DNA of 64,000 nt, taken from contig PBQA01000028.1 of NCBI GenBank assembly GCA_002724925.1, positions 1-64,000 of the forward strand. Direction: 5' to 3'. This DNA comes from Oceanospirillaceae bacterium (GTDB lineage: Bacteria > Pseudomonadota > Gammaproteobacteria > Pseudomonadales > Oceanobacteraceae). The notes under the pieces are model-generated. The model made no database searches. It saw only the letters and a program-made list of their open reading frames with translations, and was not told the origin of the DNA. Both the position numbers and the translations under genes were made by a program. Position 1 is the stretch's first letter. The number at the start of each line of letters is the position of its first letter. Shown here one piece after another: positions 1 through 64,000 of this stretch.

Positions 1-131
1 GCCGTCCGAGGCGATCAACGCCCCGGACGGTGAAGATATCAAAAACCCGCTATCCGGTGGATAGAAATGCTGCTCCGCTTAAGTGAACAGCATTACGGCC
101 ATGCCGGGCTCTTTACAGAGTGCACTGTTAA

Positions 132-626
132 TCAGGCCTCTGGCATCTCCAGCTTCTGCGGAGAAACGATGATGCCGTTGTTATCTGCGTAAACAAACTG
201 ACCCGGGACGAAATCAACGCCGCCAAATTTAACCTTAACGTTCACATCACCGAGACCGCGTTTATCGGTCTTGAGAGGGTTGGTTGCCAGTGCCTGAACA
301 CCCAGCTCAGTCTCCATGATAACGTCAACATCACGAATGCAGCCGTAGATGATGATACCTTCCCAGCCATTTTTAGCCGCTTTCTCTGCCAGCATATCGC
401 CCAGCAGCGCGTGACGCATAGAACCGCCACCATCAACCACCATCACTTTGCCTTTGCCATCGGTATCAACCAGCTCTTTTACTTTAGAGTTGTCTTCGTG
501 GCATTTAACAGTAACGATTTCTCCACCGAATGATTCACGGGCACCGTAGTTATTGAACATTGGTTCAACAACAGTAATCAGGTCCGGATATTCATCGCAC
601 AGATCTGGGGTAACATATTGAGTCAT
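132..626 (-). CDS. rraA: RraA, regulator of ribonuclease E activity A
   Basis: The 164-residue product is full length for RraA, a small trimeric protein that binds the RNase E C-terminal scaffold and lowers its activity. The fold resembles a methyltransferase, but the family has no such activity. Family signatures seen are the glycine-rich [16 protein letters not shown] stretch near residues 62-77, the [10 protein letters not shown] segment near 91-100, and the closing [13 protein letters not shown]. The start codon overlaps the stop of the upstream oxidoreductase gene by four bases, so the two are probably translationally coupled. Identity is confident. The effect on RNase E is known for the family, not shown here. 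Confidence 0.95.
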
Positions 627-1291
627 AGAATCTCTCCTGAGTTAAACATGTCTATTTCACGTACTTTAAATCGGTGTATTCCGGTCAGATCCCGACCAGC
701 GGCTACTGCGATCGCAGAAGCAACAGCAGCTCCATCCCGACACTGGATATTTCTAGGTAAAGGCGACCGCAGGATACAACCCGCGATCTTTTCTGCAAAC
801 CGCTCCTCACTGCGCTCGCCCAGCAATACGGACGGTTGCCAGAATTGCACACAGCGGGCGCCTAACTCGCTGAGCCCCGCCTCCATTTCACCCTTGATCC
901 TGTTATAAAAAAATATCGAACTGGCATCCGCTCCAGTCGCACTGACAATTGAACAGAGACTGGCACCTTTTGCGATCGCGGCAGATGCGGTCTCAACAAC
1001 CAGATCCCGATCGACCGCCGCAAGGCCTGCCTTGCCAGCCACTTTTTGCGTCGTACCAAGTGCACAGAAGAAATGATCAACATGATCAGGCATAGGCTCA
1101 GAGAACGACTGCCAGATCAGCTGACCGCTATCGATGTATTTCTTAACAGAATCCGGCGCAGAACTACGCGCAATGGCAACGATTTTACGATAGCGGTTCT
1201 CCTGCAGCAGGCACTCCAACAGATGGGAACCAATCAGTCCGGTAACACCGACAATAACCGCAACTTTACTGTAAGGCTCCTCAGCTTGCAT
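623..1291 (-). CDS. NAD(P)-binding Rossmann-fold oxidoreductase (HTATIP2-like)
   Basis: About 222 residues if started at the methionine of MQAEEPYSK. The frame stays open 57 bases further upstream, but that start would lie deeper inside the neighbouring gene. A nucleotide-binding glycine motif, [16 protein letters not shown], follows the first beta strand. [12 protein letters not shown] resembles the YxxxK region of atypical short-chain dehydrogenases, and [11 protein letters not shown] matches the end of the core in HTATIP2/YwnB-like proteins. The substrate is unknown. The gene overlaps the hydrolase upstream by 11 bases and rraA downstream by 4, so it sits inside a co-transcribed group. The class is well supported; the start is moderately supported. 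Confidence 0.8.
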
Positions 1292-2234
1292 AAGCGCCAA
1301 GCCAATTACTGACCTTCGGCCAGACTTCGCGTTCGGCATCTTCGCCAATGATCATATCAATGTGAGCAAAATCCTTGCTAAAGCCGCTTCCAACGCCAAG
1401 GATAAGTTCCTCTTTAGGGCCGCCGTACATTCGATAAAAACGCTGACAATACTTCGCTGGATCCGTGGTATCACCCGCTGCAGAAACCCCCAGAAGCGGA
1501 ATTGTCGCTTCTTTCCACTTCGGCAACAGAGGCTCGCCAGTCGATGGCAACTTCCAACGCCCCAGCAGGCTATGGCGCGCAAGGTACTCATTAATGACAC
1601 CTGCAGGTTCGTTTTCAGGCCCAATTTTCATCTGGCGACCGTCCAGCTCTTTCCTGAAAGAAACAAGCGCACGAGCAATTGGACCCGCGAGCGGAACCTG
1701 CAACGCCATATTCGGGCGCACCACTTGCGTACCAAACATGGCAAATGCTGGCAACGAAGTCAGAAAGCCACCGGAAACCGCAGTCGCGATGATAGTCCCA
1801 CCAAGTGAATGCCCGAGCCAGGCCGGATAACGTCCACTCTGCTCGTGAATAAACTCATGAACCGCCGGGACATCGAAACGCGCGTACCGCTCAACAGTAT
1901 TTTTTTGATAGTCATCATTACGGGGAGACTGGCCATGCCCACGGTGCTCGTATAACCAGACATCAAAGCCCTTTTCGACCAGAAAACTGGCCATGCCGCG
2001 CCCTTTCGCCGACAACCAGAAGCCTTTATTGGTGAAACTACCGTGAACGAGAACAACCGGAAACCCTCTGTCCTCACCTTGCTCGTTACCAGCCAGACCA
2101 ATCCGCGACAGCGCTATCTGTACACTCGGGTCAGGATCGCGATTGTGTTTCACCAGATAGATATCCTCAGAGAGATCACCAAGGATATCTGCCCGCGATA
2201 AGGTCACGGGGAACAGCGAACTGCTGCTCTTCAT
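1281..2234 (-). CDS. Alpha/beta-hydrolase fold protein
   Basis: A 317-residue protein with a complete alpha/beta-hydrolase core. The oxyanion-hole region VVLVHGSFTNKGFW is near residue 60. The strand WLYEHRGHGQS follows, the nucleophile elbow GHSLGG near residue 142 carries the catalytic serine, and a late Asp and DFAHIDM supply the acid and histidine. There is no signal peptide, so it is probably cytoplasmic. The N-terminal 40 residues do not match the core, as in lysophospholipase- or lipase-like members. The substrate cannot be told. It sits 27 bases downstream of ppsA and overlaps the oxidoreductase gene, so it may be read with ppsA. Confidence 0.85.
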   Translation of the reverse strand: MKSSSSLFPVTLSRADILGDLSEDIYLVKHNRDPDPSVQIALSRIGLAGNEQGEDRGFPVVLVHGSFTNKGFWLSAKGRGMASFLVEKGFDVWLYEHRGHGQSPRNDDYQKNTVERYARFDVPAVHEFIHEQSGRYPAWLGHSLGGTIIATAVSGGFLTSLPAFAMFGTQVVRPNMALQVPLAGPIARALVSFRKELDGRQMKIGPENEPAGVINEYLARHSLLGRWKLPSTGEPLLPKWKEATIPLLGVSAAGDTTDPAKYCQRFYRMYGGPKEELILGVGSGFSKDFAHIDMIIGEDAEREVWPKVSNWLGAYAS

Positions 2235-2261
2235 AATTCGTTCGTCCTTTACTTGGGTTGT

Positions 2262-4631
2262 TCAGTCCTGCTTATTGGCAAGAAAGAACCAGGTATCCAA
2301 CACGGAATCTGGGTTCAGAGAAATACTGTCGATACCTTTATCCATTAACCAGCGTGCGAAGTCCGGATGATCCGACGGCCCCTGACCGCAGATGCCGATG
2401 TACTTGCCTGCTTTCTTACACGCATCAATGGCGTTCTCAAGCAGAGCCAGAATTGCCGCATTACGCTCATCAAAGAGGTGAGCAATAATGCCGGAATCCC
2501 GATCCAGACCCAGCGTCAGTTGCGTGAGGTCATTCGAGCCAACAGAGAAACCGTCAAAATGCTCAAGGAACTGCTCTGCAAGAATCGCGTTTGCAGGGAG
2601 CTCACACATCATGATCAGGCGCAGGTCATTCTCACCACGCTTAAGGCCGTTTTCCGCAAGCAGCTCAACCACCTGCTCTGCTTCACCGACGGTGCGAACA
2701 AATGGCACCATAATTTCAACATTGGTGAAGCCCATTTCATTGCGGACTTTCTTCATCGCCCGACATTCGAGTTCGAAACAATCACGGAAATTCTTGGAGA
2801 TATAGCGCGACGCGCCACGGAAACCCAGCATTGGATTTTCTTCTTCCGGCTCAAATAAGCGCCCACCAATCAGGTTGGCGTATTCGTTTGATTTAAAGTC
2901 AGAAAGACGAACGATAACGCGCTTCGGCCAGAACGCAGCAGCCAGAGTTGATATACCTTCAACCAGCTTATCTACGTAGAAATCAACAGGCTCGCTGTAC
3001 CCAGAGATACGACGCTCGACGGTAGGTTTCACATCCTCAGGCAGCTGATCAAAATTCAGAAGCGCTTTCGGGTGAACACCGATCATGCGGTTAATAATAA
3101 ATTCCAAGCGTGCAAGGCCAACACCGGCGTTCGGCAATGACTGAAAATCAAAGGCACGATCCGGATTGCCGACATTCATCATAATCTTAAGATCAAGATC
3201 CGGCATCGAATCCACGCTGTTGGTGCGAACATCAAAATCAAGCGCACCTTCGTAAACGAAGCCGGTATCACCTTCTGCACAAGAAACGGTGACTTCCTGG
3301 CCGTCGAAGAGTCTGTCTGTTGCATCATCGCAACCAACAACAGCGGGAATGCCTAGCTCACGGGCAATGATTGCTGCGTGACAGGTGCGACCACCTCGAT
3401 TGGTAACAATTGCGGCTGAGCGCTTCATCACCGGTTCCCAGTCAGGGTCCGTCATATCAGCTACGAGTACTTCGCCTTCCTGCACCTTGTCCATATCTTC
3501 GATATGTTCAATAACGCGTACTTTACCCTTACCAATCCGGTGGCCAATGCTCCGGCCTTCAGCAAGGATATTGCCGGTTTCTTTCAGCAGGTAGCGCTCC
3601 ATAACGTTTTTACTGGCGCGACTTTTTACGGTTTCCGGACGGGCCTGGACGATATAAAGCTTGCCATCATCACCATCTTTCGCCCACTCAATATCCATTG
3701 GGCGGCCGTAGTGTTTCTCAATGATCATTGCCTGACGAGCGAGCGACTGCACTTCGTCATCAGTAATAGAAAATATTCTGCGCAGGTCACGATCAACGCG
3801 TTGAGTCTCAACCGATTTACCAACCGAAGCCTCCTTGTTGTAAATCATCTTGATGGCTTTAGCACCAAGATTGCGACGCAGAATCGATGGTCGACCCTCA
3901 GTCAGGTTACGCTTGTGAACGTAGAACTCGTCAGGGTTTACCGCACCCTGCACAACGGTTTCGCCCAGGCCATATGAGGAGGTTATAAATACGACATCGT
4001 CGAATCCAGATTCTGTATCCAGGGTAAACATGACACCGCTGGATGCAGTCTCACTACGAACCATACGTTGAATACCCGCAGACAGGGCGACCTTGTGATG
4101 ATCAAAGCCTTGATGCTCACGGTAAGCGATCGCACGGTCGTTAAACAGAGAAGCGAAGACATCACGGATCGCGAAAAGCACATTGTCGATACCGACAATA
4201 TTCAGATGGGTTTCTTGCTGACCAGCGAAAGAAGCATCAGGCAGGTCTTCTGCAGTGGCTGATGAGCGCACAGCAACGGCCATGTTGTCATTGCCATCTT
4301 CCAGCCATGAGAACTCTTCACGCACTCTCTCTTCAAGCTTTGGCGGCAAAGGTGCCTCGTGAATCCACTCCCTGATTTGCTTACCCGTCGATGTCAATGC
4401 CTGAATATCATCAACATCCAGCCCCTGAAGCGCATCATTAATTCGTCCGCCCAGGCCCTCATAGGCGAGAAACTCCCGATAGGCATCTGCCGTTGTTGCG
4501 AAACCGTCTGGCACTGAAACGCCAGCGGCCGAGAGGTTTCCGATCATTTCGCCAAGTGATGCATTCTTACCGCCAACGCGCTCAACGTCATTGATGGTTA
4601 CCTGATTAAACCTGAGAACATAATCGGTCAA
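2262..4631 (-). CDS. ppsA: Phosphoenolpyruvate synthase
   Basis: The enzyme makes PEP, AMP and phosphate from pyruvate and ATP, opening gluconeogenesis from three-carbon substrates. I start it at a TTG at 4631, eight bases after AAGGAG, which gives 789 residues (E. coli PpsA has 792) and the usual beginning LTDYVLRFNQVTINDVERVGGKNASLGEM. An ATG further upstream would add 32 residues not found in the family. The N-terminal ATP-grasp domain contains AVAVRSSATAEDLPDASFAGQQ. The swivelling domain carries GGRTCHAAIIARELGIPAVVG with the phospho-histidine. The C-terminal barrel has FVRTVGEAEQV and the catalytic-cysteine region YIGICGQGPSDHPDF. It is divergent from its regulator ppsR. Confidence 0.97.
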   Translation of the reverse strand: MTDYVLRFNQVTINDVERVGGKNASLGEMIGNLSAAGVSVPDGFATTADAYREFLAYEGLGGRINDALQGLDVDDIQALTSTGKQIREWIHEAPLPPKLEERVREEFSWLEDGNDNMAVAVRSSATAEDLPDASFAGQQETHLNIVGIDNVLFAIRDVFASLFNDRAIAYREHQGFDHHKVALSAGIQRMVRSETASSGVMFTLDTESGFDDVVFITSSYGLGETVVQGAVNPDEFYVHKRNLTEGRPSILRRNLGAKAIKMIYNKEASVGKSVETQRVDRDLRRIFSITDDEVQSLARQAMIIEKHYGRPMDIEWAKDGDDGKLYIVQARPETVKSRASKNVMERYLLKETGNILAEGRSIGHRIGKGKVRVIEHIEDMDKVQEGEVLVADMTDPDWEPVMKRSAAIVTNRGGRTCHAAIIARELGIPAVVGCDDATDRLFDGQEVTVSCAEGDTGFVYEGALDFDVRTNSVDSMPDLDLKIMMNVGNPDRAFDFQSLPNAGVGLARLEFIINRMIGVHPKALLNFDQLPEDVKPTVERRISGYSEPVDFYVDKLVEGISTLAAAFWPKRVIVRLSDFKSNEYANLIGGRLFEPEEENPMLGFRGASRYISKNFRDCFELECRAMKKVRNEMGFTNVEIMVPFVRTVGEAEQVVELLAENGLKRGENDLRLIMMCELPANAILAEQFLEHFDGFSVGSNDLTQLTLGLDRDSGIIAHLFDERNAAILALLENAIDACKKAGKYIGICGQGPSDHPDFARWLMDKGIDSISLNPDSVLDTWFFLANKQD

Positions 4632-4671
4632 GGAAACTCTCCTTCGTGCTGATGATTCAATTTTACGCTTG

Positions 4672-4691
4672 GGTGATTCGCATGAATCACC
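4672..4691. promoter_or_regulatory. Perfect palindrome in the ppsA-ppsR intergenic region
   Basis: GGTGATTC, four bases, then GAATCACC: an exact 8-bp inverted repeat about 40 bases upstream of the ppsA TTG and 70 upstream of ppsR. There is no T run, so it is more like an operator than a terminator. It resembles but does not match the Cra/FruR half-site. A second, looser inverted repeat (CCTGCGTC at 4700-4707 and GACGCAGG at 4741-4748) lies between this site and ppsR. The binding protein is unknown. Confidence 0.45.
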
Positions 4692-4760
4692 TATAGTTGC
4701 CTGCGTCTGCGGAACTCCGTCAGGCACGTAATACTAAGTGGACGCAGGAAAAATTACCAT

Positions 4761-5579
4761 ATGAAGCGCTTTGCCTATTTTATTTCCGACGGTACAGGAA
4801 TCACGGCCGAAACATTAGGCAATGCCTTGCTAGCCCAATTCGACAAGCTTCAGTTTACCCGTGTAACACTGCCATACATTGATTCGACTGAGAAGGCTAA
4901 CAACGCAGTGGCCAAAATCAATCAGGCCGCAAAGGACTCCGGCGCACCCGCCATTCTCTTCGATACGATTGTCGACAAGAACATCCGTTCTATCATCGAC
5001 ACCGCGGATGCATTTAAAGTCGACATTTTTGAAGCATTTCTGCATCCACTGGAGCAGGAATTAGCGACTGAAAGCTCGTACTCGGTCGGCAAGTCACACT
5101 CCCCTGCGGATAGTACGCGCTACCTGAACCGCATAGACGCAGTCAATTTTGCCCTCGACAATGATGATGGCGCACGCACCCGCCACTACGAAGATGCTGA
5201 CGTCATACTCGTTGGCGTTTCCCGGTCCGGCAAAACTCCGACCTGCCTCTATCTTGCTATGCAATTCGGCATTAAGGCGGCGAACTACCCGCTGACAGAA
5301 GAAGATATGCTTGATCTGCGCTTGCCTGACAGCCTGCAGAAACACAAACATAAGATATTCGGGTTAACGATTGACCCGGAGCGCCTCTCAGCGATCCGCA
5401 CAGAACGAAAAGCTAACAGCAGATACGCGTCACTTAAGCAATGCTACCACGAAGTAGACGAAGTGGAGTTTCTGTACGAGCGGGAGAACATCCCTTACAT
5501 CAGCACAACCGACAAATCGATCGAGGAAATTTCTACTAGAATCCTTGATTCCACAGGGCTGAAGCGCTCTCTCGACTGA
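4761..5579 (+). CDS. ppsR: PEP synthase regulatory protein (bifunctional kinase/pyrophosphorylase)
   Basis: A 272-residue DUF299 protein. Members inactivate PpsA by ADP-dependent phosphorylation of a threonine next to the catalytic histidine, and reactivate it by Pi-dependent dephosphorylation. Visible signatures are the N-terminal [13 protein letters not shown]-like segment, the P-loop [15 protein letters not shown] near residues 152-166, and NYPLTEEDM just after. The start is the ATG followed by AAGCGC, with GCAGGAAAAA upstream as ribosome site. It is transcribed away from ppsA, the classic ppsA/ppsR arrangement. It ends three bases from the converging hydrolase gene. Confidence 0.96.
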
Positions 5580-5582
5580 TAT

Positions 5583-6428
5583 TCAAGCACGTAGTGCATT
5601 AATCGCCGAAGCCACCTGCTTCGGCCTCGAATAAACAACGCCATGATCTGCACGCGGAACTTCGTGCAACACCCACGTCGGAGATTCAGCCGCCAGTCTT
5701 TTATGACGCATACGCATTGATTCAGGAGACAGGCCTCCGATGAGGCTCATACCTGGGACTGGTGAAATCCAGTTAGCATAATGATCTGAATACCGAGTCA
5801 ACGCCTGACTAACCGCCCTGACACCATAGCCGAGCCCAGCCAGGTTTTCTGACAAACGTCGCACAACCAGGTCATCGCCAGCTTTATCACGAAACGGGGA
5901 TACAGCATCCAGAAAACCAAGCACAGCATCCGCCTTACCTGACATCAGCAATTCAGCCTGGTCGCCATATTCTTCAGCTCGATGTATCAAAAGCTCTGGA
6001 TTACTCGCCAACAAGGCCGCAGGCTCAATCAAACCTAATCGCTGCACCTTAAACGGCGCATCACTCAGCTCCGCAAGATGCATTGCCAGCAGCCCTCCAA
6101 AGGAATACCCGACAAGGTCAAACTGACCCCAACCCTGATACCTAAGGAATTCAGCGATAGCAGCCAGGTATTCATCAAAGCCCGCAGACTCTGCATTAAC
6201 CCAAACAGAATCCCCCATTCCCGGAAGATCGGGAATCAGCACTTCATCCCATTCTGTCAGGTAATTAACAACCAGACGCCACGTCAGATCTCCGGCCAGG
6301 CCAGCACCATGCAGCAAGACCAGACGACGTGAATCACCCACAGCTGTACTCATGCTTTCTTCGAAGTTGACGAGCGTAGATGCAATATCACCGTGATTGA
6401 GGGTTTTACTGAAACGGTGCGTAGCCAT
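5583..6428 (-). CDS. Alpha/beta-hydrolase
   Basis: 281 residues. The hydrolase core shows LVLLHGAGLAGDLTW, IPDLPGMGDS, the nucleophile elbow GYSFGG near residue 105, and a C-terminal RADHGVV with the histidine. There is no signal peptide. The start at 6428 overlaps the end of the preceding gene by 23 bases. An internal ATG at 6356 is an alternative, since the first 24 residues are not typical. It is the last gene of the minus-strand cluster reaching back to 11855, so it could act with those envelope proteins, but nothing in it proves this. Substrate unknown. Confidence 0.8.
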   Translation of the reverse strand: MATHRFSKTLNHGDIASTLVNFEESMSTAVGDSRRLVLLHGAGLAGDLTWRLVVNYLTEWDEVLIPDLPGMGDSVWVNAESAGFDEYLAAIAEFLRYQGWGQFDLVGYSFGGLLAMHLAELSDAPFKVQRLGLIEPAALLASNPELLIHRAEEYGDQAELLMSGKADAVLGFLDAVSPFRDKAGDDLVVRRLSENLAGLGYGVRAVSQALTRYSDHYANWISPVPGMSLIGGLSPESMRMRHKRLAAESPTWVLHEVPRADHGVVYSRPKQVASAINALRA

Positions 6429-7215
6429 CAGCCCAACGAATCTCCAGCGACATATCTTCCGCGGGTTTCATATCAAGATAAAGAATGAAACTCTCAACAC
6501 CCTTGTCTTCGACAAGCACCCTGGCCTCCTGATATCCAACGCTATGCCAGCTTTCGGGAATACTATCGAGCGGCAAACGTCGCGAGTAGTACAGAGGCTT
6601 GAGGTCTGAGTTTAGCGAGATCAGGCTAGCCTCGACCGGAGCGCCACGCAGCCTGAGCACAAGAAATCGACGACCCGAAGTTGCCTTGGGAGGCTTTCCA
6701 ATGTGAAAGTACCAGGCTGTGTGATTTCCCTGCGAAGTTGGGAACGAGCGATATCTGACAGGGTCAAACAGCTGCACCGACTTAAATTGCTTAGGGGCTT
6801 CAACAAACTGGTCAGTAAACGCTTCGCAGCACGCTCCCTGCGTCATTTGCTTATCAACCCGAAAAGGTGGCGCAAGAATAGGATCCCACCCAATAATGAC
6901 CTCGTCATCGCCCACAATGGTCTCAGCAGCGGCTTCTTGTTCAGCTTCAGCGTCGTATGTTTCCGTACGAACACGCCCATCTGGCTCTACGATCACGTAA
7001 AAGGCAGGATTATCCTCATCGTACTGGCGAAGCTTTTCCTGAACCTCCTCCTCTGTCTGGTAGTCATTATCGTCACCAGGAGGTTGCTCCACTGGCTCTT
7101 CCTCACCGGGCTTCAGCGGGACATTATGAATTCGCCCCTGCGCATCAACCCAAGTGTAATAACTGCCGTCAGCCATGGCGACTGACGACAGCAGGAAGAG
7201 AAATATTAACCTCAG
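6406..7215 (-). CDS. Secreted DUF4124-like protein with MalM-like C-terminal region
   Basis: A periplasmic or surface protein of about 269 residues. After the signal peptide (MRLIFLFLLSSVAMA, then DGS) comes YYTWVDAQGRIHNVPL, a DUF4124-type short domain, then a long acidic linker, then a C-terminal beta-rich region (from VDKQMTQGACCEAF) that resembles MalM-type maltose-operon proteins. No ATG, GTG or TTG is placed well. I propose a CTG start at 7215 whose last two bases overlap the upstream TGA, with AGGA seven bases before it. Otherwise the gene must start at 7302, inside the FadL-like gene and without a clean signal peptide. FilE-type proteins of Acinetobacter may be relatives; I am not certain. 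Confidence 0.65.
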   Translation of the reverse strand: MRLIFLFLLSSVAMADGSYYTWVDAQGRIHNVPLKPGEEEPVEQPPGDDNDYQTEEEVQEKLRQYDEDNPAFYVIVEPDGRVRTETYDAEAEQEAAAETIVGDDEVIIGWDPILAPPFRVDKQMTQGACCEAFTDQFVEAPKQFKSVQLFDPVRYRSFPTSQGNHTAWYFHIGKPPKATSGRRFLVLRLRGAPVEASLISLNSDLKPLYYSRRLPLDSIPESWHSVGYQEARVLVEDKGVESFILYLDMKPAEDMSLEIRWADGYAPFQ

Positions 7216-8855
7216 AACTTGGTCCTGAAGCTGATACCCGCGTGCCCAATGGTCAACTTGGTGTCGACATCGAGCCCTGGGTAAGGGTTGGTAACAACGC
7301 ATGTAAGACAGTTACGGTTAAGAGAGTTACTTGAATTCGGATACTCATTATTAGAACTCGCGTCCTGCGGATCCGCCTTGATATGCTCAACTGATTTCAT
7401 AAAACTCATCGACAGGTCGATGGTAGTATCCAGGTCCCACTGGTAGCCAAGGCCGACAGCGTACATACGCATAAAGCCAATCGGCGCCTGCAGGCTACGC
7501 GAATCCTTAGGAATTGAGCTACGACGGGGTTCAAAACCAGCACGCAGCTGTATACGTGAGTTAAGATCCATCGCCATACCAATATTGTATGTCCAGACAC
7601 TACGGAAGTTCAGAGGCATTTCCAGAGTGGTATCAGTTACCAAATCCGGCGACAGGATTTTAGCCGTAGAAAGGAAGCTCACCTGACGGTCAAACTGGAT
7701 GTCTAAGCTGTCCCATTCATCGAAGTCGGTCCAGCCAGCATCCAGATTGAAGTGAAATATATCAAAATACTTGAACTTCACACCCGCCTGAAAATGCTGA
7801 GGATAGGTCAGCTCTGACGTCACATGACCAGCCTCATAAGTCTGCCCTTGCGGGAAAGAGAAAATCGCGCCAGTCACAGCACCAATAATCGATGAGTTAA
7901 AGGTACGGAAAAAGTCCGCAAAGTCGTCCGTATACTCAAGCTCGTAATCACCGGTCAGCTTGGTATTCGCCTCACTTTGATATGACATACCAAACTTAAA
8001 CCAACCATTAGGTTCCCAAAGCATACCAAGGTTAAACGATGGAGACAGCGACTCAGTCATAGTGATATCAAGCGTGCCAATATCATCGTAGGGACCAACG
8101 TCACCACCACACAGCGTAATAAAAGGCGCCAGCGGATCATTCCGTTTGGGGTTGCCATTTTCATCGGGTTCGAGACAGCCAAAAGCATTTTGCAGCTCCT
8201 CGAGCACACCGACCAACACGTTTGGTGCACGAAGTTCCTGCTCTAAAGACACAGCCTGGTGTGAAAACAGGAGACCTGCGCCAACAGAGAATTCATCATT
8301 TACCTGATAACCAAATGATGGCGACAAATAAGTAAGCCGCTGAATTGCAACTTCTTTCGCCTGATAACGCCCCGGATCATCATCTCCCTTCGAGAAGCCT
8401 GCAGCCATTGGCGCATAGACAGCATTTGCAAAGGTAAATTTTGAGCCCGGCGGCTTAATAGAGAACCCCGCCGTTGGCAGAGCAATGATAGGCAATGGAA
8501 TACCCTGACGGCCTATTCCAGGAAAATACGCAGCGACGTGCGCTCTACTTTTGCCTTCGTTCAACACAGGATCTTTGGAAGGGTCGAGCAAACCCGCCTC
8601 CCCAGGGTCAAAATCATCAGGCAAACTGAATTCAGCTTCAGAGTTCAGAATAATGTTATGGAACTGCAACTGAAACTGACGCCCGTCAAGCTTAGTCAGA
8701 CCAGCAGGGTTAAAGTGAATATCCATAATCCCGGTAGGGTCCGCCGTTACAGCGTTCCCCAAGGACATGGCTTTGTTGTCGATAAACAGGTTCTGCTGGA
8801 GTTCAGCATTTGCCACTCCTGGAACCAGCATCGCTAACAGCGCTAACTTCCGCAT
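7212..8855 (-). CDS. FadL/OmpP1-type outer-membrane protein
   Basis: 547 residues when started at MRKLALLAMLVPGVANA, a standard signal peptide. An ATG 45 bases upstream would place an odd polar stretch before it. The mature N-terminus has AMSLGNAVTADPTGIMDIHFNPAGL, the hallmark of the FadL plug domain. The rest is amphipathic beta-strand sequence ending in an aromatic residue (SFRTKF), as barrels do. FadL proteins import long-chain fatty acids and other hydrophobics. It is longer than E. coli FadL (about 446) because of extended loops, one containing CLEPDENGNP. It lies between a barrel gene and the DUF4124-like gene and overlaps the latter. Confidence 0.85.
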   Translation of the reverse strand: MRKLALLAMLVPGVANAELQQNLFIDNKAMSLGNAVTADPTGIMDIHFNPAGLTKLDGRQFQLQFHNIILNSEAEFSLPDDFDPGEAGLLDPSKDPVLNEGKSRAHVAAYFPGIGRQGIPLPIIALPTAGFSIKPPGSKFTFANAVYAPMAAGFSKGDDDPGRYQAKEVAIQRLTYLSPSFGYQVNDEFSVGAGLLFSHQAVSLEQELRAPNVLVGVLEELQNAFGCLEPDENGNPKRNDPLAPFITLCGGDVGPYDDIGTLDITMTESLSPSFNLGMLWEPNGWFKFGMSYQSEANTKLTGDYELEYTDDFADFFRTFNSSIIGAVTGAIFSFPQGQTYEAGHVTSELTYPQHFQAGVKFKYFDIFHFNLDAGWTDFDEWDSLDIQFDRQVSFLSTAKILSPDLVTDTTLEMPLNFRSVWTYNIGMAMDLNSRIQLRAGFEPRRSSIPKDSRSLQAPIGFMRMYAVGLGYQWDLDTTIDLSMSFMKSVEHIKADPQDASSNNEYPNSSNSLNRNCLTCVVTNPYPGLDVDTKLTIGHAGISFRTKF

Positions 8856-8906
8856 ATTAAACCGCCACAAACTGTTATTTATTATCGTTTTATCAGTCAT
8901 GACTGA

Positions 8907-9938
8907 TTAGTTGCCCTCTGAAGGTTTTGCACCCTCAATATCAATAGGCAATGACAGTCCCAGCAGGATATCAGGAGAAAGCTCCGTCATACCAAAGCCG
9001 ACGTTTACGTTTGCGATCGTTTTTGGGGATACGCGCACACCTAAGGCGAAGTTCATAATGCCGGTCATTTGGCCGGTCGTTTCAGAACGAGTCTCCTGAC
9101 CAGTTGAAGGGCGATACAGAACAAATTCGCTTCCCATAGAGTAAGACCCCTGGAAAGATGCACTCAGAGAAACATCGTATGAAAGCGAGTAAGCAAAACC
9201 CATAGAGGCTGAGATATTGCCCTTATTATTCACTTCTTGCAGCAGCTGATCACCACGCACCTGGTTCAGATCAGTAGCGGGAAGGTCATAACCCGCTGAG
9301 AGTGAGCCGAACAAGACAACCGGATCAAGAACTTTAGAAGTACTCAAACCGCCACTCAAGCCAAATGTACCCGACCCTGTGGAAAGCGCTTCATTTTCAT
9401 CAATTTCGTAAGGCGACTGACCGGTCGGTACACGAAGAGAACCGAAATACGTTCTGGATGCTTTACCCGGAATATACTCAGCTGGCTGCCAGCGAACAGT
9501 ACCGCTGATATCACCCACGCCGTAACCGGAAAGCTCGTCCTGCGTTTCAAACTTGGAAACCAACGGCAGGCGAACACCGAGTGTCAGGTTGTTAAACAGG
9601 CCGTAATCAAACGCAAAGCTATTCGTAAATGAATGGCTTGCAACTGGACTTACATCAACACTACGAACGCGAGAGTCCTCAACATTGAGGTCTATGCGCT
9701 GGTCACCATAATAGCTGTAGTCGAAGTTATAGTTGAGAGACATCCCGCCTTTTTTCAGCAAGGAATAGTTCTTTTCCGCCGCCTCAAACACTTCCTCAAG
9801 TGCTTTCTCAGTATCAGCATCACTGTCCTGTTTTGAAAGAGCCTCGCGAGCCTTGTCCATTTCTTCAGCGGTATCTGCGTAAGCGCCATTCACAGCAGCC
9901 AGCAACAAAGTCAGCGATAAAATTCCGGAGCGTTTCAT
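8907..9938 (-). CDS. Outer-membrane beta-barrel protein (transporter-like)
   Basis: 343 residues with a signal peptide ending GAYADT, an acidic, probably helical region (residues 22-60, EEMDKAREALSKQDSDAD and onward), then alternating beta strands rich in Gly, Ser and aromatic residues from GGMSLNYNFDYSYYGDQ. The pattern fits the family once named after MetA of phenol degradation, often annotated simply as transporter. The helical N-terminal segment could interact with peptidoglycan or partner proteins. It lies 18 bases after the C39 peptidase gene and 51 before the FadL-like gene on the same strand, so they are probably one operon. Confidence 0.75.
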   Translation of the reverse strand: MKRSGILSLTLLLAAVNGAYADTAEEMDKAREALSKQDSDADTEKALEEVFEAAEKNYSLLKKGGMSLNYNFDYSYYGDQRIDLNVEDSRVRSVDVSPVASHSFTNSFAFDYGLFNNLTLGVRLPLVSKFETQDELSGYGVGDISGTVRWQPAEYIPGKASRTYFGSLRVPTGQSPYEIDENEALSTGSGTFGLSGGLSTSKVLDPVVLFGSLSAGYDLPATDLNQVRGDQLLQEVNNKGNISASMGFAYSLSYDVSLSASFQGSYSMGSEFVLYRPSTGQETRSETTGQMTGIMNFALGVRVSPKTIANVNVGFGMTELSPDILLGLSLPIDIEGAKPSEGN

Positions 9939-9956
9939 GATTCTGCTTACCTTTTA

Positions 9957-10898
9957 TTATTTTCTTCTGTAACGGAGAGACTTATTAATACCTTGGCCAT
10001 CTTCGACAAGGCCATCGGTGACCAGGATATTGAAGTTATCCGGATCGCCGCCGTCTTCAGCAGTTTTGATTTCAGTTTCAAATACGAATGAGCCGTCATC
10101 CCCCACAACAGCATCGCCATTCTCATCTACTTTTAAGCGATATTCGTATTCGGCGTTATTAAATGAAGCATAAATCGCATTCTGCAGCTGGTGCTCAGAT
10201 TTGACATGCAACATTGGAAACTCTTTAAAGGCATTCTCAGCAATAATATGATCTGAAACAAAGCGCATATCCTCTTCATGCAGCTCTAAGCCGCTCGCGG
10301 GCTTATGGCCATTCGGGAACACTATAAAGAGAACGTTGTTATCCCAGACTTCGAGAAAACGATGAAGAGTAAAAGAGATGTTGCCCAATGCAGGGTCGGC
10401 AACGTAAACCCGGCCATCGTACACCGTGCGGATAACAACAAAATGTTTAAATCCCGCATACTGAATCGGTGCGATAGCTGGGTGATCTAAAGTTTCAAGG
10501 TCGGATGCTTCCGCCTTGAACCCCCCTGATGGATGACCGAGCGCCGTAACTAAGCGCTTCATGTCTAACATTGAGAAACCCCGACGCTCTACGATTCGTT
10601 CAGTCTCACCGAATCGCAGCAAACCTTCCATCACCTGACGTTCCTGGAAGTTCCTACCCAAGTAAAAGTCGAGAAGTGTCGTCAGGGCAGCAGAGCCACA
10701 GGAATAGTCATACACCTGACGCACGACATTTTTGAATTTTTTCGCAGCGAGAGGTTCGACATTAACTACCATATCTTCCTGATAGTCTTCACCGACGGCC
10801 ACACGAACAACGGTGTCCCCCTGCTCTCGCTCATTCACAATAGCAAGCTCATGTGCCATGGCGAACCCGATAACAGATCCTAAGAGAATAATCAGCAC
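9957..10898 (-). CDS. Secreted C39-family cysteine peptidase-like protein
   Basis: 313 residues. The short hydrophobic N-terminus (MLIILLGSVIGFAMAHE) is a signal peptide. The peptidase C39 fold is complete in residues 57-180: Gln61 and Cys67 in RQVYDYSCGSAAL, His152 in GFKHFVVI, Asp168 in VADPALGN. C39 domains usually cleave double-glycine leaders inside ABC exporters. Here the domain is free-standing, has no ATPase or permease, and should act outside the cytoplasm. The tail after residue 200 is unlike the family and ends basic (SLRYRRK). The start is a GTG. The likely substrate is a neighbour, for example the secreted protein encoded upstream, but that is inference. Confidence 0.8.
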   Translation of the reverse strand: MLIILLGSVIGFAMAHELAIVNEREQGDTVVRVAVGEDYQEDMVVNVEPLAAKKFKNVVRQVYDYSCGSAALTTLLDFYLGRNFQERQVMEGLLRFGETERIVERRGFSMLDMKRLVTALGHPSGGFKAEASDLETLDHPAIAPIQYAGFKHFVVIRTVYDGRVYVADPALGNISFTLHRFLEVWDNNVLFIVFPNGHKPASGLELHEEDMRFVSDHIIAENAFKEFPMLHVKSEHQLQNAIYASFNNAEYEYRLKVDENGDAVVGDDGSFVFETEIKTAEDGGDPDNFNILVTDGLVEDGQGINKSLRYRRK

Positions 10899-11046
10899 GA
10901 TTCTAAGGCCTCGGCCTCCCCCTTTATATTTTTATTATAATTTGTATCGTTATCCTATGTTACAGAAACAATTTAGCCCAACCAAGTATAATTCACTGAT
11001 AAATCAGGTTTTTTCGCTCTTTTTCATTAAATACAGACATAAAAAA

Positions 11047-11064
11047 AGCCCGCCGGAGCGGGCT
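11047..11064 (-). terminator. Rho-independent terminator after the DUF6160-like gene
   Basis: AGCCCGC, CGGA loop, GCGGGCT, followed on the minus strand by seven T. It lies 24 bases past the stop of the gene at 11088-11855. Its position suggests that gene can be expressed apart from, and more strongly than, the C39 peptidase cluster below it. Confidence 0.85.
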
Positions 11065-11087
11065 TTCTTTCTAGACGCTAAGCGAAC

Positions 11088-11855
11088 TTAGCGACCAGAG
11101 ATGGTTACAGCCGCACCGTTCAGAGCGATATCAGAGATAGCAACTGAACCGATAGAAGATCCACCCAGAGCCAAGTCACCAATCTCGATAGTACCAGCCA
11201 GGTCAAGACCTGTGATAGAGATACCGTCGCCATTGAAGGTCAGAGTAGAGTCAGTGCTAATACCAGTACCAACACCGCCAGTACCGTATACACGCAGATC
11301 AGTAATGCCAATCGCGTCGTTCAACAGCGTCATGCTACCTGAGGTAACTTCAACAGAACCACCAACTGAAGTAATGGTAGTATCCGTACCAGACTGTGCA
11401 ATTGTAGTAACGCCACCCTGAACATCCATAGTAACGTCAACGTTACGCGCCAGGTTAGCAGCAGAAAGGCCAGCATCAGTGCGAGTTTCAACGTTACCGA
11501 TACGTACACGCAGGCCTGACAGATCAGTCGCAGAGCTATCCATGATGATAGAACCAGTTTCATCAATGTCGATTGCGTTGAAGATAGTAATATCAGAACC
11601 ATCTGCAGAACCAACGATGATATTGCTAATTGCCAAAGAACCGCCACCAGCAGTTACGCCGTCGACAGTATCGGTATACAGAACTTCACCGATAGAAATG
11701 GCATCGACATCAGACAGAGTAATATCCAGATCGATACCAGCCTGACCAGTAGCAGCAGCCATTGCCATTTCGTCCATTGCTACCAGCTCAGCGTTAGCAG
11801 CGAAAGATACAGCGGCGATAGATGCAGCCAGAGAAGCTTTCTTGAGGAATTTCAT
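11088..11855 (-). CDS. Secreted low-complexity beta-rich protein (DUF6160-like)
   Basis: 255 residues. A clear signal peptide (MKFLKKASLAASIAAVSFA, cut near AANA-EL) is followed by MDEMAMAAATGQAGIDLDI, the mature N-terminal signature of DUF6160 proteins (methionines, then TGQAGI). The rest is Gly, Ser, Thr, Ile and Asp in short beta-strand units (DGISITGLDLAGTIEIGDL), suggesting a beta-helix or fibre-like surface protein. There is no cysteine. AGGAG precedes the ATG. The gene has its own terminator and heads a minus-strand cluster with a peptidase and two barrels. Acinetobacter FilA may be a relative, from memory. Role unknown; surface or biofilm structure is a guess. Confidence 0.75.
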   Translation of the reverse strand: MKFLKKASLAASIAAVSFAANAELVAMDEMAMAAATGQAGIDLDITLSDVDAISIGEVLYTDTVDGVTAGGGSLAISNIIVGSADGSDITIFNAIDIDETGSIIMDSSATDLSGLRVRIGNVETRTDAGLSAANLARNVDVTMDVQGGVTTIAQSGTDTTITSVGGSVEVTSGSMTLLNDAIGITDLRVYGTGGVGTGISTDSTLTFNGDGISITGLDLAGTIEIGDLALGGSSIGSVAISDIALNGAAVTISGR

Positions 11856-12197
11856 TTGTGCACACTCCTGATTATTTTTATGTAGTACAGCGGGTCTTTC
11901 AGCTTACCCGTTGACCATCCTACTTGTTTCACCTTGTGGTGTCACCCGCTTGAATGGTCGATTTTCAATTTGCTTACTGTCTAATGAACTACCAGCAAGC
12001 TTTCGAATTAAGCCCCGCTACACGAGACTTGCATTCAATCTATTATGTTGATTTGCAGTTGTCTACCCTTTTTTCACACAAAGTTACGGATAATGGTTAC
12101 GAAGCGGCTCTGGATGTATACTAGGAGTAAAGAAGCCGCAGAAAATCGCTATTTTTCAGTAGGTTATATACTCACCAACCCAACCAAGTGGCCTGTA
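11856..12197. other. Divergent control region between the secreted-protein gene and pabB
   Basis: 342 bases without a convincing gene. Reading frames through it toward pabB are open by chance. It should hold the promoter of the DUF6160-like gene, but I could not pick out a clean -35/-10 pair on that strand. A candidate pabB -10 box is listed separately. No repeat or RNA structure was recognised. Confidence 0.5.
12117..12122 (+). promoter_or_regulatory. Candidate -10 box of pabB
   Basis: TATACT matches five of six consensus positions. The -35 region is poor. A start site about seven bases downstream would leave out the ATGs at 12045, 12093 and 12114, which supports beginning PabB at 12198. 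Confidence 0.35.
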
Positions 12198-13481
12198 ATG
12201 TTCACCTGCAAACTTGAGCTACCCGGCGCCAAAATACTGAAAACCCTGTCATATCTGGACAACTTCAGCCTGCTCACCATTCCACACAGGCAACGCCATT
12301 ACTCGAACCTGACAGAAGATGATCACTTCAAGGCAAAATACGTCATTGCGATCAATGAGTCCGAATCGACCAATCAACTACCGCCACTCAAGACCAGGCA
12401 CCACGATAGAGAGACAGACAGTAAGGGCTGCTTTGTATCAGGTTGGATCGGTCTTCTGGATTACCCCGGCAGCGATAGCCAGACCAGCTTCAGGCGCTAC
12501 AACTCTTCGCTACTCATAGACCCTGACAGCGACTATTGCATCATCCAGTCTCCTGAACCCATTACTGACTCAACAGTAGCGAGCTACCTTGAAACCCTGA
12601 AGCACTGCATGACAGCAACGCAGACCACACCTTCACCAAGAACATGGATGCCAGAGCAGACTCCAGAGCAATATACCGACAGCTTCGCCAAAGTACGCGA
12701 GTATCTTTTGAGCGGCGACTGCTACCAGATCAACCTGGCCACCCCCTTCTTCTGCAAGGATGACCTGAGAGATTGTAACCCGTCAGAGCTACTGGAGACT
12801 TTTGACGCACCGCATGGATGCATCATCAAAGACAGCGAGCGAACTATCATCAGCGTTTCACCAGAAAGACTTCTCAAGATCTCCCCAAAGACAAGCAAGA
12901 CTAGCGCGTCACCGACCTTCCAGCTTGAGACGCGCCCAATCAAAGGGACCGCTCCCAGACACATAAATTCAACTGAGGACGCCAGGCTCGCCTCAGAACT
13001 AAGAACCAGCCCTAAAAATCAGGCCGAAAACCTGATGATTGTCGACCTGCTACGGAATGACCTGAGCATTCACGCCACCCCGGGCAGCGTCAGGGTGCCC
13101 GAACTCTTCACCCTTGAGTCGCATTCCAACGTACATCACCTCGTATCCACCATCACCGCAACACTGAAAGCCGACACACCCGCAACAAAAGCAATTGAAG
13201 CGGTTTTTCCGGGAGGCTCAATTACCGGCGCCCCGAAAAAACGTGCGATGGAAATCATCAGCGAACTGGAACCAAGAGAGCGAGGTGCTTACTGCGGCTC
13301 CGCTGGCTACATCGATGACAGTGGATCTTGCGACTTCAATATCCTCATACGGACAATTGAAGCAAAAGAAGAAGGCGCAACATGCTGGGGAGGCGGAGGT
13401 CTCGTCATCGACAGCAATGCCGACGACGAATACCAGGAGATACTCAACAAGGTGACGAAAATTCTCGACACCCCGTTATAA
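12198..13481 (+). CDS. pabB: Aminodeoxychorismate synthase component I
   Basis: About 427 residues from MFTCKLELPG; E. coli PabB has 453. With the PabA glutaminase it converts chorismate to 4-amino-4-deoxychorismate for folate. The chorismate-binding domain is intact in the C-terminal 270 residues: SGDCYQINLATPF, TRPIKGTAPR, MIVDLLRNDLS, ESHSNVHHLVSTI, FPGGSITGAPKKRAMEII and GAYCGSAGYID. The PIKG lysine distinguishes it from anthranilate synthase components. The frame is open back to 12045, but those 51 residues do not look like PabB. It converges on thrH with a seven-base gap. Confidence 0.92.
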   Translation: MFTCKLELPGAKILKTLSYLDNFSLLTIPHRQRHYSNLTEDDHFKAKYVIAINESESTNQLPPLKTRHHDRETDSKGCFVSGWIGLLDYPGSDSQTSFRRYNSSLLIDPDSDYCIIQSPEPITDSTVASYLETLKHCMTATQTTPSPRTWMPEQTPEQYTDSFAKVREYLLSGDCYQINLATPFFCKDDLRDCNPSELLETFDAPHGCIIKDSERTIISVSPERLLKISPKTSKTSASPTFQLETRPIKGTAPRHINSTEDARLASELRTSPKNQAENLMIVDLLRNDLSIHATPGSVRVPELFTLESHSNVHHLVSTITATLKADTPATKAIEAVFPGGSITGAPKKRAMEIISELEPRERGAYCGSAGYIDDSGSCDFNILIRTIEAKEEGATCWGGGGLVIDSNADDEYQEILNKVTKILDTPL

Positions 13482-13488
13482 GTCTTAC

Positions 13489-14106
13489 TTAAAGCGTCAG
13501 GTCGCGATTACTGGCTTTGATGAACTCTTTCTTAAGGTCTTCATAAGTGTGCACAGCCGGGAATTGTGGAAATTCCTCGATCACATTCTGTGGTGCATGA
13601 AACAGAATACCCGCATCTGCCTCTGCCAGCATCGTCGTATCATTGTAGGAATCGCCGGCTGCGATCGTACGATAATAGATGGTCTGCAAAGCACGGATAG
13701 ACTGACGCTTAGGGTCAGCCTGACGCAGTTTGTAGTCAACGACACGACCATCTTCATCAGCAACCAGGCGGTGGCAGAACAGTGTCGGAAAGCCCAACTG
13801 GCGCATCAGCGGCTGAGAGAACTCGTAAAAAGTGTCAGACAGAATAATCACCTGAAAACGCTCACGCAGCCAATCTACGAACTCCCGCGCACCATCGAGA
13901 GGCTTCAATGTTGCAATCACCTCCTGAATGTCCTGAAGCTTAAAACCATGCTGATCAAGCAAAGCCAATCGCTGCTTCATCAGAACATCATAATCAGGAA
14001 TATCCCGAGTTGTCGCTTTCAACTCTTCTATGCCTGTTTTGTTTGCAAATTCGATCCAGATCTCAGGTACCAGTACACCTTCAAGGTCAAGACATGCGAT
14101 TTCCAT
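13489..14106 (-). CDS. thrH: ThrH, phosphoserine phosphatase/homoserine phosphotransferase
   Basis: A 205-residue HAD-superfamily enzyme close to Pseudomonas ThrH, which can dephosphorylate phosphoserine and pass the phosphate to homoserine. HAD motif I appears as LDLEGVLVPE, with Asp7 as nucleophile and Glu9 where typical SerB has Asp, as in ThrH. Motif II is ILSDTF, the lysine is in YKLRQADPKRQ, and motif III is AAGDSYNDTTML. Full length, GGGGACTCC before the ATG. In Pseudomonas thrH also sits beside cysH and pabB, which supports the name. Confidence 0.94.
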   Translation of the reverse strand: MEIACLDLEGVLVPEIWIEFANKTGIEELKATTRDIPDYDVLMKQRLALLDQHGFKLQDIQEVIATLKPLDGAREFVDWLRERFQVIILSDTFYEFSQPLMRQLGFPTLFCHRLVADEDGRVVDYKLRQADPKRQSIRALQTIYYRTIAAGDSYNDTTMLAEADAGILFHAPQNVIEEFPQFPAVHTYEDLKKEFIKASNRDLTL

Positions 14107-14274
14107 GGAGTCCCCATCAATTCATTCAGGTAATAAAGGGCGCTACTCTACCATTCATCCCGGCAAACACAACGGATTAGCAAACACATGAATAAGAGTA
14201 TTCTTTTTTAGTATTATTTGACCTAAGAAGCCCCATGATAATATCACCTCAAAATACAACGACCGGATACACCG

Positions 14275-15003
14275 ATGAGAGACGACCAGATTGCCGAACT
14301 GAACACCCAGTTTGAAGATAAACGCCCGAAAGACATTATTCGTCACGCCATTGAAAACCATGATGCCATTGCCGTTTCATTCAGCGGCGCCGAGGATGTC
14401 ATTCTGGTCGATATGGCCGTCAAAATCGATCCAAACGTCGACATCTTCACTCTGGATACGGGTCGACTGCACCCAGAGACATACCAGTTCATAGAAAAGG
14501 TGCGCAAACACTACAATATCACCATTGATGTGCGCACACCTGAACAAGCTACACTGCAAGACTTCGTTAAAGAAAAAGGACTATTCAGCTTCTACGAAGA
14601 TGGGCACCAGGAATGCTGCGGGGTACGCAAGATCACACCTCTTCGCAACAAACTTACCGAACTAGACGCCTGGATCACCGGCCAACGCAGAGATCAAAGC
14701 CCGGGGACACGCTCCGACGTTGCTCTCATTGAACAAGACACCGCATTCAAAGGTCGGGGCGAAACACTAATTAAATACAACCCGCTTGCACACTGGTCCT
14801 CTGCTCAGGTTTGGGAATACATAAAGATGTTTGACGTCCCCTACAACGAGCTTCACCAGAAGGGCTTTGTAAGCATCGGCTGCGAACCCTGCACCAGAGC
14901 GACACTACCGAATCAACACGAGCGCGAAGGACGCTGGTGGTGGGAAGAAGCAACCCACAAAGAATGCGGACTGCACGCAGGCAACATCATTTCTAAAGGC
15001 TGA
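14275..15003 (+). CDS. cysH: Assimilatory adenylyl-sulfate (APS) reductase
   Basis: 242 residues. It reduces activated sulfate to sulfite with thioredoxin or glutathione as donor. FSGAEDVIL is the PP-loop. Cys114-Cys115 (ECCGVRK) and Cys203/Cys206 (GCEPCT) are the four ligands of the [4Fe-4S] cluster that marks the APS-using type; enteric PAPS reductases lack them. Cys231 in ECGLH is the catalytic cysteine. TTGACC at 14218-14223 with an AT-rich -10 region near 14237-14244 is a possible promoter in the gap from thrH. CysB, encoded just downstream on the other strand, is the expected activator. Confidence 0.95.
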
Positions 15004-15038
15004 AGCAAGCGCCGGCCTATCGAGCCTCCCTGACGCCA

Positions 15039-16013
<975 letters not shown>

Positions 16014-16142
16014 TTATCCCACCCCTTACGGCAAAACGCGATTCAAGTTATAAAAATATAAACAAATATTCCTTTCCAGAATAGATGACAACCTCTACAT
16101 TGTCGCATTCTGTACTATATGCACCCAGATTAGACGACTCAG

Positions 16143-16916
16143 ATGGATTTTCTTCTATACATCGGCGCCGGCGCTGCCGTCGGCTTCATCGTTGGCATGA
16201 CCGGCATTGGCGGCGGCGCTTTAATGACACCACTCCTGCTGAGCTTTGGCTTTCCAGCGCACACTGCCGTAGGTACCGACCTGCTTTATGCTGCCTTAAC
16301 TAAGGCGGGCGGCGCATACAGCCATCACAAACAAAAACACGTCAACTGGGGGTTGGTCAAACTTCTGGCCGCCGGTTCAATTCCGGCTGCATTAATTACC
16401 GGCGCCCTTCTTCACATGTTTTTCAACGACGCTGAAGATTACGGGCACTTACTGAAAAATGCGCTTGGCATCATGCTGGTAGTAACGGCCATTGTCATTT
16501 TTATGAGAACGCGCATTCAGTCGTTTGCTGCAGCCCGCAATGCGCGCAACCTGAGCCGTTTCAGACCCGCTGCAACGATCGTCATGGGTGTATTGCTGGG
16601 TGTATTCGTGACCTTGTCATCAGTAGGTGCTGGCGCCATTGGCACCGCCATACTCATGATCCTTTACCCAGCACTCCGCGGCACCCATATCGTCGGCACT
16701 GACATCGCTCACGCTGTACCACTAACACTCGCAGCAGGCCTGATCCACCTGGGGCTCGGAAACGTCGACTTCCAGCTACTCGGGGCTCTCCTGCTCGGCT
16801 CCATTCCCGCCATTCACTTTGGCAGCATGATCAGCCGCAAAGTCCCAGATGCAATACTGCGCCCCGCCCTGGCAAGCATCCTCCTGTTTATGGGTGCGCG
16901 GTATATGTTTCAGTAG
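16143..16916 (+). CDS. TauE/SafE-family sulfite or organosulfur exporter
   Basis: 257 residues, about eight membrane segments in two homologous halves. Each half begins with the family's glycine-rich motif: GMTGIGGGALMTPLLL near residue 20 and SVGAGAIGTAILMILYP near 160. Members export sulfite, sulfoacetate or similar anions. Transcribed divergently from cysB, so it is probably CysB-controlled and relieves sulfite produced by CysH. A 7-bp hairpin without a T run at 16938-16963 follows the stop. Confidence 0.87.
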   Translation: MDFLLYIGAGAAVGFIVGMTGIGGGALMTPLLLSFGFPAHTAVGTDLLYAALTKAGGAYSHHKQKHVNWGLVKLLAAGSIPAALITGALLHMFFNDAEDYGHLLKNALGIMLVVTAIVIFMRTRIQSFAAARNARNLSRFRPAATIVMGVLLGVFVTLSSVGAGAIGTAILMILYPALRGTHIVGTDIAHAVPLTLAAGLIHLGLGNVDFQLLGALLLGSIPAIHFGSMISRKVPDAILRPALASILLFMGARYMFQ

Positions 16917-17045
16917 GCAGCCCGGCGCGTAAAAATCGCCTGACCCTGTCAGCAGAGTCAGGCACGACCAGCCAACAACCTCCACCACCCAGCCAAAATC
17001 TGACTAAACTTTAGCTCCAGTGCCTACATATAAAGGAGTGAGAGC

Positions 17046-17225
17046 ATGTCAGACGAACAACTCATGACCATAGAAGAAGTCGCCAAATATCTTGAGATCA
17101 AAACGGTGACGGTCAAACGCTACGCCCGCGAAGGGCTGCTCGACTCGTCTGGTGGCAACGAGCCACTTTTGTTCGAGAGAACTAAAGTCGAACGTTTTAA
17201 AGACATTCAAAGCCGCCTTCGTTAA
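17046..17225 (+). CDS. Small helix-turn-helix protein (MerR/excisionase-like)
   Basis: A 59-residue protein. AAAGGAG lies seven bases before the ATG. The sequence MTIEEVAKYLEIKTVTVKRY, then AREGLL, is the HTH_17/excisionase-type winged helix: helix, turn, recognition helix, then a short wing and FERTKVERFKD. It has no effector domain, so it is either a simple DNA-binding regulator or an architectural protein. It lies 70 bases before the DAHP synthase gene on the same strand. No integrase or phage gene is nearby, so a true excisionase role is unlikely. Confidence 0.75.
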   Translation: MSDEQLMTIEEVAKYLEIKTVTVKRYAREGLLDSSGGNEPLLFERTKVERFKDIQSRLR

Positions 17226-17295
17226 AAATTAACTTTACTTAACCCCAAATCAGCTATTAAGCTTAAGTACGAATAAGCTAACTTAATATCTAATT
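17226..17295. promoter_or_regulatory. AT-rich control region with TTAA-containing repeats before DAHP synthase
   Basis: Seventy bases containing the perfect palindrome TTAAGCTTAA (17257-17266) and three ACTTAA or CTTAAG-type words around it. No Shine-Dalgarno is visible before the ATG at 17296, so the message may be leaderless or poorly translated from that start. Because the product begins with a Cro-like DNA-binding domain, this region is a candidate autoregulatory operator (inference). Confidence 0.4.
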
Positions 17296-18603
17296 ATGAA
17301 AACGACTGATGTTGTCGCTTGGTTTGGGACCAAAAAGGCCATTGCCGAAGCCTGCACTAAGGACGGCTGGAAGCTGACCGCTGCGGCAGTCTCCCAATGG
17401 GGGGACGAGCCTCCAGCAGGCCGCCAGAAACAAATTGCCGCCCTGACAAATGGGCAGCTAACTGCTGGCACAGGATCCCCCCAACCTGCTTCAACACCAG
17501 CCCAACCGTCTGAAGGCAATCAGGAAATGACTGACAATCGCATTGAAGATCTCAATATTGAGTCCATCGCGACTCTAGTAACTCCAACTCAGCTAAAAGA
17601 AGAGATGCCAATCTCTGAGCAAGCCGTAGAGAGTGTCTGCAAGGGCCGCCAGGCCATACGCGATATTCTGGACCGTAAAGACCATCGCATATTCGTAGTT
17701 GTTGGCCCCTGCTCGATTCATGATGTAGACGCGGCAAAAGATTATGCTCAACGCCTACGCGATCTTGCCGAAGAAGTCAGCGATACCCTGTACCTCGTAA
17801 TGCGGGTCTACTTTGAGAAACCCCGCACCACCGTCGGCTGGAAAGGTCTGATAAACGATCCTTACATGAACGACACCTTCAAGATTCAGGATGGCCTGCA
17901 TACTGCGCGTCGCCTGCTGATTGACCTTGCAGAGCTTGGCCTGCCGCTTTCGACGGAAGCGCTTGATCCGATCTCGCCGCAATACCTTCAGGATCTGATT
18001 GCATGGTCTGCAATCGGCGCGCGTACCACAGAATCTCAGACTCACCGCGAGATGGCGTCTGGCCTTTCGTCCGCAGTCGGATTTAAGAATGGAACGGATG
18101 GCAGCCTTACAGTTGCCACCAATGCATTGATGTCTGTAGCAAACCCTCACCGTTTTCTTGGTATCGATCAAAGCGGCCAGGTCTCCATCGTATCGACGAA
18201 AGGTAACCCGTACGCACACGTTGTGCTCCGTGGTGGCGGTGGCAAACCAAACTACGATTCAGTGAACGTACAGATTGCGGAAGACGCGCTGGCAAAAGCC
18301 GACCTCGCGCAGAACATCATGATCGACTGTAGCCATGAGAACAGCAGCAAGAACCCTGCTCTGCAACCATTAGTGATGGACAACGTCAGCAACCAGATAC
18401 TGGAAGGCAACAAATCCATCATTGGTTTAATGGTCGAGTCAAACATTAAGCATGGGCGTCAGAATATTCCAGCCAACCTGGATGATCTGGAGTACGGCCT
18501 TTCAGTAACTGACGGCTGCATCAGCTGGGAAGAAACTGAAGATGCGATTCGTAAGATGCGCGAAAAACTGAAAGACATTCTTCCGGGCCGCGCGGCTGAC
18601 TAA
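17296..18603 (+). CDS. DAHP synthase with an N-terminal Cro-like DNA-binding domain
   Basis: 435 residues in one uninterrupted frame. Residues 1-55 (MKTTDVVAWFGTKKAIAEA, then AAAVSQWGDEPPAGRQKQIA) match Cro/YdaS-type helix-turn-helix proteins. Residues 56-77 form a Pro/Ser/Thr linker. From Met78 (MTDNRIEDLNIESIATLVTP) comes a complete class I-alpha DAHP synthase: VVGPCSIHD with the metal cysteine, KPRTTVGWKGLINDP, RTTESQTHREMASG, MIDCSHENSSK with the metal histidine, and GLMVESNI with the metal glutamate. It condenses PEP with erythrose 4-phosphate, the first shikimate step. GAAGG ten bases before Met78 could start a shorter enzyme from the same message. A fusion of this kind is not known to me. 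Confidence 0.88.
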   Translation: MKTTDVVAWFGTKKAIAEACTKDGWKLTAAAVSQWGDEPPAGRQKQIAALTNGQLTAGTGSPQPASTPAQPSEGNQEMTDNRIEDLNIESIATLVTPTQLKEEMPISEQAVESVCKGRQAIRDILDRKDHRIFVVVGPCSIHDVDAAKDYAQRLRDLAEEVSDTLYLVMRVYFEKPRTTVGWKGLINDPYMNDTFKIQDGLHTARRLLIDLAELGLPLSTEALDPISPQYLQDLIAWSAIGARTTESQTHREMASGLSSAVGFKNGTDGSLTVATNALMSVANPHRFLGIDQSGQVSIVSTKGNPYAHVVLRGGGGKPNYDSVNVQIAEDALAKADLAQNIMIDCSHENSSKNPALQPLVMDNVSNQILEGNKSIIGLMVESNIKHGRQNIPANLDDLEYGLSVTDGCISWEETEDAIRKMREKLKDILPGRAAD

Positions 18604-18610
18604 GAAAGCA

Positions 18611-18640
18611 AAAAGGCCTCATTCGAGGCCTTTTTTTTTA
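18611..18640 (+). terminator. Rho-independent terminator of the DAHP synthase gene
   Basis: AAAAGGCCTC, ATTC loop, GAGGCCTTTT and a longer T run, starting eight bases past the stop. It also faces the end of the converging mlaA-like gene and may serve both. Confidence 0.92.
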
Positions 18641-18653
18641 TCGATTCCAGAAA

Positions 18654-19373
18654 TCACTCATCAAAGATACCGAATTCATCCTCAAACTCATCCTGAGCCT
18701 GGCCATCGTTAACCAGATACTCACGACTCTGAAGATAAGCACTGCGAATAAAGAGGTATCGATCACCGGTAATAAACTGCTCAGACTCAATCAAGTCGGA
18801 GCGCAAGTCGAGCGCTTTCAAGCCCAGCATCGCAGCATCTTCGCCGAGGTTATCGCCAAAATACGTATACGACAGACCGGTATAGTAATCCCCAACATGC
18901 CCAACAGAGTGACGTAGTGTACGAGGGCCAAAAAATGGCAGTACCAGATAAGGACCATTACCCACACCCCAGTAACCCAGAGTCTGCCCAAAATCTTCGC
19001 GATGTTTCGGCAATCCGATATGTGTTGCGACATCAAAAAAACCGAAAAACCCGACTGTGCTATTTACCAGAAAACGCCCTACGGCCGTCGCTGCCCGTGA
19101 GAATTTAAGCTGAGCGACATCGTTTGCACTGGTTAAAGGATCAAGGGCATTCTGGTACATATTCGTGATACCAGTGTCGACAACTACCGGGGTAACCGCG
19201 TTATAGCCTCTGGCTACCGGGACAAAGAAGTTGCGATCAAGATAGTCGTTGAATGCAAATATCTTTCGGTTTGTTTCTTCAAAAGGATCGTACTCTTCTT
19301 CTGCCTCGACAGTTGGCACTGCCAGGCCGATAGCTACCGTTCCGATCAGCACAACAAGAGAATGAAAATGCAT
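18654..19373 (-). CDS. MlaA/VacJ-family protein lacking a lipobox
   Basis: 239 residues from MHFHSLVVL, preceded by CAGGA; an ATG 30 bases upstream has no ribosome site. The MlaA domain is complete: EEYDPFEETNRKIFAFNDYL, FLVNSTVGFFGFFDVA, REDFGQTLGYWGVGNGPYLV, and the C-terminal LRSDLIESE, DRYLFIRSAYLQ. MlaA is the outer-membrane part of the Mla phospholipid transport pathway and is normally a lipoprotein. Here the signal sequence ends AVPTVEA-EEEYD with no cysteine, so it should be cut by ordinary signal peptidase and not lipidated. The C-terminus is very acidic. It is 68 bases downstream of the RiPP operon and could be read with it. Confidence 0.88.
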   Translation of the reverse strand: MHFHSLVVLIGTVAIGLAVPTVEAEEEYDPFEETNRKIFAFNDYLDRNFFVPVARGYNAVTPVVVDTGITNMYQNALDPLTSANDVAQLKFSRAATAVGRFLVNSTVGFFGFFDVATHIGLPKHREDFGQTLGYWGVGNGPYLVLPFFGPRTLRHSVGHVGDYYTGLSYTYFGDNLGEDAAMLGLKALDLRSDLIESEQFITGDRYLFIRSAYLQSREYLVNDGQAQDEFEDEFGIFDE

Positions 19374-19441
19374 AATATGACGTCCTGTTTTTGTAGCGCT
19401 CATAATGTCAGAAAGAAGAGAAAACGTCAGCTTTTACTGTT

Positions 19442-20164
19442 TCACGTGCGGATAACACCTTGCCGGTGCCAATCACTCAAAACCTGCAGCGCCCCTTGAA
19501 GTGCGGCATCTCCCTCCAGCCCAGCCTGAGACATCACGGTCTCGACGGCTTGCCGTGCAGTTAATCCTGCGGTTGACCGGGCAGCCTCCAGAATCATTAG
19601 TGAAAGCGGCGTACAACTGATAAAACGGACTTTATCTGAGGGGTCGCGATAAACAACAAACCCTGATAACTGCTCAGCCACCTCAGGTTCGAATCCTGAA
19701 ATCTGATGAACAGGATACTGGTAACATGCGACGATGGATGCCGGGTTAATCATGAGTTCAGAGTCTGGGTCAAACTCTTCATGGCTTACCTCTGTAAACC
19801 CATCAACATCCATGACATCCACAGCTAGCTCAAGCCACTCGTAATGCGCAAGTTCGGCGAGATACGGAAATTCATCCATAATATCCCGCTGCGTCACCAG
19901 CCAGGACAAAAACTCTTCGCTGATTTCCAGAAAAAGTGGAGACGTTGCCTGATGCTCACGAAAAAACGAACGGGAATAGTCCTTCCAGCGACTATCACCA
20001 ACAGCCTCTCTGCACACAGGAAAAGTGCCATCAAGAAAGCCACAGACACTATTAAAGAAAAGCTCCCGATAAATCTTTAGTCCGGGCTGATCACCAAAGC
20101 ACTGACCACCGTCGGTCCGTATATCTTTGGCGAACGCACGTTGCATCTTTGCCAAGTCAGACAT
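19442..20164 (-). CDS. hvfC: DUF2063/HvfC-like RiPP-maturation partner protein
   Basis: 240 residues. The N-terminal domain (AFAKDIRTDGGQCFGDQPGLKIYR with following FLDGTFPVCREAVGDSRW) is DUF2063, the usual partner of MNIO enzymes. Residues 130 onward form the second domain found in HvfC/GigB-type partners. These proteins bring the precursor peptide to the MNIO enzyme. I start at the ATG at 20164; the frame also has TTG two codons upstream. The gene overlaps the DUF692 gene by eight bases. The symbol follows the Haemophilus hvf naming and is by family and order only. Confidence 0.85.
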   Translation of the reverse strand: MSDLAKMQRAFAKDIRTDGGQCFGDQPGLKIYRELFFNSVCGFLDGTFPVCREAVGDSRWKDYSRSFFREHQATSPLFLEISEEFLSWLVTQRDIMDEFPYLAELAHYEWLELAVDVMDVDGFTEVSHEEFDPDSELMINPASIVACYQYPVHQISGFEPEVAEQLSGFVVYRDPSDKVRFISCTPLSLMILEAARSTAGLTARQAVETVMSQAGLEGDAALQGALQVLSDWHRQGVIRT

Positions 20165-21029
20165 GCACAAGAGACTCCTGAGCTGCCTTGATTCTAGCTA
20201 CCTCATCAAACATCCCGCTCAAATCAGGAAAGTTAAAGTCGCGCTCCAGAAGCGTCGGCCTAACACCATGTACATCGTATGCAGTTGCTAATAATTGCCA
20301 GACAGGTTCAATCACGTCTGCACCATGCGTATCTACCAACAGCCTTGATGACGGATCGACACTTTGATCATCCGAGCCCGCTGCATCCTGATAATGACCC
20401 GCAATATGATAGTAGCGAACTCTGTCGCTGGGCATGGCGCGAATATATTCCTCCGCGTCGTACCCGTGATTTGTTGAATTAACAAAGACGTTATTCACAT
20501 CCAGCAGCAGTTCGCAGTCCGCGGCATCCAGCACTGCTTTTACAAACTCCGGCTCAGCCATCTCACGCCCGGGCTCAACATAGGCTGACACATTTTCGAT
20601 CACCAAGCGCTCTCCGAGGATATCCTGCACCCTCATAATCCGCTCACTGACGTACTTAACAGCCTCTTCAGTAAAGGGAAGCGGCATAAGATCATAGAGA
20701 TGACCATCATCTGAACAATAACTCAGATGCTCACTGTAAACGGCCACCTTATGCTCTTTCAGAAATTCTCTAACATCACGAACGAAAGCTTCATCCAAAG
20801 GTGCCGGGCTACCAATAGACAGCGACAAGCCGTGACAAGCAAACGGATAACGTTCCGTAAAATAGCGAAATTGGCGGCCTAGCCGGCCACCAACCCGCAA
20901 CCAGTTCTCGGGCGCGACTTCAAAGAAATCGACTGGAATATCATCACCGCTTTCAATGCGGGACTGCAGGTCGGAGATAAATCCGCGGCGCAGCCCTAAG
21001 CCTGCGCCCGTGATCTGGTGGCGATTCAT
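20157..21029 (-). CDS. hvfB: MNIO (DUF692) multinuclear iron oxygenase, RiPP-modifying
   Basis: 290 residues from MNRHQITGAGLGLRRG. DUF692 enzymes are TIM barrels with two or three iron ions that oxidise peptide cysteines, for example to thiooxazole or oxazolone/thioamide groups. The metal ligands can be followed: His66 (CHGLSLSIG), Glu100-His101 (YSEHLSYC), Glu145 (VIENVSAY), Asp177 (LLLDVNNVF), His208 (YYHIAGH), Asp233 and His235 (LVDTHGADV) and Glu262 (LLERDFNFPD). It begins eight bases after the precursor gene and overlaps the DUF2063 gene, as in other MNIO operons. Confidence 0.93.
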   Translation of the reverse strand: MNRHQITGAGLGLRRGFISDLQSRIESGDDIPVDFFEVAPENWLRVGGRLGRQFRYFTERYPFACHGLSLSIGSPAPLDEAFVRDVREFLKEHKVAVYSEHLSYCSDDGHLYDLMPLPFTEEAVKYVSERIMRVQDILGERLVIENVSAYVEPGREMAEPEFVKAVLDAADCELLLDVNNVFVNSTNHGYDAEEYIRAMPSDRVRYYHIAGHYQDAAGSDDQSVDPSSRLLVDTHGADVIEPVWQLLATAYDVHGVRPTLLERDFNFPDLSGMFDEVARIKAAQESLVHV

Positions 21030-21037
21030 ATCAGTGC

Positions 21038-21373
21038 TCAGCTCTCTTTTTTGCCGCCGCACTTACCTTCACCGCACTTACCTTCTTTCTCAGACTTGGC
21101 GCCACACTTGCCTTCGCCGCACTTACCTTCTTTTTCAGATTTGGCACCGCACTTACCTTCGCCGCACTTACCTTCTTCATCAGCTTTGGCGCCACACTTG
21201 CCTTCGCCGCACTTACCTTCGTGATGCGCTGCTACTTTATAACCCTGATTCAGTTCTGCAGAAGCAAATGGATTCTCAGCAGCATTTACGCCTGCCGCTG
21301 ACACAGCAGTAACGAACGCCGTTCCCAGAACAGCAGACATCAGTTTGTTAGTATCTTTAGTAGAGTTTTTCAT
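21038..21373 (-). CDS. hvfA: EGKCG-repeat RiPP precursor (HvfA/bufferin-like)
   Basis: 111 residues. The start is the ATG at 21373 with AAGGA seven bases before it; a longer frame upstream is spurious. Residues 1-32 form a signal-peptide-like leader (LMSAVLGTAFVTAVSAAGVNA). Residues 52-111 are four copies of a 15-residue unit EGKCGEGKCG plus AK(A/S)(D/E)(E/K), giving eight cysteines, all in EGKCG motifs, with no others. In characterised relatives such cysteines are modified by the MNIO enzyme, and the exported product binds copper. The function here is inferred from family and operon. Confidence 0.92.
   Translation of the reverse strand: MKNSTKDTNKLMSAVLGTAFVTAVSAAGVNAAENPFASAELNQGYKVAAHHEGKCGEGKCGAKADEEGKCGEGKCGAKSEKEGKCGEGKCGAKSEKEGKCGEGKCGGKKES
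21041..21220 (-). repeat. Four tandem 45-bp coding repeats in the RiPP precursor
   Basis: Four in-frame 45-base units encode EGKCGEGKCG and a charged spacer. Each unit contains two near-identical 15-base EGKCG words. The nucleotide similarity suggests expansion by slippage or recombination; copy number may vary between strains. Confidence 0.9.
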
Positions 21374-21420
21374 CGCAGTTTCCTTTTCAGTGTTAGGGGC
21401 AAAAAGTGCCCATCTGTTTC

Positions 21421-21440
21421 CTGTACGATCCAAAGTACAG
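21421..21440. promoter_or_regulatory. Perfect 6-bp inverted repeat upstream of the RiPP operon
   Basis: CTGTAC, eight bases, GTACAG: a 20-bp dyad centred about 57 bases upstream of the precursor ATG, where a transcription factor would act. The spacing is too wide for LexA (CTGT-N8-ACAG). No ECF sigma factor or metal regulator gene lies beside the operon, so the regulator must be elsewhere. Confidence 0.45.
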
Positions 21441-21544
21441 GTTGGATTCAGTATGTCAGACGATTTTGCTCTTACACACCGCATTTTTTGAGCCAATTAC
21501 TCCGGGCCAGCACCCTCTCATAGCCGGATTCAGACCAGGCAAGA

Positions 21545-24500
21545 TTACAACCCGGCCTGAACAATCTCCTGCCATCGCTTATTGAGGCGTTTAAGCGAGA
21601 CTGGCTCCTGCGTACCCAGCGGCTGAGCAAATAGCGACACTCGCCACTCTTCAAGCAACCAGCGAAACTCACCCAATGCCTCCGGGTTCGCACTGCCACG
21701 CTCAACAGCCTCTTTCCATGGCCCGAATACAGACTCAAACTCAATCATGGACTGGCGATCACGGGCAAGGTTCCCCTGCAACTTATCGATCCGGTACTCC
21801 ATCGCACGGAGATACCGGGTAAAACACTTAAGCCGGGACCAAGGCACAGCAACCAGAAACCCTGGTTCCAACAGGCGTTCCAGGTGCGCCTTCGTATCAC
21901 TGAATGCCATAGCCTTATCCATAGTGACGGCCCCGCGGAGACTCTTCAAGACAGCGTGCCTGATCTTCAACCACTCGACAAACTGGGTCAGAAGATCATC
22001 CATATGTTGATGTAGTCGGCTACGTCTCGTGATTCTTACATCAAATTCTTCGGGTTCTCGCGGGAGTGCTTCATTAAGAGGCAACATAACGTGTGTGTAC
22101 ACCGCATCAACCAGCTCTCGGGTTATATCTGCCTCAGACCCCATCCCCTTAGCGAGCAACCAGTGAGGCTTCATTTTTGATTGAATTGCCTGGCGAAGAT
22201 CGCGATCCACGCCAGCAAGTCGCTGACGAATCAAAGCCAACACCCCTTGTCGATGGGATGTCTCAGCCTGTGCTTCACTGTTTTCCGTCGTCAGAATTAC
22301 CTGACCGCTCTCATTTTTGAGGCAAGGATACGACCTGACCGGTAACCCCGCCACTTCAGCCTCTGTTGACTCTGGCAACCGACCAAAGTCCCAATCATTC
22401 ACTTGATGCCCTGCGAATCTGTCATCCAGTAAAACGTACTCAGATGAATCACCACTCACATCAACACTCTCTATAAGTGCCTGCAGATCCCGGCCTTCTG
22501 CGAGGACAGCATCACCATTAAGCACCCTGAAGTTCATTTGCAAATGGGGATCCAGAGCATCGCTCATCAGCTCTTCTGGTGTAATGCGTTCAGGCCTAAG
22601 CGTCTGATTAAGAAACTCAGCCAATTGAATATACAACCCACCTTTCGAAGAGGAAGCCTGATTGAGAAAACGGGTCGCCGTCTCAGGCACAGGTACAAAC
22701 TTCTTTCTAACCGGCTTTGGCAGAGCTTTAATGATCGCGGTTACTTTCTGATGGATAAACCCCGGCACCAGCCACTCCACCAATCTTTCATTAACCTGGG
22801 GCAACATCTGTGCAGGAACGGTCAAGGTAACACCGTCAGAAACATTTCCCGGCGCGAAGGTATACGTCAAAGGAAAATCAATACCATTAATCGCCAGCTC
22901 GGCGGGATAATCATCACTTGATATGCCACGAGCGGCATCAGACAAGAGAAATTCCCGTGTCAGATAAAGTGGTTGTTTATCGTCATTTCCAGCTTTCTTA
23001 ACCCAGCTCTCCAGTGCACGGCGAGAGAAAACATTGTCGGGGAAGTGCTTTTCATAGAAATCAATCAGTGCGTGGTCATCTATAACGAGATCCCGGCGCC
23101 GCGACTTCTCTTCGTACTCGGTAACCTCTTTTATCAGTTCGATATTCTTCTGATAAAAATCCACTTTCGATCCGAGCTGTTGAGCAACGAGAGCCTCAGT
23201 AATGAAAATTTCCCGGCTCTCTGCTGGGTGCGTTCTGGAATAATCAACACGCTTTTTAGGGTTTACCACAAGACCGTAAAGCGACGACTGCTCAGACGCC
23301 ATAACCTGTCCGCGCTGCTGCTGCCAATGCGGCTCGAAATACTGATACTTCAGTAAATTCTTACCGCACTCTTCAATCCATTCGGGTTCAACTTTTGCGA
23401 CCATCCGGGCAAATAATTTACTGGTTTCAACCAGCTCAGCGGCAACCAACCATTTAGGTGGTTTTTTATATCCGGCACTACCGGGCGCCATGACAAAACG
23501 CCGGTTGCGCGCTCCGATATATTCTTTCTGCTCTGCTTTGAATCCAATATGGCTTAACATTCCGGAAAGGATGGCCTTATGCAGAGATTCGTACGAGGCG
23601 GGTTCGGCATTGGTCGCCATATCCATATCGCGCAACATCAGATGCAGCTGACGATGAATATCACGCCATTCTCTCATCCGCATATACGACAAATAATTCT
23701 TACTACACCACTTGCGCAGCTGATTCTGACTTAACTCCTGGCGTTTTGCTTCAAAGCCATTCCAGAGATTAATCAGTGTTGCGAAATCTGAATCATCATC
23801 AGCCCATTGGCGGTGTTTTTCGGCAGCCGCCTGTTGTTTTTCCTGAGGCCGTTCTCTTGGATCCGCCACCGTTAATGCGGCCGCGACAATCATCATTTCT
23901 GTCGTACAGTGCCGCTGCCCGGCTGCAATCAACATACGACCAATTCGAGGGTCTACCGGTAAACGCGCCATAGTACGACCGGTATTCGTAATCTTCTTAC
24001 TACCGTCTACGGCACCCAGTTCAGACAGCAAGGTATAGCCGTCTTTTACGAAGCGTTCATCCGGTGCATCGACAAATGGAAACTTACGAATATCGCCAAG
24101 GCGAAGATTAAGCATCTGCAAAATAACAGCAGCAAGATTGGTTCGGCGAATTTCCGGATCAGTAAACTCGGGCCGGGAAAGAAAGTCCTGTTCTTCATAA
24201 AGCCGGATGCAGGTACCTGGTTCAATCCGGCCGCAACGCCCAGCTCGCTGATTAGCGCTGGCCTGAGAGATCGCCTCTACTGGCAAACGCTGAACTTTTG
24301 TACGGTAACTGTAACGACTGATCCGCGCCACACCCGAGTCAATGACATAACGAATACCTGGAACCGTCAAAGACGTCTCGGCGACATTTGTACTGAGGAC
24401 AACCCGGCGGCCACCATGGGGCCGGAATATTTTCTGCTGATCGGCAGAGCTTAAGCGCGCATAGAGCGGCAGAATATCTGTTGCAGGCAACTGCTGGCGC

Positions 24501-25444
24501 CGCAGAAAGTCGGCACATTCACGAATTTCTCTCTCGCCCGGCAAAAAGATCAAGGTATCACCCGGACTCCCCTTCGCTTTATCGACTGAACGCAACTCTT
24601 CGAGTGCTTCCGCTATTCCCTCGAACAGAGAGCGATCTTCTTCATCGTCGTCATTCCGAACGAGAGGACGATATAAAACATCGACTGGATGGGTGCGACC
24701 AGACACCTGAATAATCGGGGCATTATCGAAGTGCTGAGAAAACCGTTCAACGTCAATGGTCGCCGAAGTAATAATGACTTTCAGGTCCGGACGCTTAGGC
24801 AATAATTGCTTGAGGTAGCCCATCAGAAAATCAATATTCAGGCTGCGTTCGTGGGCCTCATCAATAATGATACAGTCATATTCATTCAGAAAACGGTCAT
24901 GCTGTGTCTGGGCGAGTAGAATACCGTCAGTCATGACTTTAATTCGGGTATTGTCATTCGACTGATCGGTGAAGCGAACCTGATAGCCCACTGTCTCACC
25001 AAGTGGGCTGTGAAGCTCATCTGCAATTCGCTGAGAGACCGAACGTGCAGCGAGGCGCCGCGGCTGGGTATGCCCTATTTTTCCATAAATACCCAAACCC
25101 GCTTCGAGGCACATTTTAGGCAGCTGAGTTGTTTTGCCTGAGCCTGTTTCTCCAGCAATGACAACCACTTGATTTTCCGAGATCAGCGATAAAATTTCGG
25201 CTTTTTTATCGCAGACAGGCAAAGTTTTCGGGTAATTCAATGCCGGACACGCACTTCGTGCAGCAACTGCTTTCTGGCTATTTTCGACTCGGGTGACCAG
25301 CTTTGCCAATTGATCCTGCTGTTTCTCAGCTGGTGCCTTCTCTATACGCCTGATTGCACTGCGAACCGCGTGCCGATCACGGACAAGGCAATGCTTCAGA
25401 GATTTTTCGAGTTCAGAGAGAATCTTGATTACTTCGGTAGACAT
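21545..25444 (-). CDS. hrpA: ATP-dependent RNA helicase HrpA
   Basis: 1299 residues, matching E. coli HrpA (1300). DEAH-box helicase: Walker A GETGSGKTTQLPK near residue 97, IIIDEAHERSLNIDFL, TSATIDVERFS, then the second RecA domain with STNVAETSLTVPGIRYVIDSG and QRAGRCGR. The HA2/winged-helix and OB regions follow, and the long C-terminal part special to HrpA fills residues 720-1299. HrpA rescues stalled ribosomes and processes some mRNAs. It is complete and in frame. 171 bases separate it from the RiPP precursor gene. Confidence 0.97.
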   Translation of the reverse strand: MSTEVIKILSELEKSLKHCLVRDRHAVRSAIRRIEKAPAEKQQDQLAKLVTRVENSQKAVAARSACPALNYPKTLPVCDKKAEILSLISENQVVVIAGETGSGKTTQLPKMCLEAGLGIYGKIGHTQPRRLAARSVSQRIADELHSPLGETVGYQVRFTDQSNDNTRIKVMTDGILLAQTQHDRFLNEYDCIIIDEAHERSLNIDFLMGYLKQLLPKRPDLKVIITSATIDVERFSQHFDNAPIIQVSGRTHPVDVLYRPLVRNDDDEEDRSLFEGIAEALEELRSVDKAKGSPGDTLIFLPGEREIRECADFLRRQQLPATDILPLYARLSSADQQKIFRPHGGRRVVLSTNVAETSLTVPGIRYVIDSGVARISRYSYRTKVQRLPVEAISQASANQRAGRCGRIEPGTCIRLYEEQDFLSRPEFTDPEIRRTNLAAVILQMLNLRLGDIRKFPFVDAPDERFVKDGYTLLSELGAVDGSKKITNTGRTMARLPVDPRIGRMLIAAGQRHCTTEMMIVAAALTVADPRERPQEKQQAAAEKHRQWADDDSDFATLINLWNGFEAKRQELSQNQLRKWCSKNYLSYMRMREWRDIHRQLHLMLRDMDMATNAEPASYESLHKAILSGMLSHIGFKAEQKEYIGARNRRFVMAPGSAGYKKPPKWLVAAELVETSKLFARMVAKVEPEWIEECGKNLLKYQYFEPHWQQQRGQVMASEQSSLYGLVVNPKKRVDYSRTHPAESREIFITEALVAQQLGSKVDFYQKNIELIKEVTEYEEKSRRRDLVIDDHALIDFYEKHFPDNVFSRRALESWVKKAGNDDKQPLYLTREFLLSDAARGISSDDYPAELAINGIDFPLTYTFAPGNVSDGVTLTVPAQMLPQVNERLVEWLVPGFIHQKVTAIIKALPKPVRKKFVPVPETATRFLNQASSSKGGLYIQLAEFLNQTLRPERITPEELMSDALDPHLQMNFRVLNGDAVLAEGRDLQALIESVDVSGDSSEYVLLDDRFAGHQVNDWDFGRLPESTEAEVAGLPVRSYPCLKNESGQVILTTENSEAQAETSHRQGVLALIRQRLAGVDRDLRQAIQSKMKPHWLLAKGMGSEADITRELVDAVYTHVMLPLNEALPREPEEFDVRITRRSRLHQHMDDLLTQFVEWLKIRHAVLKSLRGAVTMDKAMAFSDTKAHLERLLEPGFLVAVPWSRLKCFTRYLRAMEYRIDKLQGNLARDRQSMIEFESVFGPWKEAVERGSANPEALGEFRWLLEEWRVSLFAQPLGTQEPVSLKRLNKRWQEIVQAGL

Positions 25445-25468
25445 GTATCCCGCCAGTCAGAAACAAAA

Positions 25469-25491
25469 ACGCCCCGGAAACCGGGGCGTTT
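25469..25491 (-). terminator. Rho-independent terminator of fadD
   Basis: AACGCCCCGG, AAA loop, CCGGGGCGTT, followed on the minus strand by TTTTTGTTTC. It lies 22 bases past the fadD stop and just before hrpA. Confidence 0.88.
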
Positions 25492-25512
25492 AGTGTAACA
25501 CGGAGCCAGGCC

Positions 25513-27192
25513 TTATTTGTGCTTAGCGAGCTCTTCGTCACGCAGCTCCCGACGCAGTATCTTACCCACGTTGGTCTTCGGCAGTTCTTCGCGGAACTCT
25601 ACGATTTTTGGTACTTTGTACGCCGTCAGATTCTCGCGACAATAAGCAATCACATCTTTCTCAGTCAGTGATGGGTTACCGCGCACCACAAAGACTTTCA
25701 CTGCTTCAGAACTCTTTGGATCCGGAATCCCGATAGCGGCTGCTTCAACGATATCCTTATGAGATACAATGACGTCTTCCACTTCGTTTGGATACACATT
25801 AAAGCCAGACACAATGATCATATCCTTCTTGCGGTCAACGATCTTAAGGTAGCCATCCTCATTGATAACGGCCATGTCACCAGTCTTCAGCCAGCCATCC
25901 TTAGTCATGGTCTCTTCTGTTGCTTCAGGGCGCTGCCAATAACCTTTCATCACCTGGGGCCCTTTCACACACAGTTCACCGGCTTCTCCAAGAGGTAACT
26001 CGTTACCCTCTTCATCGATCACCATACAAGCTGTGTTCGCAACTGGCATACCAATAGTGCCCTGCTTAATGCGCGTGGTTGGATTAAACGTAACCACTGG
26101 AGACGTCTCCGTCATTCCATAGCCCTCTGCAACTTCGCAGCCGGTTACCGCTTTCCATTCATCGAACGCGGCCTTGGTCAGAGCCATGCCCCCCGAAACA
26201 GTCAGCTTGAGTTTGCTGAAATCAAGAGCACGGAAATCGTCTTGAGCACAAAGCGCAACAAAGAGCGTATTAAGCCCTACAAACCCGGTAAACTCGGTCT
26301 TTTGAAGCGTTTTAATAAAACCAGGAATATCACGAGGGTTCGGGATAAGAATGCTGTGATTACCCGTCTGCAGCAGCACCATGCAGTGCATGGTAAATGC
26401 GTAAATGTGATACAGAGGCAAAGGACATATCACCGTCTCCTCGCCCTCGTTCATCACCTGCTTAAACACGCCGTACGCCTGAGCCATGTTTGCCATCAGG
26501 TTACCGTGTGTCAGCATTGCCCCTTTGGCTACACCTGTCGTACCACCCGTGTATTGCAGTACAGCAATATCCTCTGAGGTCGCCGGTGCGCTGGTATACG
26601 GTTTACCCTTGCCTTTACTAAGTGCTTTCCGCAGGGGGATAGCGCCTGGAATATTGGCGGCAGGCACTTCCTTTTTAACGTACTTAAGTACTGTGTTAAT
26701 CAGGGTTCTCTTGAGCGGGCAATGCATATCACCAACGTTTGTAACGATGACATGCTTAATGCCGGTCTTGGGTACAACCCGCTCGACCTTATCGCCGAAA
26801 TTAGCAAGAACAACCAGAGCTTTCGCGCCAGAATCATTAAACTGGTGTTCCATTTCGCGCTCGGTATACAGGGGATTAGTATTCACCACGATGATACCAG
26901 CGCGCATCGCGCCAAATACGACGACCGGGTACTGCAGGACATTGGGCAGCTGAACAGCAATACGATCTCCCGCCTGAAGTGAGGTTTCGTTCTGAAGGAA
27001 AGATGCGAACGCAGCACTTTTCTCATCCAGCTGAGCATACGTCATGGTTTGCCCGAGACATGTAAACGCTGGTAGCTCAGCGTACTTTTTAACGAAACCA
27101 TCAAAAATTTCGGTAATGCACGAAAACTCATTTACGTTAACTGTCTTTGGATACCCTTCAGGGTACCGCTCCTGGAAAAACTGTTCGTTCAT
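25513..27192 (-). CDS. fadD: Long-chain fatty acid-CoA ligase
   Basis: 559 residues from MNEQFFQERYPEGYP; GGAG precedes this ATG, and a second ATG four codons upstream is less likely. ANL-superfamily adenylate-forming enzyme: P-loop-like YTGGTTGVAKGAMLTH, GYGMTETSP, DGWLKTGD, the FACS motif region IVDRKKDMIIVSGFNVYPNEVE and the C-terminal catalytic lysine in KTNVGKILRREL. It activates imported fatty acids for beta-oxidation. The FadL-like barrel at 7.2 kb and FadM thioesterase at 57 kb fit a fatty-acid-using lifestyle. Pseudomonas has tandem fadD1/fadD2; only one copy is here. Confidence 0.95.
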   Translation of the reverse strand: MNEQFFQERYPEGYPKTVNVNEFSCITEIFDGFVKKYAELPAFTCLGQTMTYAQLDEKSAAFASFLQNETSLQAGDRIAVQLPNVLQYPVVVFGAMRAGIIVVNTNPLYTEREMEHQFNDSGAKALVVLANFGDKVERVVPKTGIKHVIVTNVGDMHCPLKRTLINTVLKYVKKEVPAANIPGAIPLRKALSKGKGKPYTSAPATSEDIAVLQYTGGTTGVAKGAMLTHGNLMANMAQAYGVFKQVMNEGEETVICPLPLYHIYAFTMHCMVLLQTGNHSILIPNPRDIPGFIKTLQKTEFTGFVGLNTLFVALCAQDDFRALDFSKLKLTVSGGMALTKAAFDEWKAVTGCEVAEGYGMTETSPVVTFNPTTRIKQGTIGMPVANTACMVIDEEGNELPLGEAGELCVKGPQVMKGYWQRPEATEETMTKDGWLKTGDMAVINEDGYLKIVDRKKDMIIVSGFNVYPNEVEDVIVSHKDIVEAAAIGIPDPKSSEAVKVFVVRGNPSLTEKDVIAYCRENLTAYKVPKIVEFREELPKTNVGKILRRELRDEELAKHK

Positions 27193-27293
27193 TTCAATCT
27201 CCATTCACTGTCTTGGTTCAGGATCAACCGAAGCTATTGCAGTCGAGTTTAGCGGCATTACGTCAGGTGGGCCAGTATCCTATACGGATAAAA

Positions 27294-27317
27294 AAAGCCC
27301 GGCTTATGCCGGGCTTT
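27294..27317 (-). terminator. Rho-independent terminator of the ExbB/ExbD/AgmX operon
   Basis: AAAGCCCGGC, TTAT loop, GCCGGGCTTT, then more T on the minus strand (seven in all). It closes the long minus-strand operon seven bases after its last stop codon. Confidence 0.92.
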
Positions 27318-27323
27318 AATGCT

Positions 27324-28289
27324 TCAAGGGTTAAAGCGGATTGGGTACTCCACCTTAGTAACCTCGACGTTGGGTCGACTCTCAAATGCCATCTGCTGAC
27401 ATTTGAGCTCAACACTGCGAATCAAACGAGCATCTTTGACTTCGCTCTTCGCAGCTTTACACGAAGTGACCGAACCGTCCGGTTGAATCGTCAGCGCCAG
27501 AGTCACCGAACCCTCCAGGGTTGGGTTCTTCCGCAGAGCTCTACGATACAGTCGGTCGTAGTGAACGTTGTACGCTTCGAACACCAGTCTTAGCTCTTCC
27601 TGGCTACGCTTTTTCGACTCCTCTGCTGCCGCGACTGCCTCTGCAGCGACTTCAACGGTTGTCGTAGCGCGATCGCCAAGGTTTTCGCCTGAGGTGACAT
27701 TAGTCAGCGTTGCTACATCAACACCACCCGAGCTACGGCTTGCCGCTGTACGGTCTACCACAGAGCCAACGTTCGTGGCCTGAGTGCCTTTCGTACTGAG
27801 CGACGAACTCGAAGTACTCAATGCTGTCGTTGGTATTGCCGATCGCAGATCGCTCAGAGCCTGAAGTGCCTCACTGCCGACTGCATCCCGCGCCTTCTGT
27901 TTAGCTGCCTGGCGCTGTTGCTCTGTTGCTTCAACCTTAGGCTTAGGCTCGGGTTTAGGTTCCGGCTTCGGCTGAGGTTTCGGCTCAGGCTTAGGTTCAG
28001 GTTTTGGCTCGGGCTCAGGTTCCGGCTCGGGCTTTGGTTCCGGCTTCGGCTGAGGTTTCGGCTCGGGCTTTGGTTTAGGAAGCTCCTGCTTTTTGCGCTC
28101 AATCACTTTCGCCAGTTGAGGCGGAAGTTCTTCCAGCTCTGATCTGTCTTTTTCCGGCAGATCTATAAAAGGAACCACAACACCCACCAATAGCATCAAA
28201 GCCAGCAGTACACCGAGAATAGTCCAGAGACGTCTGCTGTCTTCACCGTCGGTCCACGGCAGTTCAGGTGTGCGATAAATACTGCTCAT
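27324..28289 (-). CDS. TonB-like energy transducer with AgmX/PglI-type C-terminal domain
   Basis: 321 residues; GGAGG lies six bases before the ATG, which overlaps the upstream stop as TGATG. One membrane anchor (TILGVLLALMLLVGVVVPFI, residues 25-44) is followed by a 50-residue KPEPKP/EPEP rigid rod to span the periplasm, then a Ser/Thr linker and a globular end from SQEELRLVFEAYNVHYDRLY. That end (NPTLEGSVTLALTIQPDGSV, SCKAAKS, ELKCQQMAFES) matches the AgmX/PglI domain with its two cysteines, not the TonB domain. Such proteins pass motor work from ExbB/ExbD to the outer membrane. It is last in its operon. Confidence 0.87.
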   Translation of the reverse strand: MSSIYRTPELPWTDGEDSRRLWTILGVLLALMLLVGVVVPFIDLPEKDRSELEELPPQLAKVIERKKQELPKPKPEPKPQPKPEPKPEPEPEPEPKPEPKPEPKPQPKPEPKPEPKPKVEATEQQRQAAKQKARDAVGSEALQALSDLRSAIPTTALSTSSSSLSTKGTQATNVGSVVDRTAASRSSGGVDVATLTNVTSGENLGDRATTTVEVAAEAVAAAEESKKRSQEELRLVFEAYNVHYDRLYRRALRKNPTLEGSVTLALTIQPDGSVTSCKAAKSEVKDARLIRSVELKCQQMAFESRPNVEVTKVEYPIRFNP

Positions 28290-28783
28290 CACTCACCTCC
28301 CGGCTGCTTTTGATTGACCGCCAGTGAGATATTGGCAAAGCCTGACTCAGCACAGGTACTCATAATTCGTTTCAGAACTGAGTATGCCGTAGCTTTGTCA
28401 CCCACAATCGTCACGGGCCGGCTGTCTTCGCCTTCAGCAATTGGCGTGCGACTGGCCTGATACTCAAGCTCAGTGAGCAACGAGGGGATGATCTCGTCAT
28501 CGCCCTGCTTGATCGCAGACAGCTGTGCTACCGACCGCCCTTGTACGAGCAGGTCAGTTTCTGTCACCAGTACTGTCAGTTGCTCTTCAGGCTTATTCTC
28601 TGATACGGACACCGGAAGCTCTACGCTGTCGGTGTTCTGAACTTCCACCTCAGACTGATTTACCATCAGGAAGAACACCAGAATGGTGAAAATATCCATC
28701 AGGGCCGTCAGATTAAGACCGTTCTTATTTGCATTGCGTTTATGGTTGCGATGCATACGCTTTGCACGACGTGACATTTTCAT
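28289..28783 (-). CDS. ExbD/TolR-family protein, second copy (with membrane Asp)
   Basis: 164 residues: a very basic cytoplasmic N-terminus (SRRAKRMHRNHKRNANK), one membrane helix from GLNLTALMDIFTILVFFLMV, and a periplasmic ExbD domain. Asp30 occupies the conserved site that carries protons in ExbD, TolR and MotB-like stators. It overlaps both neighbours by one to four bases, indicating tight stoichiometry. Together with the ExbB and the other ExbD it should form a proton-driven motor. Confidence 0.92.
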   Translation of the reverse strand: MKMSRRAKRMHRNHKRNANKNGLNLTALMDIFTILVFFLMVNQSEVEVQNTDSVELPVSVSENKPEEQLTVLVTETDLLVQGRSVAQLSAIKQGDDEIIPSLLTELEYQASRTPIAEGEDSRPVTIVGDKATAYSVLKRIMSTCAESGFANISLAVNQKQPGGE

Positions 28784-29289
28784 GGTGCCACCTCCTGCGC
28801 ATCGGCCTCACCCAGGGAAATATCTGGGAAAAGAACAGCATCAACCAGGGACGCAGCGACCACAGCCGGGTAAATACGTACCGTATCCATAACAGTTACC
28901 AGGGTCTGGTAATCCGTATTAGGCTCTGCGAGCAATGTAATATCTCGTTTTTCTGCAAACTCTGGATTCTTCTTGGCTTTCTGAAGTGCCTCCGAAAGGC
29001 CCTCATAGTCAAGTTCTCCGGACTGAGCAGGAATAGAAGCCAGCTCTACCGTCTCTTCCTGATATGTTCGGGAGAGGGTAAATCCTGTCTTCCTGATCGT
29101 CACTTCAAGCGTGACATCCTCCGGGTTAACGGCACCTGGCTCATCGCCAGAAGGTAACCTTAGATCCAGTACGGCCAGTTGTGAAAAGACCATATTCATC
29201 AACAGCACAGGTACCAGTACGATCATCAGGTTCATGAAGGATGTTACGTTGAGTTCCGCCTCTTCTCTGATTTTCTTATGGCGTCTCAT
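28780..29289 (-). CDS. ExbD/TolR-family protein, first copy (Asp replaced by Asn)
   Basis: 169 residues; cytoplasmic RRHKKIREEAELNVTS, one membrane helix, periplasmic domain. Aligned with the next gene, NVTSFMNLMIVLVP against NLTALMDIFTILVF, the conserved proton-carrying Asp is Asn20 (codon AAC at 29232-29230). A proline also interrupts this helix. The protein may therefore be structural rather than proton-conducting. The ExbB-ExbD-ExbD order matches AglR-AglQ-AglS of Myxococcus gliding. Confidence 0.9.
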   Translation of the reverse strand: MRRHKKIREEAELNVTSFMNLMIVLVPVLLMNMVFSQLAVLDLRLPSGDEPGAVNPEDVTLEVTIRKTGFTLSRTYQEETVELASIPAQSGELDYEGLSEALQKAKKNPEFAEKRDITLLAEPNTDYQTLVTVMDTVRIYPAVVAASLVDAVLFPDISLGEADAQEVAP

Positions 29290-29303
29290 CGAACGACTCC
29301 TGA

Positions 29304-29960
29304 TTAACCGTTACTTGAAGGAGTACCGTTTTGTCCTGCCTTTTTATCCGTGATGGTATTCAGGAACTTAACTCCTGCCATCTCGATACTGTCGACGATT
29401 TCAGATGTTTTAGTCTGCAGATAGCTATGCAGCAAAATCAGAGGAATAGCAGCAATCAGACCGAAAGCTGTGGTGTTCATCGCAACCGAAATACTCTGAG
29501 ACAGCAATTCAGCCTTTTCAGCAGCGGGGGCACTGGCGACCGCGGTAAACGCAGCAATCAGACCCATAATGGTGCCCAGAAGTCCCATCAGAGTCGCGAT
29601 ATTAGCGAGGGTTGCGATGTATGGAGTGCGCTTTTCCAGTTGAGGAATCGCCTCCATCAGGCCTTCTTCCAGTGCATATTCAACTTCTTCACGACGCTGA
29701 GCCGTCGGAATACGCTGAATGCCGGCCGCAAAGATATTAGCAATGTGAGTATCAGAGCTATTGGCGTAATTCAATGCAGAACGCAGATCACGCTTCTGCA
29801 ACATAGGGTACATTTCATCGAAGGCACGACGGTTACCCGACTTTTCCTTCGCGAGGACGAGCAAACGCTCAATTGCGACAGCGAGACCGATTACCATGAT
29901 GATTGCAATCGGGTACATAAACACACCACCTTCCTGAAGGAAGCGAATGATGGAATCCAT
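29304..29960 (-). CDS. MotA/TolQ/ExbB-family proton channel protein
   Basis: 218 residues with three membrane helices: EGGVFMYPIAIIMVIGLAVA near residue 10, ANIATLMGLLGTIMGLIAAF near 117 and SVAMNTTAFGLIAAIPLIL near 158. The last two have the small-residue and Thr pattern of the TolQ/ExbB channel, including GLLGTIMGL. CCGGAG precedes the ATG. It provides the proton path for the two ExbD genes directly downstream. A 103-base gap from the upstream gene may hold a secondary promoter. Confidence 0.94.
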   Translation of the reverse strand: MDSIIRFLQEGGVFMYPIAIIMVIGLAVAIERLLVLAKEKSGNRRAFDEMYPMLQKRDLRSALNYANSSDTHIANIFAAGIQRIPTAQRREEVEYALEEGLMEAIPQLEKRTPYIATLANIATLMGLLGTIMGLIAAFTAVASAPAAEKAELLSQSISVAMNTTAFGLIAAIPLILLHSYLQTKTSEIVDSIEMAGVKFLNTITDKKAGQNGTPSSNG

Positions 29961-30063
29961 TGGAGATCTCCGGTTCTGATACTATTGTTGTTCTGATAAG
30001 CAGCTCATTAAAGCTGCACACGCGCTGATTTAACCATTATTTTCGTGCAGAAAAAACCGCACT

Positions 30064-30378
30064 TCACTCTATTTCCAGGACTTCGTTTAACCGTGTGACG
30101 TGATCCTCTTTTTCGTTATAACGCTTACCATAACGTATTTCGCGTTTCAGACTGTCACGGGTCAATGGTCGGAACCAATGACGATTAAAGCTGGTAACGG
30201 GCTCATACAACCGCCCGGTTCCTGGTGGCGGTTGCCAGGCATTAATATAGAGTACATTCGGATTCTCGCTATTACCTCGAATTGTCATTCCCTGAAGACG
30301 AACGACATCATCGTCTGCCGACAATGCTTCCAGGCTAATGAGCAATAGTGGCAAAAGGACACCGGCCAGATATCTCAT
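30064..30378 (-). CDS. Small secreted protein of the envelope-machine operon
   Basis: 104 residues. A signal peptide (MRYLAGVLLPLLLISLEALSA) is followed by about 84 mature residues, DDDVVRLQGMTIRGNSENPN onward, with a basic C-terminal half (SLKREIRYGKRYNEKEDH). I recognise no family. The start overlaps the upstream TPR lipoprotein stop by four bases, so it is a fixed operon member. It may be a periplasmic linker protein; the sequence gives no more. Confidence 0.75.
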   Translation of the reverse strand: MRYLAGVLLPLLLISLEALSADDDVVRLQGMTIRGNSENPNVLYINAWQPPPGTGRLYEPVTSFNRHWFRPLTRDSLKREIRYGKRYNEKEDHVTRLNEVLEIE

Positions 30379-31220
30379 ATTTCACCCCCACTTTCCCGAT
30401 CACCTTCACTTTGTGGCGTATCGTCAGAAACGTCTGAACTATCTTCGGTGCTTTCAGTAGCAACCGCGCCTTCTCCGCCGGCCCCACCATCTTGTGACAC
30501 AGATTCACTGACACCAACGTCTGCGGCACTTTGTGGCGAGCCTATTGCCACTGAAGCTTCGCTTACCGGTTGTACAGGTTCCTTCAGCGAGTCATACCAC
30601 TCATCAATGCTTTCTGGGTCGGCCTCATCAACCCCAACGCGACGCGCAAGATCAATCACCCAGATATTGAGTTTTTCATCTTCAGGCATCAATCGACGCG
30701 CTTTCCGGTAAAACTCCAGTGCGCTTTCGAGATCATTACGATACAGGTCTAATAGAATACCCAGATTGTAATAATGGCGTCCTTCATCTGGCTCGCAGTC
30801 AATAGCCGCGTAATAGCTTGCCTGCGCATCATCAAAACGCCCTAGTTCGCGATAGGTAATACCACTCAGAGCATGAACCGGGCAAAACGTCGGATCTATC
30901 TCTTCAACCTTTTCATAGGATGCCGCCGCCTCTTCGTAATTACCTGTCTGATAATATGCCAATCCGAGGTTGGTCCAGACGCCGGGGTACTGCCCATAAA
31001 CAACCGACATATCAGCCCAATGCTGCCTTGCGTCCTCAAATTTCTGATCCTCCATCAGAGACAGGCCATTGCGATATTCATCCTCAAACCCTTCTGGCAG
31101 AGGTTGCACCAGAGGCTGACCATCCGGTCCAAGCTCAGCGGAATCTTGAATTGCAGGTTTATTCGAGGCGCAGGCACTCAATAAAACAATCAGTAACGTA
31201 CTAGCGAATCTGATCAACAT
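30375..31220 (-). CDS. TPR lipoprotein
   Basis: 281 residues. Lipobox LLSAC at residues 14-18 (MLIRFASTLLIVLLSACASN) predicts an outer-membrane lipoprotein. Four or more TPR units occupy residues 50-200, for example GVWTNLGLAYYQTGNYEEAA, HALSGITYRELGRFDDAQAS and YNLGILLDLYRNDLESALEF. The C-terminal 70 residues are acidic, Ser/Gly-rich and disordered. It overlaps the large TPR lipoprotein by 20 bases. TPR lipoproteins are typical scaffold subunits of Glt-type machines (compare AglT and GltE). Confidence 0.86.
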   Translation of the reverse strand: MLIRFASTLLIVLLSACASNKPAIQDSAELGPDGQPLVQPLPEGFEDEYRNGLSLMEDQKFEDARQHWADMSVVYGQYPGVWTNLGLAYYQTGNYEEAAASYEKVEEIDPTFCPVHALSGITYRELGRFDDAQASYYAAIDCEPDEGRHYYNLGILLDLYRNDLESALEFYRKARRLMPEDEKLNIWVIDLARRVGVDEADPESIDEWYDSLKEPVQPVSEASVAIGSPQSAADVGVSESVSQDGGAGGEGAVATESTEDSSDVSDDTPQSEGDRESGGEI

Positions 31221-34008
31221 ACGTCACCGCTTTTTCTTGTTTGTCGTATTGGCCCGGCATCAACTTAGCCATGGACCTGAAACTCTCTTTAACCCACTCA
31301 TCGTACAAGCCATCGTAAGTCCTGCTGATATTGGTCTGATGAATATCAATCGCCGCTTCTTCCAGAGGGAATGCCTGATCCTCAAGTAGGAAGGTATACT
31401 CTTCCTCCTCAAGCTCATCCATGCCCGCAGGACGCTCTGACTCCATCAGGCAGCGGCTGAATTTTGCGTACATATCGCCAATATGAAATGTCGCGGGTGT
31501 CGTGAACTCCAGCACTTCCATCTCAACGGCCTGGGTGTAACGTTTAAGAGCACCCTGCATCGCTTTATTTTTACGCACAATGCTTTTCGCCAACGGCAAA
31601 TTAATTTCTATCTCGTCGAAGCGACGTCGGTCAAATTCGCCCAATTCAAATGCCGCTTTAGACGCGAGATAACGGGACCGATCAGTTTTGTCATCACCGG
31701 CGCGAGTGTGAAGACTAATTATTTTATCCAGCCAGAAACGACGTTTTTCTTCTTCCCCAAGGTTTGCGTATATCTGATCAAGTTTGTAGTGCGCTTCAAT
31801 AGCTGGATCAAAAGGACGTTTGTAGGTGTGGGCATAGCGACGATACATAACAATCGCGTTATCAAAGTCTTCCGCTTTCTCAAAATATTCAGCCGACTGG
31901 AATGCAGCGATGCGTTTCTCTTCGTCATCCGTGCCTGAGTCAGAAATTGACTTAAGCTCAAATGCCGCTTCCCGCCACTCCCCTTGTCCTTCATAGGCGA
32001 TAATTAATTTACTGCGAATATCATCACTGAACTGGCTGTTTGGGTGAGTCTCACGAAATGCGAGCAAGACTTCTTCTGCCCGAGCAAAATCTTCTGTCTG
32101 CATCAACAATGTTGCAGCATCGTATTCTGCATTTTCCCGCAGATTACTCTCCGGGACGACATCAGCAAGCCGTAACCACTGCGCCACCGCTTCTTCGGGA
32201 TTATCCTCTTGCGCTGCTTCGCCCTGTTTATAAATAGCCGCGGCTGACTTCTGGCGAAGATCCGCCCGCTCTTTTCGACTCAGTTCTGAATATTCAGAGG
32301 CAGCTAACAACGCGGTTTCGGCTTCTTCAAATTTGCCAAGCTCAAACGCTGAATGCCCCTGCACCAGAGACGCACCGTAAGAATACCTCGGCGGCAGCTC
32401 CACCCCACTCTCCTGAGCAAGGCGTGCGGTCGTTAAGGCCTGACCGTAATATTCGTCGGCAAGAAGCATTTCCGCAGTATTCACCAGAACGGTACCCCGC
32501 CGTTCATCCTGTGGAAATTCAAGCACGAAGCGCTTTGCACTGGCGACAGTCAGCTGGCGCCAGCGTGCCTCTTCCTCGGGGGTCGGCTTATACTTGTTGT
32601 ACGCAAGCAATGCCGCATACCCTGCTTCAGCGGCGTTTTCGTAAAATGGATACTGATAAGCAACAATTTCATAGTTGTTGCGAGCATCGTCGTAGTTTCC
32701 AATTTCGTAGGATATTTCTGCCAACAAAAAGTGGGCTTTTACTGCATCCGGTGCTTTAGGGAACGAACGGATATATTCCCGATACCAACCTGCAGCCTGC
32801 TCCAAGCGCTCCTGTTTTTCCTTCGCAGACTTCGTTTGCTGCCCCCAGCCGTGTGCAAACGTCGCCAGATCCCAGATGTAATCCCCCAAAGCCACCGTAA
32901 TCAATGTGCGAACATCTTCACCATGTGTCTCCCAATAAGGGGAACCGACACCGAAGCGTTCAATAAATACCTCTTTATGCTTTCTGCGCAGCATCGGATA
33001 GCCTGCTTTTTCATACCCCGAGATTAAACGGCGATAATAAAGCGGGGCTCGGTCATCGTCGGGGAAGCGATCAACAAACGCGCGTAATGTTGACGCTGAA
33101 CTTTTGTAGTACTTTTTTTCGTAATACTGATTGGAGAGCTCTGCATAAATACGATATTCAAAATACCGTGCACCGTGCTCGTCGTAAAAACGTGCAATCT
33201 CGTTCCAGTCACCGAGGTAGTCAAACATCAACGCCATAATACGCAGGGAGTCATTCAATACCTCCAGCTCTGCGCCATCTGCTGCCATTAATGTTTCATC
33301 ATCCGGAAAATGTTCATCAATCATTTCCGTGAAAGCCAGCAGGCTGTCTTCAAGTCTGTTCTGCTTAAACAACGCCCAGCCGCGAAAATACTGAGCATCC
33401 AGGTAATACTGGTTTCCATCCGGCCCAAACTCTACGACCTGCGCAAAGCGATTTTCTGAGGCTTCGAAATCGCTGACGTTATAGAGCATCCGCCCAAGCC
33501 TGAACTGCGACTCTAAATAGTAAATTGACTCGGGATAGCGCTCAGTCAACTCTTCAAGAACAGCAATTGCCTGGTTCTGGCGCCCGGCTAATGAGTACGC
33601 TTTCGCCAACTGATAATAGATAGTGTCGTTGTCTATCCGATCAGGGTAGAGTTCAAGAAGGGTTTCGTAGTCGCCAATGGAGGCTTCTGCCATTTCCCGG
33701 TCTTCCGCGACCATGGCATCAATATCATCGCCAAACTGATCCATTCTGATTTCGTCCCACTGAAGCTTGAGTCCCGCAATACGGTGGGCGACACGGACGC
33801 GCAACTCAGGGTCCGTTGATACTTCCAGATAGGATTGATAGCTGCGAATCACGTCTCTATGGTCAACCCCCAGGGGCTCATCAGACGCCGTGCGCACGGT
33901 AAGCGTACCGATATCAGACAGATACTTGCGTTCATCTTTCTTGCCAAACCAGCTACAGCCAGAACTCAACGCAATCAGAATCGTCAGTAGCAGAAAACGG
34001 GACAACAT
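31201..34008 (-). CDS. Large TPR outer-membrane lipoprotein
   Basis: 935 residues. Lipobox LSSGC with Cys18 (LLTILIALSSGCSWFGKKD). Nearly the whole mature chain is TPR-like helix pairs, for example IYYQLAKAYSLAGRQNQAIA, YYLESQFRLGRMLYNVSDFE, AHFLLAEISYEIGNYDDARN and AHYKLDQIYANLGEEEKRRF. Stretches recall BamD-type repeats. The protein is very acidic and would form a long periplasmic solenoid anchored to the outer membrane. The ATG overlaps the upstream stop (TAATG). I know no close characterised homologue of this size; large TPR proteins are hallmarks of Agl/Glt-like systems. Confidence 0.86.
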   Translation of the reverse strand: MLSRFLLLTILIALSSGCSWFGKKDERKYLSDIGTLTVRTASDEPLGVDHRDVIRSYQSYLEVSTDPELRVRVAHRIAGLKLQWDEIRMDQFGDDIDAMVAEDREMAEASIGDYETLLELYPDRIDNDTIYYQLAKAYSLAGRQNQAIAVLEELTERYPESIYYLESQFRLGRMLYNVSDFEASENRFAQVVEFGPDGNQYYLDAQYFRGWALFKQNRLEDSLLAFTEMIDEHFPDDETLMAADGAELEVLNDSLRIMALMFDYLGDWNEIARFYDEHGARYFEYRIYAELSNQYYEKKYYKSSASTLRAFVDRFPDDDRAPLYYRRLISGYEKAGYPMLRRKHKEVFIERFGVGSPYWETHGEDVRTLITVALGDYIWDLATFAHGWGQQTKSAKEKQERLEQAAGWYREYIRSFPKAPDAVKAHFLLAEISYEIGNYDDARNNYEIVAYQYPFYENAAEAGYAALLAYNKYKPTPEEEARWRQLTVASAKRFVLEFPQDERRGTVLVNTAEMLLADEYYGQALTTARLAQESGVELPPRYSYGASLVQGHSAFELGKFEEAETALLAASEYSELSRKERADLRQKSAAAIYKQGEAAQEDNPEEAVAQWLRLADVVPESNLRENAEYDAATLLMQTEDFARAEEVLLAFRETHPNSQFSDDIRSKLIIAYEGQGEWREAAFELKSISDSGTDDEEKRIAAFQSAEYFEKAEDFDNAIVMYRRYAHTYKRPFDPAIEAHYKLDQIYANLGEEEKRRFWLDKIISLHTRAGDDKTDRSRYLASKAAFELGEFDRRRFDEIEINLPLAKSIVRKNKAMQGALKRYTQAVEMEVLEFTTPATFHIGDMYAKFSRCLMESERPAGMDELEEEEYTFLLEDQAFPLEEAAIDIHQTNISRTYDGLYDEWVKESFRSMAKLMPGQYDKQEKAVTYVDQIR

Positions 34009-35975
34009 TACTTAACCGCCTCCTGGTTTTCAGTGTCCGGCTCATACTCAAGCGAGCCAAATTCATTTTGCAGCGAGTCATCATAAAGGCGCGCTAATGC
34101 GAGTCGTGCCTGGGCAAGATACAGCGTCAGGCGTTCATGGAGTTCTGACAGGTGAGCTCTGGCCATGTCGGTCAACAAAGTTTCCTGATCACTCTGAATT
34201 TCAGCCACGCTCGCATCTAACGCAGCAACGCGTTGCTGTAGCTGACGCACACGTTCAGGGAGTCCGCGCCAGGAACTGTCTGCCCACATAAGAGACGTGC
34301 GGGTATTTTCGAGCTGACGAAAAAGCTTGTCCGTTTCAGAACGCAATATCATATGGTCGCGCTCTGTATCCCATTTTCGCTGTGGCTGTGCTTCATAAAT
34401 CGACCACAACTGGAGGCCACGCATACGACGCCAGCGCTCTTTATAAGGCGCAAGATCACGGGTAGGCGTTCCGATTTTTTGCAGCTGAGTAACCGCAGGA
34501 ACGACATTTCTGAGACGTTCGATACGTGCCTCATCACTTTTGGATGCGAACGAAAATACGGTCTCATCTTCATCCAACAGCCTGTCCTGCACGGCAAGAA
34601 TACTTCGAAGAACATCCATCTGACGTTCCTCAAGCTGTTCTAGCAAAGCCTCACCGCCCATCGATTCAAGATTCTCACGACGTTCAACCAGAATGTCGGA
34701 CCATAAAGTCAACTCACGCATGGCTTCTGCAAGGTCGGCACGGATACGGTCAAGATCATGGAGTTTTGCCAATTCTTGCGTGAATGACTCTTCTTTGAGT
34801 AACCCCTGAGCAAAACGTGTGATCTGGCTTTGTGGCAGATCACTCAGCGCCTGCCTTTGCCAACCCCAGTTCTCAGAATCATTTGCCTGACGCCATTCAC
34901 CAAGCCAGTCACCTAACGATTCTTCCTGGTTAAGTTGTTTCAGCTCTGAGACCATCTCCGTCAAACGTTCTTCAACACGTTCGTACGCCAGAACAGATTG
35001 ATTTACAGCATCAACCAGTTCAAGCGTGTGAGGTACTGCCAGGTACGACTCCACCACCGCCGGGTGATATTCGTCATACAGCTGCTGCAGTATACGCCAT
35101 GGTTGAATGGCATCTTCATAACGCCACTGAGCTAATAAGTTCCATCCGTAATGCAGTAACGCCGGAGGCGTAAACACTGATTCAAGCGTCACGTCCGAGA
35201 AATAACGATTAGCTATCACATGTTTATCTCGCTCCATCGCGGCGATGCCAGAAATCAGCAAAATACGATCACGCAGAGCTGTACCCTCTTCATTGTCTGG
35301 CAAGTAGAAGATGGCCTCGTCAATGGTCGATTCAATGTCACGACTTCTGAAATTCTGACGAACCATTGCCAGAATCAGGTTGTAGCGTGCGTACCCAGTC
35401 CAGATATCCGCGTCGGCCATCCCGTTAAGTACAGTCAAGGCTTCTTCAACGCGATCCTGCTCACTAATGCTACTGACCAGTAGATACGAGAGTTCCTGAT
35501 TATGCCGCCGACTAAGCCGCGGAGATGCCGCAAACGCATTCCGTGCTGCTTGCTCCGCACGTGCGTAGAAGCCCGCACTGAACAGTCGCTGAGCCAGGAA
35601 ATACCAGGCGTCACCAGAAGCACTGCCGCCGTCTTCAAAAACCGCATAGAAAAGGTCTTCAGCCTGATCTTCCAAACCAAGAGACAGAAAGACAGCAGCA
35701 CGCATGACCTCTGCCTCTGTTTCGGGCGTTGAGTCACTACCGATCAGCTCTTTCCACTCACGCAGATAATAGAGCGTCTGGTAATACTCACCGACGAGAT
35801 AGGAATAATAAAAGTTACCGCGCAGCAGACGTTTTTCAGCATCTTCATTGACGCCAAGGCCTTCGATATCGTCGAGATCAATATCAATATCGTCTTCTGA
35901 CAGGTCCTCTGCATTTACACTGACACTAAAAAACGTCAGTGGAACCAGCAGAAGTAGAAGAAATAGTTTCCGCAT
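34008..35975 (-). CDS. Periplasmic TPR/coiled-coil protein
   Basis: 655 residues. Signal peptide (MRKLFLLLLLVPLTFFSVSV, cut after NA), then an acidic run EDLSEDDIDIDLDDIEG. TPR-like repeats run from about residue 45 to 300 (GDAWYFLAQRLFSAGFYARA). From about 330 to 630 it is predicted coiled coil (AYERVEERLTEMVSELKQL, LRQLQQRVAALDASVAEIQ). A TTG one codon before the ATG is not used. It lacks a lipobox, so it is soluble periplasmic or bound to partners. The layout suits an elongated connector between inner-membrane motor and outer membrane. Confidence 0.84.
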   Translation of the reverse strand: MRKLFLLLLLVPLTFFSVSVNAEDLSEDDIDIDLDDIEGLGVNEDAEKRLLRGNFYYSYLVGEYYQTLYYLREWKELIGSDSTPETEAEVMRAAVFLSLGLEDQAEDLFYAVFEDGGSASGDAWYFLAQRLFSAGFYARAEQAARNAFAASPRLSRRHNQELSYLLVSSISEQDRVEEALTVLNGMADADIWTGYARYNLILAMVRQNFRSRDIESTIDEAIFYLPDNEEGTALRDRILLISGIAAMERDKHVIANRYFSDVTLESVFTPPALLHYGWNLLAQWRYEDAIQPWRILQQLYDEYHPAVVESYLAVPHTLELVDAVNQSVLAYERVEERLTEMVSELKQLNQEESLGDWLGEWRQANDSENWGWQRQALSDLPQSQITRFAQGLLKEESFTQELAKLHDLDRIRADLAEAMRELTLWSDILVERRENLESMGGEALLEQLEERQMDVLRSILAVQDRLLDEDETVFSFASKSDEARIERLRNVVPAVTQLQKIGTPTRDLAPYKERWRRMRGLQLWSIYEAQPQRKWDTERDHMILRSETDKLFRQLENTRTSLMWADSSWRGLPERVRQLQQRVAALDASVAEIQSDQETLLTDMARAHLSELHERLTLYLAQARLALARLYDDSLQNEFGSLEYEPDTENQEAVK

Positions 35976-35979
35976 CAAA

Positions 35980-36477
35980 TTACCAGTACTTCAGCTGCAA
36001 CCGCGCACTCTGCAGATCATCACGATCAACAATCAAGAGCTCTGTAATTAATGGCTTACCGGTTTTAGTAATTATTTCAGTGATTGCCAGCTCTCGCCCC
36101 TGCCCCTGATGATCCACACCGCGAATGGTCACAGACACCTCGTGTTTCCCCGGTGCGAGGTTCAGGTCACCCAACGGTTGAACCGCACCCATTCGAAGCG
36201 CTTTCACCTGACGCTCTGTGTAAAGGTGCTGAAGCTCGAGCTTACCATCGACAGACAACTCGACGGATAAGGGCTCAAAATATTCACCGTGATTCAGAGT
36301 TACATGAAATGCAGCACGAGTCGTTGCCGGGCTAAGAAGTTCGCGTTCGAGCTCATACAGGTCACGATTAAGTTCAAGAACAGCCTCTTTGGCTGTCATA
36401 ACCTGTTCACGCACTGCCGCGTCTTCTGCCATAACTGCAGAAGTAAACAGCATGCTCAGAACTAACAGAAATTTCAT
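35980..36477 (-). CDS. Secreted beta-rich protein of the envelope-machine operon
   Basis: 165 residues with a signal peptide (MKFLLVLSMLFTSAVMA-ED). A short helical segment (EAVLELNRDLYELERELL) precedes an immunoglobulin-like beta domain: RAAFHVTLNHGEYFEPLSVE and LNLAPGKHEVSVTIRGVD. No named family recognised. CCGGAG precedes the ATG. It is three bases after the thioredoxin-like gene and four before the TPR/coiled-coil gene. A periplasmic chaperone-like or adhesive module is possible but unproven. Confidence 0.75.
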   Translation of the reverse strand: MKFLLVLSMLFTSAVMAEDAAVREQVMTAKEAVLELNRDLYELERELLSPATTRAAFHVTLNHGEYFEPLSVELSVDGKLELQHLYTERQVKALRMGAVQPLGDLNLAPGKHEVSVTIRGVDHQGQGRELAITEIITKTGKPLITELLIVDRDDLQSARLQLKYW

Positions 36478-36480
36478 TGT

Positions 36481-36975
36481 CTACTCCGGTTGCTGATAGT
36501 CACGGCCCTGGCTCATCCAGCGCATCACTACCTGCTCTGTTTCCTGATAATTATCGTCAAGATCACCCGTAATCAGGTGATCGAGGCGACCATCGGCATT
36601 GATCAACATAACCGCGGGCCGCTCTTCAAATACCCACCCCTGACGCCACTTGGGCTCATACTTCAGAACTGGAATACGCATATTCGGTGGTTGACGACTG
36701 CCTTTTGGCGTCCACACAAACCACCCCTTTAACCTCTCAATCTCCAGACTCTCAGCAAGGAGTTGATATCTGACGAGTCGCTCGGAGCATTCATTGCAGT
36801 CGCCAAGCCAGATTAACATCAGGTACGAACCCCGAGCCTCTTCTAGGCGCTGACCAAAACCGTTGGTCGCTGGCAGAGTGAAATCCGGAACCATGTCACC
36901 GGGCTTCAGACTTTCTGAAGCCTGCAGCTGGAGCGAAAAACAGATCAGTAATACAAGCCGAGTGAGATATCCCAC
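36481..36975 (-). CDS. Secreted thioredoxin/TlpA-like protein
   Basis: 164 residues. The start is a GTG at 36975 preceded by GGGGGA; the gene overlaps the barrel gene upstream by 31 bases. Signal peptide MGYLTRLVLLICFSLQLQA, then the redoxin core LKPGDMVPDFTLPATNG, the active-site pair C-N-E-C near residue 58 (LIWLGDCNECSERL) and the cis-proline strand RPAVMLINADG. It is probably a periplasmic oxidoreductase. In this operon it may form or protect the two-cysteine AgmX-type domain of the TonB-like protein (inference). The CNEC pair is unusual for TlpA. Confidence 0.82.
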   Translation of the reverse strand: MGYLTRLVLLICFSLQLQASESLKPGDMVPDFTLPATNGFGQRLEEARGSYLMLIWLGDCNECSERLVRYQLLAESLEIERLKGWFVWTPKGSRQPPNMRIPVLKYEPKWRQGWVFEERPAVMLINADGRLDHLITGDLDDNYQETEQVVMRWMSQGRDYQQPE

Positions 36976-37553
36976 TGCGTTCCCCCATCTGATTCAAGCG
37001 ACTGAAGACGTTCATCATCAACCAGAAACTCCCGCACGCCTATTCCCGTCCAGATGCGCTCACCATGAAACTGAACATTCATGCCGAGAGACGCATAGCG
37101 ACCGCTGGTATCACCCGAATGTTGCTCGCCTGCGTTCAGTTCTGCCGCAAGCACCCAGGGTACCGCACGAACGCCGCTAGTGCTGGCCGTCCCCTGAAGC
37201 AACGCGTAGCCCGCGCCGGCGGAGTAACGCAGCAGCTCTTCATCATCACTGCGCACCTCCTGGCCGTCGTTAATCACAGCGCGTGTGCTGAACTGGCCAA
37301 GCTGAGCTTCGCCCAGCAGATACCATTTTTCACCGGCGAAATAGCGTGCAGTAAAAAGAATGCCGGGTTGTGAATCGTTGTTGTATGCCAGCGTATTCGC
37401 ATAACCAACACTAAAAATACCGTGCTCGACTTCTGTATCACCTAAATCATCCAGGCCGTTTCTCTGATTACCTGGGCTGAACACCTCGGCCGCAGCAGTG
37501 AACGACCACAACGTCATACCAGCAAGGCCCACCACCCGCGTAAAAGAATTCAT
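36945..37553 (-). CDS. Small outer-membrane beta-barrel protein
   Basis: 202 residues from MNSFTRVVGLAG (GGAG nine bases upstream; the start overlaps the SH3-gene stop as ATGA). Signal peptide ends SFTAAAE. The mature part alternates hydrophobic and polar residues in about eight strands, such as GILFTARYFAGEKWYLLGEA and IWTGIGVREFLVD, and ends in aromatic LGLYY, the usual barrel signal. The size suits an 8-stranded OmpA/OmpW-like barrel. Glt machines also contain small barrels (GltA, GltB, GltH); similarity is by type, not by sequence. Confidence 0.8.
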   Translation of the reverse strand: MNSFTRVVGLAGMTLWSFTAAAEVFSPGNQRNGLDDLGDTEVEHGIFSVGYANTLAYNNDSQPGILFTARYFAGEKWYLLGEAQLGQFSTRAVINDGQEVRSDDEELLRYSAGAGYALLQGTASTSGVRAVPWVLAAELNAGEQHSGDTSGRYASLGMNVQFHGERIWTGIGVREFLVDDERLQSLESDGGTQWDISLGLYY

Positions 37554-38260
37554 AAACGTAATCTCCAAACTAGCGATGCTGATCTGTGCGTCGTCATATC
37601 ACTGTCTAATGTCGTACCAACCTCACCCCGAGCCCCAACCTCGAAATAGCGGGCGACGCGCCACATAGCTTCGACGCCCACGCCGCCTACCCACGTTGAT
37701 TCAGCGGTATCTGACCAATGTGTATTCCCACGTTCACTCTGGGCGTAGCCTGCAAAAGCATTCCAACTGAATGTGAGGTAATCGGCCGGCTGGGCGAATT
37801 GGGTGATTACTCCCGCGTCCAGTAACGACCACGCGGAATCTCCTTCAGGAGCGCGAGTGTAGCGTACGGAACCATATTCTCCGAGGACAGGAAACAGCCA
37901 ACCGACAGAATAGGCGCTCGCTGTTGAAAGGGTCAGTTCGAGGCGATGTTTCCCGGGTCGCGCGTCATTCACGAGCTTCCAGAGTTCGTCACGAGGGAAA
38001 GTTTCGAGTAGGTGAAGATCATCAACGTGCAGCCAACCACTATTTCGTCCGTCCGTCGCTTTAACCCAGCTGCCACGACGTGCGACAACATCCAGACGAC
38101 GATAAGGTGTGACTTCGTAAATCACAGGGAAGGCCTCTGATGGCCCATTCCGCAAACCGATATACACCTGCTCAGCAGTAGCCGGTTGAGCAATCCCCAG
38201 AGTGATTACTGTTGTAATCAGCAATATCAGCAGTGGTGAAAACAAGCGCATCGCCTGCAT
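37550..38260 (-). CDS. SH3-domain plus beta-barrel-like envelope protein
   Basis: 236 residues from MQAMRLFSPLL, with AGGA eight bases upstream. Signal peptide to QPATAEQ. Residues 30-85 form a bacterial SH3 domain (VYIGLRNGPSEAFPVIYEVT, RGSWVKATDGRNSGWLHVDD), a fold that often binds peptidoglycan. From about residue 105 the chain looks like outer-membrane barrel strands (LTLSTASAYSVGWLFPVLGE) and ends SASLVWRLRL. This would tether an outer-membrane protein to the cell wall. It is the first gene of the 12-gene operon, 72 bases after the MoxR/VWA pair. Confidence 0.78.
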   Translation of the reverse strand: MQAMRLFSPLLILLITTVITLGIAQPATAEQVYIGLRNGPSEAFPVIYEVTPYRRLDVVARRGSWVKATDGRNSGWLHVDDLHLLETFPRDELWKLVNDARPGKHRLELTLSTASAYSVGWLFPVLGEYGSVRYTRAPEGDSAWSLLDAGVITQFAQPADYLTFSWNAFAGYAQSERGNTHWSDTAESTWVGGVGVEAMWRVARYFEVGARGEVGTTLDSDMTTHRSASLVWRLRL

Positions 38261-38340
38261 GTAAAACATCCTGCAAATCTTTTATTATTTTCCGGCGGCG
38301 CCAACGTTCTCTGGCAAACCCACCGATTTTTAATTTTCAG

Positions 38341-39522
38341 CTACTTGCTGAGAAACCTCATTGCATCCTCAAGACCAGACAAGGTCATGGGATACATTTT
38401 ATCTTTGACCAAAGAACGTATCGCACCCAGCGAGCCGCCATTCCCCCAATGGTCTTCTGGTGCCGGGTTCAACCAGACCAGTTTATCGAAATGGTTCGCC
38501 ATACGTTCCATCCAGACAGCGCCGGGTTCTTCATTCCAATGTTCAACACTGCCGCCTGCATGCGTAACCTCATAAGGTGCCATCATGGCGTCACCGACGA
38601 AGATAACCCGGTAATCCTGTCCATACTTGCGCAAAATGTCCCAAGTTTCTGTGCGCTCGTTCATACGACGAATGTTATTTTTCCACACCGACTCGTACAG
38701 GCAGTTATGAAAATAAAAGGTTTCCATATGCTTGAATTCGGTGCGTGCAGCGGAGAACAGCTCTTCACAGACGCGGACATGCGGATCCATGGAGCCACCA
38801 ACATCAAAGAAAAGCAGCACTTTAACGGCATTATGACGCTCGGGAACCATCTTAATGTCCAGCATACCGGCATTTCGGGCGGTAGAGCTGATGGTGTCGT
38901 TCATATCAAGCTCATCGGCTGCACCCTGTCGCGCAAAGCGGCGCAGACGCCTCAGGGCAACCTTGATATTACGAATACCTAGCTGAACGTTATCGTCCAA
39001 ATTCTTATAGTTACGCTGTTCCCAGACTTTCGCTGCCTTTTTATGGCGCGACCTGTTCTGATCAATACGAACACCTTCGGGATTGTAACCCTCGGAGCCG
39101 AACGGTGATGTACCGCCCGTACCAATCATTTTGTTACCGCCCTGGTGGCGCTTCTTCTGCTCTTCCAGACGCTCCTGCAGAGTCTTCATAAGCTCATCAA
39201 AGCCACCAAGAGATTCAATCTTGGCCATTTCGTCTTCAGAGAGCAGCTTCTCCATTTCTTTCCGCATCCACTCTGCAGGAATACTGGCATCGTCGAACAA
39301 CGACGGCATTGCCTCTATGCCCTCAAAGTATGCGGCGAATGCCTTATCGAACTTGTCGTAATGCTTTTCGTCCTTCACGAGGATCAGCCGCGCAAGCGCG
39401 TAAAACTCCTCAAGGTCAGCAAATGCCACCCGCGCCTGAACAGCTTCAACGAGATCAAGGTACTCGCGAATGGAGCACGGCACTTTCGCACGACGAACGG
39501 TGTCGAAAAAGTCGATCAGCAT
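38341..39522 (-). CDS. CoxE-type VWA-domain protein
   Basis: 393 residues, cytoplasmic. N-terminal helical region (FFDTVRRAKVPCSIREYLDL), a basic middle, then a von Willebrand A domain near residues 215-390 with a MIDAS-like VLLFFDVGGSMDPHVRVCEE and GDAMMAPYE. CoxE-family proteins work with MoxR-type AAA ATPases to assemble or remodel protein complexes or insert metal cofactors. It lies two bases after the MoxR gene, the standard pair. Its client may be the adjacent trans-envelope machine or the larger VWA protein. Confidence 0.9.
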   Translation of the reverse strand: MLIDFFDTVRRAKVPCSIREYLDLVEAVQARVAFADLEEFYALARLILVKDEKHYDKFDKAFAAYFEGIEAMPSLFDDASIPAEWMRKEMEKLLSEDEMAKIESLGGFDELMKTLQERLEEQKKRHQGGNKMIGTGGTSPFGSEGYNPEGVRIDQNRSRHKKAAKVWEQRNYKNLDDNVQLGIRNIKVALRRLRRFARQGAADELDMNDTISSTARNAGMLDIKMVPERHNAVKVLLFFDVGGSMDPHVRVCEELFSAARTEFKHMETFYFHNCLYESVWKNNIRRMNERTETWDILRKYGQDYRVIFVGDAMMAPYEVTHAGGSVEHWNEEPGAVWMERMANHFDKLVWLNPAPEDHWGNGGSLGAIRSLVKDKMYPMTLSGLEDAMRFLSK

Positions 39523-39524
39523 GA

Positions 39525-40367
39525 TCAGCCCCGGCGGCGACTCATAAAGGCGAGGCGCTCAAGCAAATGGACATCCTGCTCGTTCTTAACGAGTGCACCA
39601 GCCATCGGCGGAATTGCCTTAGTCGTATCGTGGTTACGCAGCAATTCAACCCCCAGCTCATCTGCCATCAGTAATTTCAGCCAGTCAACCAGTTCTGATG
39701 TTGAAGGCTTCTTCTTCAGGCCTGGCACTTTGCGCACATCGAAGAATACCTCAAGTGCGTCATTGACCAGTTCCGCCTGAATGTTCGGAAAGTGTACGTC
39801 AACAATGGCCTTCATCGTTTCGCGATCCGGGAAATCGATATAGTGGAAGAAACAACGACGCAGAAATGCATCAGGCAGTTCCTTCTCGTTATTACTGGTA
39901 ATCAGAATAATCGGGCGGTGCTTGGCAACAATCCGTTCCTGAGTCTCGTACACGAAGAATTCCATCTTATCGATCTCCAGCAGGAGGTCGTTCGGAAACT
40001 CGATATCGGCCTTGTCGATTTCATCAATCAGCAGCACAACAGGCTTGTCCGCCTCGAACGCCTCCCAAAGCTTACCTTTCACGATGTAATTAGAAATATC
40101 GTTTACACCGTCAACGCCAAGCTGCGAGTCACGCAGTCGACTGACCGCATCGTACTCGTATAACCCCTGATGGGCTTTAGTCGTACTTTTGATGTGCCAT
40201 TGGATAAGGTCAGTGCCTAATGAAGTGGCCAATTGCTCTGCCAGCATTGTCTTACCGGTTCCCGGCTCACCCTTGAGCAGAAGTGGACGCTGCAAAGTGA
40301 TTGCTGCATTGACTGCCATTTGCAGCTCAGGTGTCGCTACGTATTCGCCGGTACCCTGGAATTTCAT
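39525..40367 (-). CDS. MoxR-family AAA+ ATPase
   Basis: 280 residues. Walker A GEPGTGKTMLAEQLA near residue 37, Walker B VVLLIDEIDKADIEFPNDLL, sensor 1 ITSNNEKELPDAFLRRCFFH, and the lid domain up to the end. MoxR ATPases are chaperones that act through VWA partners. The next gene downstream is such a partner. Starts ATGAAATTCCAGG, with TCCTG upstream. No signal or membrane segment. Confidence 0.94.
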   Translation of the reverse strand: MKFQGTGEYVATPELQMAVNAAITLQRPLLLKGEPGTGKTMLAEQLATSLGTDLIQWHIKSTTKAHQGLYEYDAVSRLRDSQLGVDGVNDISNYIVKGKLWEAFEADKPVVLLIDEIDKADIEFPNDLLLEIDKMEFFVYETQERIVAKHRPIILITSNNEKELPDAFLRRCFFHYIDFPDRETMKAIVDVHFPNIQAELVNDALEVFFDVRKVPGLKKKPSTSELVDWLKLLMADELGVELLRNHDTTKAIPPMAGALVKNEQDVHLLERLAFMSRRRG

Positions 40368-40490
40368 CAGGACTTAACCTCTCGATCTCTGATTCTTGAC
40401 TGGCCAGAGTATAAGGAGGCGTGTTTGGTACAGCAAGGCAAGACCAGAAAAAGGCTTTAAAATCAGACAGAAAGGGGAAATTGTACAGAA

Positions 40491-40514
40491 GGCGCCTCCG
40501 GTATCGGAGGCGCC
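40491..40514 (-). terminator. Strong hairpin terminator after the large VWA gene
   Basis: GGCGCCTCCG, GTAT, CGGAGGCGCC: ten-pair GC-rich stem, 15 bases past the VWA stop. The following minus-strand tract (TTCTGTACAATTT) is only moderately T-rich. It separates the VWA/three-TM operon from the MoxR operon. Confidence 0.7.
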
Positions 40515-40528
40515 GCGCGTGAAACAGG

Positions 40529-42736
40529 CTATTCCTTTTTATCGTCTGGGAGGTCGAACTCCCCCCAGTCATCATCGTCATCGGCAGACTCTGCTGCATC
40601 GGCAGCTGGCTCAGGGCTTCCCATGTCAGTATCGCCGCCCATAGACGCAGTCACGCGACTTTCTTCCTCAGCAGCTGGGATTTCCTCTTCCTCTGCGCCG
40701 TCAAAGTTATCGAAGTCCGCTGAGTCCAGGTCGGCGTCATCAAGCTGGCCTGTTTCAAGATCCAGCGACTCACGGGCCGCAACATCCTCCGGGCTTTCTG
40801 CCTTTCCTTTGCGCCGCATCAACCACCACCATGCCAGACCACCTAGAAGCGCCAGGTTCGCTACACCCAGTAGTACGTAAATCCACCAGGCGACGCCAGA
40901 CTCTTCTTCGGTTTCAACTTCTTCTGTCGCAACCTGCTCGCTATACCTCGCCGCAAGGTCGGGGACGACTTCCTCTGGTGCCGGAGTACTCACATCCTGC
41001 GAAGGCACCTCTTCAGATTGAGGTTGCTCTTGCTTAGATTGATTATCAGGCGACGCAGCGGATTCTGCAGCACCCCCCTCGTTTTCGGCGGGATCATCTT
41101 CCGAACTGGCCGTGCCTGCGACTTGCGGCTGCTCAGGCATCATAGATGCCAAGGCCGCTCTTTCAGGAGCACTTTCAGACACAAGAGGAAAAGTCACAGG
41201 GATGCTCTCGGGTTTACTTTTGAATGTCTTACCGCTGGCAGACACTCCCCGAATATTAAGCATGATCTCGTAGTTCCCCGGCCCCTTGTCGGCCATGAGC
41301 GCCAACTCCCAGGCATCGTTTTCTCCCGAATACTCCATCGCATTAATCATGGAACTGCCATCCGGGCTCGATATTCTGGAAATCACACGTGACAAACTGG
41401 TATCAACGAGGTCGCTCTGAGGGTAAACACGCACATTAAGAATTTGCTGATTCACATCGGGCTCAACCTCCACGCGCATCGGCTCTGCCAGTGTCGCCGT
41501 CAGGACCTGCTTACGCTCAAATGTACGCCCCTGGGCGTTAATCTCGAGTCGGTACTCCCCTGGCTGATTCAATCGACTGAGAGTCTCTCTGAAGATACCG
41601 TCAACTGGGAGGCTTTCCGGGTCGGACAACAACTTACTTCCGGTGCGCCCATCGGGGGCTGTGACCTGCAGGCTGACATCCGTCAACTGCAGAATGGTTT
41701 CTTCATCGACCGTTTCACCCTCATTTTCAAGGGACATTTCGAGCTGAACTGGTACACCTGAAAACAAACTCCCCGGAAGCCCCGTCACTTTCAATTTGAG
41801 ATCCGATAAGATCTGCACACGACTGTCTGGCGCGACATCAGCGTCGGCAGCCCATTCTCCGTCCTCGGGAGATTTAACGGTAATCAGGTCAAAATTAAGA
41901 TCATGATGCCAGCGAACATCCGCAGAGGTCGCCGCAGAATTCTGAGAGATACGCAAACCTGAAGGCGACACCAGCTCTGTAGGTTTACTGGAAGCCGCTC
42001 TGAAGATCAGCGCGGTAAATTCGTTAACGCTTGGATCAATATTGAAGGTATTACCAACAAGCGGGACCTGCTCGCTTGGTACCGCGCGATCAAATGCTTT
42101 CAGGAAAGCAGGCATCAGTTCGTCATTAGTATGGGCTTTCAGGGCGAGACCGTCGGTTTCCATAGCCAACTGCCCAAGCATGGAGACATCGGCAGCGTCC
42201 GATAATGCGAGCGTGTGAATGCGGACATTCTTCGACATGTACTCAGGAAGAACGGCGCTGATGAGCCTTTCGCGAGCGGCAGTATTCGCCGCTGTCTCCG
42301 GGTCACCACCGGAGGTATCCATATCAATCCGACCGTCGGTCAGAAGAATGACTGTCTGATCAAACTGACTGTTCTGAGTTGCCTCGTAAAGTGCTCGGTC
42401 AAGGGCATCCACGAGATTTGTATTGAGGCCAACTGAACTGATATCCCCACTCGCCGCACGTGCCTTCTGGCGCCAGGCTTCATCTACCGTACCCAGGGGA
42501 ACCAACATATTTACGTAACGTCCGAAGGTCCATACGCCTGCACGGGCCCCCTCCGGCAGAAGTTCCGTCAACAGATTCAGTGCAGGGCGTCTGAGGTTCT
42601 CCGGGTCCGTTTCCTTCATACTGCCAGAGATGTCGATCACGATTCGTACATCCGGCGCAGGTCCCTCGTCGGCCCAAACACTTACGGACAAGAGGGTAAA
42701 CAGTACCGTCAGGCAAATCGTTCGGAAAAACAGCAT
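40529..42736 (-). CDS. Large VWA-domain membrane protein
   Basis: 735 residues from MLFFRTICLTVLFTLLSVSV (signal peptide; GGAG upstream). An ATG 30 bases earlier would bury this signal. The VWA domain, residues 25-210, has a perfect MIDAS DISGSMKE and VILLTDGRID. Beta-sandwich domains follow (LKLKVTGLPGSLFSGVPVQL, PGEYRLEINAQGRTFERKQV), then a Pro/Glu/Ser linker, one membrane helix near 620-645 (WWIYVLLGVANLALLGGLAW) and a strongly acidic cytoplasmic tail. It resembles the gammaproteobacterial family filed as TIGR03503 (from memory). It probably senses or binds a ligand in the periplasm. Confidence 0.85.
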   Translation of the reverse strand: MLFFRTICLTVLFTLLSVSVWADEGPAPDVRIVIDISGSMKETDPENLRRPALNLLTELLPEGARAGVWTFGRYVNMLVPLGTVDEAWRQKARAASGDISSVGLNTNLVDALDRALYEATQNSQFDQTVILLTDGRIDMDTSGGDPETAANTAARERLISAVLPEYMSKNVRIHTLALSDAADVSMLGQLAMETDGLALKAHTNDELMPAFLKAFDRAVPSEQVPLVGNTFNIDPSVNEFTALIFRAASSKPTELVSPSGLRISQNSAATSADVRWHHDLNFDLITVKSPEDGEWAADADVAPDSRVQILSDLKLKVTGLPGSLFSGVPVQLEMSLENEGETVDEETILQLTDVSLQVTAPDGRTGSKLLSDPESLPVDGIFRETLSRLNQPGEYRLEINAQGRTFERKQVLTATLAEPMRVEVEPDVNQQILNVRVYPQSDLVDTSLSRVISRISSPDGSSMINAMEYSGENDAWELALMADKGPGNYEIMLNIRGVSASGKTFKSKPESIPVTFPLVSESAPERAALASMMPEQPQVAGTASSEDDPAENEGGAAESAASPDNQSKQEQPQSEEVPSQDVSTPAPEEVVPDLAARYSEQVATEEVETEEESGVAWWIYVLLGVANLALLGGLAWWWLMRRKGKAESPEDVAARESLDLETGQLDDADLDSADFDNFDGAEEEEIPAAEEESRVTASMGGDTDMGSPEPAADAAESADDDDDWGEFDLPDDKKE

Positions 42737-42784
42737 AGAAGCTCCGACTCCCTTTAACTCAGTCAAAATCCAGCTCAGTCAAAA

Positions 42785-43453
42785 TCAGAGGCTATTTTCG
42801 AGAACACGACGACCTTTCTCTGTGATGTGCCAACGCACACCATTTTTACCACTGACCTTACCGGCCAGACTTCGGGTCGTCAGTACATGCAGTGTTTTAA
42901 GAACAGTAGATTCTTCCTGATTACACTCACGACACACCCCCGCCAGAGATCGGAAGATATACCGGCCATTCGACAGAATCTTGAGGATTTGGGTAGACGT
43001 GGTGTCCAGCTCCTCGGATACGTTTGCCATTTGCGGGTCATAGCCGCTCATGTCCTTCTCGGTTTCTGTATCAATCAAAGGAAGAAGCTCATTCTGAATG
43101 ATACGCAAATCCTGTTCGACTTCTTCTGAACGCTGACGAGCTACGTTCGCTTCGTTGAGAATCCGGTCCGACATGTTATCGATAACAAATCGGCTAAGCA
43201 GCGCAGAAACAAGACAGAAACCCGTAAAGATCAGCAGTTGCGAGGGATCACCCTGACTCTCCAGAACCAGCTCGCTGTTCACCATATCCAGAACAACCGG
43301 TACCAGGAAAGATGCGCCCACACCGACCACCAGAAATCGCGGAAGGCTTGCCGAATCCGGGTCTTTATCACCGTACAGGTAAAAGTTCACCAGACCGCCG
43401 AAGATCCCTGCAAGAAGCATTACGGTAGCAAGAATGAATATATGGTTAGCCAT
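42785..43453 (-). CDS. Three-TM protein with C-terminal winged helix (YEATS-associated type)
   Basis: 222 residues. Three membrane helices (FILATVMLLAGIFGGLVNFY, LVVGVGASFLVPVVLDM, LLIFTGFCLVSALLSRFVI) form the module known from YEATS-linked membrane proteins. A coiled-coil stretch (NEANVARQRSEEVEQDLRII) leads to a C-terminal winged helix (ILKILSNGRYIFRSLAGVCR, GKVSGKNGVRWHITEKGRRV). This could be a membrane-bound DNA-binding regulator, or the winged helix may bind protein. It lies 48 bases before the large VWA gene and is probably co-transcribed with it. Confidence 0.82.
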   Translation of the reverse strand: MANHIFILATVMLLAGIFGGLVNFYLYGDKDPDSASLPRFLVVGVGASFLVPVVLDMVNSELVLESQGDPSQLLIFTGFCLVSALLSRFVIDNMSDRILNEANVARQRSEEVEQDLRIIQNELLPLIDTETEKDMSGYDPQMANVSEELDTTSTQILKILSNGRYIFRSLAGVCRECNQEESTVLKTLHVLTTRSLAGKVSGKNGVRWHITEKGRRVLENSL

Positions 43454-43518
43454 TTTCTAAACCCTCAGTAGCACCGCGAGGTGCCTGTGTCACTAATCAG
43501 ACATGCGTTTTAAATTCT

Positions 43519-43535
43519 GTGCCCAATCTGGGCAC
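43519..43535. promoter_or_regulatory. 7-bp inverted repeat upstream of the three-TM winged-helix gene
   Basis: GTGCCCA, ATC, TGGGCAC, 66 bases upstream of the ATG. No T run follows on either strand. It is a candidate operator; it may be bound by the winged-helix protein itself. Confidence 0.35.
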
Positions 43536-43689
43536 GGTATGAATTAAAACTAGCAAAGTTTTGAGAGTTAGCCAGAAAAGTACGTATCAGCGTGTAAGTC
43601 ACAGCAGAACTAAGATACAGGTAGGACACGGAAGCATGTTCTGTTGTGGCACAACGAGCACGCTGGCAGGCAAAAAGACGTTGACTTAC

Positions 43690-43712
43690 GGGCAAGGCAC
43701 CAGGCCTTGCCC
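43690..43712 (-). terminator. Hairpin after the small membrane-protein gene
   Basis: GGGCAAGGC, ACCAG loop, GCCTTGCCC, six bases past the stop at 43718. A TCTTTTTG tract lies about 14 bases after the stem on the minus strand, so termination may be partial. Confidence 0.55.
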
Positions 43713-43717
43713 CTGAA

Positions 43718-44137
43718 TCAACGGAAAGGATTCCCCTTAACGGGCGCAGTCTTCCTGACCGCTTTCGCAGAAGGTTTATCCCCTTCTTTCTGCTTGTCAG
43801 GCTTGGGAGCAAGTCCTGCCAACAGGCCGACGAAAGTCACCGACAGAGCAATCCCCGCAGAGACTGCAAACCAGGGAATAAACGGCTCAAGCCCAGCCAC
43901 ACCCTCAGATATCAAAGCAAAAGGAGCAGCGATAAACCCAGGCGATAAGACTTCTGTATCAGCATCTGGAACAGGCACCGGCGTAAAAATAATGATGGCG
44001 CCTACAGCGCTGTAGATGTGGTAACCAATACCACGGGCCTTCACCCAGAACGCCATTTTTCCCCAACACCAGAACCCAAGCAGGCCTGCGAGAACATAAA
44101 CGGCCCAAAAGGCAAAATAATCAGTCAGGCTTTCCAT
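43718..44137 (-). CDS. Small inner-membrane protein of unknown function
   Basis: 139 residues with three likely membrane helices (FWAVYVLAGLLGFWCWGKMA, GYHIYSAVGAIIIFTPVPVP, WFAVSAGIALSVTFVGLLAG) and a basic, Lys/Pro-rich cytoplasmic tail. I do not recognise the family. It overlaps ycgN by 13 bases. In Pseudomonas a similar membrane protein follows the ycgL-ycgN-rnd genes (from memory), so it is probably conserved in gene order only. Confidence 0.72.
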   Translation of the reverse strand: MESLTDYFAFWAVYVLAGLLGFWCWGKMAFWVKARGIGYHIYSAVGAIIIFTPVPVPDADTEVLSPGFIAAPFALISEGVAGLEPFIPWFAVSAGIALSVTFVGLLAGLAPKPDKQKEGDKPSAKAVRKTAPVKGNPFR

Positions 44138-44568
44138 ATAATGTGATCTTCCCAGTCCTCTTCATTCACGAGATTATCGGCAATACCCTTACCTCGCAGT
44201 GAAATATCTGCACGATGCACAGACTCAGCATCTCCGCTGATAAGGGGATGCCACTCCTTGAGAGGCTTGCCCTCCGCAACCAGGCGATAACCGCAGGTCT
44301 CCGGTAGCCAATGAAACTCAGAGGCCTGCTCAGGTGTTAACCAGACACAATGAGGAACATGGGCCTGGCGTTCCTGATAGACGGTGCACTGGCAATTGCT
44401 TTTATCCATATAGCGACAGTGCACATCCGTGTAATAAACATCCCCACTGTCTTCGTCTTCGAGTTTATGCAAGCAACACAAAGCACAGCCATCACAGAGA
44501 GACTCCCACTGCTCACGGCTCATCTCGTTTAACGGCGTTGTTTCCCAGAAGCGCTTATCAGCACTCAT
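44125..44568 (-). CDS. ycgN: YcgN-family cysteine-cluster protein
   Basis: 147 residues. Family UPF0260. Cysteines follow the pattern CDGCALCC (residues about 25-32), then VHCRYMDKSNCQCTVYQERQ and PHCVWL, matching the Fe-S or zinc cluster arrangement of the family. The C-terminal half (LPETCGYRLVAEGKPLKEWH) is also standard. Biochemical role unknown. It overlaps ycgL by four bases and lies in the usual rnd-ycgL-ycgN order. Confidence 0.93.
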   Translation of the reverse strand: MSADKRFWETTPLNEMSREQWESLCDGCALCCLHKLEDEDSGDVYYTDVHCRYMDKSNCQCTVYQERQAHVPHCVWLTPEQASEFHWLPETCGYRLVAEGKPLKEWHPLISGDAESVHRADISLRGKGIADNLVNEEDWEDHIIWKA

Positions 44569-44858
44569 TCATCGTCCTTACGACAAAAGAGGTCAAGCAT
44601 ATAAGTCTCTTTAGCTGGAGGCATCTGCAGATAAAAACCCTTTTCTTCGATATCCGCCAGTACCTTTTCTGCATCGGCTCTACCGAGGTTTTTTTCTGGA
44701 GTGAGCAGTAAAGTCAGAGCCAGCTCGGGCTTACCAAACATCTCCATCAACTCTTCAGGCACTCTTGCCATACCCTCTTTTTTTTCAACGTAGAGGTACA
44801 TCTCATCCTTGCGACGTGTTTTATAAACGTCACACAATACGCGCTTATTCGCCGTCAT
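44565..44858 (-). CDS. ycgL: YcgL-domain protein
   Basis: 97 residues, complete YcgL domain: CDVYKTRRKDEMYLYVEKK, VPEELMEMFGKPELALTLLL and GFYLQMPPAKETYMLDLFCR. The function is not established. Placed three bases after rnd, as in most gammaproteobacteria. Confidence 0.93.
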   Translation of the reverse strand: MTANKRVLCDVYKTRRKDEMYLYVEKKEGMARVPEELMEMFGKPELALTLLLTPEKNLGRADAEKVLADIEEKGFYLQMPPAKETYMLDLFCRKDDE

Positions 44859-44861
44859 AAT

Positions 44862-46004
44862 TTATTGCCTGATTTCGTTCAGGTGCACCAACAGGGCATC
44901 ACCTATTTCTGTTTTTCTCCACCCCATGAGCAAGGGCGGCAACTCATTTTCTGGTGCACGAATCAGTGCTTCCAGTGTTTTTTTATTTGCCAGCATTTCG
45001 GGCGGTATGTCGAGCGCCTCTGCTTTTTTCACCACGCCTTTTTTAAGCAACTTCATCAGATTGCCGTCTTCAACAGAAAGTGGTCGCTGCAATAGTTCAG
45101 GCCATTCCTCTGAATCCAGACTCTGCGCACGCTGAATTATCTGCAATAGCTGTTTTCCGCATTCTTTAATGATGTTGGCACGCAGACCGGCTTTATAAAG
45201 CTGATCCCGATTCCTCGCTCTGAACCGGGAGAGATTCCAAAGTGCGGGATCATCTGCAACCTTGTTACGAGGCACATCGCGTGAACGCGCTTCTTCCTCG
45301 CGCCATATTGCCAACTGCTGCAGAATACTTTGTTCCTGAGGTCGCAGTTTCCAGCCCGATTTCACTTTCTGAAATGCACTGCTGTAATCGGTGTCCGGCT
45401 GACTTGCTGCCAGTACTAACCGGGCGCACTCTTCCTCAACCCAGGATTCCCTACCGAGTTTTTCCAATCTGTGTTTTAGCAGAGGATAAATCTGAAAAAG
45501 GTAAAAAACATCGGCCGTCGCATACTCCATCTGTACCGACGTTAACGGTCTCTGTAGCCAGTCGGTTCTGGTCGCTTCTTTGGGGATATCAAGCTCAAGC
45601 AACTCGCTGACGGCACGTTGAAAGCCCACAGAGCCACCATATCCAGACAGCGCCATCGCTATCTGAGTATCAAACAGAGGCGTGGGCACTGAATCGAATA
45701 TCCGTTTGCATACCTCAAGATCTTCCGCACAGGAGTGGAATACTTTCACCACATCCGGGCATAACATCAAGGCTCTGAAGGCACTCCAGTCATTAATTTC
45801 CAGAGGATCAATCAGTGCGCATGATTTATCATCAGCCACCTGAATCAGACCTGGCTTAGGATAAAAAGTGCTGGTTCTGACAAACTCGGTATCGACCGCA
45901 AGGTAGACCGCTGAAGACCACTTTGCACAAGCATCATTCAGCTGCTTGTCCGTCGCTATCCATTCTGGCACGGGTACTTCAGTCTGTTCTGTATATTCAG
46001 TCAA
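44862..46004 (-). CDS. rnd: Ribonuclease D
   Basis: 380 residues. 3'-5' exoribonuclease that trims tRNA precursors. DEDD exonuclease motifs: Exo I VDTEFVRTSTF, Exo II VFHSCAEDLEVCK, Exo III with the tyrosine in EYATADVFYLFQIYP. HRDC domains follow (LAIWREEEARSRDVPRNKV) and the end is LVHLNEIRQ. Start and recR stop overlap by four bases. Normal length and all catalytic acids present. Confidence 0.95.
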   Translation of the reverse strand: MTEYTEQTEVPVPEWIATDKQLNDACAKWSSAVYLAVDTEFVRTSTFYPKPGLIQVADDKSCALIDPLEINDWSAFRALMLCPDVVKVFHSCAEDLEVCKRIFDSVPTPLFDTQIAMALSGYGGSVGFQRAVSELLELDIPKEATRTDWLQRPLTSVQMEYATADVFYLFQIYPLLKHRLEKLGRESWVEEECARLVLAASQPDTDYSSAFQKVKSGWKLRPQEQSILQQLAIWREEEARSRDVPRNKVADDPALWNLSRFRARNRDQLYKAGLRANIIKECGKQLLQIIQRAQSLDSEEWPELLQRPLSVEDGNLMKLLKKGVVKKAEALDIPPEMLANKKTLEALIRAPENELPPLLMGWRKTEIGDALLVHLNEIRQ

Positions 46005-46528
46005 TCATGACCCCTTAATATCTCGCACGCCCGCTCAACACTGACGCGTTCTCCTCCCCGACCCGTGCGACGGAAAATATATTCAGCCGTCGTTCGCCCT
46101 TCAACCGAATCACTACTGAGCACCAATAATGATGCGTCGGGGAAAGCCTCTACGGACGCAAGCAGGTCGTCCATACATAATTGTGACGGGCCGGTACCAT
46201 TAGCTGGCGACAACTCGCCGTGCAACACAAAAAGCGGACCACAATAATCGACAAGCATCGAAAGCTGTTCAAGTAGCATTTCTGTCGACGTAACGACAAA
46301 GAATCTGGCGGCATCGTCACCAGACTGACAGTCCTGCTGGCACTGTATCCGATTGCAGTGCTTGCAATGCTCTGAATGCTTTATGCGGGTAAGGATGTCA
46401 GATAACTGCCCGACATCACCGCGATACACCAACCACTCAGCCAGGCGCTCAGCGGCCTGCGCTCCGATTCCGGGCAGGCCGTCTATTGCTTCGCAGAGCA
46501 GCTGATAATCACGCGGTCGGCTGGCCAT
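46001..46528 (-). CDS. recR: RecR-like recombination protein, short and divergent
   Basis: 175 residues against about 198 in standard RecR. It keeps the helix-hairpin-helix LPGIGAQAAERLAEWLV, a zinc-finger-like set of cysteines (Cys55, Cys58, Cys63, Cys67, spaced more tightly than usual) and the Toprim-like core LFVLHGELSPANGTGPSQL. It lacks the usual Toprim glutamate (FFVVTSTEM where VVE is expected) and the C-terminal GLPVGGDLEYADE block that wraps the RecR tetramer. It sits in the normal ybaB-recR site. It may be RecR decayed or specialised. Confidence 0.8.
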   Translation of the reverse strand: MASRPRDYQLLCEAIDGLPGIGAQAAERLAEWLVYRGDVGQLSDILTRIKHSEHCKHCNRIQCQQDCQSGDDAARFFVVTSTEMLLEQLSMLVDYCGPLFVLHGELSPANGTGPSQLCMDDLLASVEAFPDASLLVLSSDSVEGRTTAEYIFRRTGRGGERVSVERACEILRGHD

Positions 46529-46531
46529 AGA

Positions 46532-46858
46532 TCAGAACGGTAGCTTCATGCCCGCTGGAAGGCCCATGCCAGAAGTCAGTTTCGACATATGCTCCTGGTT
46601 GTTCTGTTCGATTTTACGAACAGCGTCATTGACTGCTGCTGCCAGAAGATCTTCCAGTAACTCTTTCTCTTCTTCCATGATTGAGTCATCAAGATCTACG
46701 CGCTTAACATCGTGACGGCCAGTCATAACCACTTTCACCAGGCCCGCTCCAGCCTCACCCGTCACCTCCGCAGAGGCCAACTCTTCCTGAGCTTTGGCCA
46801 TCTGCTCTTGCATCTTCTGCGCCTGCTTCATCAGGTTGCCCATTCCACCTTTAATCAT
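46532..46858 (-). CDS. ybaB: YbaB/EbfC nucleoid-associated protein
   Basis: 108 residues. Starts [20 protein letters not shown]; the core [20 protein letters not shown] and the acidic [19 protein letters not shown] are typical. Small dimer that binds DNA and shapes the nucleoid. Order dnaX-ybaB-recR is conserved in bacteria. Confidence 0.95.
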
Positions 46859-46901
46859 GCGTACCTCTCTTCAATTCTTCTGGTCAATTCTTAGATAACA
46901 T

Positions 46902-49055
46902 TCAGGTATTCGGGCGTACAGTGTCTTCAATAACCTGTCCGCCTAATTCATTAATAATCTGGTCTACCAGCGGGTCACTATCGATTGCCTGACGCGCGGA
47001 ATACAGCGCATCTGCCAGCAAACGCTGACGACGCTGCTCTGGGGTTTCACCGCGTGTCGCAGTCAGCGTCATGATGAGTGTGACGCCCGGTAAAAGCTCC
47101 CTCAACGCAGCCGTGATTCTCTCCCGCTGCGTATCGTTGTACAACGCCCCTTGTGCGGGGTCGACATCAAATTCAAGCACTGCAGCGCCGGATGAATCGT
47201 CCCTTCTGATAAGGGCACTGTTTCTGGCAATTGCCATTGGCAGGCCAGCAAGAGCGAGATGGTCAACCCACATATGCCAGGTGTGGGGAGCAAGTTCCGG
47301 CAGCTCATCGACACTGGCAACGACGCCCGCTTCATCCTCATCAGGAGTTGGCTGTTCGGTATTTTGCGAAGTGCCATCGGCAACAGCCGTTTCGACCGGA
47401 TTATCCATCAGATCTGCCAGTGATCCATCCCGTCGATCCTGAGCACCTCCAGCACGAACGTCCGCTGACTTAACTGGCTCTGGCTGAATTAATTCAGGTT
47501 TCGTTGCTTCCGGCGAAATTGTTTCTGGACTTGCGGCTTCTTTAACATCATCGAAAGAGCGCACATCATCGACCGAGTCAACATGATCGTCTGCGTGATC
47601 AGCTTCCGTCGAATCACTCTCATCTGTATTGGCCACGTCAGAATAAGAATTGACTCTGGTGTCGGCAGTTTCTGCATCAGCAGGAGGATCTTGTACCGGT
47701 GCAGCGTGAGACGCTGAGGTCTGAGGAAAGGGCTGCGGAGAGGCCTCTGCTGTCTCTGATGCCTGCACGGAAGCAGCTGGCTCAGAGATGACTGACTCAG
47801 TAGCGGCCGCTTCAGCCACTGGGATATCCTGGGCATCGTCGACGGCTGTTTCAGTCTTTGATTCAGCATTCAATCCAATTTCTGGATCAACCTTTGTCTC
47901 AGACGGAACCGTCGTCAGTGGCTTTTTTTTTTCGAGCGCCGAGACCAGGTCAAGTTCAGGTACAACGTCAGGCGCAGGACGGAAGGCCAACATGCGCAGT
48001 AGAATCATCTCGAATCCTTGACGCGGCTCGGGGGCCATCGCCAGATCCTGACGGCCCTGCAGCGCGATCTGGTAACACAGCTGCAAATCTTCAGCAGGCA
48101 TTGCCATCGACAACTGCAGAATCGCTTCCCGATCGCCTTCGGCATTATCAATCGCATCGGGAACAACCTGAGCGAGCGATGCACGATGCCAGATATGCAG
48201 AAGCCCTTGGAGGATTTCATCGTAGTCTGGTGAGTGCTCTGCCATTGATGCGGTTTCAGCCAGAATTTCACTGGCATCGGCTTTGGCCATAACTTCAGCC
48301 AACCTGAACAATCTTCCGCGGTCCATACTCCCCAGCATGGAGTTAACCTGAGACTCGTGCACCTCACCTTCGCCAAAAGCGATGGCCTGATCGGTGAGGC
48401 TCAAAGCGTCTCGCATACTGCCCTGTGCTGCGCGCCCAAGAGACCACAGCGCGGGCTCGTCGTAAGGGACTGACTCTGCCTGCAGTACTTTGCCTAAGTA
48501 ACCCACAATACGCTCAGGCGTCATGTTTTTGAGGCTGAACTGCAAGCAGCGGGAAAGAATCGTAACAGGAAGCTTCTGAGGATCGGTTGTCGCGAGAAGA
48601 AACTTAACGTGCTCGGGAGGCTCTTCCAGCGTCTTCAGCAGTGCATTGAAGCTATGCGTTGACAGCATATGCACTTCGTCAATCAGATAAACTTTAAAGC
48701 GGCCGCGGGTCGGTGCGTATTGCACATTATCGAGAAGTTCACGAGTATCTTCGACCCTTGTGCGGGATGCAGCATCCACCTCAATCAGATCGACAAAACG
48801 TCCCTCCGCAATCTCTCTGCAGGAGGAGCATTCACCACACGGCCTGGCGCTGACGCCCTGCTCACAGTTAAGGCATTTAGCCAGAATCCGGGCAATTGTC
48901 GTTTTGCCCACGCCGCGCGTGCCAGTGAACAGATACGCATGATGGAGACGCCCTTCATTGAGCGCATTGATAAGCGCGCGCAAGACGTGCTCTTGTCCGA
49001 CCATTTCATCAAAGAAACGTGGACGCCATTTTCTCGCAAGTACCTGATAACTCAT
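46902..49055 (-). CDS. dnaX: DNA polymerase III subunit tau (and gamma)
   Basis: 717 residues. AAA+ clamp-loader subunit: Walker A GTRGVGKTTIARILAKCLNC, zinc cysteines CLNCEQGVSARPCGECSSC, Walker B VYLIDEVHMLS, sensor 1 LLATTDPQKLPVTILSRCLQ. Domain III ends near residue 370; residues 380-590 are a long acidic Ala/Glu/Pro spacer; from about 600 the tau-specific part that contacts polymerase and DnaB (WHMWVDHLALAGLPMAIARN). A run of ten A at codons 375-378 allows a frameshifted gamma form (see slippery site). Confidence 0.96.
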   Translation of the reverse strand: MSYQVLARKWRPRFFDEMVGQEHVLRALINALNEGRLHHAYLFTGTRGVGKTTIARILAKCLNCEQGVSARPCGECSSCREIAEGRFVDLIEVDAASRTRVEDTRELLDNVQYAPTRGRFKVYLIDEVHMLSTHSFNALLKTLEEPPEHVKFLLATTDPQKLPVTILSRCLQFSLKNMTPERIVGYLGKVLQAESVPYDEPALWSLGRAAQGSMRDALSLTDQAIAFGEGEVHESQVNSMLGSMDRGRLFRLAEVMAKADASEILAETASMAEHSPDYDEILQGLLHIWHRASLAQVVPDAIDNAEGDREAILQLSMAMPAEDLQLCYQIALQGRQDLAMAPEPRQGFEMILLRMLAFRPAPDVVPELDLVSALEKKKPLTTVPSETKVDPEIGLNAESKTETAVDDAQDIPVAEAAATESVISEPAASVQASETAEASPQPFPQTSASHAAPVQDPPADAETADTRVNSYSDVANTDESDSTEADHADDHVDSVDDVRSFDDVKEAASPETISPEATKPELIQPEPVKSADVRAGGAQDRRDGSLADLMDNPVETAVADGTSQNTEQPTPDEDEAGVVASVDELPELAPHTWHMWVDHLALAGLPMAIARNSALIRRDDSSGAAVLEFDVDPAQGALYNDTQRERITAALRELLPGVTLIMTLTATRGETPEQRRQRLLADALYSARQAIDSDPLVDQIINELGGQVIEDTVRPNT
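47922..47932 (-). promoter_or_regulatory. dnaX slippery sequence for gamma production
   Basis: The coding strand reads GAA AAA AAA AAG: ten A and a G, ending in the in-frame heptamer A AAA AAG as in E. coli dnaX. A -1 shift adds the codons for A-T-D-D-G-S-V and then TGA at 47899-47901; a +1 shift ends after two codons. Either route gives a product of about 380-385 residues, the size of gamma. A small GACG/CGTC hairpin follows. Confidence 0.65.
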
Positions 49056-49150
49056 GAAAATCTATTCGGCCTGAATACCTGTATTCAAGTCGCATGATAA
49101 CTGGATCAGCGGGTAAAGTCAGTGACAATATGGAAAGGAAAAACTGGAGA

Positions 49151-49261
49151 TGACCTCTGCCAGCCACACCCCGGCACACGAGTCGACCACTACCGTTGCT
49201 TCCTTCCGGACCTGGCGGGGTTCGCGGTGTATCGTTGCGAGGGGACCGACAAAGGCCACCA
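49151..49261 (-). ncRNA. ffs: 4.5S RNA of the signal recognition particle
   Basis: On the minus strand the conserved apical domain AGGTCCGGAAGGAAGCAAC is present, with GGTCCCCTCGCAACGA before it and GTGTGCCGGGGTGTGGCTGG after it, closing the long hairpin. The ends pair approximately (GGCCTTTGTCGG with CTGGCAGAGGTC). It lies 95 bases past the dnaX start on the same strand, the position seen in many gammaproteobacteria. End positions are approximate by a few bases. Confidence 0.92.
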
Positions 49262-49341
49262 TAACGCCCCGCGATCAGCGGGGAGGCGTACATTAGCCAA
49301 AACACGCTTCAGAATCAAGATCTTATGAACAATTCATTGCG

Positions 49342-49611
49342 TCAGAGATGAAGCCACTGCTCCAATGCTTTGGTAATGACTTCAGCGCGGGACAAGCCTA
49401 ACTCATCCGCCGCATCATCAAGAGCAGCAACGACATGGGCAGGAAGTTTCACCTCAAGACGGTGCAGCCCGGCGTGCTTATCACGCATTCGCTGACTGCG
49501 CTTATTCAACCGGGACTGATGAGTTCTGTCATAAGGGTTACTGCGTGGTCGGCCCGGCCCTGACGAGCTGAACATATCTATCGTTGTTCTGTCTTCCGGC
49601 TGGACCGACAT
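49342..49611 (-). CDS. ybfE: YbfE-like ribbon-helix-helix protein
   Basis: 89 residues. DRTTIDMFSSSGPGRPRSNP, LNKRSQRMRDKHAGLHRLEV and the C-terminal helix pair VVAALDDAADELGLSRAEVI align well with E. coli YbfE, a LexA-regulated protein of unknown role with a ribbon-helix-helix DNA-binding end. In E. coli it is damage-inducible; I looked for a LexA box (CTGT-N8-ACAG) in the 49612-49700 region and found none, so LexA control is not supported here. Confidence 0.85.
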   Translation of the reverse strand: MSVQPEDRTTIDMFSSSGPGRPRSNPYDRTHQSRLNKRSQRMRDKHAGLHRLEVKLPAHVVAALDDAADELGLSRAEVITKALEQWLHL

Positions 49612-49750
49612 GGAGCTACCTTAACTGCACATTCTGAATACTGCGATCATGAAGATTGGCAGCAAGCGCCGCCAAAGCGTGAATTATCCCCGAGAAATGC
49701 ACAAAAGCAACTGACAGAGCTTACCAGTCCCCGCTTTTAACGAATCAGAC

Positions 49751-49779
49751 TTGTCATAGTGCCGCGAGCACAATACTGT
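49751..49779 (+). promoter_or_regulatory. Candidate promoter of the LonB-type protease gene
   Basis: TTGTCA (49751-49756), a 17-base spacer, and TACTGT (49774-49779). The -35 is good, the -10 poor. It would give a leader of about 30 bases before the ATG at 49819. Confidence 0.4.
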
Positions 49780-49818
49780 AACCGAGTACTTTATTGAAAA
49801 AGCGACAGCAGAGCTGCA

Positions 49819-52242
49819 ATGACACAGAAGCCTCAAGCGTTACCCTATTCCCTCGCGACACAAACGATTCACCCAGACTCTCTCGACTTCAGAACAACCG
49901 CGGACATTGAGCCGTTTCATGGTGTTCTGGGCCAGGAGCGTGCCGTCAATGCAATCCAGTTCGGCGTTGCCATGGAACGCCCCGGTTACAACATTTTTGT
50001 TATGGGCGATACCGGTACAGGACGCTCCTCTTACGTGCGCGACTATTTAAAAAGCGAAGCCAAGCGCCAGAAAACGCCTGACATCTGGTGCTATGTAAAC
50101 AACTTCAACAATCCGCGTGAACCAAAAGTTCTGGCACTGCTTCCCCAGGAGGCCAGCGACTTCCGCGGTCTGATGACTGAATTGATTGATCAGCTGATTG
50201 CCAGCTTCCCTGCTGTTCTGGAGCACCCGACCTATCAACAAAAGAAATCGGCGATTGATTATACGTTTAACCGCCGTTACGACCGGGCGATAGAGACAGT
50301 AGAACGTGAAGCTCATAAGCGTGGCGTCGCCGTATACCGGGACTCCAACGCCATCAGCTTCACCCCGATGCGGGAAGGCAAAGCACTGGATGAGACAGAA
50401 TTCGCGCAGCTTTCCGAAGAAGAACGAGAGACATTCCATAACGACATTGCTGAACTCGAGCACATGCTCAGCGAGCAGCTTGCAGAATTGCCTCAGTGGA
50501 AACGCGAAAGCAGTAACGAGCTTCGCCGCCTGAATCAGGAAACCATCCGCGAAGCCATTACACCGCTACTGGCTCCAATTCGCGAAGCCTTCTCACATCA
50601 CGAACCCGTGATGGACTACATCACCGTAATGGAAGAGCATTTGCCGTCTGTCGTCCTCGAAGAACTGGTCGAAGAGCGCCTGATGGACTTGCGCGAAGAG
50701 TATGCGAAACGCAGCAGCCTTGAAGATTCACTGCTGCCAAATATCGCAACACATCATGCCCCTGACAGCGGCGCCCCTGTCATCTATGAGCCACATCCCT
50801 CGTATGCCAATCTGGTAGGAAGAATCGAATACGTCAGTGAGCAAGGGGCTCTGGTTACTAATTATCAGAAGATTGCACCCGGCGCCCTGCATAAAGCCAA
50901 CGGCGGCTACCTGATTCTGGATGCTGAAAAAGTATTGTCTGAACCCTTTGTCTGGGACGCACTGAAACGCGCACTGCAGTCCAACGAACTTAAAATGGAA
51001 TCGCCGTATTCGGAGGTGGGTCTTCTTAATACCACATCGCTCGTGCCCGATGTCATCCCGCTCGATTTTAAGCTGGTCCTCATAGGCTCACGCCAGATTT
51101 ACTACCTGTTGCAGGAATACGATGAAGACTTTAAACGCTTGTTCCGGACTCTGGTTGATTTCGATAGCGACATCGAATTAACCGAGCCTCATGTGCAGGC
51201 CTATGCTCAGCTACTGAAGAGCCGTATTGAGGAACAGCAGTACGCTGACCTCGACAAAGAAGCAGTCGAACGTATGGTCAGGCACAGCGCACGCCTTGCA
51301 GAACAGCAGGATACACTCAGTGCACTGATCGGCGATCAGTTTGACCTGCTCGCAGAAGCAGACTTCATCCGTAAGCTGGCACAGGACGAATTAATTACCA
51401 CGACGCACATCGACCGGGCACTAAAAGCAAAGCAGGAACGTACCGGGCGTGTATACGATAAGCTCTTTGAACAGATGCTGGACGGTACGGTTCTGTTAGA
51501 GACGACCGGCACCGCCATCGGCAAGATCAACGGGCTCACGGTAATGTCACTGGGCGATACCAGCTTCGGCTCCCCCGCCCGAATCACAGCTTCGGTCTAT
51601 CCCGGCTCGAAAGGCATTGTCGATATCGAACGCGAGGTTGCTCTGGGCCAGGCAATTCACTCGAAAGGCGTCATGATTCTCTCTGGCTTCCTCGGCAACC
51701 GCTATGCTCAGAAGTTCCCATTAGCAATCTCCGCTCACATCGCCATGGAACAATCCTACGGCTATGTTGATGGCGACAGCGCCTCAATGGCCGAATTAAT
51801 CTGCCTGATCTCAGCGCTGATCCACTCACCCATCGACCAGAGTTTTGCCATTACCGGCTCAGTTAATCAGTACGGTGAAGCCCAGGCTATCGGCGGTGTA
51901 AATGAAAAGATCGAGGGATTCTTCCGTTTATGCAAAGCCCGCGGACTGACAGGCAAGCAAGGGGTGATTATCCCTGCCGCGAACCAGCGGAATCTGGTTT
52001 TACATGACGATGTACTGGAGGCGGTAAAAGCTGGGGAGTTTCATGTTTACTGTGTTCGCCATGTTGACGAAGCCATTCACCTGCTACTGGACCGCGAACC
52101 AGGCATCGCCGACGCCGACGGAAACTTCCCCGAGGGCAGCGTAAACGGAGAGATCATCAAGCGACTGGAGGCCATCGCACGTATGGCAGACCCGTCCAGT
52201 AAAACTGACAACTCTCAGAAAGATAACGCCGGCGATAAATAA
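49819..52242 (+). CDS. LonB-type ATP-dependent protease (AsrA-like)
   Basis: 807 residues. An N-terminal AAA-like region holds Walker A GDTGTGRSSYVRDYL near residue 57, a long coiled-coil insertion fills residues 130-300, a lid follows, and the C-terminal Lon-type Ser/Lys protease is complete: GVMILSGFLGNRYAQKFPLA, catalytic serine in DGDSASMAELICL and lysine in GGVNEKIEGFF. It lacks the Lon N-terminal substrate domain and membrane segments. In Pseudomonas the related AsrA affects stress responses and aminoglycoside tolerance. Strong gene, stands alone with its own terminator. Confidence 0.94.
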   Translation: MTQKPQALPYSLATQTIHPDSLDFRTTADIEPFHGVLGQERAVNAIQFGVAMERPGYNIFVMGDTGTGRSSYVRDYLKSEAKRQKTPDIWCYVNNFNNPREPKVLALLPQEASDFRGLMTELIDQLIASFPAVLEHPTYQQKKSAIDYTFNRRYDRAIETVEREAHKRGVAVYRDSNAISFTPMREGKALDETEFAQLSEEERETFHNDIAELEHMLSEQLAELPQWKRESSNELRRLNQETIREAITPLLAPIREAFSHHEPVMDYITVMEEHLPSVVLEELVEERLMDLREEYAKRSSLEDSLLPNIATHHAPDSGAPVIYEPHPSYANLVGRIEYVSEQGALVTNYQKIAPGALHKANGGYLILDAEKVLSEPFVWDALKRALQSNELKMESPYSEVGLLNTTSLVPDVIPLDFKLVLIGSRQIYYLLQEYDEDFKRLFRTLVDFDSDIELTEPHVQAYAQLLKSRIEEQQYADLDKEAVERMVRHSARLAEQQDTLSALIGDQFDLLAEADFIRKLAQDELITTTHIDRALKAKQERTGRVYDKLFEQMLDGTVLLETTGTAIGKINGLTVMSLGDTSFGSPARITASVYPGSKGIVDIEREVALGQAIHSKGVMILSGFLGNRYAQKFPLAISAHIAMEQSYGYVDGDSASMAELICLISALIHSPIDQSFAITGSVNQYGEAQAIGGVNEKIEGFFRLCKARGLTGKQGVIIPAANQRNLVLHDDVLEAVKAGEFHVYCVRHVDEAIHLLLDREPGIADADGNFPEGSVNGEIIKRLEAIARMADPSSKTDNSQKDNAGDK

Positions 52243-52253
52243 GCCCAAAAAAA

Positions 52254-52276
52254 GGGCTGAAATCTCAGCCCTTTTT
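52254..52276. terminator. Bidirectional terminator between the protease and hybrid kinase genes
   Basis: GGGCTGA, AATC, TCAGCCC, with T5 on the plus side and T7 on the minus side. It serves both converging genes. Confidence 0.9.
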
Positions 52277-52307
52277 GATGCCCACCCCTGAAAACACACG
52301 ATATGCT

Positions 52308-53936
52308 TTAAGCGATCCGAACAGGGTGGCGCCCTTTAACAATGAGTGAAACCAACTGGTCGTAGAGCATTGAATAATCAACGGGTTTACTGATCACACA
52401 ATCCATACCCGCCTCCAGACACTCCTGCCGCTCAGCATCCGATACACCAGCAGTCAAAGCCAACACCGGCAACTCTCCGCCCTCTGCTCGCAAAATTCGT
52501 GTGGTATCCATCCCTCCAAGTTCAGGCATGTGGCAATCCATAATGATGGCATCTGCACCTCGCCATGCCCCACTATCAAGAAGCGCCCGACCATTATCAA
52601 AAACAGCAACAATCAGGCCTTTCTTTTCGAGGATCACCTGTAGGGTTCGCTGATTTGTCGCGTCATCTTCACACACAAGAACCTGATAGGCCGGCCCTCC
52701 CTGAGCAGTGGCCACTGGCGAACTGTCGATACCGAGTGGCACCTCAAGCCAGAATGTCGATCCTTTCCCCTGACGACTAGTGACTCCAACGCTTCCGCCC
52801 ATCAATGAAGCCAGGTCATGACAGAGACTCAGACCCAGTCCGGTTCCACCATACACTTCTGCCGTGGCTTCCGTTTCCTGAACGTATGGTTTAAAGACCG
52901 AGGTGAGACGATCCGGAGCGATGCCTATTCCAGTATCCGTTACGGAAACGAACAAGGCCCATTTATCGCTAGTTTGCGTACCCGTCAAGCGCACGGCAAC
53001 CTGACCGCCTGCCGGTGTAAATCGTGCCGCATTACTGAGGAAGTTAGATAACACCTGACGCAGCCTGGCCTGGTCGCCTACCAGATTCAGAGGGACTTCC
53101 TGCGAAGCTTCGCACGAGAGCCGGATACCTTTCTGACGCAGAATCGCTTCGTAAGTTGACGCTGTTTTTTCCAGCCAGTAGCGAACATTAAACGCTGATT
53201 CCTGAAGCCGGAACTTACCGGCTTCAATTTTAGCGACATCCAGCACATCATCCACCACACCCAGCAATGTCTGCGTGGTAAATTCAAGTCCCTGAAGCAG
53301 CTCAGTCCGCTCGGCTTCATCGGCATCACCAAGAAGTTCGATAATACCAACCATCCCCGTGAGAGGGTTGCGTACTTCATGACTGAGGTGAGCCAGAAAC
53401 CGTGATTTTTCTTCCAGAGCTTCAGAGGCAAGCTCTCGCTCCCGCTCTGCATTCATCGCAAGCGTGGCGTAATGTTCTGACAGAAGAATGTCCCGATAAC
53501 CGCGAAGCGCAGTCGTCAGAGAAACATAGAGTCGTTCTTGAGTAGATTCACTCTTGGCGAGGTAGTCATTAATATCGTAATTCTGAACAACACGATATTC
53601 CGGAGCAAAGCCGGCCTGTCCCGTACGAAGGATGACCCGGATTTTCTGGTTGTTGAGCTCTTCACGAATATACTCGACCAGCTTAAGACCTGCGTCGTCC
53701 TCTTCCATGACGACATCCAGAAACAGAACAGCAATATCGCTGCGGGTAGACAACATCTCTTTTGCGGCGACCGCTGACTTCGCCTCAATAACGGAGACCG
53801 TCCGCTGTTCGAAACGGTAACGTGATAAGACGAGCTTCGTAACATCCAATACCGACTGATCATCATCAACGATCAGGACTGGTATTGCGTCAGGCAACAG
53901 ATCACTGCCTGAGCGCTTGAGTTCTGTTTCTGTCAT
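52308..53936 (-). CDS. Soluble hybrid histidine kinase, REC-HisKA-HATPase-REC
   Basis: 542 residues, no membrane segment. An N-terminal receiver (VLIVDDDQSVLD; phospho-acceptor Asp74 in VLFLDVVME) and a linker/coiled coil to 175 come first. A kinase core follows with phospho-His186 in LAHLSHEVRNPLTGMVG and ATP-binding DTGIGIAPDRL and GGTGLGLSLCHDLAS. A C-terminal receiver (VLVCEDDATNQRTL, acceptor in IIMDCHMPELGG) ends it. No output domain, so it passes phosphate on through another protein. There is no linked regulator or input receptor in the window; the partner is elsewhere. Confidence 0.93.
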   Translation of the reverse strand: MTETELKRSGSDLLPDAIPVLIVDDDQSVLDVTKLVLSRYRFEQRTVSVIEAKSAVAAKEMLSTRSDIAVLFLDVVMEEDDAGLKLVEYIREELNNQKIRVILRTGQAGFAPEYRVVQNYDINDYLAKSESTQERLYVSLTTALRGYRDILLSEHYATLAMNAERERELASEALEEKSRFLAHLSHEVRNPLTGMVGIIELLGDADEAERTELLQGLEFTTQTLLGVVDDVLDVAKIEAGKFRLQESAFNVRYWLEKTASTYEAILRQKGIRLSCEASQEVPLNLVGDQARLRQVLSNFLSNAARFTPAGGQVAVRLTGTQTSDKWALFVSVTDTGIGIAPDRLTSVFKPYVQETEATAEVYGGTGLGLSLCHDLASLMGGSVGVTSRQGKGSTFWLEVPLGIDSSPVATAQGGPAYQVLVCEDDATNQRTLQVILEKKGLIVAVFDNGRALLDSGAWRGADAIIMDCHMPELGGMDTTRILRAEGGELPVLALTAGVSDAERQECLEAGMDCVISKPVDYSMLYDQLVSLIVKGRHPVRIA

Positions 53937-53982
53937 TCAGCAATCCTTTGCACCATTTTTATACTCAAAGCCCCATCTGCAC

Positions 53983-54558
53983 TCAAAGACCCAGCATCTG
54001 CTCCCGTAAACTGGTTTGCACCGGGTCTTCAGACAGCCAGATACCGGCCATCGCCGAACGGAAGTCCAACCCCTCAACAACTTCGAGAAGATCACCGTTG
54101 CGGTATATTTCGGTTCCGGCATCGGGGTTGTAAACGAGATCAAAGACATCACCCACGGACAAAGAGTTCCGGAAGGTTTTGATCATAGTTTCAACCTGAG
54201 AGCGAATCGGCCCCAAATTTCCGTGTGTGGACCTGACGAAGCCATCCATTGCAGATTCTGCAAAACGATCAGCAGTCACCATATCGGAGATGATAACCAC
54301 CCGAATATCCAGCGGACTGCCTGAGGCAAGAATCCCGTCAGCGTCTGTTGACACTTCCGGAAGATATAAAGCAGCTACGTAGGCATCCACAAAAAAACGA
54401 GAGCGGACGCCGACGCCATTTAAGACCATCGTATGCCCAGAGAAGGTAACTTCTTCCGGCACAGATACACCTTTGAGTTTCACGTCTGCCAGTGCACCGG
54501 AAGCACAAAGCGCCAGCGCAGCGACCAGACAACATGATGAGACCATTTTTATAATCAT
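53983..54558 (-). CDS. Secreted chalcone-isomerase-like protein
   Basis: 191 residues from MIIKMVSSCCLVAALALC (AAGGA eight bases upstream). A signal peptide is cut after GALA, and then a CHI-like domain: VKLKGVSVPEEVTFSGHTMV, GVGVRSRFFVDAYVAALYLP, IRVVIISDMVTADRFAESAM and DFRSAMAGIWLSEDPVQTSL. Bacterial members of this secreted clan are not flavonoid enzymes; some bind fatty acids. Full length and well conserved in type. Confidence 0.9.
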   Translation of the reverse strand: MIIKMVSSCCLVAALALCASGALADVKLKGVSVPEEVTFSGHTMVLNGVGVRSRFFVDAYVAALYLPEVSTDADGILASGSPLDIRVVIISDMVTADRFAESAMDGFVRSTHGNLGPIRSQVETMIKTFRNSLSVGDVFDLVYNPDAGTEIYRNGDLLEVVEGLDFRSAMAGIWLSEDPVQTSLREQMLGL

Positions 54559-54683
54559 AGGCAATTCCTTTAATGCTGAGACATAGTTTCAGCGTTTGCC
54601 ATGAACATTACAAGATAAGCCTCAACGTGCACACAGTCTGGCCCGAGCGGCCATCCAATTAAATGGCCTTCCCAGCGAAACAA

Positions 54684-55148
54684 TCAGTGAAAATCGCGCA
54701 GGTTTTTCTGAACAAATCTTAAAGTCAGGCCAACCAGATTTTCACCGCTATCATAGAATCGGTCATCCAGCTGCGCGATTTTATCGGCGTGCTCACTCTC
54801 GATGTTATCAAACGCATCGATACGATCGTCTTCATCGACAGGGACATTGCGATCTGGGAATAATCCTATGATCTGATCAAGCAGAGCTGCTGACACTGGC
54901 GCCTTAATGCGCTCCAGTGACTCGAGCGTATCTTCCGCCCGCGCGCCTGCTTCGTGGTGAACGAACTGCACAAATCCACCGTTTTCCATCTCTCTCAGTA
55001 GTTGATCGAGGCAGAAGACAGTTTTCTCTGCTTCATTCAAGGAATCGAAACCGTTCTCGGCTTCTTTGTCGTAGATCACATCTGTGATCTGCAGAAAGGA
55101 ATCAGTCTCATCGGCAACATCCAAGGCTGCCTGAATCTCCATGTTCAT
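54684..55148 (-). CDS. DUF4375/DMP19-like protein
   Basis: 154 residues, acidic, cytoplasmic. The pattern LNEAEKTVFCLDQLLREMEN, GGFVQFVHHEAGARAEDTLE and LKAPVSAALLDQIIGLFPD fits the DUF4375 family, which is found in many bacteria and includes DNA-mimic protein DMP19. The high Asp/Glu content would suit such mimicry, but no test is possible here. AGGA precedes the ATG. Unlinked function. Confidence 0.8.
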   Translation of the reverse strand: MNMEIQAALDVADETDSFLQITDVIYDKEAENGFDSLNEAEKTVFCLDQLLREMENGGFVQFVHHEAGARAEDTLESLERIKAPVSAALLDQIIGLFPDRNVPVDEDDRIDAFDNIESEHADKIAQLDDRFYDSGENLVGLTLRFVQKNLRDFH

Positions 55149-55225
55149 AGGGTCCTACTCGAAACTCACTTAATTGCCCAAGTAAAAACCACCTTAGCCC
55201 AGCAAGCCTCAATTGACAAAGGTTT

Positions 55226-56137
55226 TCATGCCTCACGGCCGGAATCGACCAATATGTCATTAATTTGCACCGCGGCTGCTTCTGGCAACTCCATAGGAAA
55301 GCAATGCCCTCCATCGAATATATGCTGCACTATCTGTTTATTACGTGCCACCGCTCGCCTCACCGCCGGACGAATAAATGGATACGACCGCGTAGCAACA
55401 ATTATGTCAACAGGTATGCTCACGGCACGAACGGCTTGCCACAGTCCACGAGGGTATGATCCGAATATAGAAGCCTCCCAGCGCGGATCGCAAGCAAGCG
55501 TTACCGCCCCAGAATCGGTAATCTCAGCCCCGTAATGCGAAAAGGCTTCCAGCGCACCAGGAGTCCAGTTTCGATACAGAGACTTTGTTGAAAGGTCTGT
55601 CCTCAACGCATCTAGGCTGGGCCATTCTGCACGGCGCCGTGAGACCGACCGCACCAGAGACGTTCGCTGCCACAACCCTGTTTTACGCATCAATCTCTGG
55701 TAGAAAATAACCTCCCTGCTGAACAGGACCGGATCGAGCAAAACGATTCTGGTGAAGAGATCAGGGTAGCGAGCCGCAGCGAGCAGTGTTACCACGCCTC
55801 CCATACTATGACCTATGCCGGTCACTGGCCTGTCTATTCGGGCAGCGATACTGTCGGCAACTCGGTCAGCCATTCTGTTCCAATCTGGCTGCGTGGATAC
55901 ATCAGGCCCTGCCGAACCACCATGTCCTGGCAAATCCGTGAAAAGTAGGGGCTGATTGCCTTGTGAAAGTTCTTCGGCAAGAGGTGCCAAAGTCAGGCCG
56001 CAAAAGCCATTACCATGCAGAAAATGAAGCGGCTCACCTTGCCCCTCAGTGCAGTCGTATGTGGCCAGCCCGGCAATCTGTCGGGTGTCCAGAGGACGCC
56101 CCGCGCAAATTGCGCCATCTAACGGGAGTTTGTTCAC
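55226..56137 (-). CDS. Alpha/beta-hydrolase
   Basis: 303 residues. Core motifs: LHFLHGNGFCGLTLAPLAEE, LLFTDLPGHGGS, GIGHSMGGVVTLLAAARYPD with the nucleophile serine near residue 110, and GGHCFPME with the histidine near 285. The start is a GTG. It resembles haloalkane dehalogenase/epoxide hydrolase-type lyases and esterases, but the acid residue and lid do not fix a substrate. Divergent from the 59-residue gene at 56260. Confidence 0.84.
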   Translation of the reverse strand: MNKLPLDGAICAGRPLDTRQIAGLATYDCTEGQGEPLHFLHGNGFCGLTLAPLAEELSQGNQPLLFTDLPGHGGSAGPDVSTQPDWNRMADRVADSIAARIDRPVTGIGHSMGGVVTLLAAARYPDLFTRIVLLDPVLFSREVIFYQRLMRKTGLWQRTSLVRSVSRRRAEWPSLDALRTDLSTKSLYRNWTPGALEAFSHYGAEITDSGAVTLACDPRWEASIFGSYPRGLWQAVRAVSIPVDIIVATRSYPFIRPAVRRAVARNKQIVQHIFDGGHCFPMELPEAAAVQINDILVDSGREA

Positions 56138-56259
56138 TTTGCGACCACCCTGTTAAAGAAATTGTAATCATTGCAGGTCTTGGGAACGATAGCCACTGGT
56201 GCAGTTCAGAGAGGAGGACTAGTTTGATTGTGATATCCGAACGACCCGAGGAACCAGCC

Positions 56260-56439
56260 ATGACCGCAGCAGTAACGTTAAAAGCATTAGAAGCCAACCG
56301 CATGTTTACCGATCTTAAGGATGCAGAGGCGCGACTGGAGCAAGCCAGTCGCGACCTGAAGGCTGGCGTGATAGATGAGGCCACATTTCAGCGCGAAACA
56401 GACATCTGCGTAAAGATCATTCGCGCCAGTCAGGATTAA
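56260..56439 (+). CDS. Small 59-residue protein of unknown function
   Basis: Encoded from ATG at 56260 with GAGGA seven bases upstream, ending four bases inside the converging miaE gene. Sequence: MTAAVTLKALEANRMFTDLK, a predicted coiled coil EARLEQASRDLKAG, and VIDEATFQRETDICVKIIRA. Short, soluble, helical; I know no family. The ribosome site and coding-like composition support a real gene; it could also be a regulator partner of the hydrolase opposite. Confidence 0.5.
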   Translation: MTAAVTLKALEANRMFTDLKDAEARLEQASRDLKAGVIDEATFQRETDICVKIIRASQD

Positions 56440-57053
56440 GCGGCAGAAGGAACGCCACTATGGAAACGGAATTCCGGGTCCGGGCTTAAAATCAGCTCAC
56501 GCTCAATTTCGCGGAACTCATCAATCCGCCATTGGATATCTGTGCCCGCGTATTGTCGGGCAAGCTCAAGATAATCCTGGTAATGACGCCCCTCTGAACG
56601 AAGCAGTGAGCGGTAGAATTTAGCCAGAGCCTCATCAAGGTGCGGAACCAGTGCCGCGAACCGCTCACAGGACCGCGCTTCGATAAGCGCACCACAGATA
56701 AGCACATCCACCAGTTCATCATCCCCACCCTTGCGAACGACCTCACGCAGGCCTGATGCATATCGCGACGACGACACATGACGATAGTTGATGCCACGTT
56801 CTTTCATGATGCCGACCACTTGCTCAAAGTGAAGCAATTCTTCACGGGCAAGCTGGCTCATCTTTTTAAGCAGGTCATCGCGATCGATGTACCGATACAA
56901 AAGATTCATTGCTGTAGACGCTGCTTTCTTCTCGCAATTCGCGTGATCAATAAGCAGCAACTCCTGATTGTCTAAGGCAACGTCAATCCAACCGGCAGGT
57001 GTTGGACATAGGAGAAACTCATTAATTTCCGCCAGCACATCATCGAGGTTCAT
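56436..57053 (-). CDS. miaE: tRNA-(ms2io6A)-hydroxylase
   Basis: 205 residues. Di-iron monooxygenase that hydroxylates the isopentenyl group of ms2i6A37 in tRNA. MLIDHANCEKKAASTAMNLL and LAREELLHFEQVVGIMKERG supply the iron-binding Glu/His residues, and RSCERFAALVPHLDEALAKF and SEGRHYQDYLELAR the second pair. Full length and ordinary. Its start overlaps fadM by four bases. Confidence 0.96.
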   Translation of the reverse strand: MNLDDVLAEINEFLLCPTPAGWIDVALDNQELLLIDHANCEKKAASTAMNLLYRYIDRDDLLKKMSQLAREELLHFEQVVGIMKERGINYRHVSSSRYASGLREVVRKGGDDELVDVLICGALIEARSCERFAALVPHLDEALAKFYRSLLRSEGRHYQDYLELARQYAGTDIQWRIDEFREIERELILSPDPEFRFHSGVPSAA

Positions 57054-57466
57054 GCCTGAGCTTCCTCCGCCACCTGTTCGAGAATATGTCTGATTTCCCC
57101 CTCTAACGGGACGGCTTTCTCAGCCACCGGGTCCATAACGCAGAAAGTGACTGTCGCATCGACAATCATCTCTGGTACGCCATCCCTGTTCCGGGTAACC
57201 GTTTGCTCAAACACCGCGCTTTTGCTACCGATTTTCGCAACCCGGATGCCAAGATCGAGTACATCATGAATCACCGCAGGGCGACGGTAATTGATGTTGG
57301 TATTCACAACCACCATCGACAACCCCAGTGCCGCGATTTTATCGGCAAAGCCAGTGTGCCCCATAAACTCCCAGCGGGCTTCTTCCAGAAACTCCATGTA
57401 GCGACCATTATTGACGTGCTGATACACATCAATATGAAATCCACGAACTTTAATCTGAGAGGACAT
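57050..57466 (-). CDS. fadM: Long-chain acyl-CoA thioesterase FadM
   Basis: 138 residues. Hot-dog fold. Near the N-terminus IKVRGFHIDVYQHVNNGRYM and FLEEARWEFMG match E. coli FadM (YbaW), including the catalytic Asp and the HVNN turn; VVVNTNINYRRPAVIHDVLD is equally conserved. FadM cleaves unusual acyl-CoAs during beta-oxidation and in E. coli is FadR-controlled. It fits with fadD and the FadL-like barrel in this window. Confidence 0.93.
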   Translation of the reverse strand: MSSQIKVRGFHIDVYQHVNNGRYMEFLEEARWEFMGHTGFADKIAALGLSMVVVNTNINYRRPAVIHDVLDLGIRVAKIGSKSAVFEQTVTRNRDGVPEMIVDATVTFCVMDPVAEKAVPLEGEIRHILEQVAEEAQA

Positions 57467-57511
57467 GTCTGCTCCACTGAGGCTGGAAAAATGGCGGGCA
57501 AGTTTAGCCGA

Positions 57512-58273
57512 TCACGCCTTTGCTCTCAACGAAGAGAGGCGTATGCCCAGCTCAAGATCAGTACGCAAAGTCGCCAGGACGCGTGTGCGGATCGCCGATG
57601 ACAGCCCTTTATCCAGAGCTGTCGACTGCCGTTCTGGTAATGCATCTGGCCAGCCGATCGCACGGTCGAGGGTTTCACAGGCATCCAGAACCTGAGCAGC
57701 GCCTTTCTTTCCAATACCAGGCACACCCGGAAGATGGTTTGTCTGGTCGCCACACAAAGCCCAATAGTCAGTCAGCTGATCCGGCGCCAAGCCCCAGCGT
57801 TGGCGGACGGTCTCTTCATCCCAAAGCAAGCGATCAAAGTGGTTGAGCACAGAAACACGCTCTGAAACCAACTGACAGAACCCCTTATCAGTGGACAAAA
57901 TAGTGACCTGAAGGCCGCTGCGAGCCGCCCTGTCAGCGACAGTCGCAATAACATCATCTGCCTCCCAGCCTGACATCTGGTACGTATGAATGCCATTACG
58001 CTCGAGATCAGCTCGCAGTGCTGCAAGCTCGCTGGCCAGCGCATCGGGCATAGGTAGCCGACCGGCTTTATATTCTGGCCAGAGACGATGACGCCAGGTG
58101 GTTTTCTGATCTTCAAATACCATCAGCAGGTGCGTCGCACCCCGCCCATGAAGACTGGCGCCGATGATGTCTATCACTTTATTTCGCGTGGCTTCGGCAG
58201 CAAACTCAGAATCCTCGACCGCAGCATAGACTCTGCGTATCAGATTCATTGCATCAATCAATAATAAGTGCAT
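57512..58273 (-). CDS. xni: Flap endonuclease Xni / 5'-3' exonuclease IX-type
   Basis: 253 residues. PIN/FEN-like fold: LLLIDAMNLIRRVYAA, VFEDQKTTWRHRLWPEYKAG, GWEADDVIATVADRAARSGL, TDKGFCQLVSERV and the helix-hairpin-helix LPGVPGIGKKGAAQVLDACE. Lacks the polymerase part, as in ExoIX. The start overlaps the ABC transporter gene by one base. Confidence 0.93.
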   Translation of the reverse strand: MHLLLIDAMNLIRRVYAAVEDSEFAAEATRNKVIDIIGASLHGRGATHLLMVFEDQKTTWRHRLWPEYKAGRLPMPDALASELAALRADLERNGIHTYQMSGWEADDVIATVADRAARSGLQVTILSTDKGFCQLVSERVSVLNHFDRLLWDEETVRQRWGLAPDQLTDYWALCGDQTNHLPGVPGIGKKGAAQVLDACETLDRAIGWPDALPERQSTALDKGLSSAIRTRVLATLRTDLELGIRLSSLRAKA

Positions 58274-60075
58274 CAGTCAATCTCGCCCGACGCTTGCTGG
58301 GCTTGCCATAGTGCGGCGTACCGGCCATTCCGCTGCAATAGCTCTTTGTGCTTGCCGCGCTCCACGATCTGACCATCCTCCAGAACTGCTATTTCATCGG
58401 CATCAACCACCGTCGACAATCTATGGGCGATAATCAACGCAGTATGTCCTTCAGACACCCTGCGAATCTCTTTCATGATGCTGCGTTCTGTTTCAGAGTC
58501 CAGCGAGGAAGTCGCCTCATCAAAGATCATAATGGCGGGCTTCTTGAGCAGCATACGCGCAATAGCAATACGTTGCTTTTCACCACCAGACAGCTTCAAT
58601 CCGCGCTCTCCCACAACGGTATCCAGGCCAGCAGGGGTTTCTGCGATCAACCGATCAAGGCTTGCCATCTGAACCACATCCTGAAGTTCGGCGTCACTGG
58701 CATCAGGACAGGCATAGAGAAGGTTATTCCTGAGTGTATCGTTAAACAGAACGGTATCCTGCGGAACAATCCCCAAAGCACGCCGTAACGACGTTTGCGA
58801 AACATCAACAATCGCCTGATCATCAATACGAATATGTCCGGAAGTCACGTCGTAAAAGCGAAACAGCAAGCGAGTGATGGTCGACTTTCCTGCGCCACTG
58901 CCACCGACAAGCGCAAGTGTTTTCCCCGCCGGCACAGCAAAGCTCAACTCTCTGAGCACCTCTCGACCATTACCGTAGTCAAACCCCACATGATCGAACA
59001 CCACCTCTCCACGGCTGATATTCAGTGTTTTCTCAGATCGGTCAGGCACATCGGTTTCAATATCGAGCAAAACAAACATCCGCTCGATATTAGCCACTGA
59101 CGCTTTAATTTCGCGATAGACAAACCCCAGAAAATTCAGTGGCAGAAACAGCTGAAACATAAAGGCGTTAACCAGAGTAAAATCACCAAGAGTCATTTCA
59201 CCGACGAGCACATAGTGAGCTGCCGACATCAACATACAGGCCATCGCCACCGAAATAATCAGTGCCTGCCCACTGTTCAGAGTAAATAAAGAAAGACGAT
59301 TCATTCTCCTGGCTTTCTCCCAGCGTGCCAGTGAACCGTCATAGTCACTCGACTCGCGCTCTTCCGCAGTAAAGTACTTCACTGTTTCGTAATTCAGAAG
59401 GCTATCAAGCGCACGGGCATGCGTTGATGAATCCATCTGATTTGCTTCACGGACATAGCGCGTGCGCCATTCTGTGATCTTCACCGAATATGCAACATAG
59501 AGCACAACGGCCACCAGGGTGATGCCCGCAAAAATGGGCGGATAATTAATCAGCAGCAGAACAATAACCAGACCGAGTTCAAGAAACGTCGGAAGAATAT
59601 TGAAAATCAGAAAACGCATAAGGAACGAAATACCGTTTGTTCCTCGTTCGATGTCGCGCTGCAGAGCCCCAGTCTGCCGATCAAGATGAAATGACAAACT
59701 CAGACTGTGAAGATGACGAAACAGTGCCAGCGACATTCTGCGCATCACCCGTTCAGCAACACGTCCGAACAATAAGTCCCTCAACTCCCCTGCAAACACG
59801 GTCATGAAACGGACAGCGCCGTATGCCAGCAACAGCAATAACGGAAAGGCCGCCCACCAGTTTTCGCCAATGGTGCCCGAGGCATCCAGATGATCAACCT
59901 GATACTTAAGTAGAAAAGGCATAACGACGCTGGCCAGCTTAGCCAACAACAAACAGGCCATCGCCCCGATGACGCGACCTCGATACTCCAGAAGAAAGGG
60001 CCAGATAGTAGTCAGCCAACGACGAACGCGCAGTTTGTCAGGCATGTCCACCGGTGTTGACTGGAAGCTTCTCAT
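58273..60075 (-). CDS. ABC exporter, Atm1/HMT1-type
   Basis: 600 residues, half-transporter with fused membrane and ATPase domains. Six membrane helices in the first 330 residues, including VIGAMACLLLAKLASVVMPF. ATPase: Walker A VGGSGAGKSTITRLLF, signature KLSGGEKQRIAIARMLLKKP, Walker B AIMIFDEATSSLDSE and the H-loop IIAHRLST. MRRMSLALFRHLHSLSLSFH and FQLFLPLNFLGFVYREIKAS are typical of the Atm1/HMT1 group, which exports glutathione-linked or metal-sulfur compounds. Substrate not determinable. Divergent from the M14 gene. Confidence 0.93.
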   Translation of the reverse strand: MRSFQSTPVDMPDKLRVRRWLTTIWPFLLEYRGRVIGAMACLLLAKLASVVMPFLLKYQVDHLDASGTIGENWWAAFPLLLLLAYGAVRFMTVFAGELRDLLFGRVAERVMRRMSLALFRHLHSLSLSFHLDRQTGALQRDIERGTNGISFLMRFLIFNILPTFLELGLVIVLLLINYPPIFAGITLVAVVLYVAYSVKITEWRTRYVREANQMDSSTHARALDSLLNYETVKYFTAEERESSDYDGSLARWEKARRMNRLSLFTLNSGQALIISVAMACMLMSAAHYVLVGEMTLGDFTLVNAFMFQLFLPLNFLGFVYREIKASVANIERMFVLLDIETDVPDRSEKTLNISRGEVVFDHVGFDYGNGREVLRELSFAVPAGKTLALVGGSGAGKSTITRLLFRFYDVTSGHIRIDDQAIVDVSQTSLRRALGIVPQDTVLFNDTLRNNLLYACPDASDAELQDVVQMASLDRLIAETPAGLDTVVGERGLKLSGGEKQRIAIARMLLKKPAIMIFDEATSSLDSETERSIMKEIRRVSEGHTALIIAHRLSTVVDADEIAVLEDGQIVERGKHKELLQRNGRYAALWQAQQASGEID

Positions 60076-60134
60076 TGGCGGTATAACCTGTTAGATATAG
60101 TCAAAAGGCCAAAGAGCATAAGGTTCACCTCAAC

Positions 60135-61205
60135 GTGATTCAACGCATTTCCCGCCTTAACGCGGCTTTGCCAGAACTGGCAGAACTTGAGTCCCTCATT
60201 GAAGAGGGCAAACAGTACATGCGGATTCGCGTGCCTGCTCACATTCAGCATAAAGGCGAGCACCTCCCTTTCTACGTTCTTGAAATGGGCAGCGTAGCCA
60301 AAGACGCGCCTGTCCTCGCACTCGTTGGTGGAGTTCACGGGGTCGAAAGAATTGGCACCCAGGTCATTCTTTCATTTATGAAAAGCCTTGTGCGTCGACT
60401 GCACTGGGACCCGGTCGTGCGGGATCAGCTTGAACATCTAAGACTGCTGATTATCCCTATAGTTAATCCAGGCGGCATGGCAGAAAATACTCGCTGCAAC
60501 CCAAACGGTGTCGACCTGATGCGAAACGCACCGGTCGAAGCTGAGGGCAAAACGCCCTGGCTGGTGGGAGGGCAACGTATCAGCGCCTCCCTGCCGTGGT
60601 ACCGAGGTATCGCAGGCGGGCCTATGGAGCCAGAAAATCAAGCATTAACGGACGCGATTCATCACGCTCTGCGCGATCAGAAATACTGCATCAGCCTTGA
60701 TTGCCACTCGGGCTTTGGCACACGCGATCGCCTGTGGTTTCCTTACGCAAAAAGCACAGCACCATGGCCCGGCATAGGTGCGGCGCATACACTGACAGAG
60801 CTGTTCGAACACAGTTTCCCCAGTCATGAGCAATATCTATTTGAACCTCAGGCGCACAGCTATACCACGAACGGCGACATGTGGGATTACCTCTACGATG
60901 ATTACCGGGCCATGCAACCAGAAGGGTGTTTTATTCCTATCACTCTGGAAATGGGGTCCTGGCTTTGGGTAAAGAAAAATCCTCGCCACCTACTGCGTTA
61001 TCATGGTCTGTTTAACCCGGTATTACCCCACCGCCAACAGCGTATTCTGCGTCGGCACCTGGTGTTGTTTGACTTCCTGATGTCTGCCGCACGCACCATG
61101 CCGCAATGGGCACCGGAGTCCGCCGCCGACCAGACCAGAGCTCTTCAGTCAGCACTGGAACGCTGGTATCCAGGAATGAGTGGAAATATCACACCGGCAG
61201 TGTGA
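60135..61205 (+). CDS. M14-family zinc carboxypeptidase-like enzyme
   Basis: 356 residues; GTG start. The zinc motif HxxE is in GGVHGVERIG near residue 70, the second zinc histidine in LDCHSGFGTRD near 187, and the catalytic glutamate is likely in ITLEMGSW near 278. RLLIIPIVNPGGMAENTRCN and GVDLMRNAP are also M14. No signal peptide, so it works in the cytoplasm, perhaps on small peptides, muropeptides or N-acyl amino acids. Divergent from the ABC exporter with 59 bases between. Confidence 0.9.
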   Translation: MIQRISRLNAALPELAELESLIEEGKQYMRIRVPAHIQHKGEHLPFYVLEMGSVAKDAPVLALVGGVHGVERIGTQVILSFMKSLVRRLHWDPVVRDQLEHLRLLIIPIVNPGGMAENTRCNPNGVDLMRNAPVEAEGKTPWLVGGQRISASLPWYRGIAGGPMEPENQALTDAIHHALRDQKYCISLDCHSGFGTRDRLWFPYAKSTAPWPGIGAAHTLTELFEHSFPSHEQYLFEPQAHSYTTNGDMWDYLYDDYRAMQPEGCFIPITLEMGSWLWVKKNPRHLLRYHGLFNPVLPHRQQRILRRHLVLFDFLMSAARTMPQWAPESAADQTRALQSALERWYPGMSGNITPAV

Positions 61206-61264
61206 AGCGAGCGTCGCTTCCGCTACACTAGGCGCCTGATGTATCTGACGGATTTCCTAATTTT

Positions 61265-61981
61265 ATGCCACGCCTGCAACACCTGCTTGTATCACTCACG
61301 TCAGTCGCTTTACTGACCTGCCATCATTCTGTCCTGGCCGATGTCACCGCCGACCTCGGTGTCACCTCTGAATTTGTGCGCGACGGCATCAGTCAGACCA
61401 GCGGTAAGGCCGCCTGGCAGGCAGGCATGACAGCCACCCATAACTCCGGGTTCTATGCCGGCGCCTGGGGCAGTAATGTAGATCACGGCAGCGCAGACAG
61501 CCTGCACTCTGAATGGGATATGTACGCTGGCGCCAACCTTCCTCTCTGGAGGGCATGGTCTGTCGATGCCAGCCTCACGCGCTTCACCTTCCATGGTGAC
61601 GCAGACGAAAAAGGCGATGCCTACAATGAGACCGCACTGCGACTCCTGTGGGATAACAATCTGACACTGGGATATCGTGCTGCTGATGGCTACTACGGTA
61701 GTGACTACAACCTGCACACACTGGAAACAGCCTACACCTTTCAGACCGGATCATTCTCCATTGAGCTTTACGGTGCCAACCATCGCCTCGATGGTACTGA
61801 CGACACAACCAACTTTGGTAGCTCAACCGCTGATGATTACTGGCACTTCCGTGTTGGTGCAGCCAGAACCTGGAACCACTGGGATTATCGCCTCACTCTC
61901 GAGCGCACTAACCTGGGTGGTGATTTCGATGCCGGCACTCTGATTCAATTCAGCGTTCACCGCTTCTTCCGCATTTGGTGA
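61265..61981 (+). CDS. TorF-family putative porin
   Basis: 238 residues with signal peptide to CHHSVLADV. The mature part starts VTADLGVTSEFVRDGISQTS, the signature of the TorF porin family, and continues in amphipathic strands ending VHRFFRIW. These proteins form outer-membrane channels of unknown solute range. No clear ribosome site, but signal and fold are convincing. Confidence 0.87.
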   Translation: MPRLQHLLVSLTSVALLTCHHSVLADVTADLGVTSEFVRDGISQTSGKAAWQAGMTATHNSGFYAGAWGSNVDHGSADSLHSEWDMYAGANLPLWRAWSVDASLTRFTFHGDADEKGDAYNETALRLLWDNNLTLGYRAADGYYGSDYNLHTLETAYTFQTGSFSIELYGANHRLDGTDDTTNFGSSTADDYWHFRVGAARTWNHWDYRLTLERTNLGGDFDAGTLIQFSVHRFFRIW

Positions 61982-61993
61982 CAGGTTAAGCAC

Positions 61994-62746
61994 TTGAAGT
62001 CTTCCACTGGCAAACCGGTACTCGTTTTTCTTCGAGGTCTGATTCGCAGTCGGTATCACTGGCTGAAGTTCCCAGAAAGGTTTGCCGAAGACTTTCAGAT
62101 TATTGAGCCGGAGTTACCGGGCAACGGCTACCTGTATACAGAAACAACCCCGCCGGACATTCCAGCCATGATGGAGAGCGTGCGCGCTCAGGTTCGCAGC
62201 ACACATCAAGGTCCTGTAACCATTATTGCTGTCTCTATGGGAGCAATGATTGCTGCAGAATGGGCGCGACAGCACCCCGATGAAATCACCTCACTCCACA
62301 TGATCAATACCAGCCTGGCCAATATGTCTTATCCGTGGGAGCGCATGACGGCAGTATCATTTTTCAGGCTGCTGTTTTGTTTTGGTGATCGCCTGCGGCT
62401 TGAGCGAACCATTTTCGATCAGACCATCAATCGCGAGTTGGGCGTCGGAGAATCCGCCCCCTGGCTTACTTTTGCGAGCGAGCACCCGTTGCGCTGGCGT
62501 AACGTATTCGTCCAGCTGATTGCTGCAAGTCGCTATAAGGGACCTACGAGTGCTCCGGTCGATGATGTGTTTTTCTATAACGCTGCCGGCGACAGACTGG
62601 TGAAACCGGGATGCACAGCGCGAATTGCACGACGCTGGAAGAAACCCCTGTTTACGCACCCTTCTGCAGGACACGACTTACCAGCAGACGACCCAGAATG
62701 GCTTGAACGGTCAATCCGTACTCAGCTCACACACAGCACTTACTGA
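61994..62746 (+). CDS. Alpha/beta-hydrolase
   Basis: 250 residues with a TTG start eight bases after AGG, 12 bases from the porin stop, so probably co-transcribed. LVFLRGLIRSRYHWLKFPER, IIEPELPGNGYLY, an elbow IIAVSMGAMIAAEW with serine and Ala in place of the first Gly, and PLFTHPSAGHDLPADDPEWL with the histidine. Substrate unknown. Its 3' end overlaps the converging small secreted-protein gene by 36 bases. Confidence 0.82.
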   Translation: MKSSTGKPVLVFLRGLIRSRYHWLKFPERFAEDFQIIEPELPGNGYLYTETTPPDIPAMMESVRAQVRSTHQGPVTIIAVSMGAMIAAEWARQHPDEITSLHMINTSLANMSYPWERMTAVSFFRLLFCFGDRLRLERTIFDQTINRELGVGESAPWLTFASEHPLRWRNVFVQLIAASRYKGPTSAPVDDVFFYNAAGDRLVKPGCTARIARRWKKPLFTHPSAGHDLPADDPEWLERSIRTQLTHSTY

Positions 62747-63202
62747 CACCCAGTCGACGCAATCCTGACCAGCCAGACAAAGCGCCGGGAAGGACCCCTG
62801 ATGAATATAGATAGTATCCGCCAGTTCAACACCACGCGGAAACGACAGTTGCCCATCCTGCTCGATAAACAGCGGCAGGCTGGCAATATTGCGGTAATAA
62901 CCCAGTAAGGTCGTCTGATCGAATACTAACAAGCTGAAATATTGAGAGTAATCCGCACCCTTCACACGCTCCAGGCCGATCAGGGTCCGATCGCCATGCA
63001 CGCCAAAGTAATAGTACGAATTCACATGATCCCCCTCGCTGTTATGTATCAACGGGGATTTCATGGTTTCAAGGCACTGTTCAGCCTGCTGAGGGGTTAC
63101 AGCGTCGGTTGCAAAATAACTCGCTGCATCCTGCGGCTCCAGCGCTGCTGCACCTGGAACCATGAACACTATGCACAGAATTACCCGCCAGTACATAACC
63201 AA
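62711..63202 (-). CDS. Small secreted protein of unknown function
   Basis: 163 residues with signal peptide (MVMYWRVILCIVFMVPGAAA). The mature chain has four cysteines that could form two disulfides (AEQCLETMKS, ALCLAGQDCVDW, SAVCELSTD). No family recognised. The start is eight bases from the helicase stop on the same strand. The C-terminal 12 codons overlap the hydrolase on the other strand; either the stop is right or the last residues are unimportant. Confidence 0.7.
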   Translation of the reverse strand: MVMYWRVILCIVFMVPGAAALEPQDAASYFATDAVTPQQAEQCLETMKSPLIHNSEGDHVNSYYYFGVHGDRTLIGLERVKGADYSQYFSLLVFDQTTLLGYYRNIASLPLFIEQDGQLSFPRGVELADTIYIHQGSFPALCLAGQDCVDWVSVSAVCELSTD

Positions 63203-63210
63203 CCGGCCCC

Positions 63211-64000
63211 TCAGGGTTGCGTCAGTTCCAGCTTAGTGCCGAGATATTTCTCGAGGTCCGGCAGAACGAACGCATCATCCTCTGACACAAAGCTCACAGA
63301 GACACCTTTGGCACCTGCACGACCAGTCCGGCCGATCCGGTGAACATAGTCCTCCGGGTCTTCAGGCAAGGTGTAATTAATAACGTGACTGACGCCGTCA
63401 ACGTGGATACCGCGACCAGCAACGTCGGTTGCAACCATGATATTCACCCGCCCCTCACGGAAGCGCTCCAGCGTGCGGACTCGCTTATCCTGGCTGACCT
63501 CGCCAGATAGAAGAACGGCTACATGACCATTTTTGTTCAGTTTATCGCACAGGTTACGGGTCAGGTCCCGACGATTAGCAAAGATAATCAGACGCTCAGG
63601 CTTTTCTTCGGTCAGTACCCGTTCAAGCAAGCCATATTTATCGGACTCAGCACAGAGATACAGTTTCTGATCAACACGATCGGTCGTCACCTGCTCTGGC
63701 TCAATCTCGACCTTCATCGGATTTGTGGTCCACTGATCAATCAGAATACGCACATCAAAATTGAAGGTTGCTGAATACAGCAGAGTCTGACGATACTCTT
63801 TTGGCGGCGTTCCACGGACAATACGCTTCACATCGGGAATGAACCCCATATCCAGCATACGATCGGCTTCATCCAGAACCAGGACTTCAACCTGATCCAG
63901 AAAAACGTCCTGACTACGCATAAAGTCAATCAGGCGCCCAGGTGTCGCTACTAACACGTCGACTACATGATCGCGCAGCATTTTGCGTTGGGAGTCGTAA
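63211..64000 (-). CDS. rhlB: DEAD-box RNA helicase, RhlB-like (partial, 5' end beyond the window)
   Basis: The last 263 codons of a helicase; the frame is still open at 64000. Seen: LVATPGRLIDFM, VLVLDEADRMLDMGFIPDVK (motif II), LLYSATFNFDVRIL (motif III), LIIFANRRDLTRNL, VLLSGEVSQDKRVRTLERFR, VATDVAGRGIHVDGVSHVIN (motif V) and EDYVHRIGRTGRAGAKGVSV (motif VI). The wording and short end (LEKYLGTKLELTQP) fit RhlB, which helps RNase E, an interesting pairing with rraA at the other end. Only the N-terminal part is missing. Confidence 0.9.
   Translation of the reverse strand, partial: YDSQRKMLRDHVVDVLVATPGRLIDFMRSQDVFLDQVEVLVLDEADRMLDMGFIPDVKRIVRGTPPKEYRQTLLYSATFNFDVRILIDQWTTNPMKVEIEPEQVTTDRVDQKLYLCAESDKYGLLERVLTEEKPERLIIFANRRDLTRNLCDKLNKNGHVAVLLSGEVSQDKRVRTLERFREGRVNIMVATDVAGRGIHVDGVSHVINYTLPEDPEDYVHRIGRTGRAGAKGVSVSFVSEDDAFVLPDLEKYLGTKLELTQP

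Follow-up and report, generated by a model that had tools for sequence, protein, structure and literature searches.

The Agl/Glt "core complex" of gammaproteobacteria was described by Luciano et al. in 2011 as comprising GltC, GltD, GltE, and GltG together with AglR, AglQ, and AglS, and its function was unknown at that time (PMC3169522). The passages of that paper that deal with the complex also ascribe to it one additional gene that is absent from Myxococcales and Bdellovibrionales. In Myxococcus xanthus, the AglRQS motor serves both Glt and Nfs, the latter in spore coat transport, and an AglQ D28N mutant is paralyzed (PMC3858216). Both ExbD-type subunits of M. xanthus AglRQS carry an Asp at the proton site, and the section of a 2022 review that treats this motor leaves undecided whether AglQ and AglS pair as a heterodimer or as homodimers (PMC9389320). 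Other described gene clusters combine DUF3570, ApbE, thioredoxin, and DUF4266. DUF3570 is a substrate of flavinylation by ApbE, and a ferrous-iron transporter is found in 25 of the DUF3570-type clusters (PMC8238504); the words ExbB, TPR, and gliding are absent from the main text of that paper.

Gene content and boundaries of the operon

The locus lies within a window of 64,000 nucleotides of an Oceanospirillaceae genome. A first-pass annotation of the window had proposed a twelve-gene operon on one strand, and we confirm the twelve open reading frames in the order that it gave, all on the minus strand between positions 27324 and 38269. When the first start codon is used, the first gene begins at 38269 rather than at 38260. 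The domain calls of that annotation agree with our family searches across the twelve proteins. Signal peptides and lipoboxes of the operon proteins were judged by eye. The features are as follows, in the direction of transcription.

40529..42766, minus strand: VWA protein, conserved neighbor (VWA 9.8e-12; by eye, a signal peptide and a membrane helix at the C terminus)
39525..40367, minus strand: MoxR-type AAA ATPase, conserved neighbor (AAA 4.8e-12)
38341..39522, minus strand: CoxE-like VWA protein, conserved neighbor, possibly co-transcribed (VWA_CoxE 2.4e-10)
37550..38269, minus strand: SH3-barrel protein of 239 aa, with the barrel at the C terminus (Pfam SH3_3 6.6e-5; signal peptide by eye)
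36945..37568, minus strand: small outer-membrane beta-barrel, 207 aa (TIGR04565 E 0.0031)
36481..36975, minus strand: TlpA-like thioredoxin with CxxC, 164 aa (AhpC-TSA 5.9e-4; secreted by eye)
35980..36477, minus strand: Ig165, secreted helix plus beta-sandwich, near-invariant core subunit (structure model pLDDT 70.5)
34008..35978, minus strand: GltC-like secreted TPR/coiled-coil protein, 656 aa (no family over cut-off)
31201..34008, minus strand: GltD-like TPR lipoprotein, 935 aa (TPR families; lipobox SSGC by eye; position)
30375..31220, minus strand: GltE-like TPR lipoprotein, 281 aa (TPR_1 3.5e-18; lipobox LSAC by eye)
30064..30378, minus strand: sp104, small secreted core protein (no family matched)
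29304..29960, minus strand: AglR/ExbB-like subunit of a putative pentamer, 218 aa (MotA_ExbB 7.7e-29)
28780..29289, minus strand: ExbD-1, 169 aa, with Asn20 as the proton-site residue (ExbD 1.7e-15)
28289..28783, minus strand: ExbD-2, 164 aa, with Asp30 as the proton-site residue (ExbD 9.3e-16)
27324..28292, minus strand: GltG-like TonB-type rod with an AgmX/PglI C-terminal domain, 322 aa (NF033768 55.8 bits, cut-off 40)
27294..27317, minus strand: intrinsic terminator after GltG (10-bp stem, then T-rich tail)

The genes had been described as overlapping, and with first-start reading frames 7 of the 11 junctions do overlap; the widest intergenic gap, located 5' of ExbB, is 103 nt. The single terminator that had been proposed is also present, directly past the last stop codon, and terminator-type sites are not enriched across the region (15, versus a shuffle mean of 15.1). 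At the upstream end, the CoxE-like gene lies on the same strand and ends 71 nt before the operon, and only 2 nt separate it from the MoxR gene. A scan of low power (5 sites, versus 12.8 in shuffles) detected no minus-strand promoter in the 71-nt gap. The operon may extend further upstream, and its transcript could include 14 genes or more. MoxR and CoxE adjoin the cluster in 16 of 18 first-cluster loci of the same family, and CoxE does so in 0 other loci. The more distant VWA protein scores 129.7 bits with TIGR03503, under the cut-off of 305.6.

Relationship to the Agl/Glt core complex

From its sequence, the operon appears to be an Agl/Glt core complex of the standalone type published for gammaproteobacteria in 2011 (PMC3169522), an identification that is right in outline and largely in the literature already. 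The relationship to Agl/Glt suggested by the first-pass annotation is supported by gene content, gene order, co-occurrence, and an ExbB tree. One ExbB-like and two ExbD-like genes stand together as an AglR/Q/S-like motor, the TonB-like rod with its AgmX/PglI end corresponds to GltG, and these genes are clustered with GltC-like, GltD-like, and GltE-like genes in one region outside Deltaproteobacteria, as in the complex of Luciano et al. (PMC3169522). When we mapped the co-occurrence of the genes across genomes, all nine core genes were recognized in 60 of 79 loci. Compared with the text of the 2011 description that treats the complex, the present locus adds two near-invariant genes (Ig165 and sp104), a barrel/thioredoxin module linked to the core, and an Asn that is fixed in one of the two ExbDs.

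In profile searches, the AgmX/PglI end of the rod is recovered, but no protein of this genome attains the cut-off score of the curated Myxococcales models for GltC, GltE, or GltG. The rod exceeds the cut-off for the TonB C-terminal family TIGR01352 (28.5 bits, cut-off 27.1) and scores 23.8 bits with the whole-protein GltG model, versus a cut-off of 650. Likewise, the GltE-like lipoprotein scores 36.7 bits with the GltE model, versus a cut-off of 225. The 656-aa GltC-like protein matches TPR families only weakly (TPR_2 E 0.006), and the curated gliding_GltC model NF033756 has no match in its genome. Across 37 relatives, this model gives 67 weak matches, of which 18 fall inside GltC-like genes, 10 of these at one common offset and partly collinear; the seven best of the 67 fall outside GltC-like genes. 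GltC and GltD are fused in 2 of the 79 loci. Longer GltG proteins at other loci carry an N-terminal stretch that, by eye, resembles a coiled coil.

Two small proteins accompany the recognizable subunits almost everywhere, Ig165 in 78 of the 79 loci and sp104 in 74. Ig165 matches no Pfam or NCBIfam family. A fold search with its model gave a best Foldseek E of 7.9e-3, and the VIA matches, with Z values of up to 9.7, are extracellular domains of PepT2 and domains of transthyretin type; this is a common sandwich, and we read no function from it.

The machinery also resembles M. xanthus AglRQS-Glt in its motor type, its AgmX/PglI-ended TonB-like GltG, its TPR proteins, and its outer-membrane barrels. 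In contrast to that system, the domain search of the window finds no FHA match on GltG, and neither MglA nor CglB is found over cut-off in the genome. Arf, PF00025, which we take to be the Pfam family of MglA, gives eight matches in the genome, none over cut-off, and the CglB model NF033757 likewise gives no match over cut-off. At these cut-offs, the earlier statements that a Ras-like MglA is missing and that this is not a complete gliding machinery hold.

The motor and its proton site

In the ExbB tree, the operon's ExbB and 34 further core ExbBs make up one group (support 100/99) that is separate from the genome's seven other MotA/ExbB/TolQ proteins. The best PDB matches of the same protein are TolQ structures, and GltD has matches below cut-off to YbgF (79.8 bits, cut-off 90.1) and to a BamD-type TPR profile (58.7, cut-off 81.4). 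These likenesses would suit a Tol-Pal-like system of envelope maintenance that tethers or remodels the outer membrane or cell wall. We consider such a role quite unlikely for the operon, since its cluster contains no Pal, TolB, or peptidoglycan-binding domain, its ExbB is not of TolQ type by the tree, its distribution is patchy, and a putative Tol-Pal set, recognized by order and size, is located elsewhere in the genome (L135, G000 C27).

The residue at the proton site of the two ExbD proteins is invariant, with Asn in 67 of 67 ExbD-1 sequences and Asp in 67 of 67 ExbD-2 sequences. The same Asn/Asp split is found in 8 further ExbD pairs, and the genome's four other ExbD/TolR proteins have Asp at this position. 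By these sequences the motor is asymmetric, with one proton-site Asp and not two, and in this it differs from M. xanthus AglRQS. Given that the Asn is fixed in one ExbD of every copy examined across the class, we predict that the two ExbDs form a heterodimer in which there is only one proton site. Nothing on such a split was found among the literature matches listed, a weak absence because these comprise open-license papers only.

Modules, motorless clusters, and a model for the machine

The three genes at the upstream end of the operon score below the cut-offs of their families. The SH3 domain of the SH3-barrel protein scores 23.5 bits (cut-off 27), and the protein is recovered at 1.3e-7 by a profile of 18 SH3-barrels from outside the family, which marks it as a diverged member of a class-wide SH3-barrel family. 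The thioredoxin scores 20.2 bits as AhpC/Redoxin-like (cut-off 26) and is recovered at 2.5e-7 by an outside-family profile; both cysteines of its CxxC motif are invariant in 15 of 15 aligned sequences. The small barrel scores 17.5 bits with TIGR04565, short of the curated cut-off of 60, and is outscored on this model by three other loci of its own genome. Its structure model (pLDDT 64.4) has 8 strands and matches NspA in Foldseek (3.7e-5). A profile of 13 family barrels that includes the operon's has 17 matches among 5523 outside-family ORFs, all of TIGR04565 type, and the reverse, outside-family profile matches four family relatives and misses the operon's copy. Position and reciprocal profiles indicate that the small barrel is a diverged relative of the TIGR04565 barrels. 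Both barrels and the thioredoxin are, on these comparisons, diverged members of a class-wide exchangeable module.

Among 369 genomes of the class, 131 have a GltC-profile match at E<=1e-3; we rate 85 of these as strong, and the present genome is one of the 85. In a phylum sample of 398 genomes, 56 have such a match, and the strong ones all belong to the same class. TIGR04565 barrels exceed the cut-off in 55 of the 369 gammaproteobacterial genomes, 54 of which also carry a GltC-like gene, and at 40 of 56 barrel loci such a gene is no more than 20 kb away. At other loci, the core sits with DUF3570, ApbE, and cytochrome-like proteins, or with a fibro-slime protein. Among the 79 loci, thioredoxin is found in 38, DUF3570 in 20, ApbE in 18, and an HZS-alpha-like gene in 19; of 118 GltC loci, 42 have DUF3570 at a distance of 20 kb or less from GltC. 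Barrel, thioredoxin, DUF3570, ApbE, and fibro-slime genes are absent from the examined stretch at 25 of the 79 loci, and in at least one of these (L099) such a module lies past its edge. Among the literature matches listed, which are open-license papers only and make this a weak absence, none places DUF3570 or fibro-slime genes beside Agl/Glt.

These associations invite two other explanations. The first is a specialized Ton-like energizer of import or export, in which GltG would open a channel in the outer membrane, formed by the barrels in this operon and by DUF3570 at other loci, to let a metal or nutrient pass. The TonB_C-like end of GltG, the DUF3570 genes near GltC, and the ferrous-iron transporter in the published clusters (PMC8238504) point in this direction, but the explanation is unlikely: the modeled barrel is of the small 8-strand type without a plug, and three TPR-type proteins and an AgmX/PglI end suit Glt better. 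The twelve proteins include no TonB-dependent receptor family, as had been stated from the first, and with an ExbB outside the genome's other ExbBs, the claim that this is not plain Ton also holds. The second explanation is an extracytoplasmic redox machine. Its motor would position or gate electron-transfer proteins of the outer membrane, and the operon's thioredoxin would be what is left of a flavin/cytochrome chain. It would account for the invariant CxxC, for the thioredoxin, ApbE-flavinylated DUF3570 (PMC8238504), and HZS-alpha-like genes at relatives' loci, and for the haem-type motifs in both HZS-alpha-like proteins scanned (L045, L093). It is very improbable for this operon, which has no gene of a flavin or haem family; the genome's own DUF3570-ApbE sets are located away from it, and fibro-slime and module-free clusters exist. 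Many relatives' clusters share DUF3570 and ApbE with the flavinylation clusters as published, whereas the window shares only the thioredoxin.

Ten clusters have no motor genes, and in 9 of those 10 genomes a motor is encoded elsewhere. GltG is missing from these clusters as well, and five of them are without still other core genes, so that decay may be under way in some. One motor serving several Glt-type complexes, as AglRQS serves Glt and Nfs, is possibly mirrored here, but Nfs has NfsG and the motorless clusters have no GltG.

The operon probably encodes a gammaproteobacterial Agl/Glt-type machine in which a proton-driven motor pulls, via GltG and the TPR lipoproteins, on outer-membrane barrels. 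ExbB would form an inner-membrane pentamer surrounding an ExbD-1/ExbD-2 heterodimer, with the proton-accepting Asp on ExbD-2 only, and proton flow would move GltG, the TonB-like rod that crosses the periplasm. GltG would engage an assembly of GltC, GltD, GltE, Ig165, and sp104, in which the lipoproteins GltD and GltE provide the outer-membrane anchor, and this assembly would pull on barrel complexes, represented in this operon by the SH3-barrel and the small barrel; the direction of force and the coupling to the barrels are presumed. The TlpA-like thioredoxin may maintain the thiol state of the barrels or of a partner. In other lineages the same core would work with other modules, either the DUF3570/ApbE/cytochrome-like set or the fibro-slime protein. 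As the output of this pulling machine, we favor the moving or tensioning of surface proteins, in adhesion or surface transport, over import. A broader reading is that an obligately asymmetric 5:2 motor, each copy having an Asp-bearing and an Asn-bearing ExbD, is a general-purpose outer-membrane pulling engine with a swappable cargo module (the barrels and thioredoxin, a set with a flavinylated redox barrel, or a fibro-slime surface protein), and that one motor sometimes serves several sets. This reading is tentative, and the absence of GltG from the motorless clusters makes it slightly less likely.

To the 2011 description, these comparisons would add the motor asymmetry, the class-wide barrel/thioredoxin module, the exchange of modules, and motorless clusters with a distant motor. 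If the 5:2 rotary model holds, a single proton site would mean five, not ten, protons per turn. The Asp-to-Asn exchange that paralyzes M. xanthus as AglQ D28N (PMC3858216) is natural here in one subunit. Concrete candidate targets of the gammaproteobacterial core complex are suggested by its association with barrel, flavin, and fibro-slime modules.

The cluster and the recurrence of its core

Within a genome of 3.97 Mb, twelve open reading frames run on the minus strand of the window from 38269 to 27324, in this 5' to 3' order:

SH3-barrel protein
Small barrel protein
TlpA-like thioredoxin
Ig165, a secreted helix and beta-sandwich protein
GltC-like TPR/coiled-coil protein (656 aa)
GltD-like TPR lipoprotein (935 aa)
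GltE-like TPR lipoprotein (281 aa)
sp104, a secreted protein (104 aa)
ExbB
ExbD-1
ExbD-2
GltG-like, TonB-like rod

Seven of the 11 junctions overlap, and a 10-bp terminator stem lies 3' of the last stop codon. The cluster may extend further 5', since the end of a CoxE-like VWA gene is just 71 nt away on that side. Of 18 first-cluster loci from the same family, 16 have MoxR and CoxE-like VWA genes (in the window, within 38341-42766) next to the cluster, and CoxE is beside it in none of the remaining mapped loci. Just upstream comes a TIGR03503-like VWA gene, accompanied in 13 loci by a gene of approximately 227 aa, the single scanned copy of which belongs to the YLATT three-TM family.

The cluster proteins of Thalassolituus maritimus DSM 24913 (L021) are 69-100% identical to those of the window (best segments), in identical order, and the ordered core Ig165-GltC-GltD-GltE-sp104-ExbB-ExbD-ExbD-GltG recurs far outside the genus. 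A GltC-like protein is present in 25 of 35 relatives' genomes, and at E<=1e-3 its profile matches 131 of the 369 genomes sampled from the class (85 strongly, the window's own included) and 56 of 398 in a phylum sample, where every strong match is in the same class. Of the 79 loci mapped (23 + 56), 60 showed all nine core genes; Ig165 was recognised in 78 and sp104 in 74. Some of the missed genes reflect contig ends and two reflect GltC-GltD fusions. These single ORFs, at L096 and L116 (1535 and 1416 aa), suggest that the two proteins may contact one another directly. In a subtype (L091, L101, L103, L104, L106, L107, L108, L110), GltG is 446-477 aa and GltD 1037-1314 aa; the barrel module was not found in the stretch fetched for these loci.

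Relationship to Agl/Glt

The nine-gene set corresponds to the core complex that Luciano et al. 2011 (PMC3169522) reported in Gammaproteobacteria, where its genes are clustered and accompanied by one additional gene, and to which they assigned no function. The AgmX/PglI C-terminal domain of the GltG-like rod passes its cut-off (55.8 vs 40). In the same genome, the curated whole-protein models for GltG (23.8 of 650) and GltE (36.7 of 225) miss theirs, and the curated GltC model finds no match. Of 37 genomes picked mostly for carrying GltC-like genes, 31 yield matches to the GltC model, 67 in total, all of them weak and below cut-off. None of the top seven lies in a GltC-like gene, and many of the rest fall in GltD-like or other reading frames. 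The 18 within GltC-like genes comprise ten at a common offset of 86-109 positions, six at another near 210, which is a repeat register, and two that fit neither (17 offsets were computed and the eighteenth, G115 C41, was placed by hand). This pattern is a hint of remote homology to GltC, not proof. In a tree with 35 core rows (the window plus every second locus), the core ExbBs group together (support 100/99), apart from seven further MotA/ExbB/TolQ proteins of the genome; long branches leave the outer order unsure.

The motor and clusters that lack it

At the proton-site Asp position, ExbD-1 carries Asn (67/67) and ExbD-2 Asp (67/67). Because the two were assigned by whole-protein profiles, this split was not selected for. 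It recurs in eight further pairs whose motors lie away from mapped clusters, and four other ExbD/TolR proteins of the window's genome have Asp. In M. xanthus, AglQ and AglS are both said to carry Asp, the dimer type being unknown (PMC9389320), and AglQ D28N is paralysed (PMC3858216). ExbD-1 and ExbD-2 probably form a heterodimer.

Ten clusters, none of them truncated by a contig end, have no ExbB, neither ExbD and no GltG. In five of the ten, GltD, GltE or sp104 is missing too, and Ig165 is missing from one. An Asn-type motor is found elsewhere in nine of the ten genomes, and in the tenth the contig of another cluster (L078) stops short of the motor genes. This recalls AglRQS, which is common to Glt and Nfs (PMC3858216). 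Nfs, however, keeps its own GltG paralogue, whereas the motorless clusters have no GltG, so that one motor shared between clusters is, by analogy, a guess.

Outer-membrane modules beside the core

The window's small barrel matches TIGR04565 (OMP_myx_plus) only at E 0.0031, and 9 of 12 aligned barrel rows, the window's included, match at E<=0.1 (best 1e-50). Its predicted structure (pLDDT 64.4) is an 8-strand barrel resembling NspA, Ail and OmpA. Among 5523 outside-family ORFs, a profile of the window's barrel and 12 family members matched 17 genes, each of them TIGR04565-type. The reverse profile recovers four of the family's barrels and the six of the second clusters, and misses the window's. 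By the same reciprocal test, the SH3-barrel (window 1.3e-7) and the thioredoxin (2.5e-7) are linked as well, within ORF sets drawn from cluster neighbourhoods. Three weak TIGR04565 matches elsewhere in the genome outscore the window's barrel. In the class, 111 of 369 genomes have a TIGR04565 match at E<=1e-3. The cut-off is exceeded in 55 genomes, and a GltC-like gene is present in 54 of these; 40 of the 56 over-cut-off loci lie <=20 kb from that gene, 2 farther on the same contig and 14 on other contigs. We infer that the machine is coupled to barrels and that the thioredoxin has a role in it.

Many other genomes carry, in order, an approximately 900-aa HZS-alpha/cytochrome-like protein, a small lipoprotein (with CxxxxCH at 9 loci), SH3-barrel, barrel, thioredoxin and DUF3570, with ApbE near; ApbE flavinylates DUF3570 (PMC8238504). 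Over the 79 loci, we counted barrel at 38, thioredoxin at 38, DUF3570 at 20, ApbE at 18 and the HZS-alpha-like gene at 19. In the class sample, 32 loci have DUF3570 <=10 kb from GltC where 0.85 would be expected, an expectation that ignores shared ancestry, and 42 of 128 DUF3570 loci lie <=20 kb away. Second Glt-type clusters in six same-family genomes (L117-L122) have a divergent SH3-barrel, a TIGR04565-like barrel and a protein of approximately 244 aa alongside; the two copies of the latter that were scanned score 101.5 and 108.7 bits, above the fibro-slime threshold of 45. At 25 of the 79 loci, the stretch fetched holds none of these modules, the fibro-slime one included.

Another upstream set, of approximately 407-aa, 839-aa (LamG domain in the single copy scanned) and 555-aa genes, occurs at L078, L082, L088, L099, L105 and L109, with ApbE in some and, in several, DUF3570 on the opposite strand at 12-15 kb from GltC. 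Two further sets in the window's genome lie apart from the Glt cluster: ApbE-thioredoxin-DUF3570, close to a GMC oxidoreductase (L133:7553-10210), and DUF1501-DUF3570-ApbE (L134:9079-11137).

This analysis establishes the anatomy and conservation of the cluster, the Asn/Asp split and the module association. The cluster is a known kind of machine, in a form that is new in detail. Our preferred guess, drawn from analogy to Glt/Nfs and from the link to fibro-slime proteins, is that its output would be at the surface, as adhesion or surface transport.
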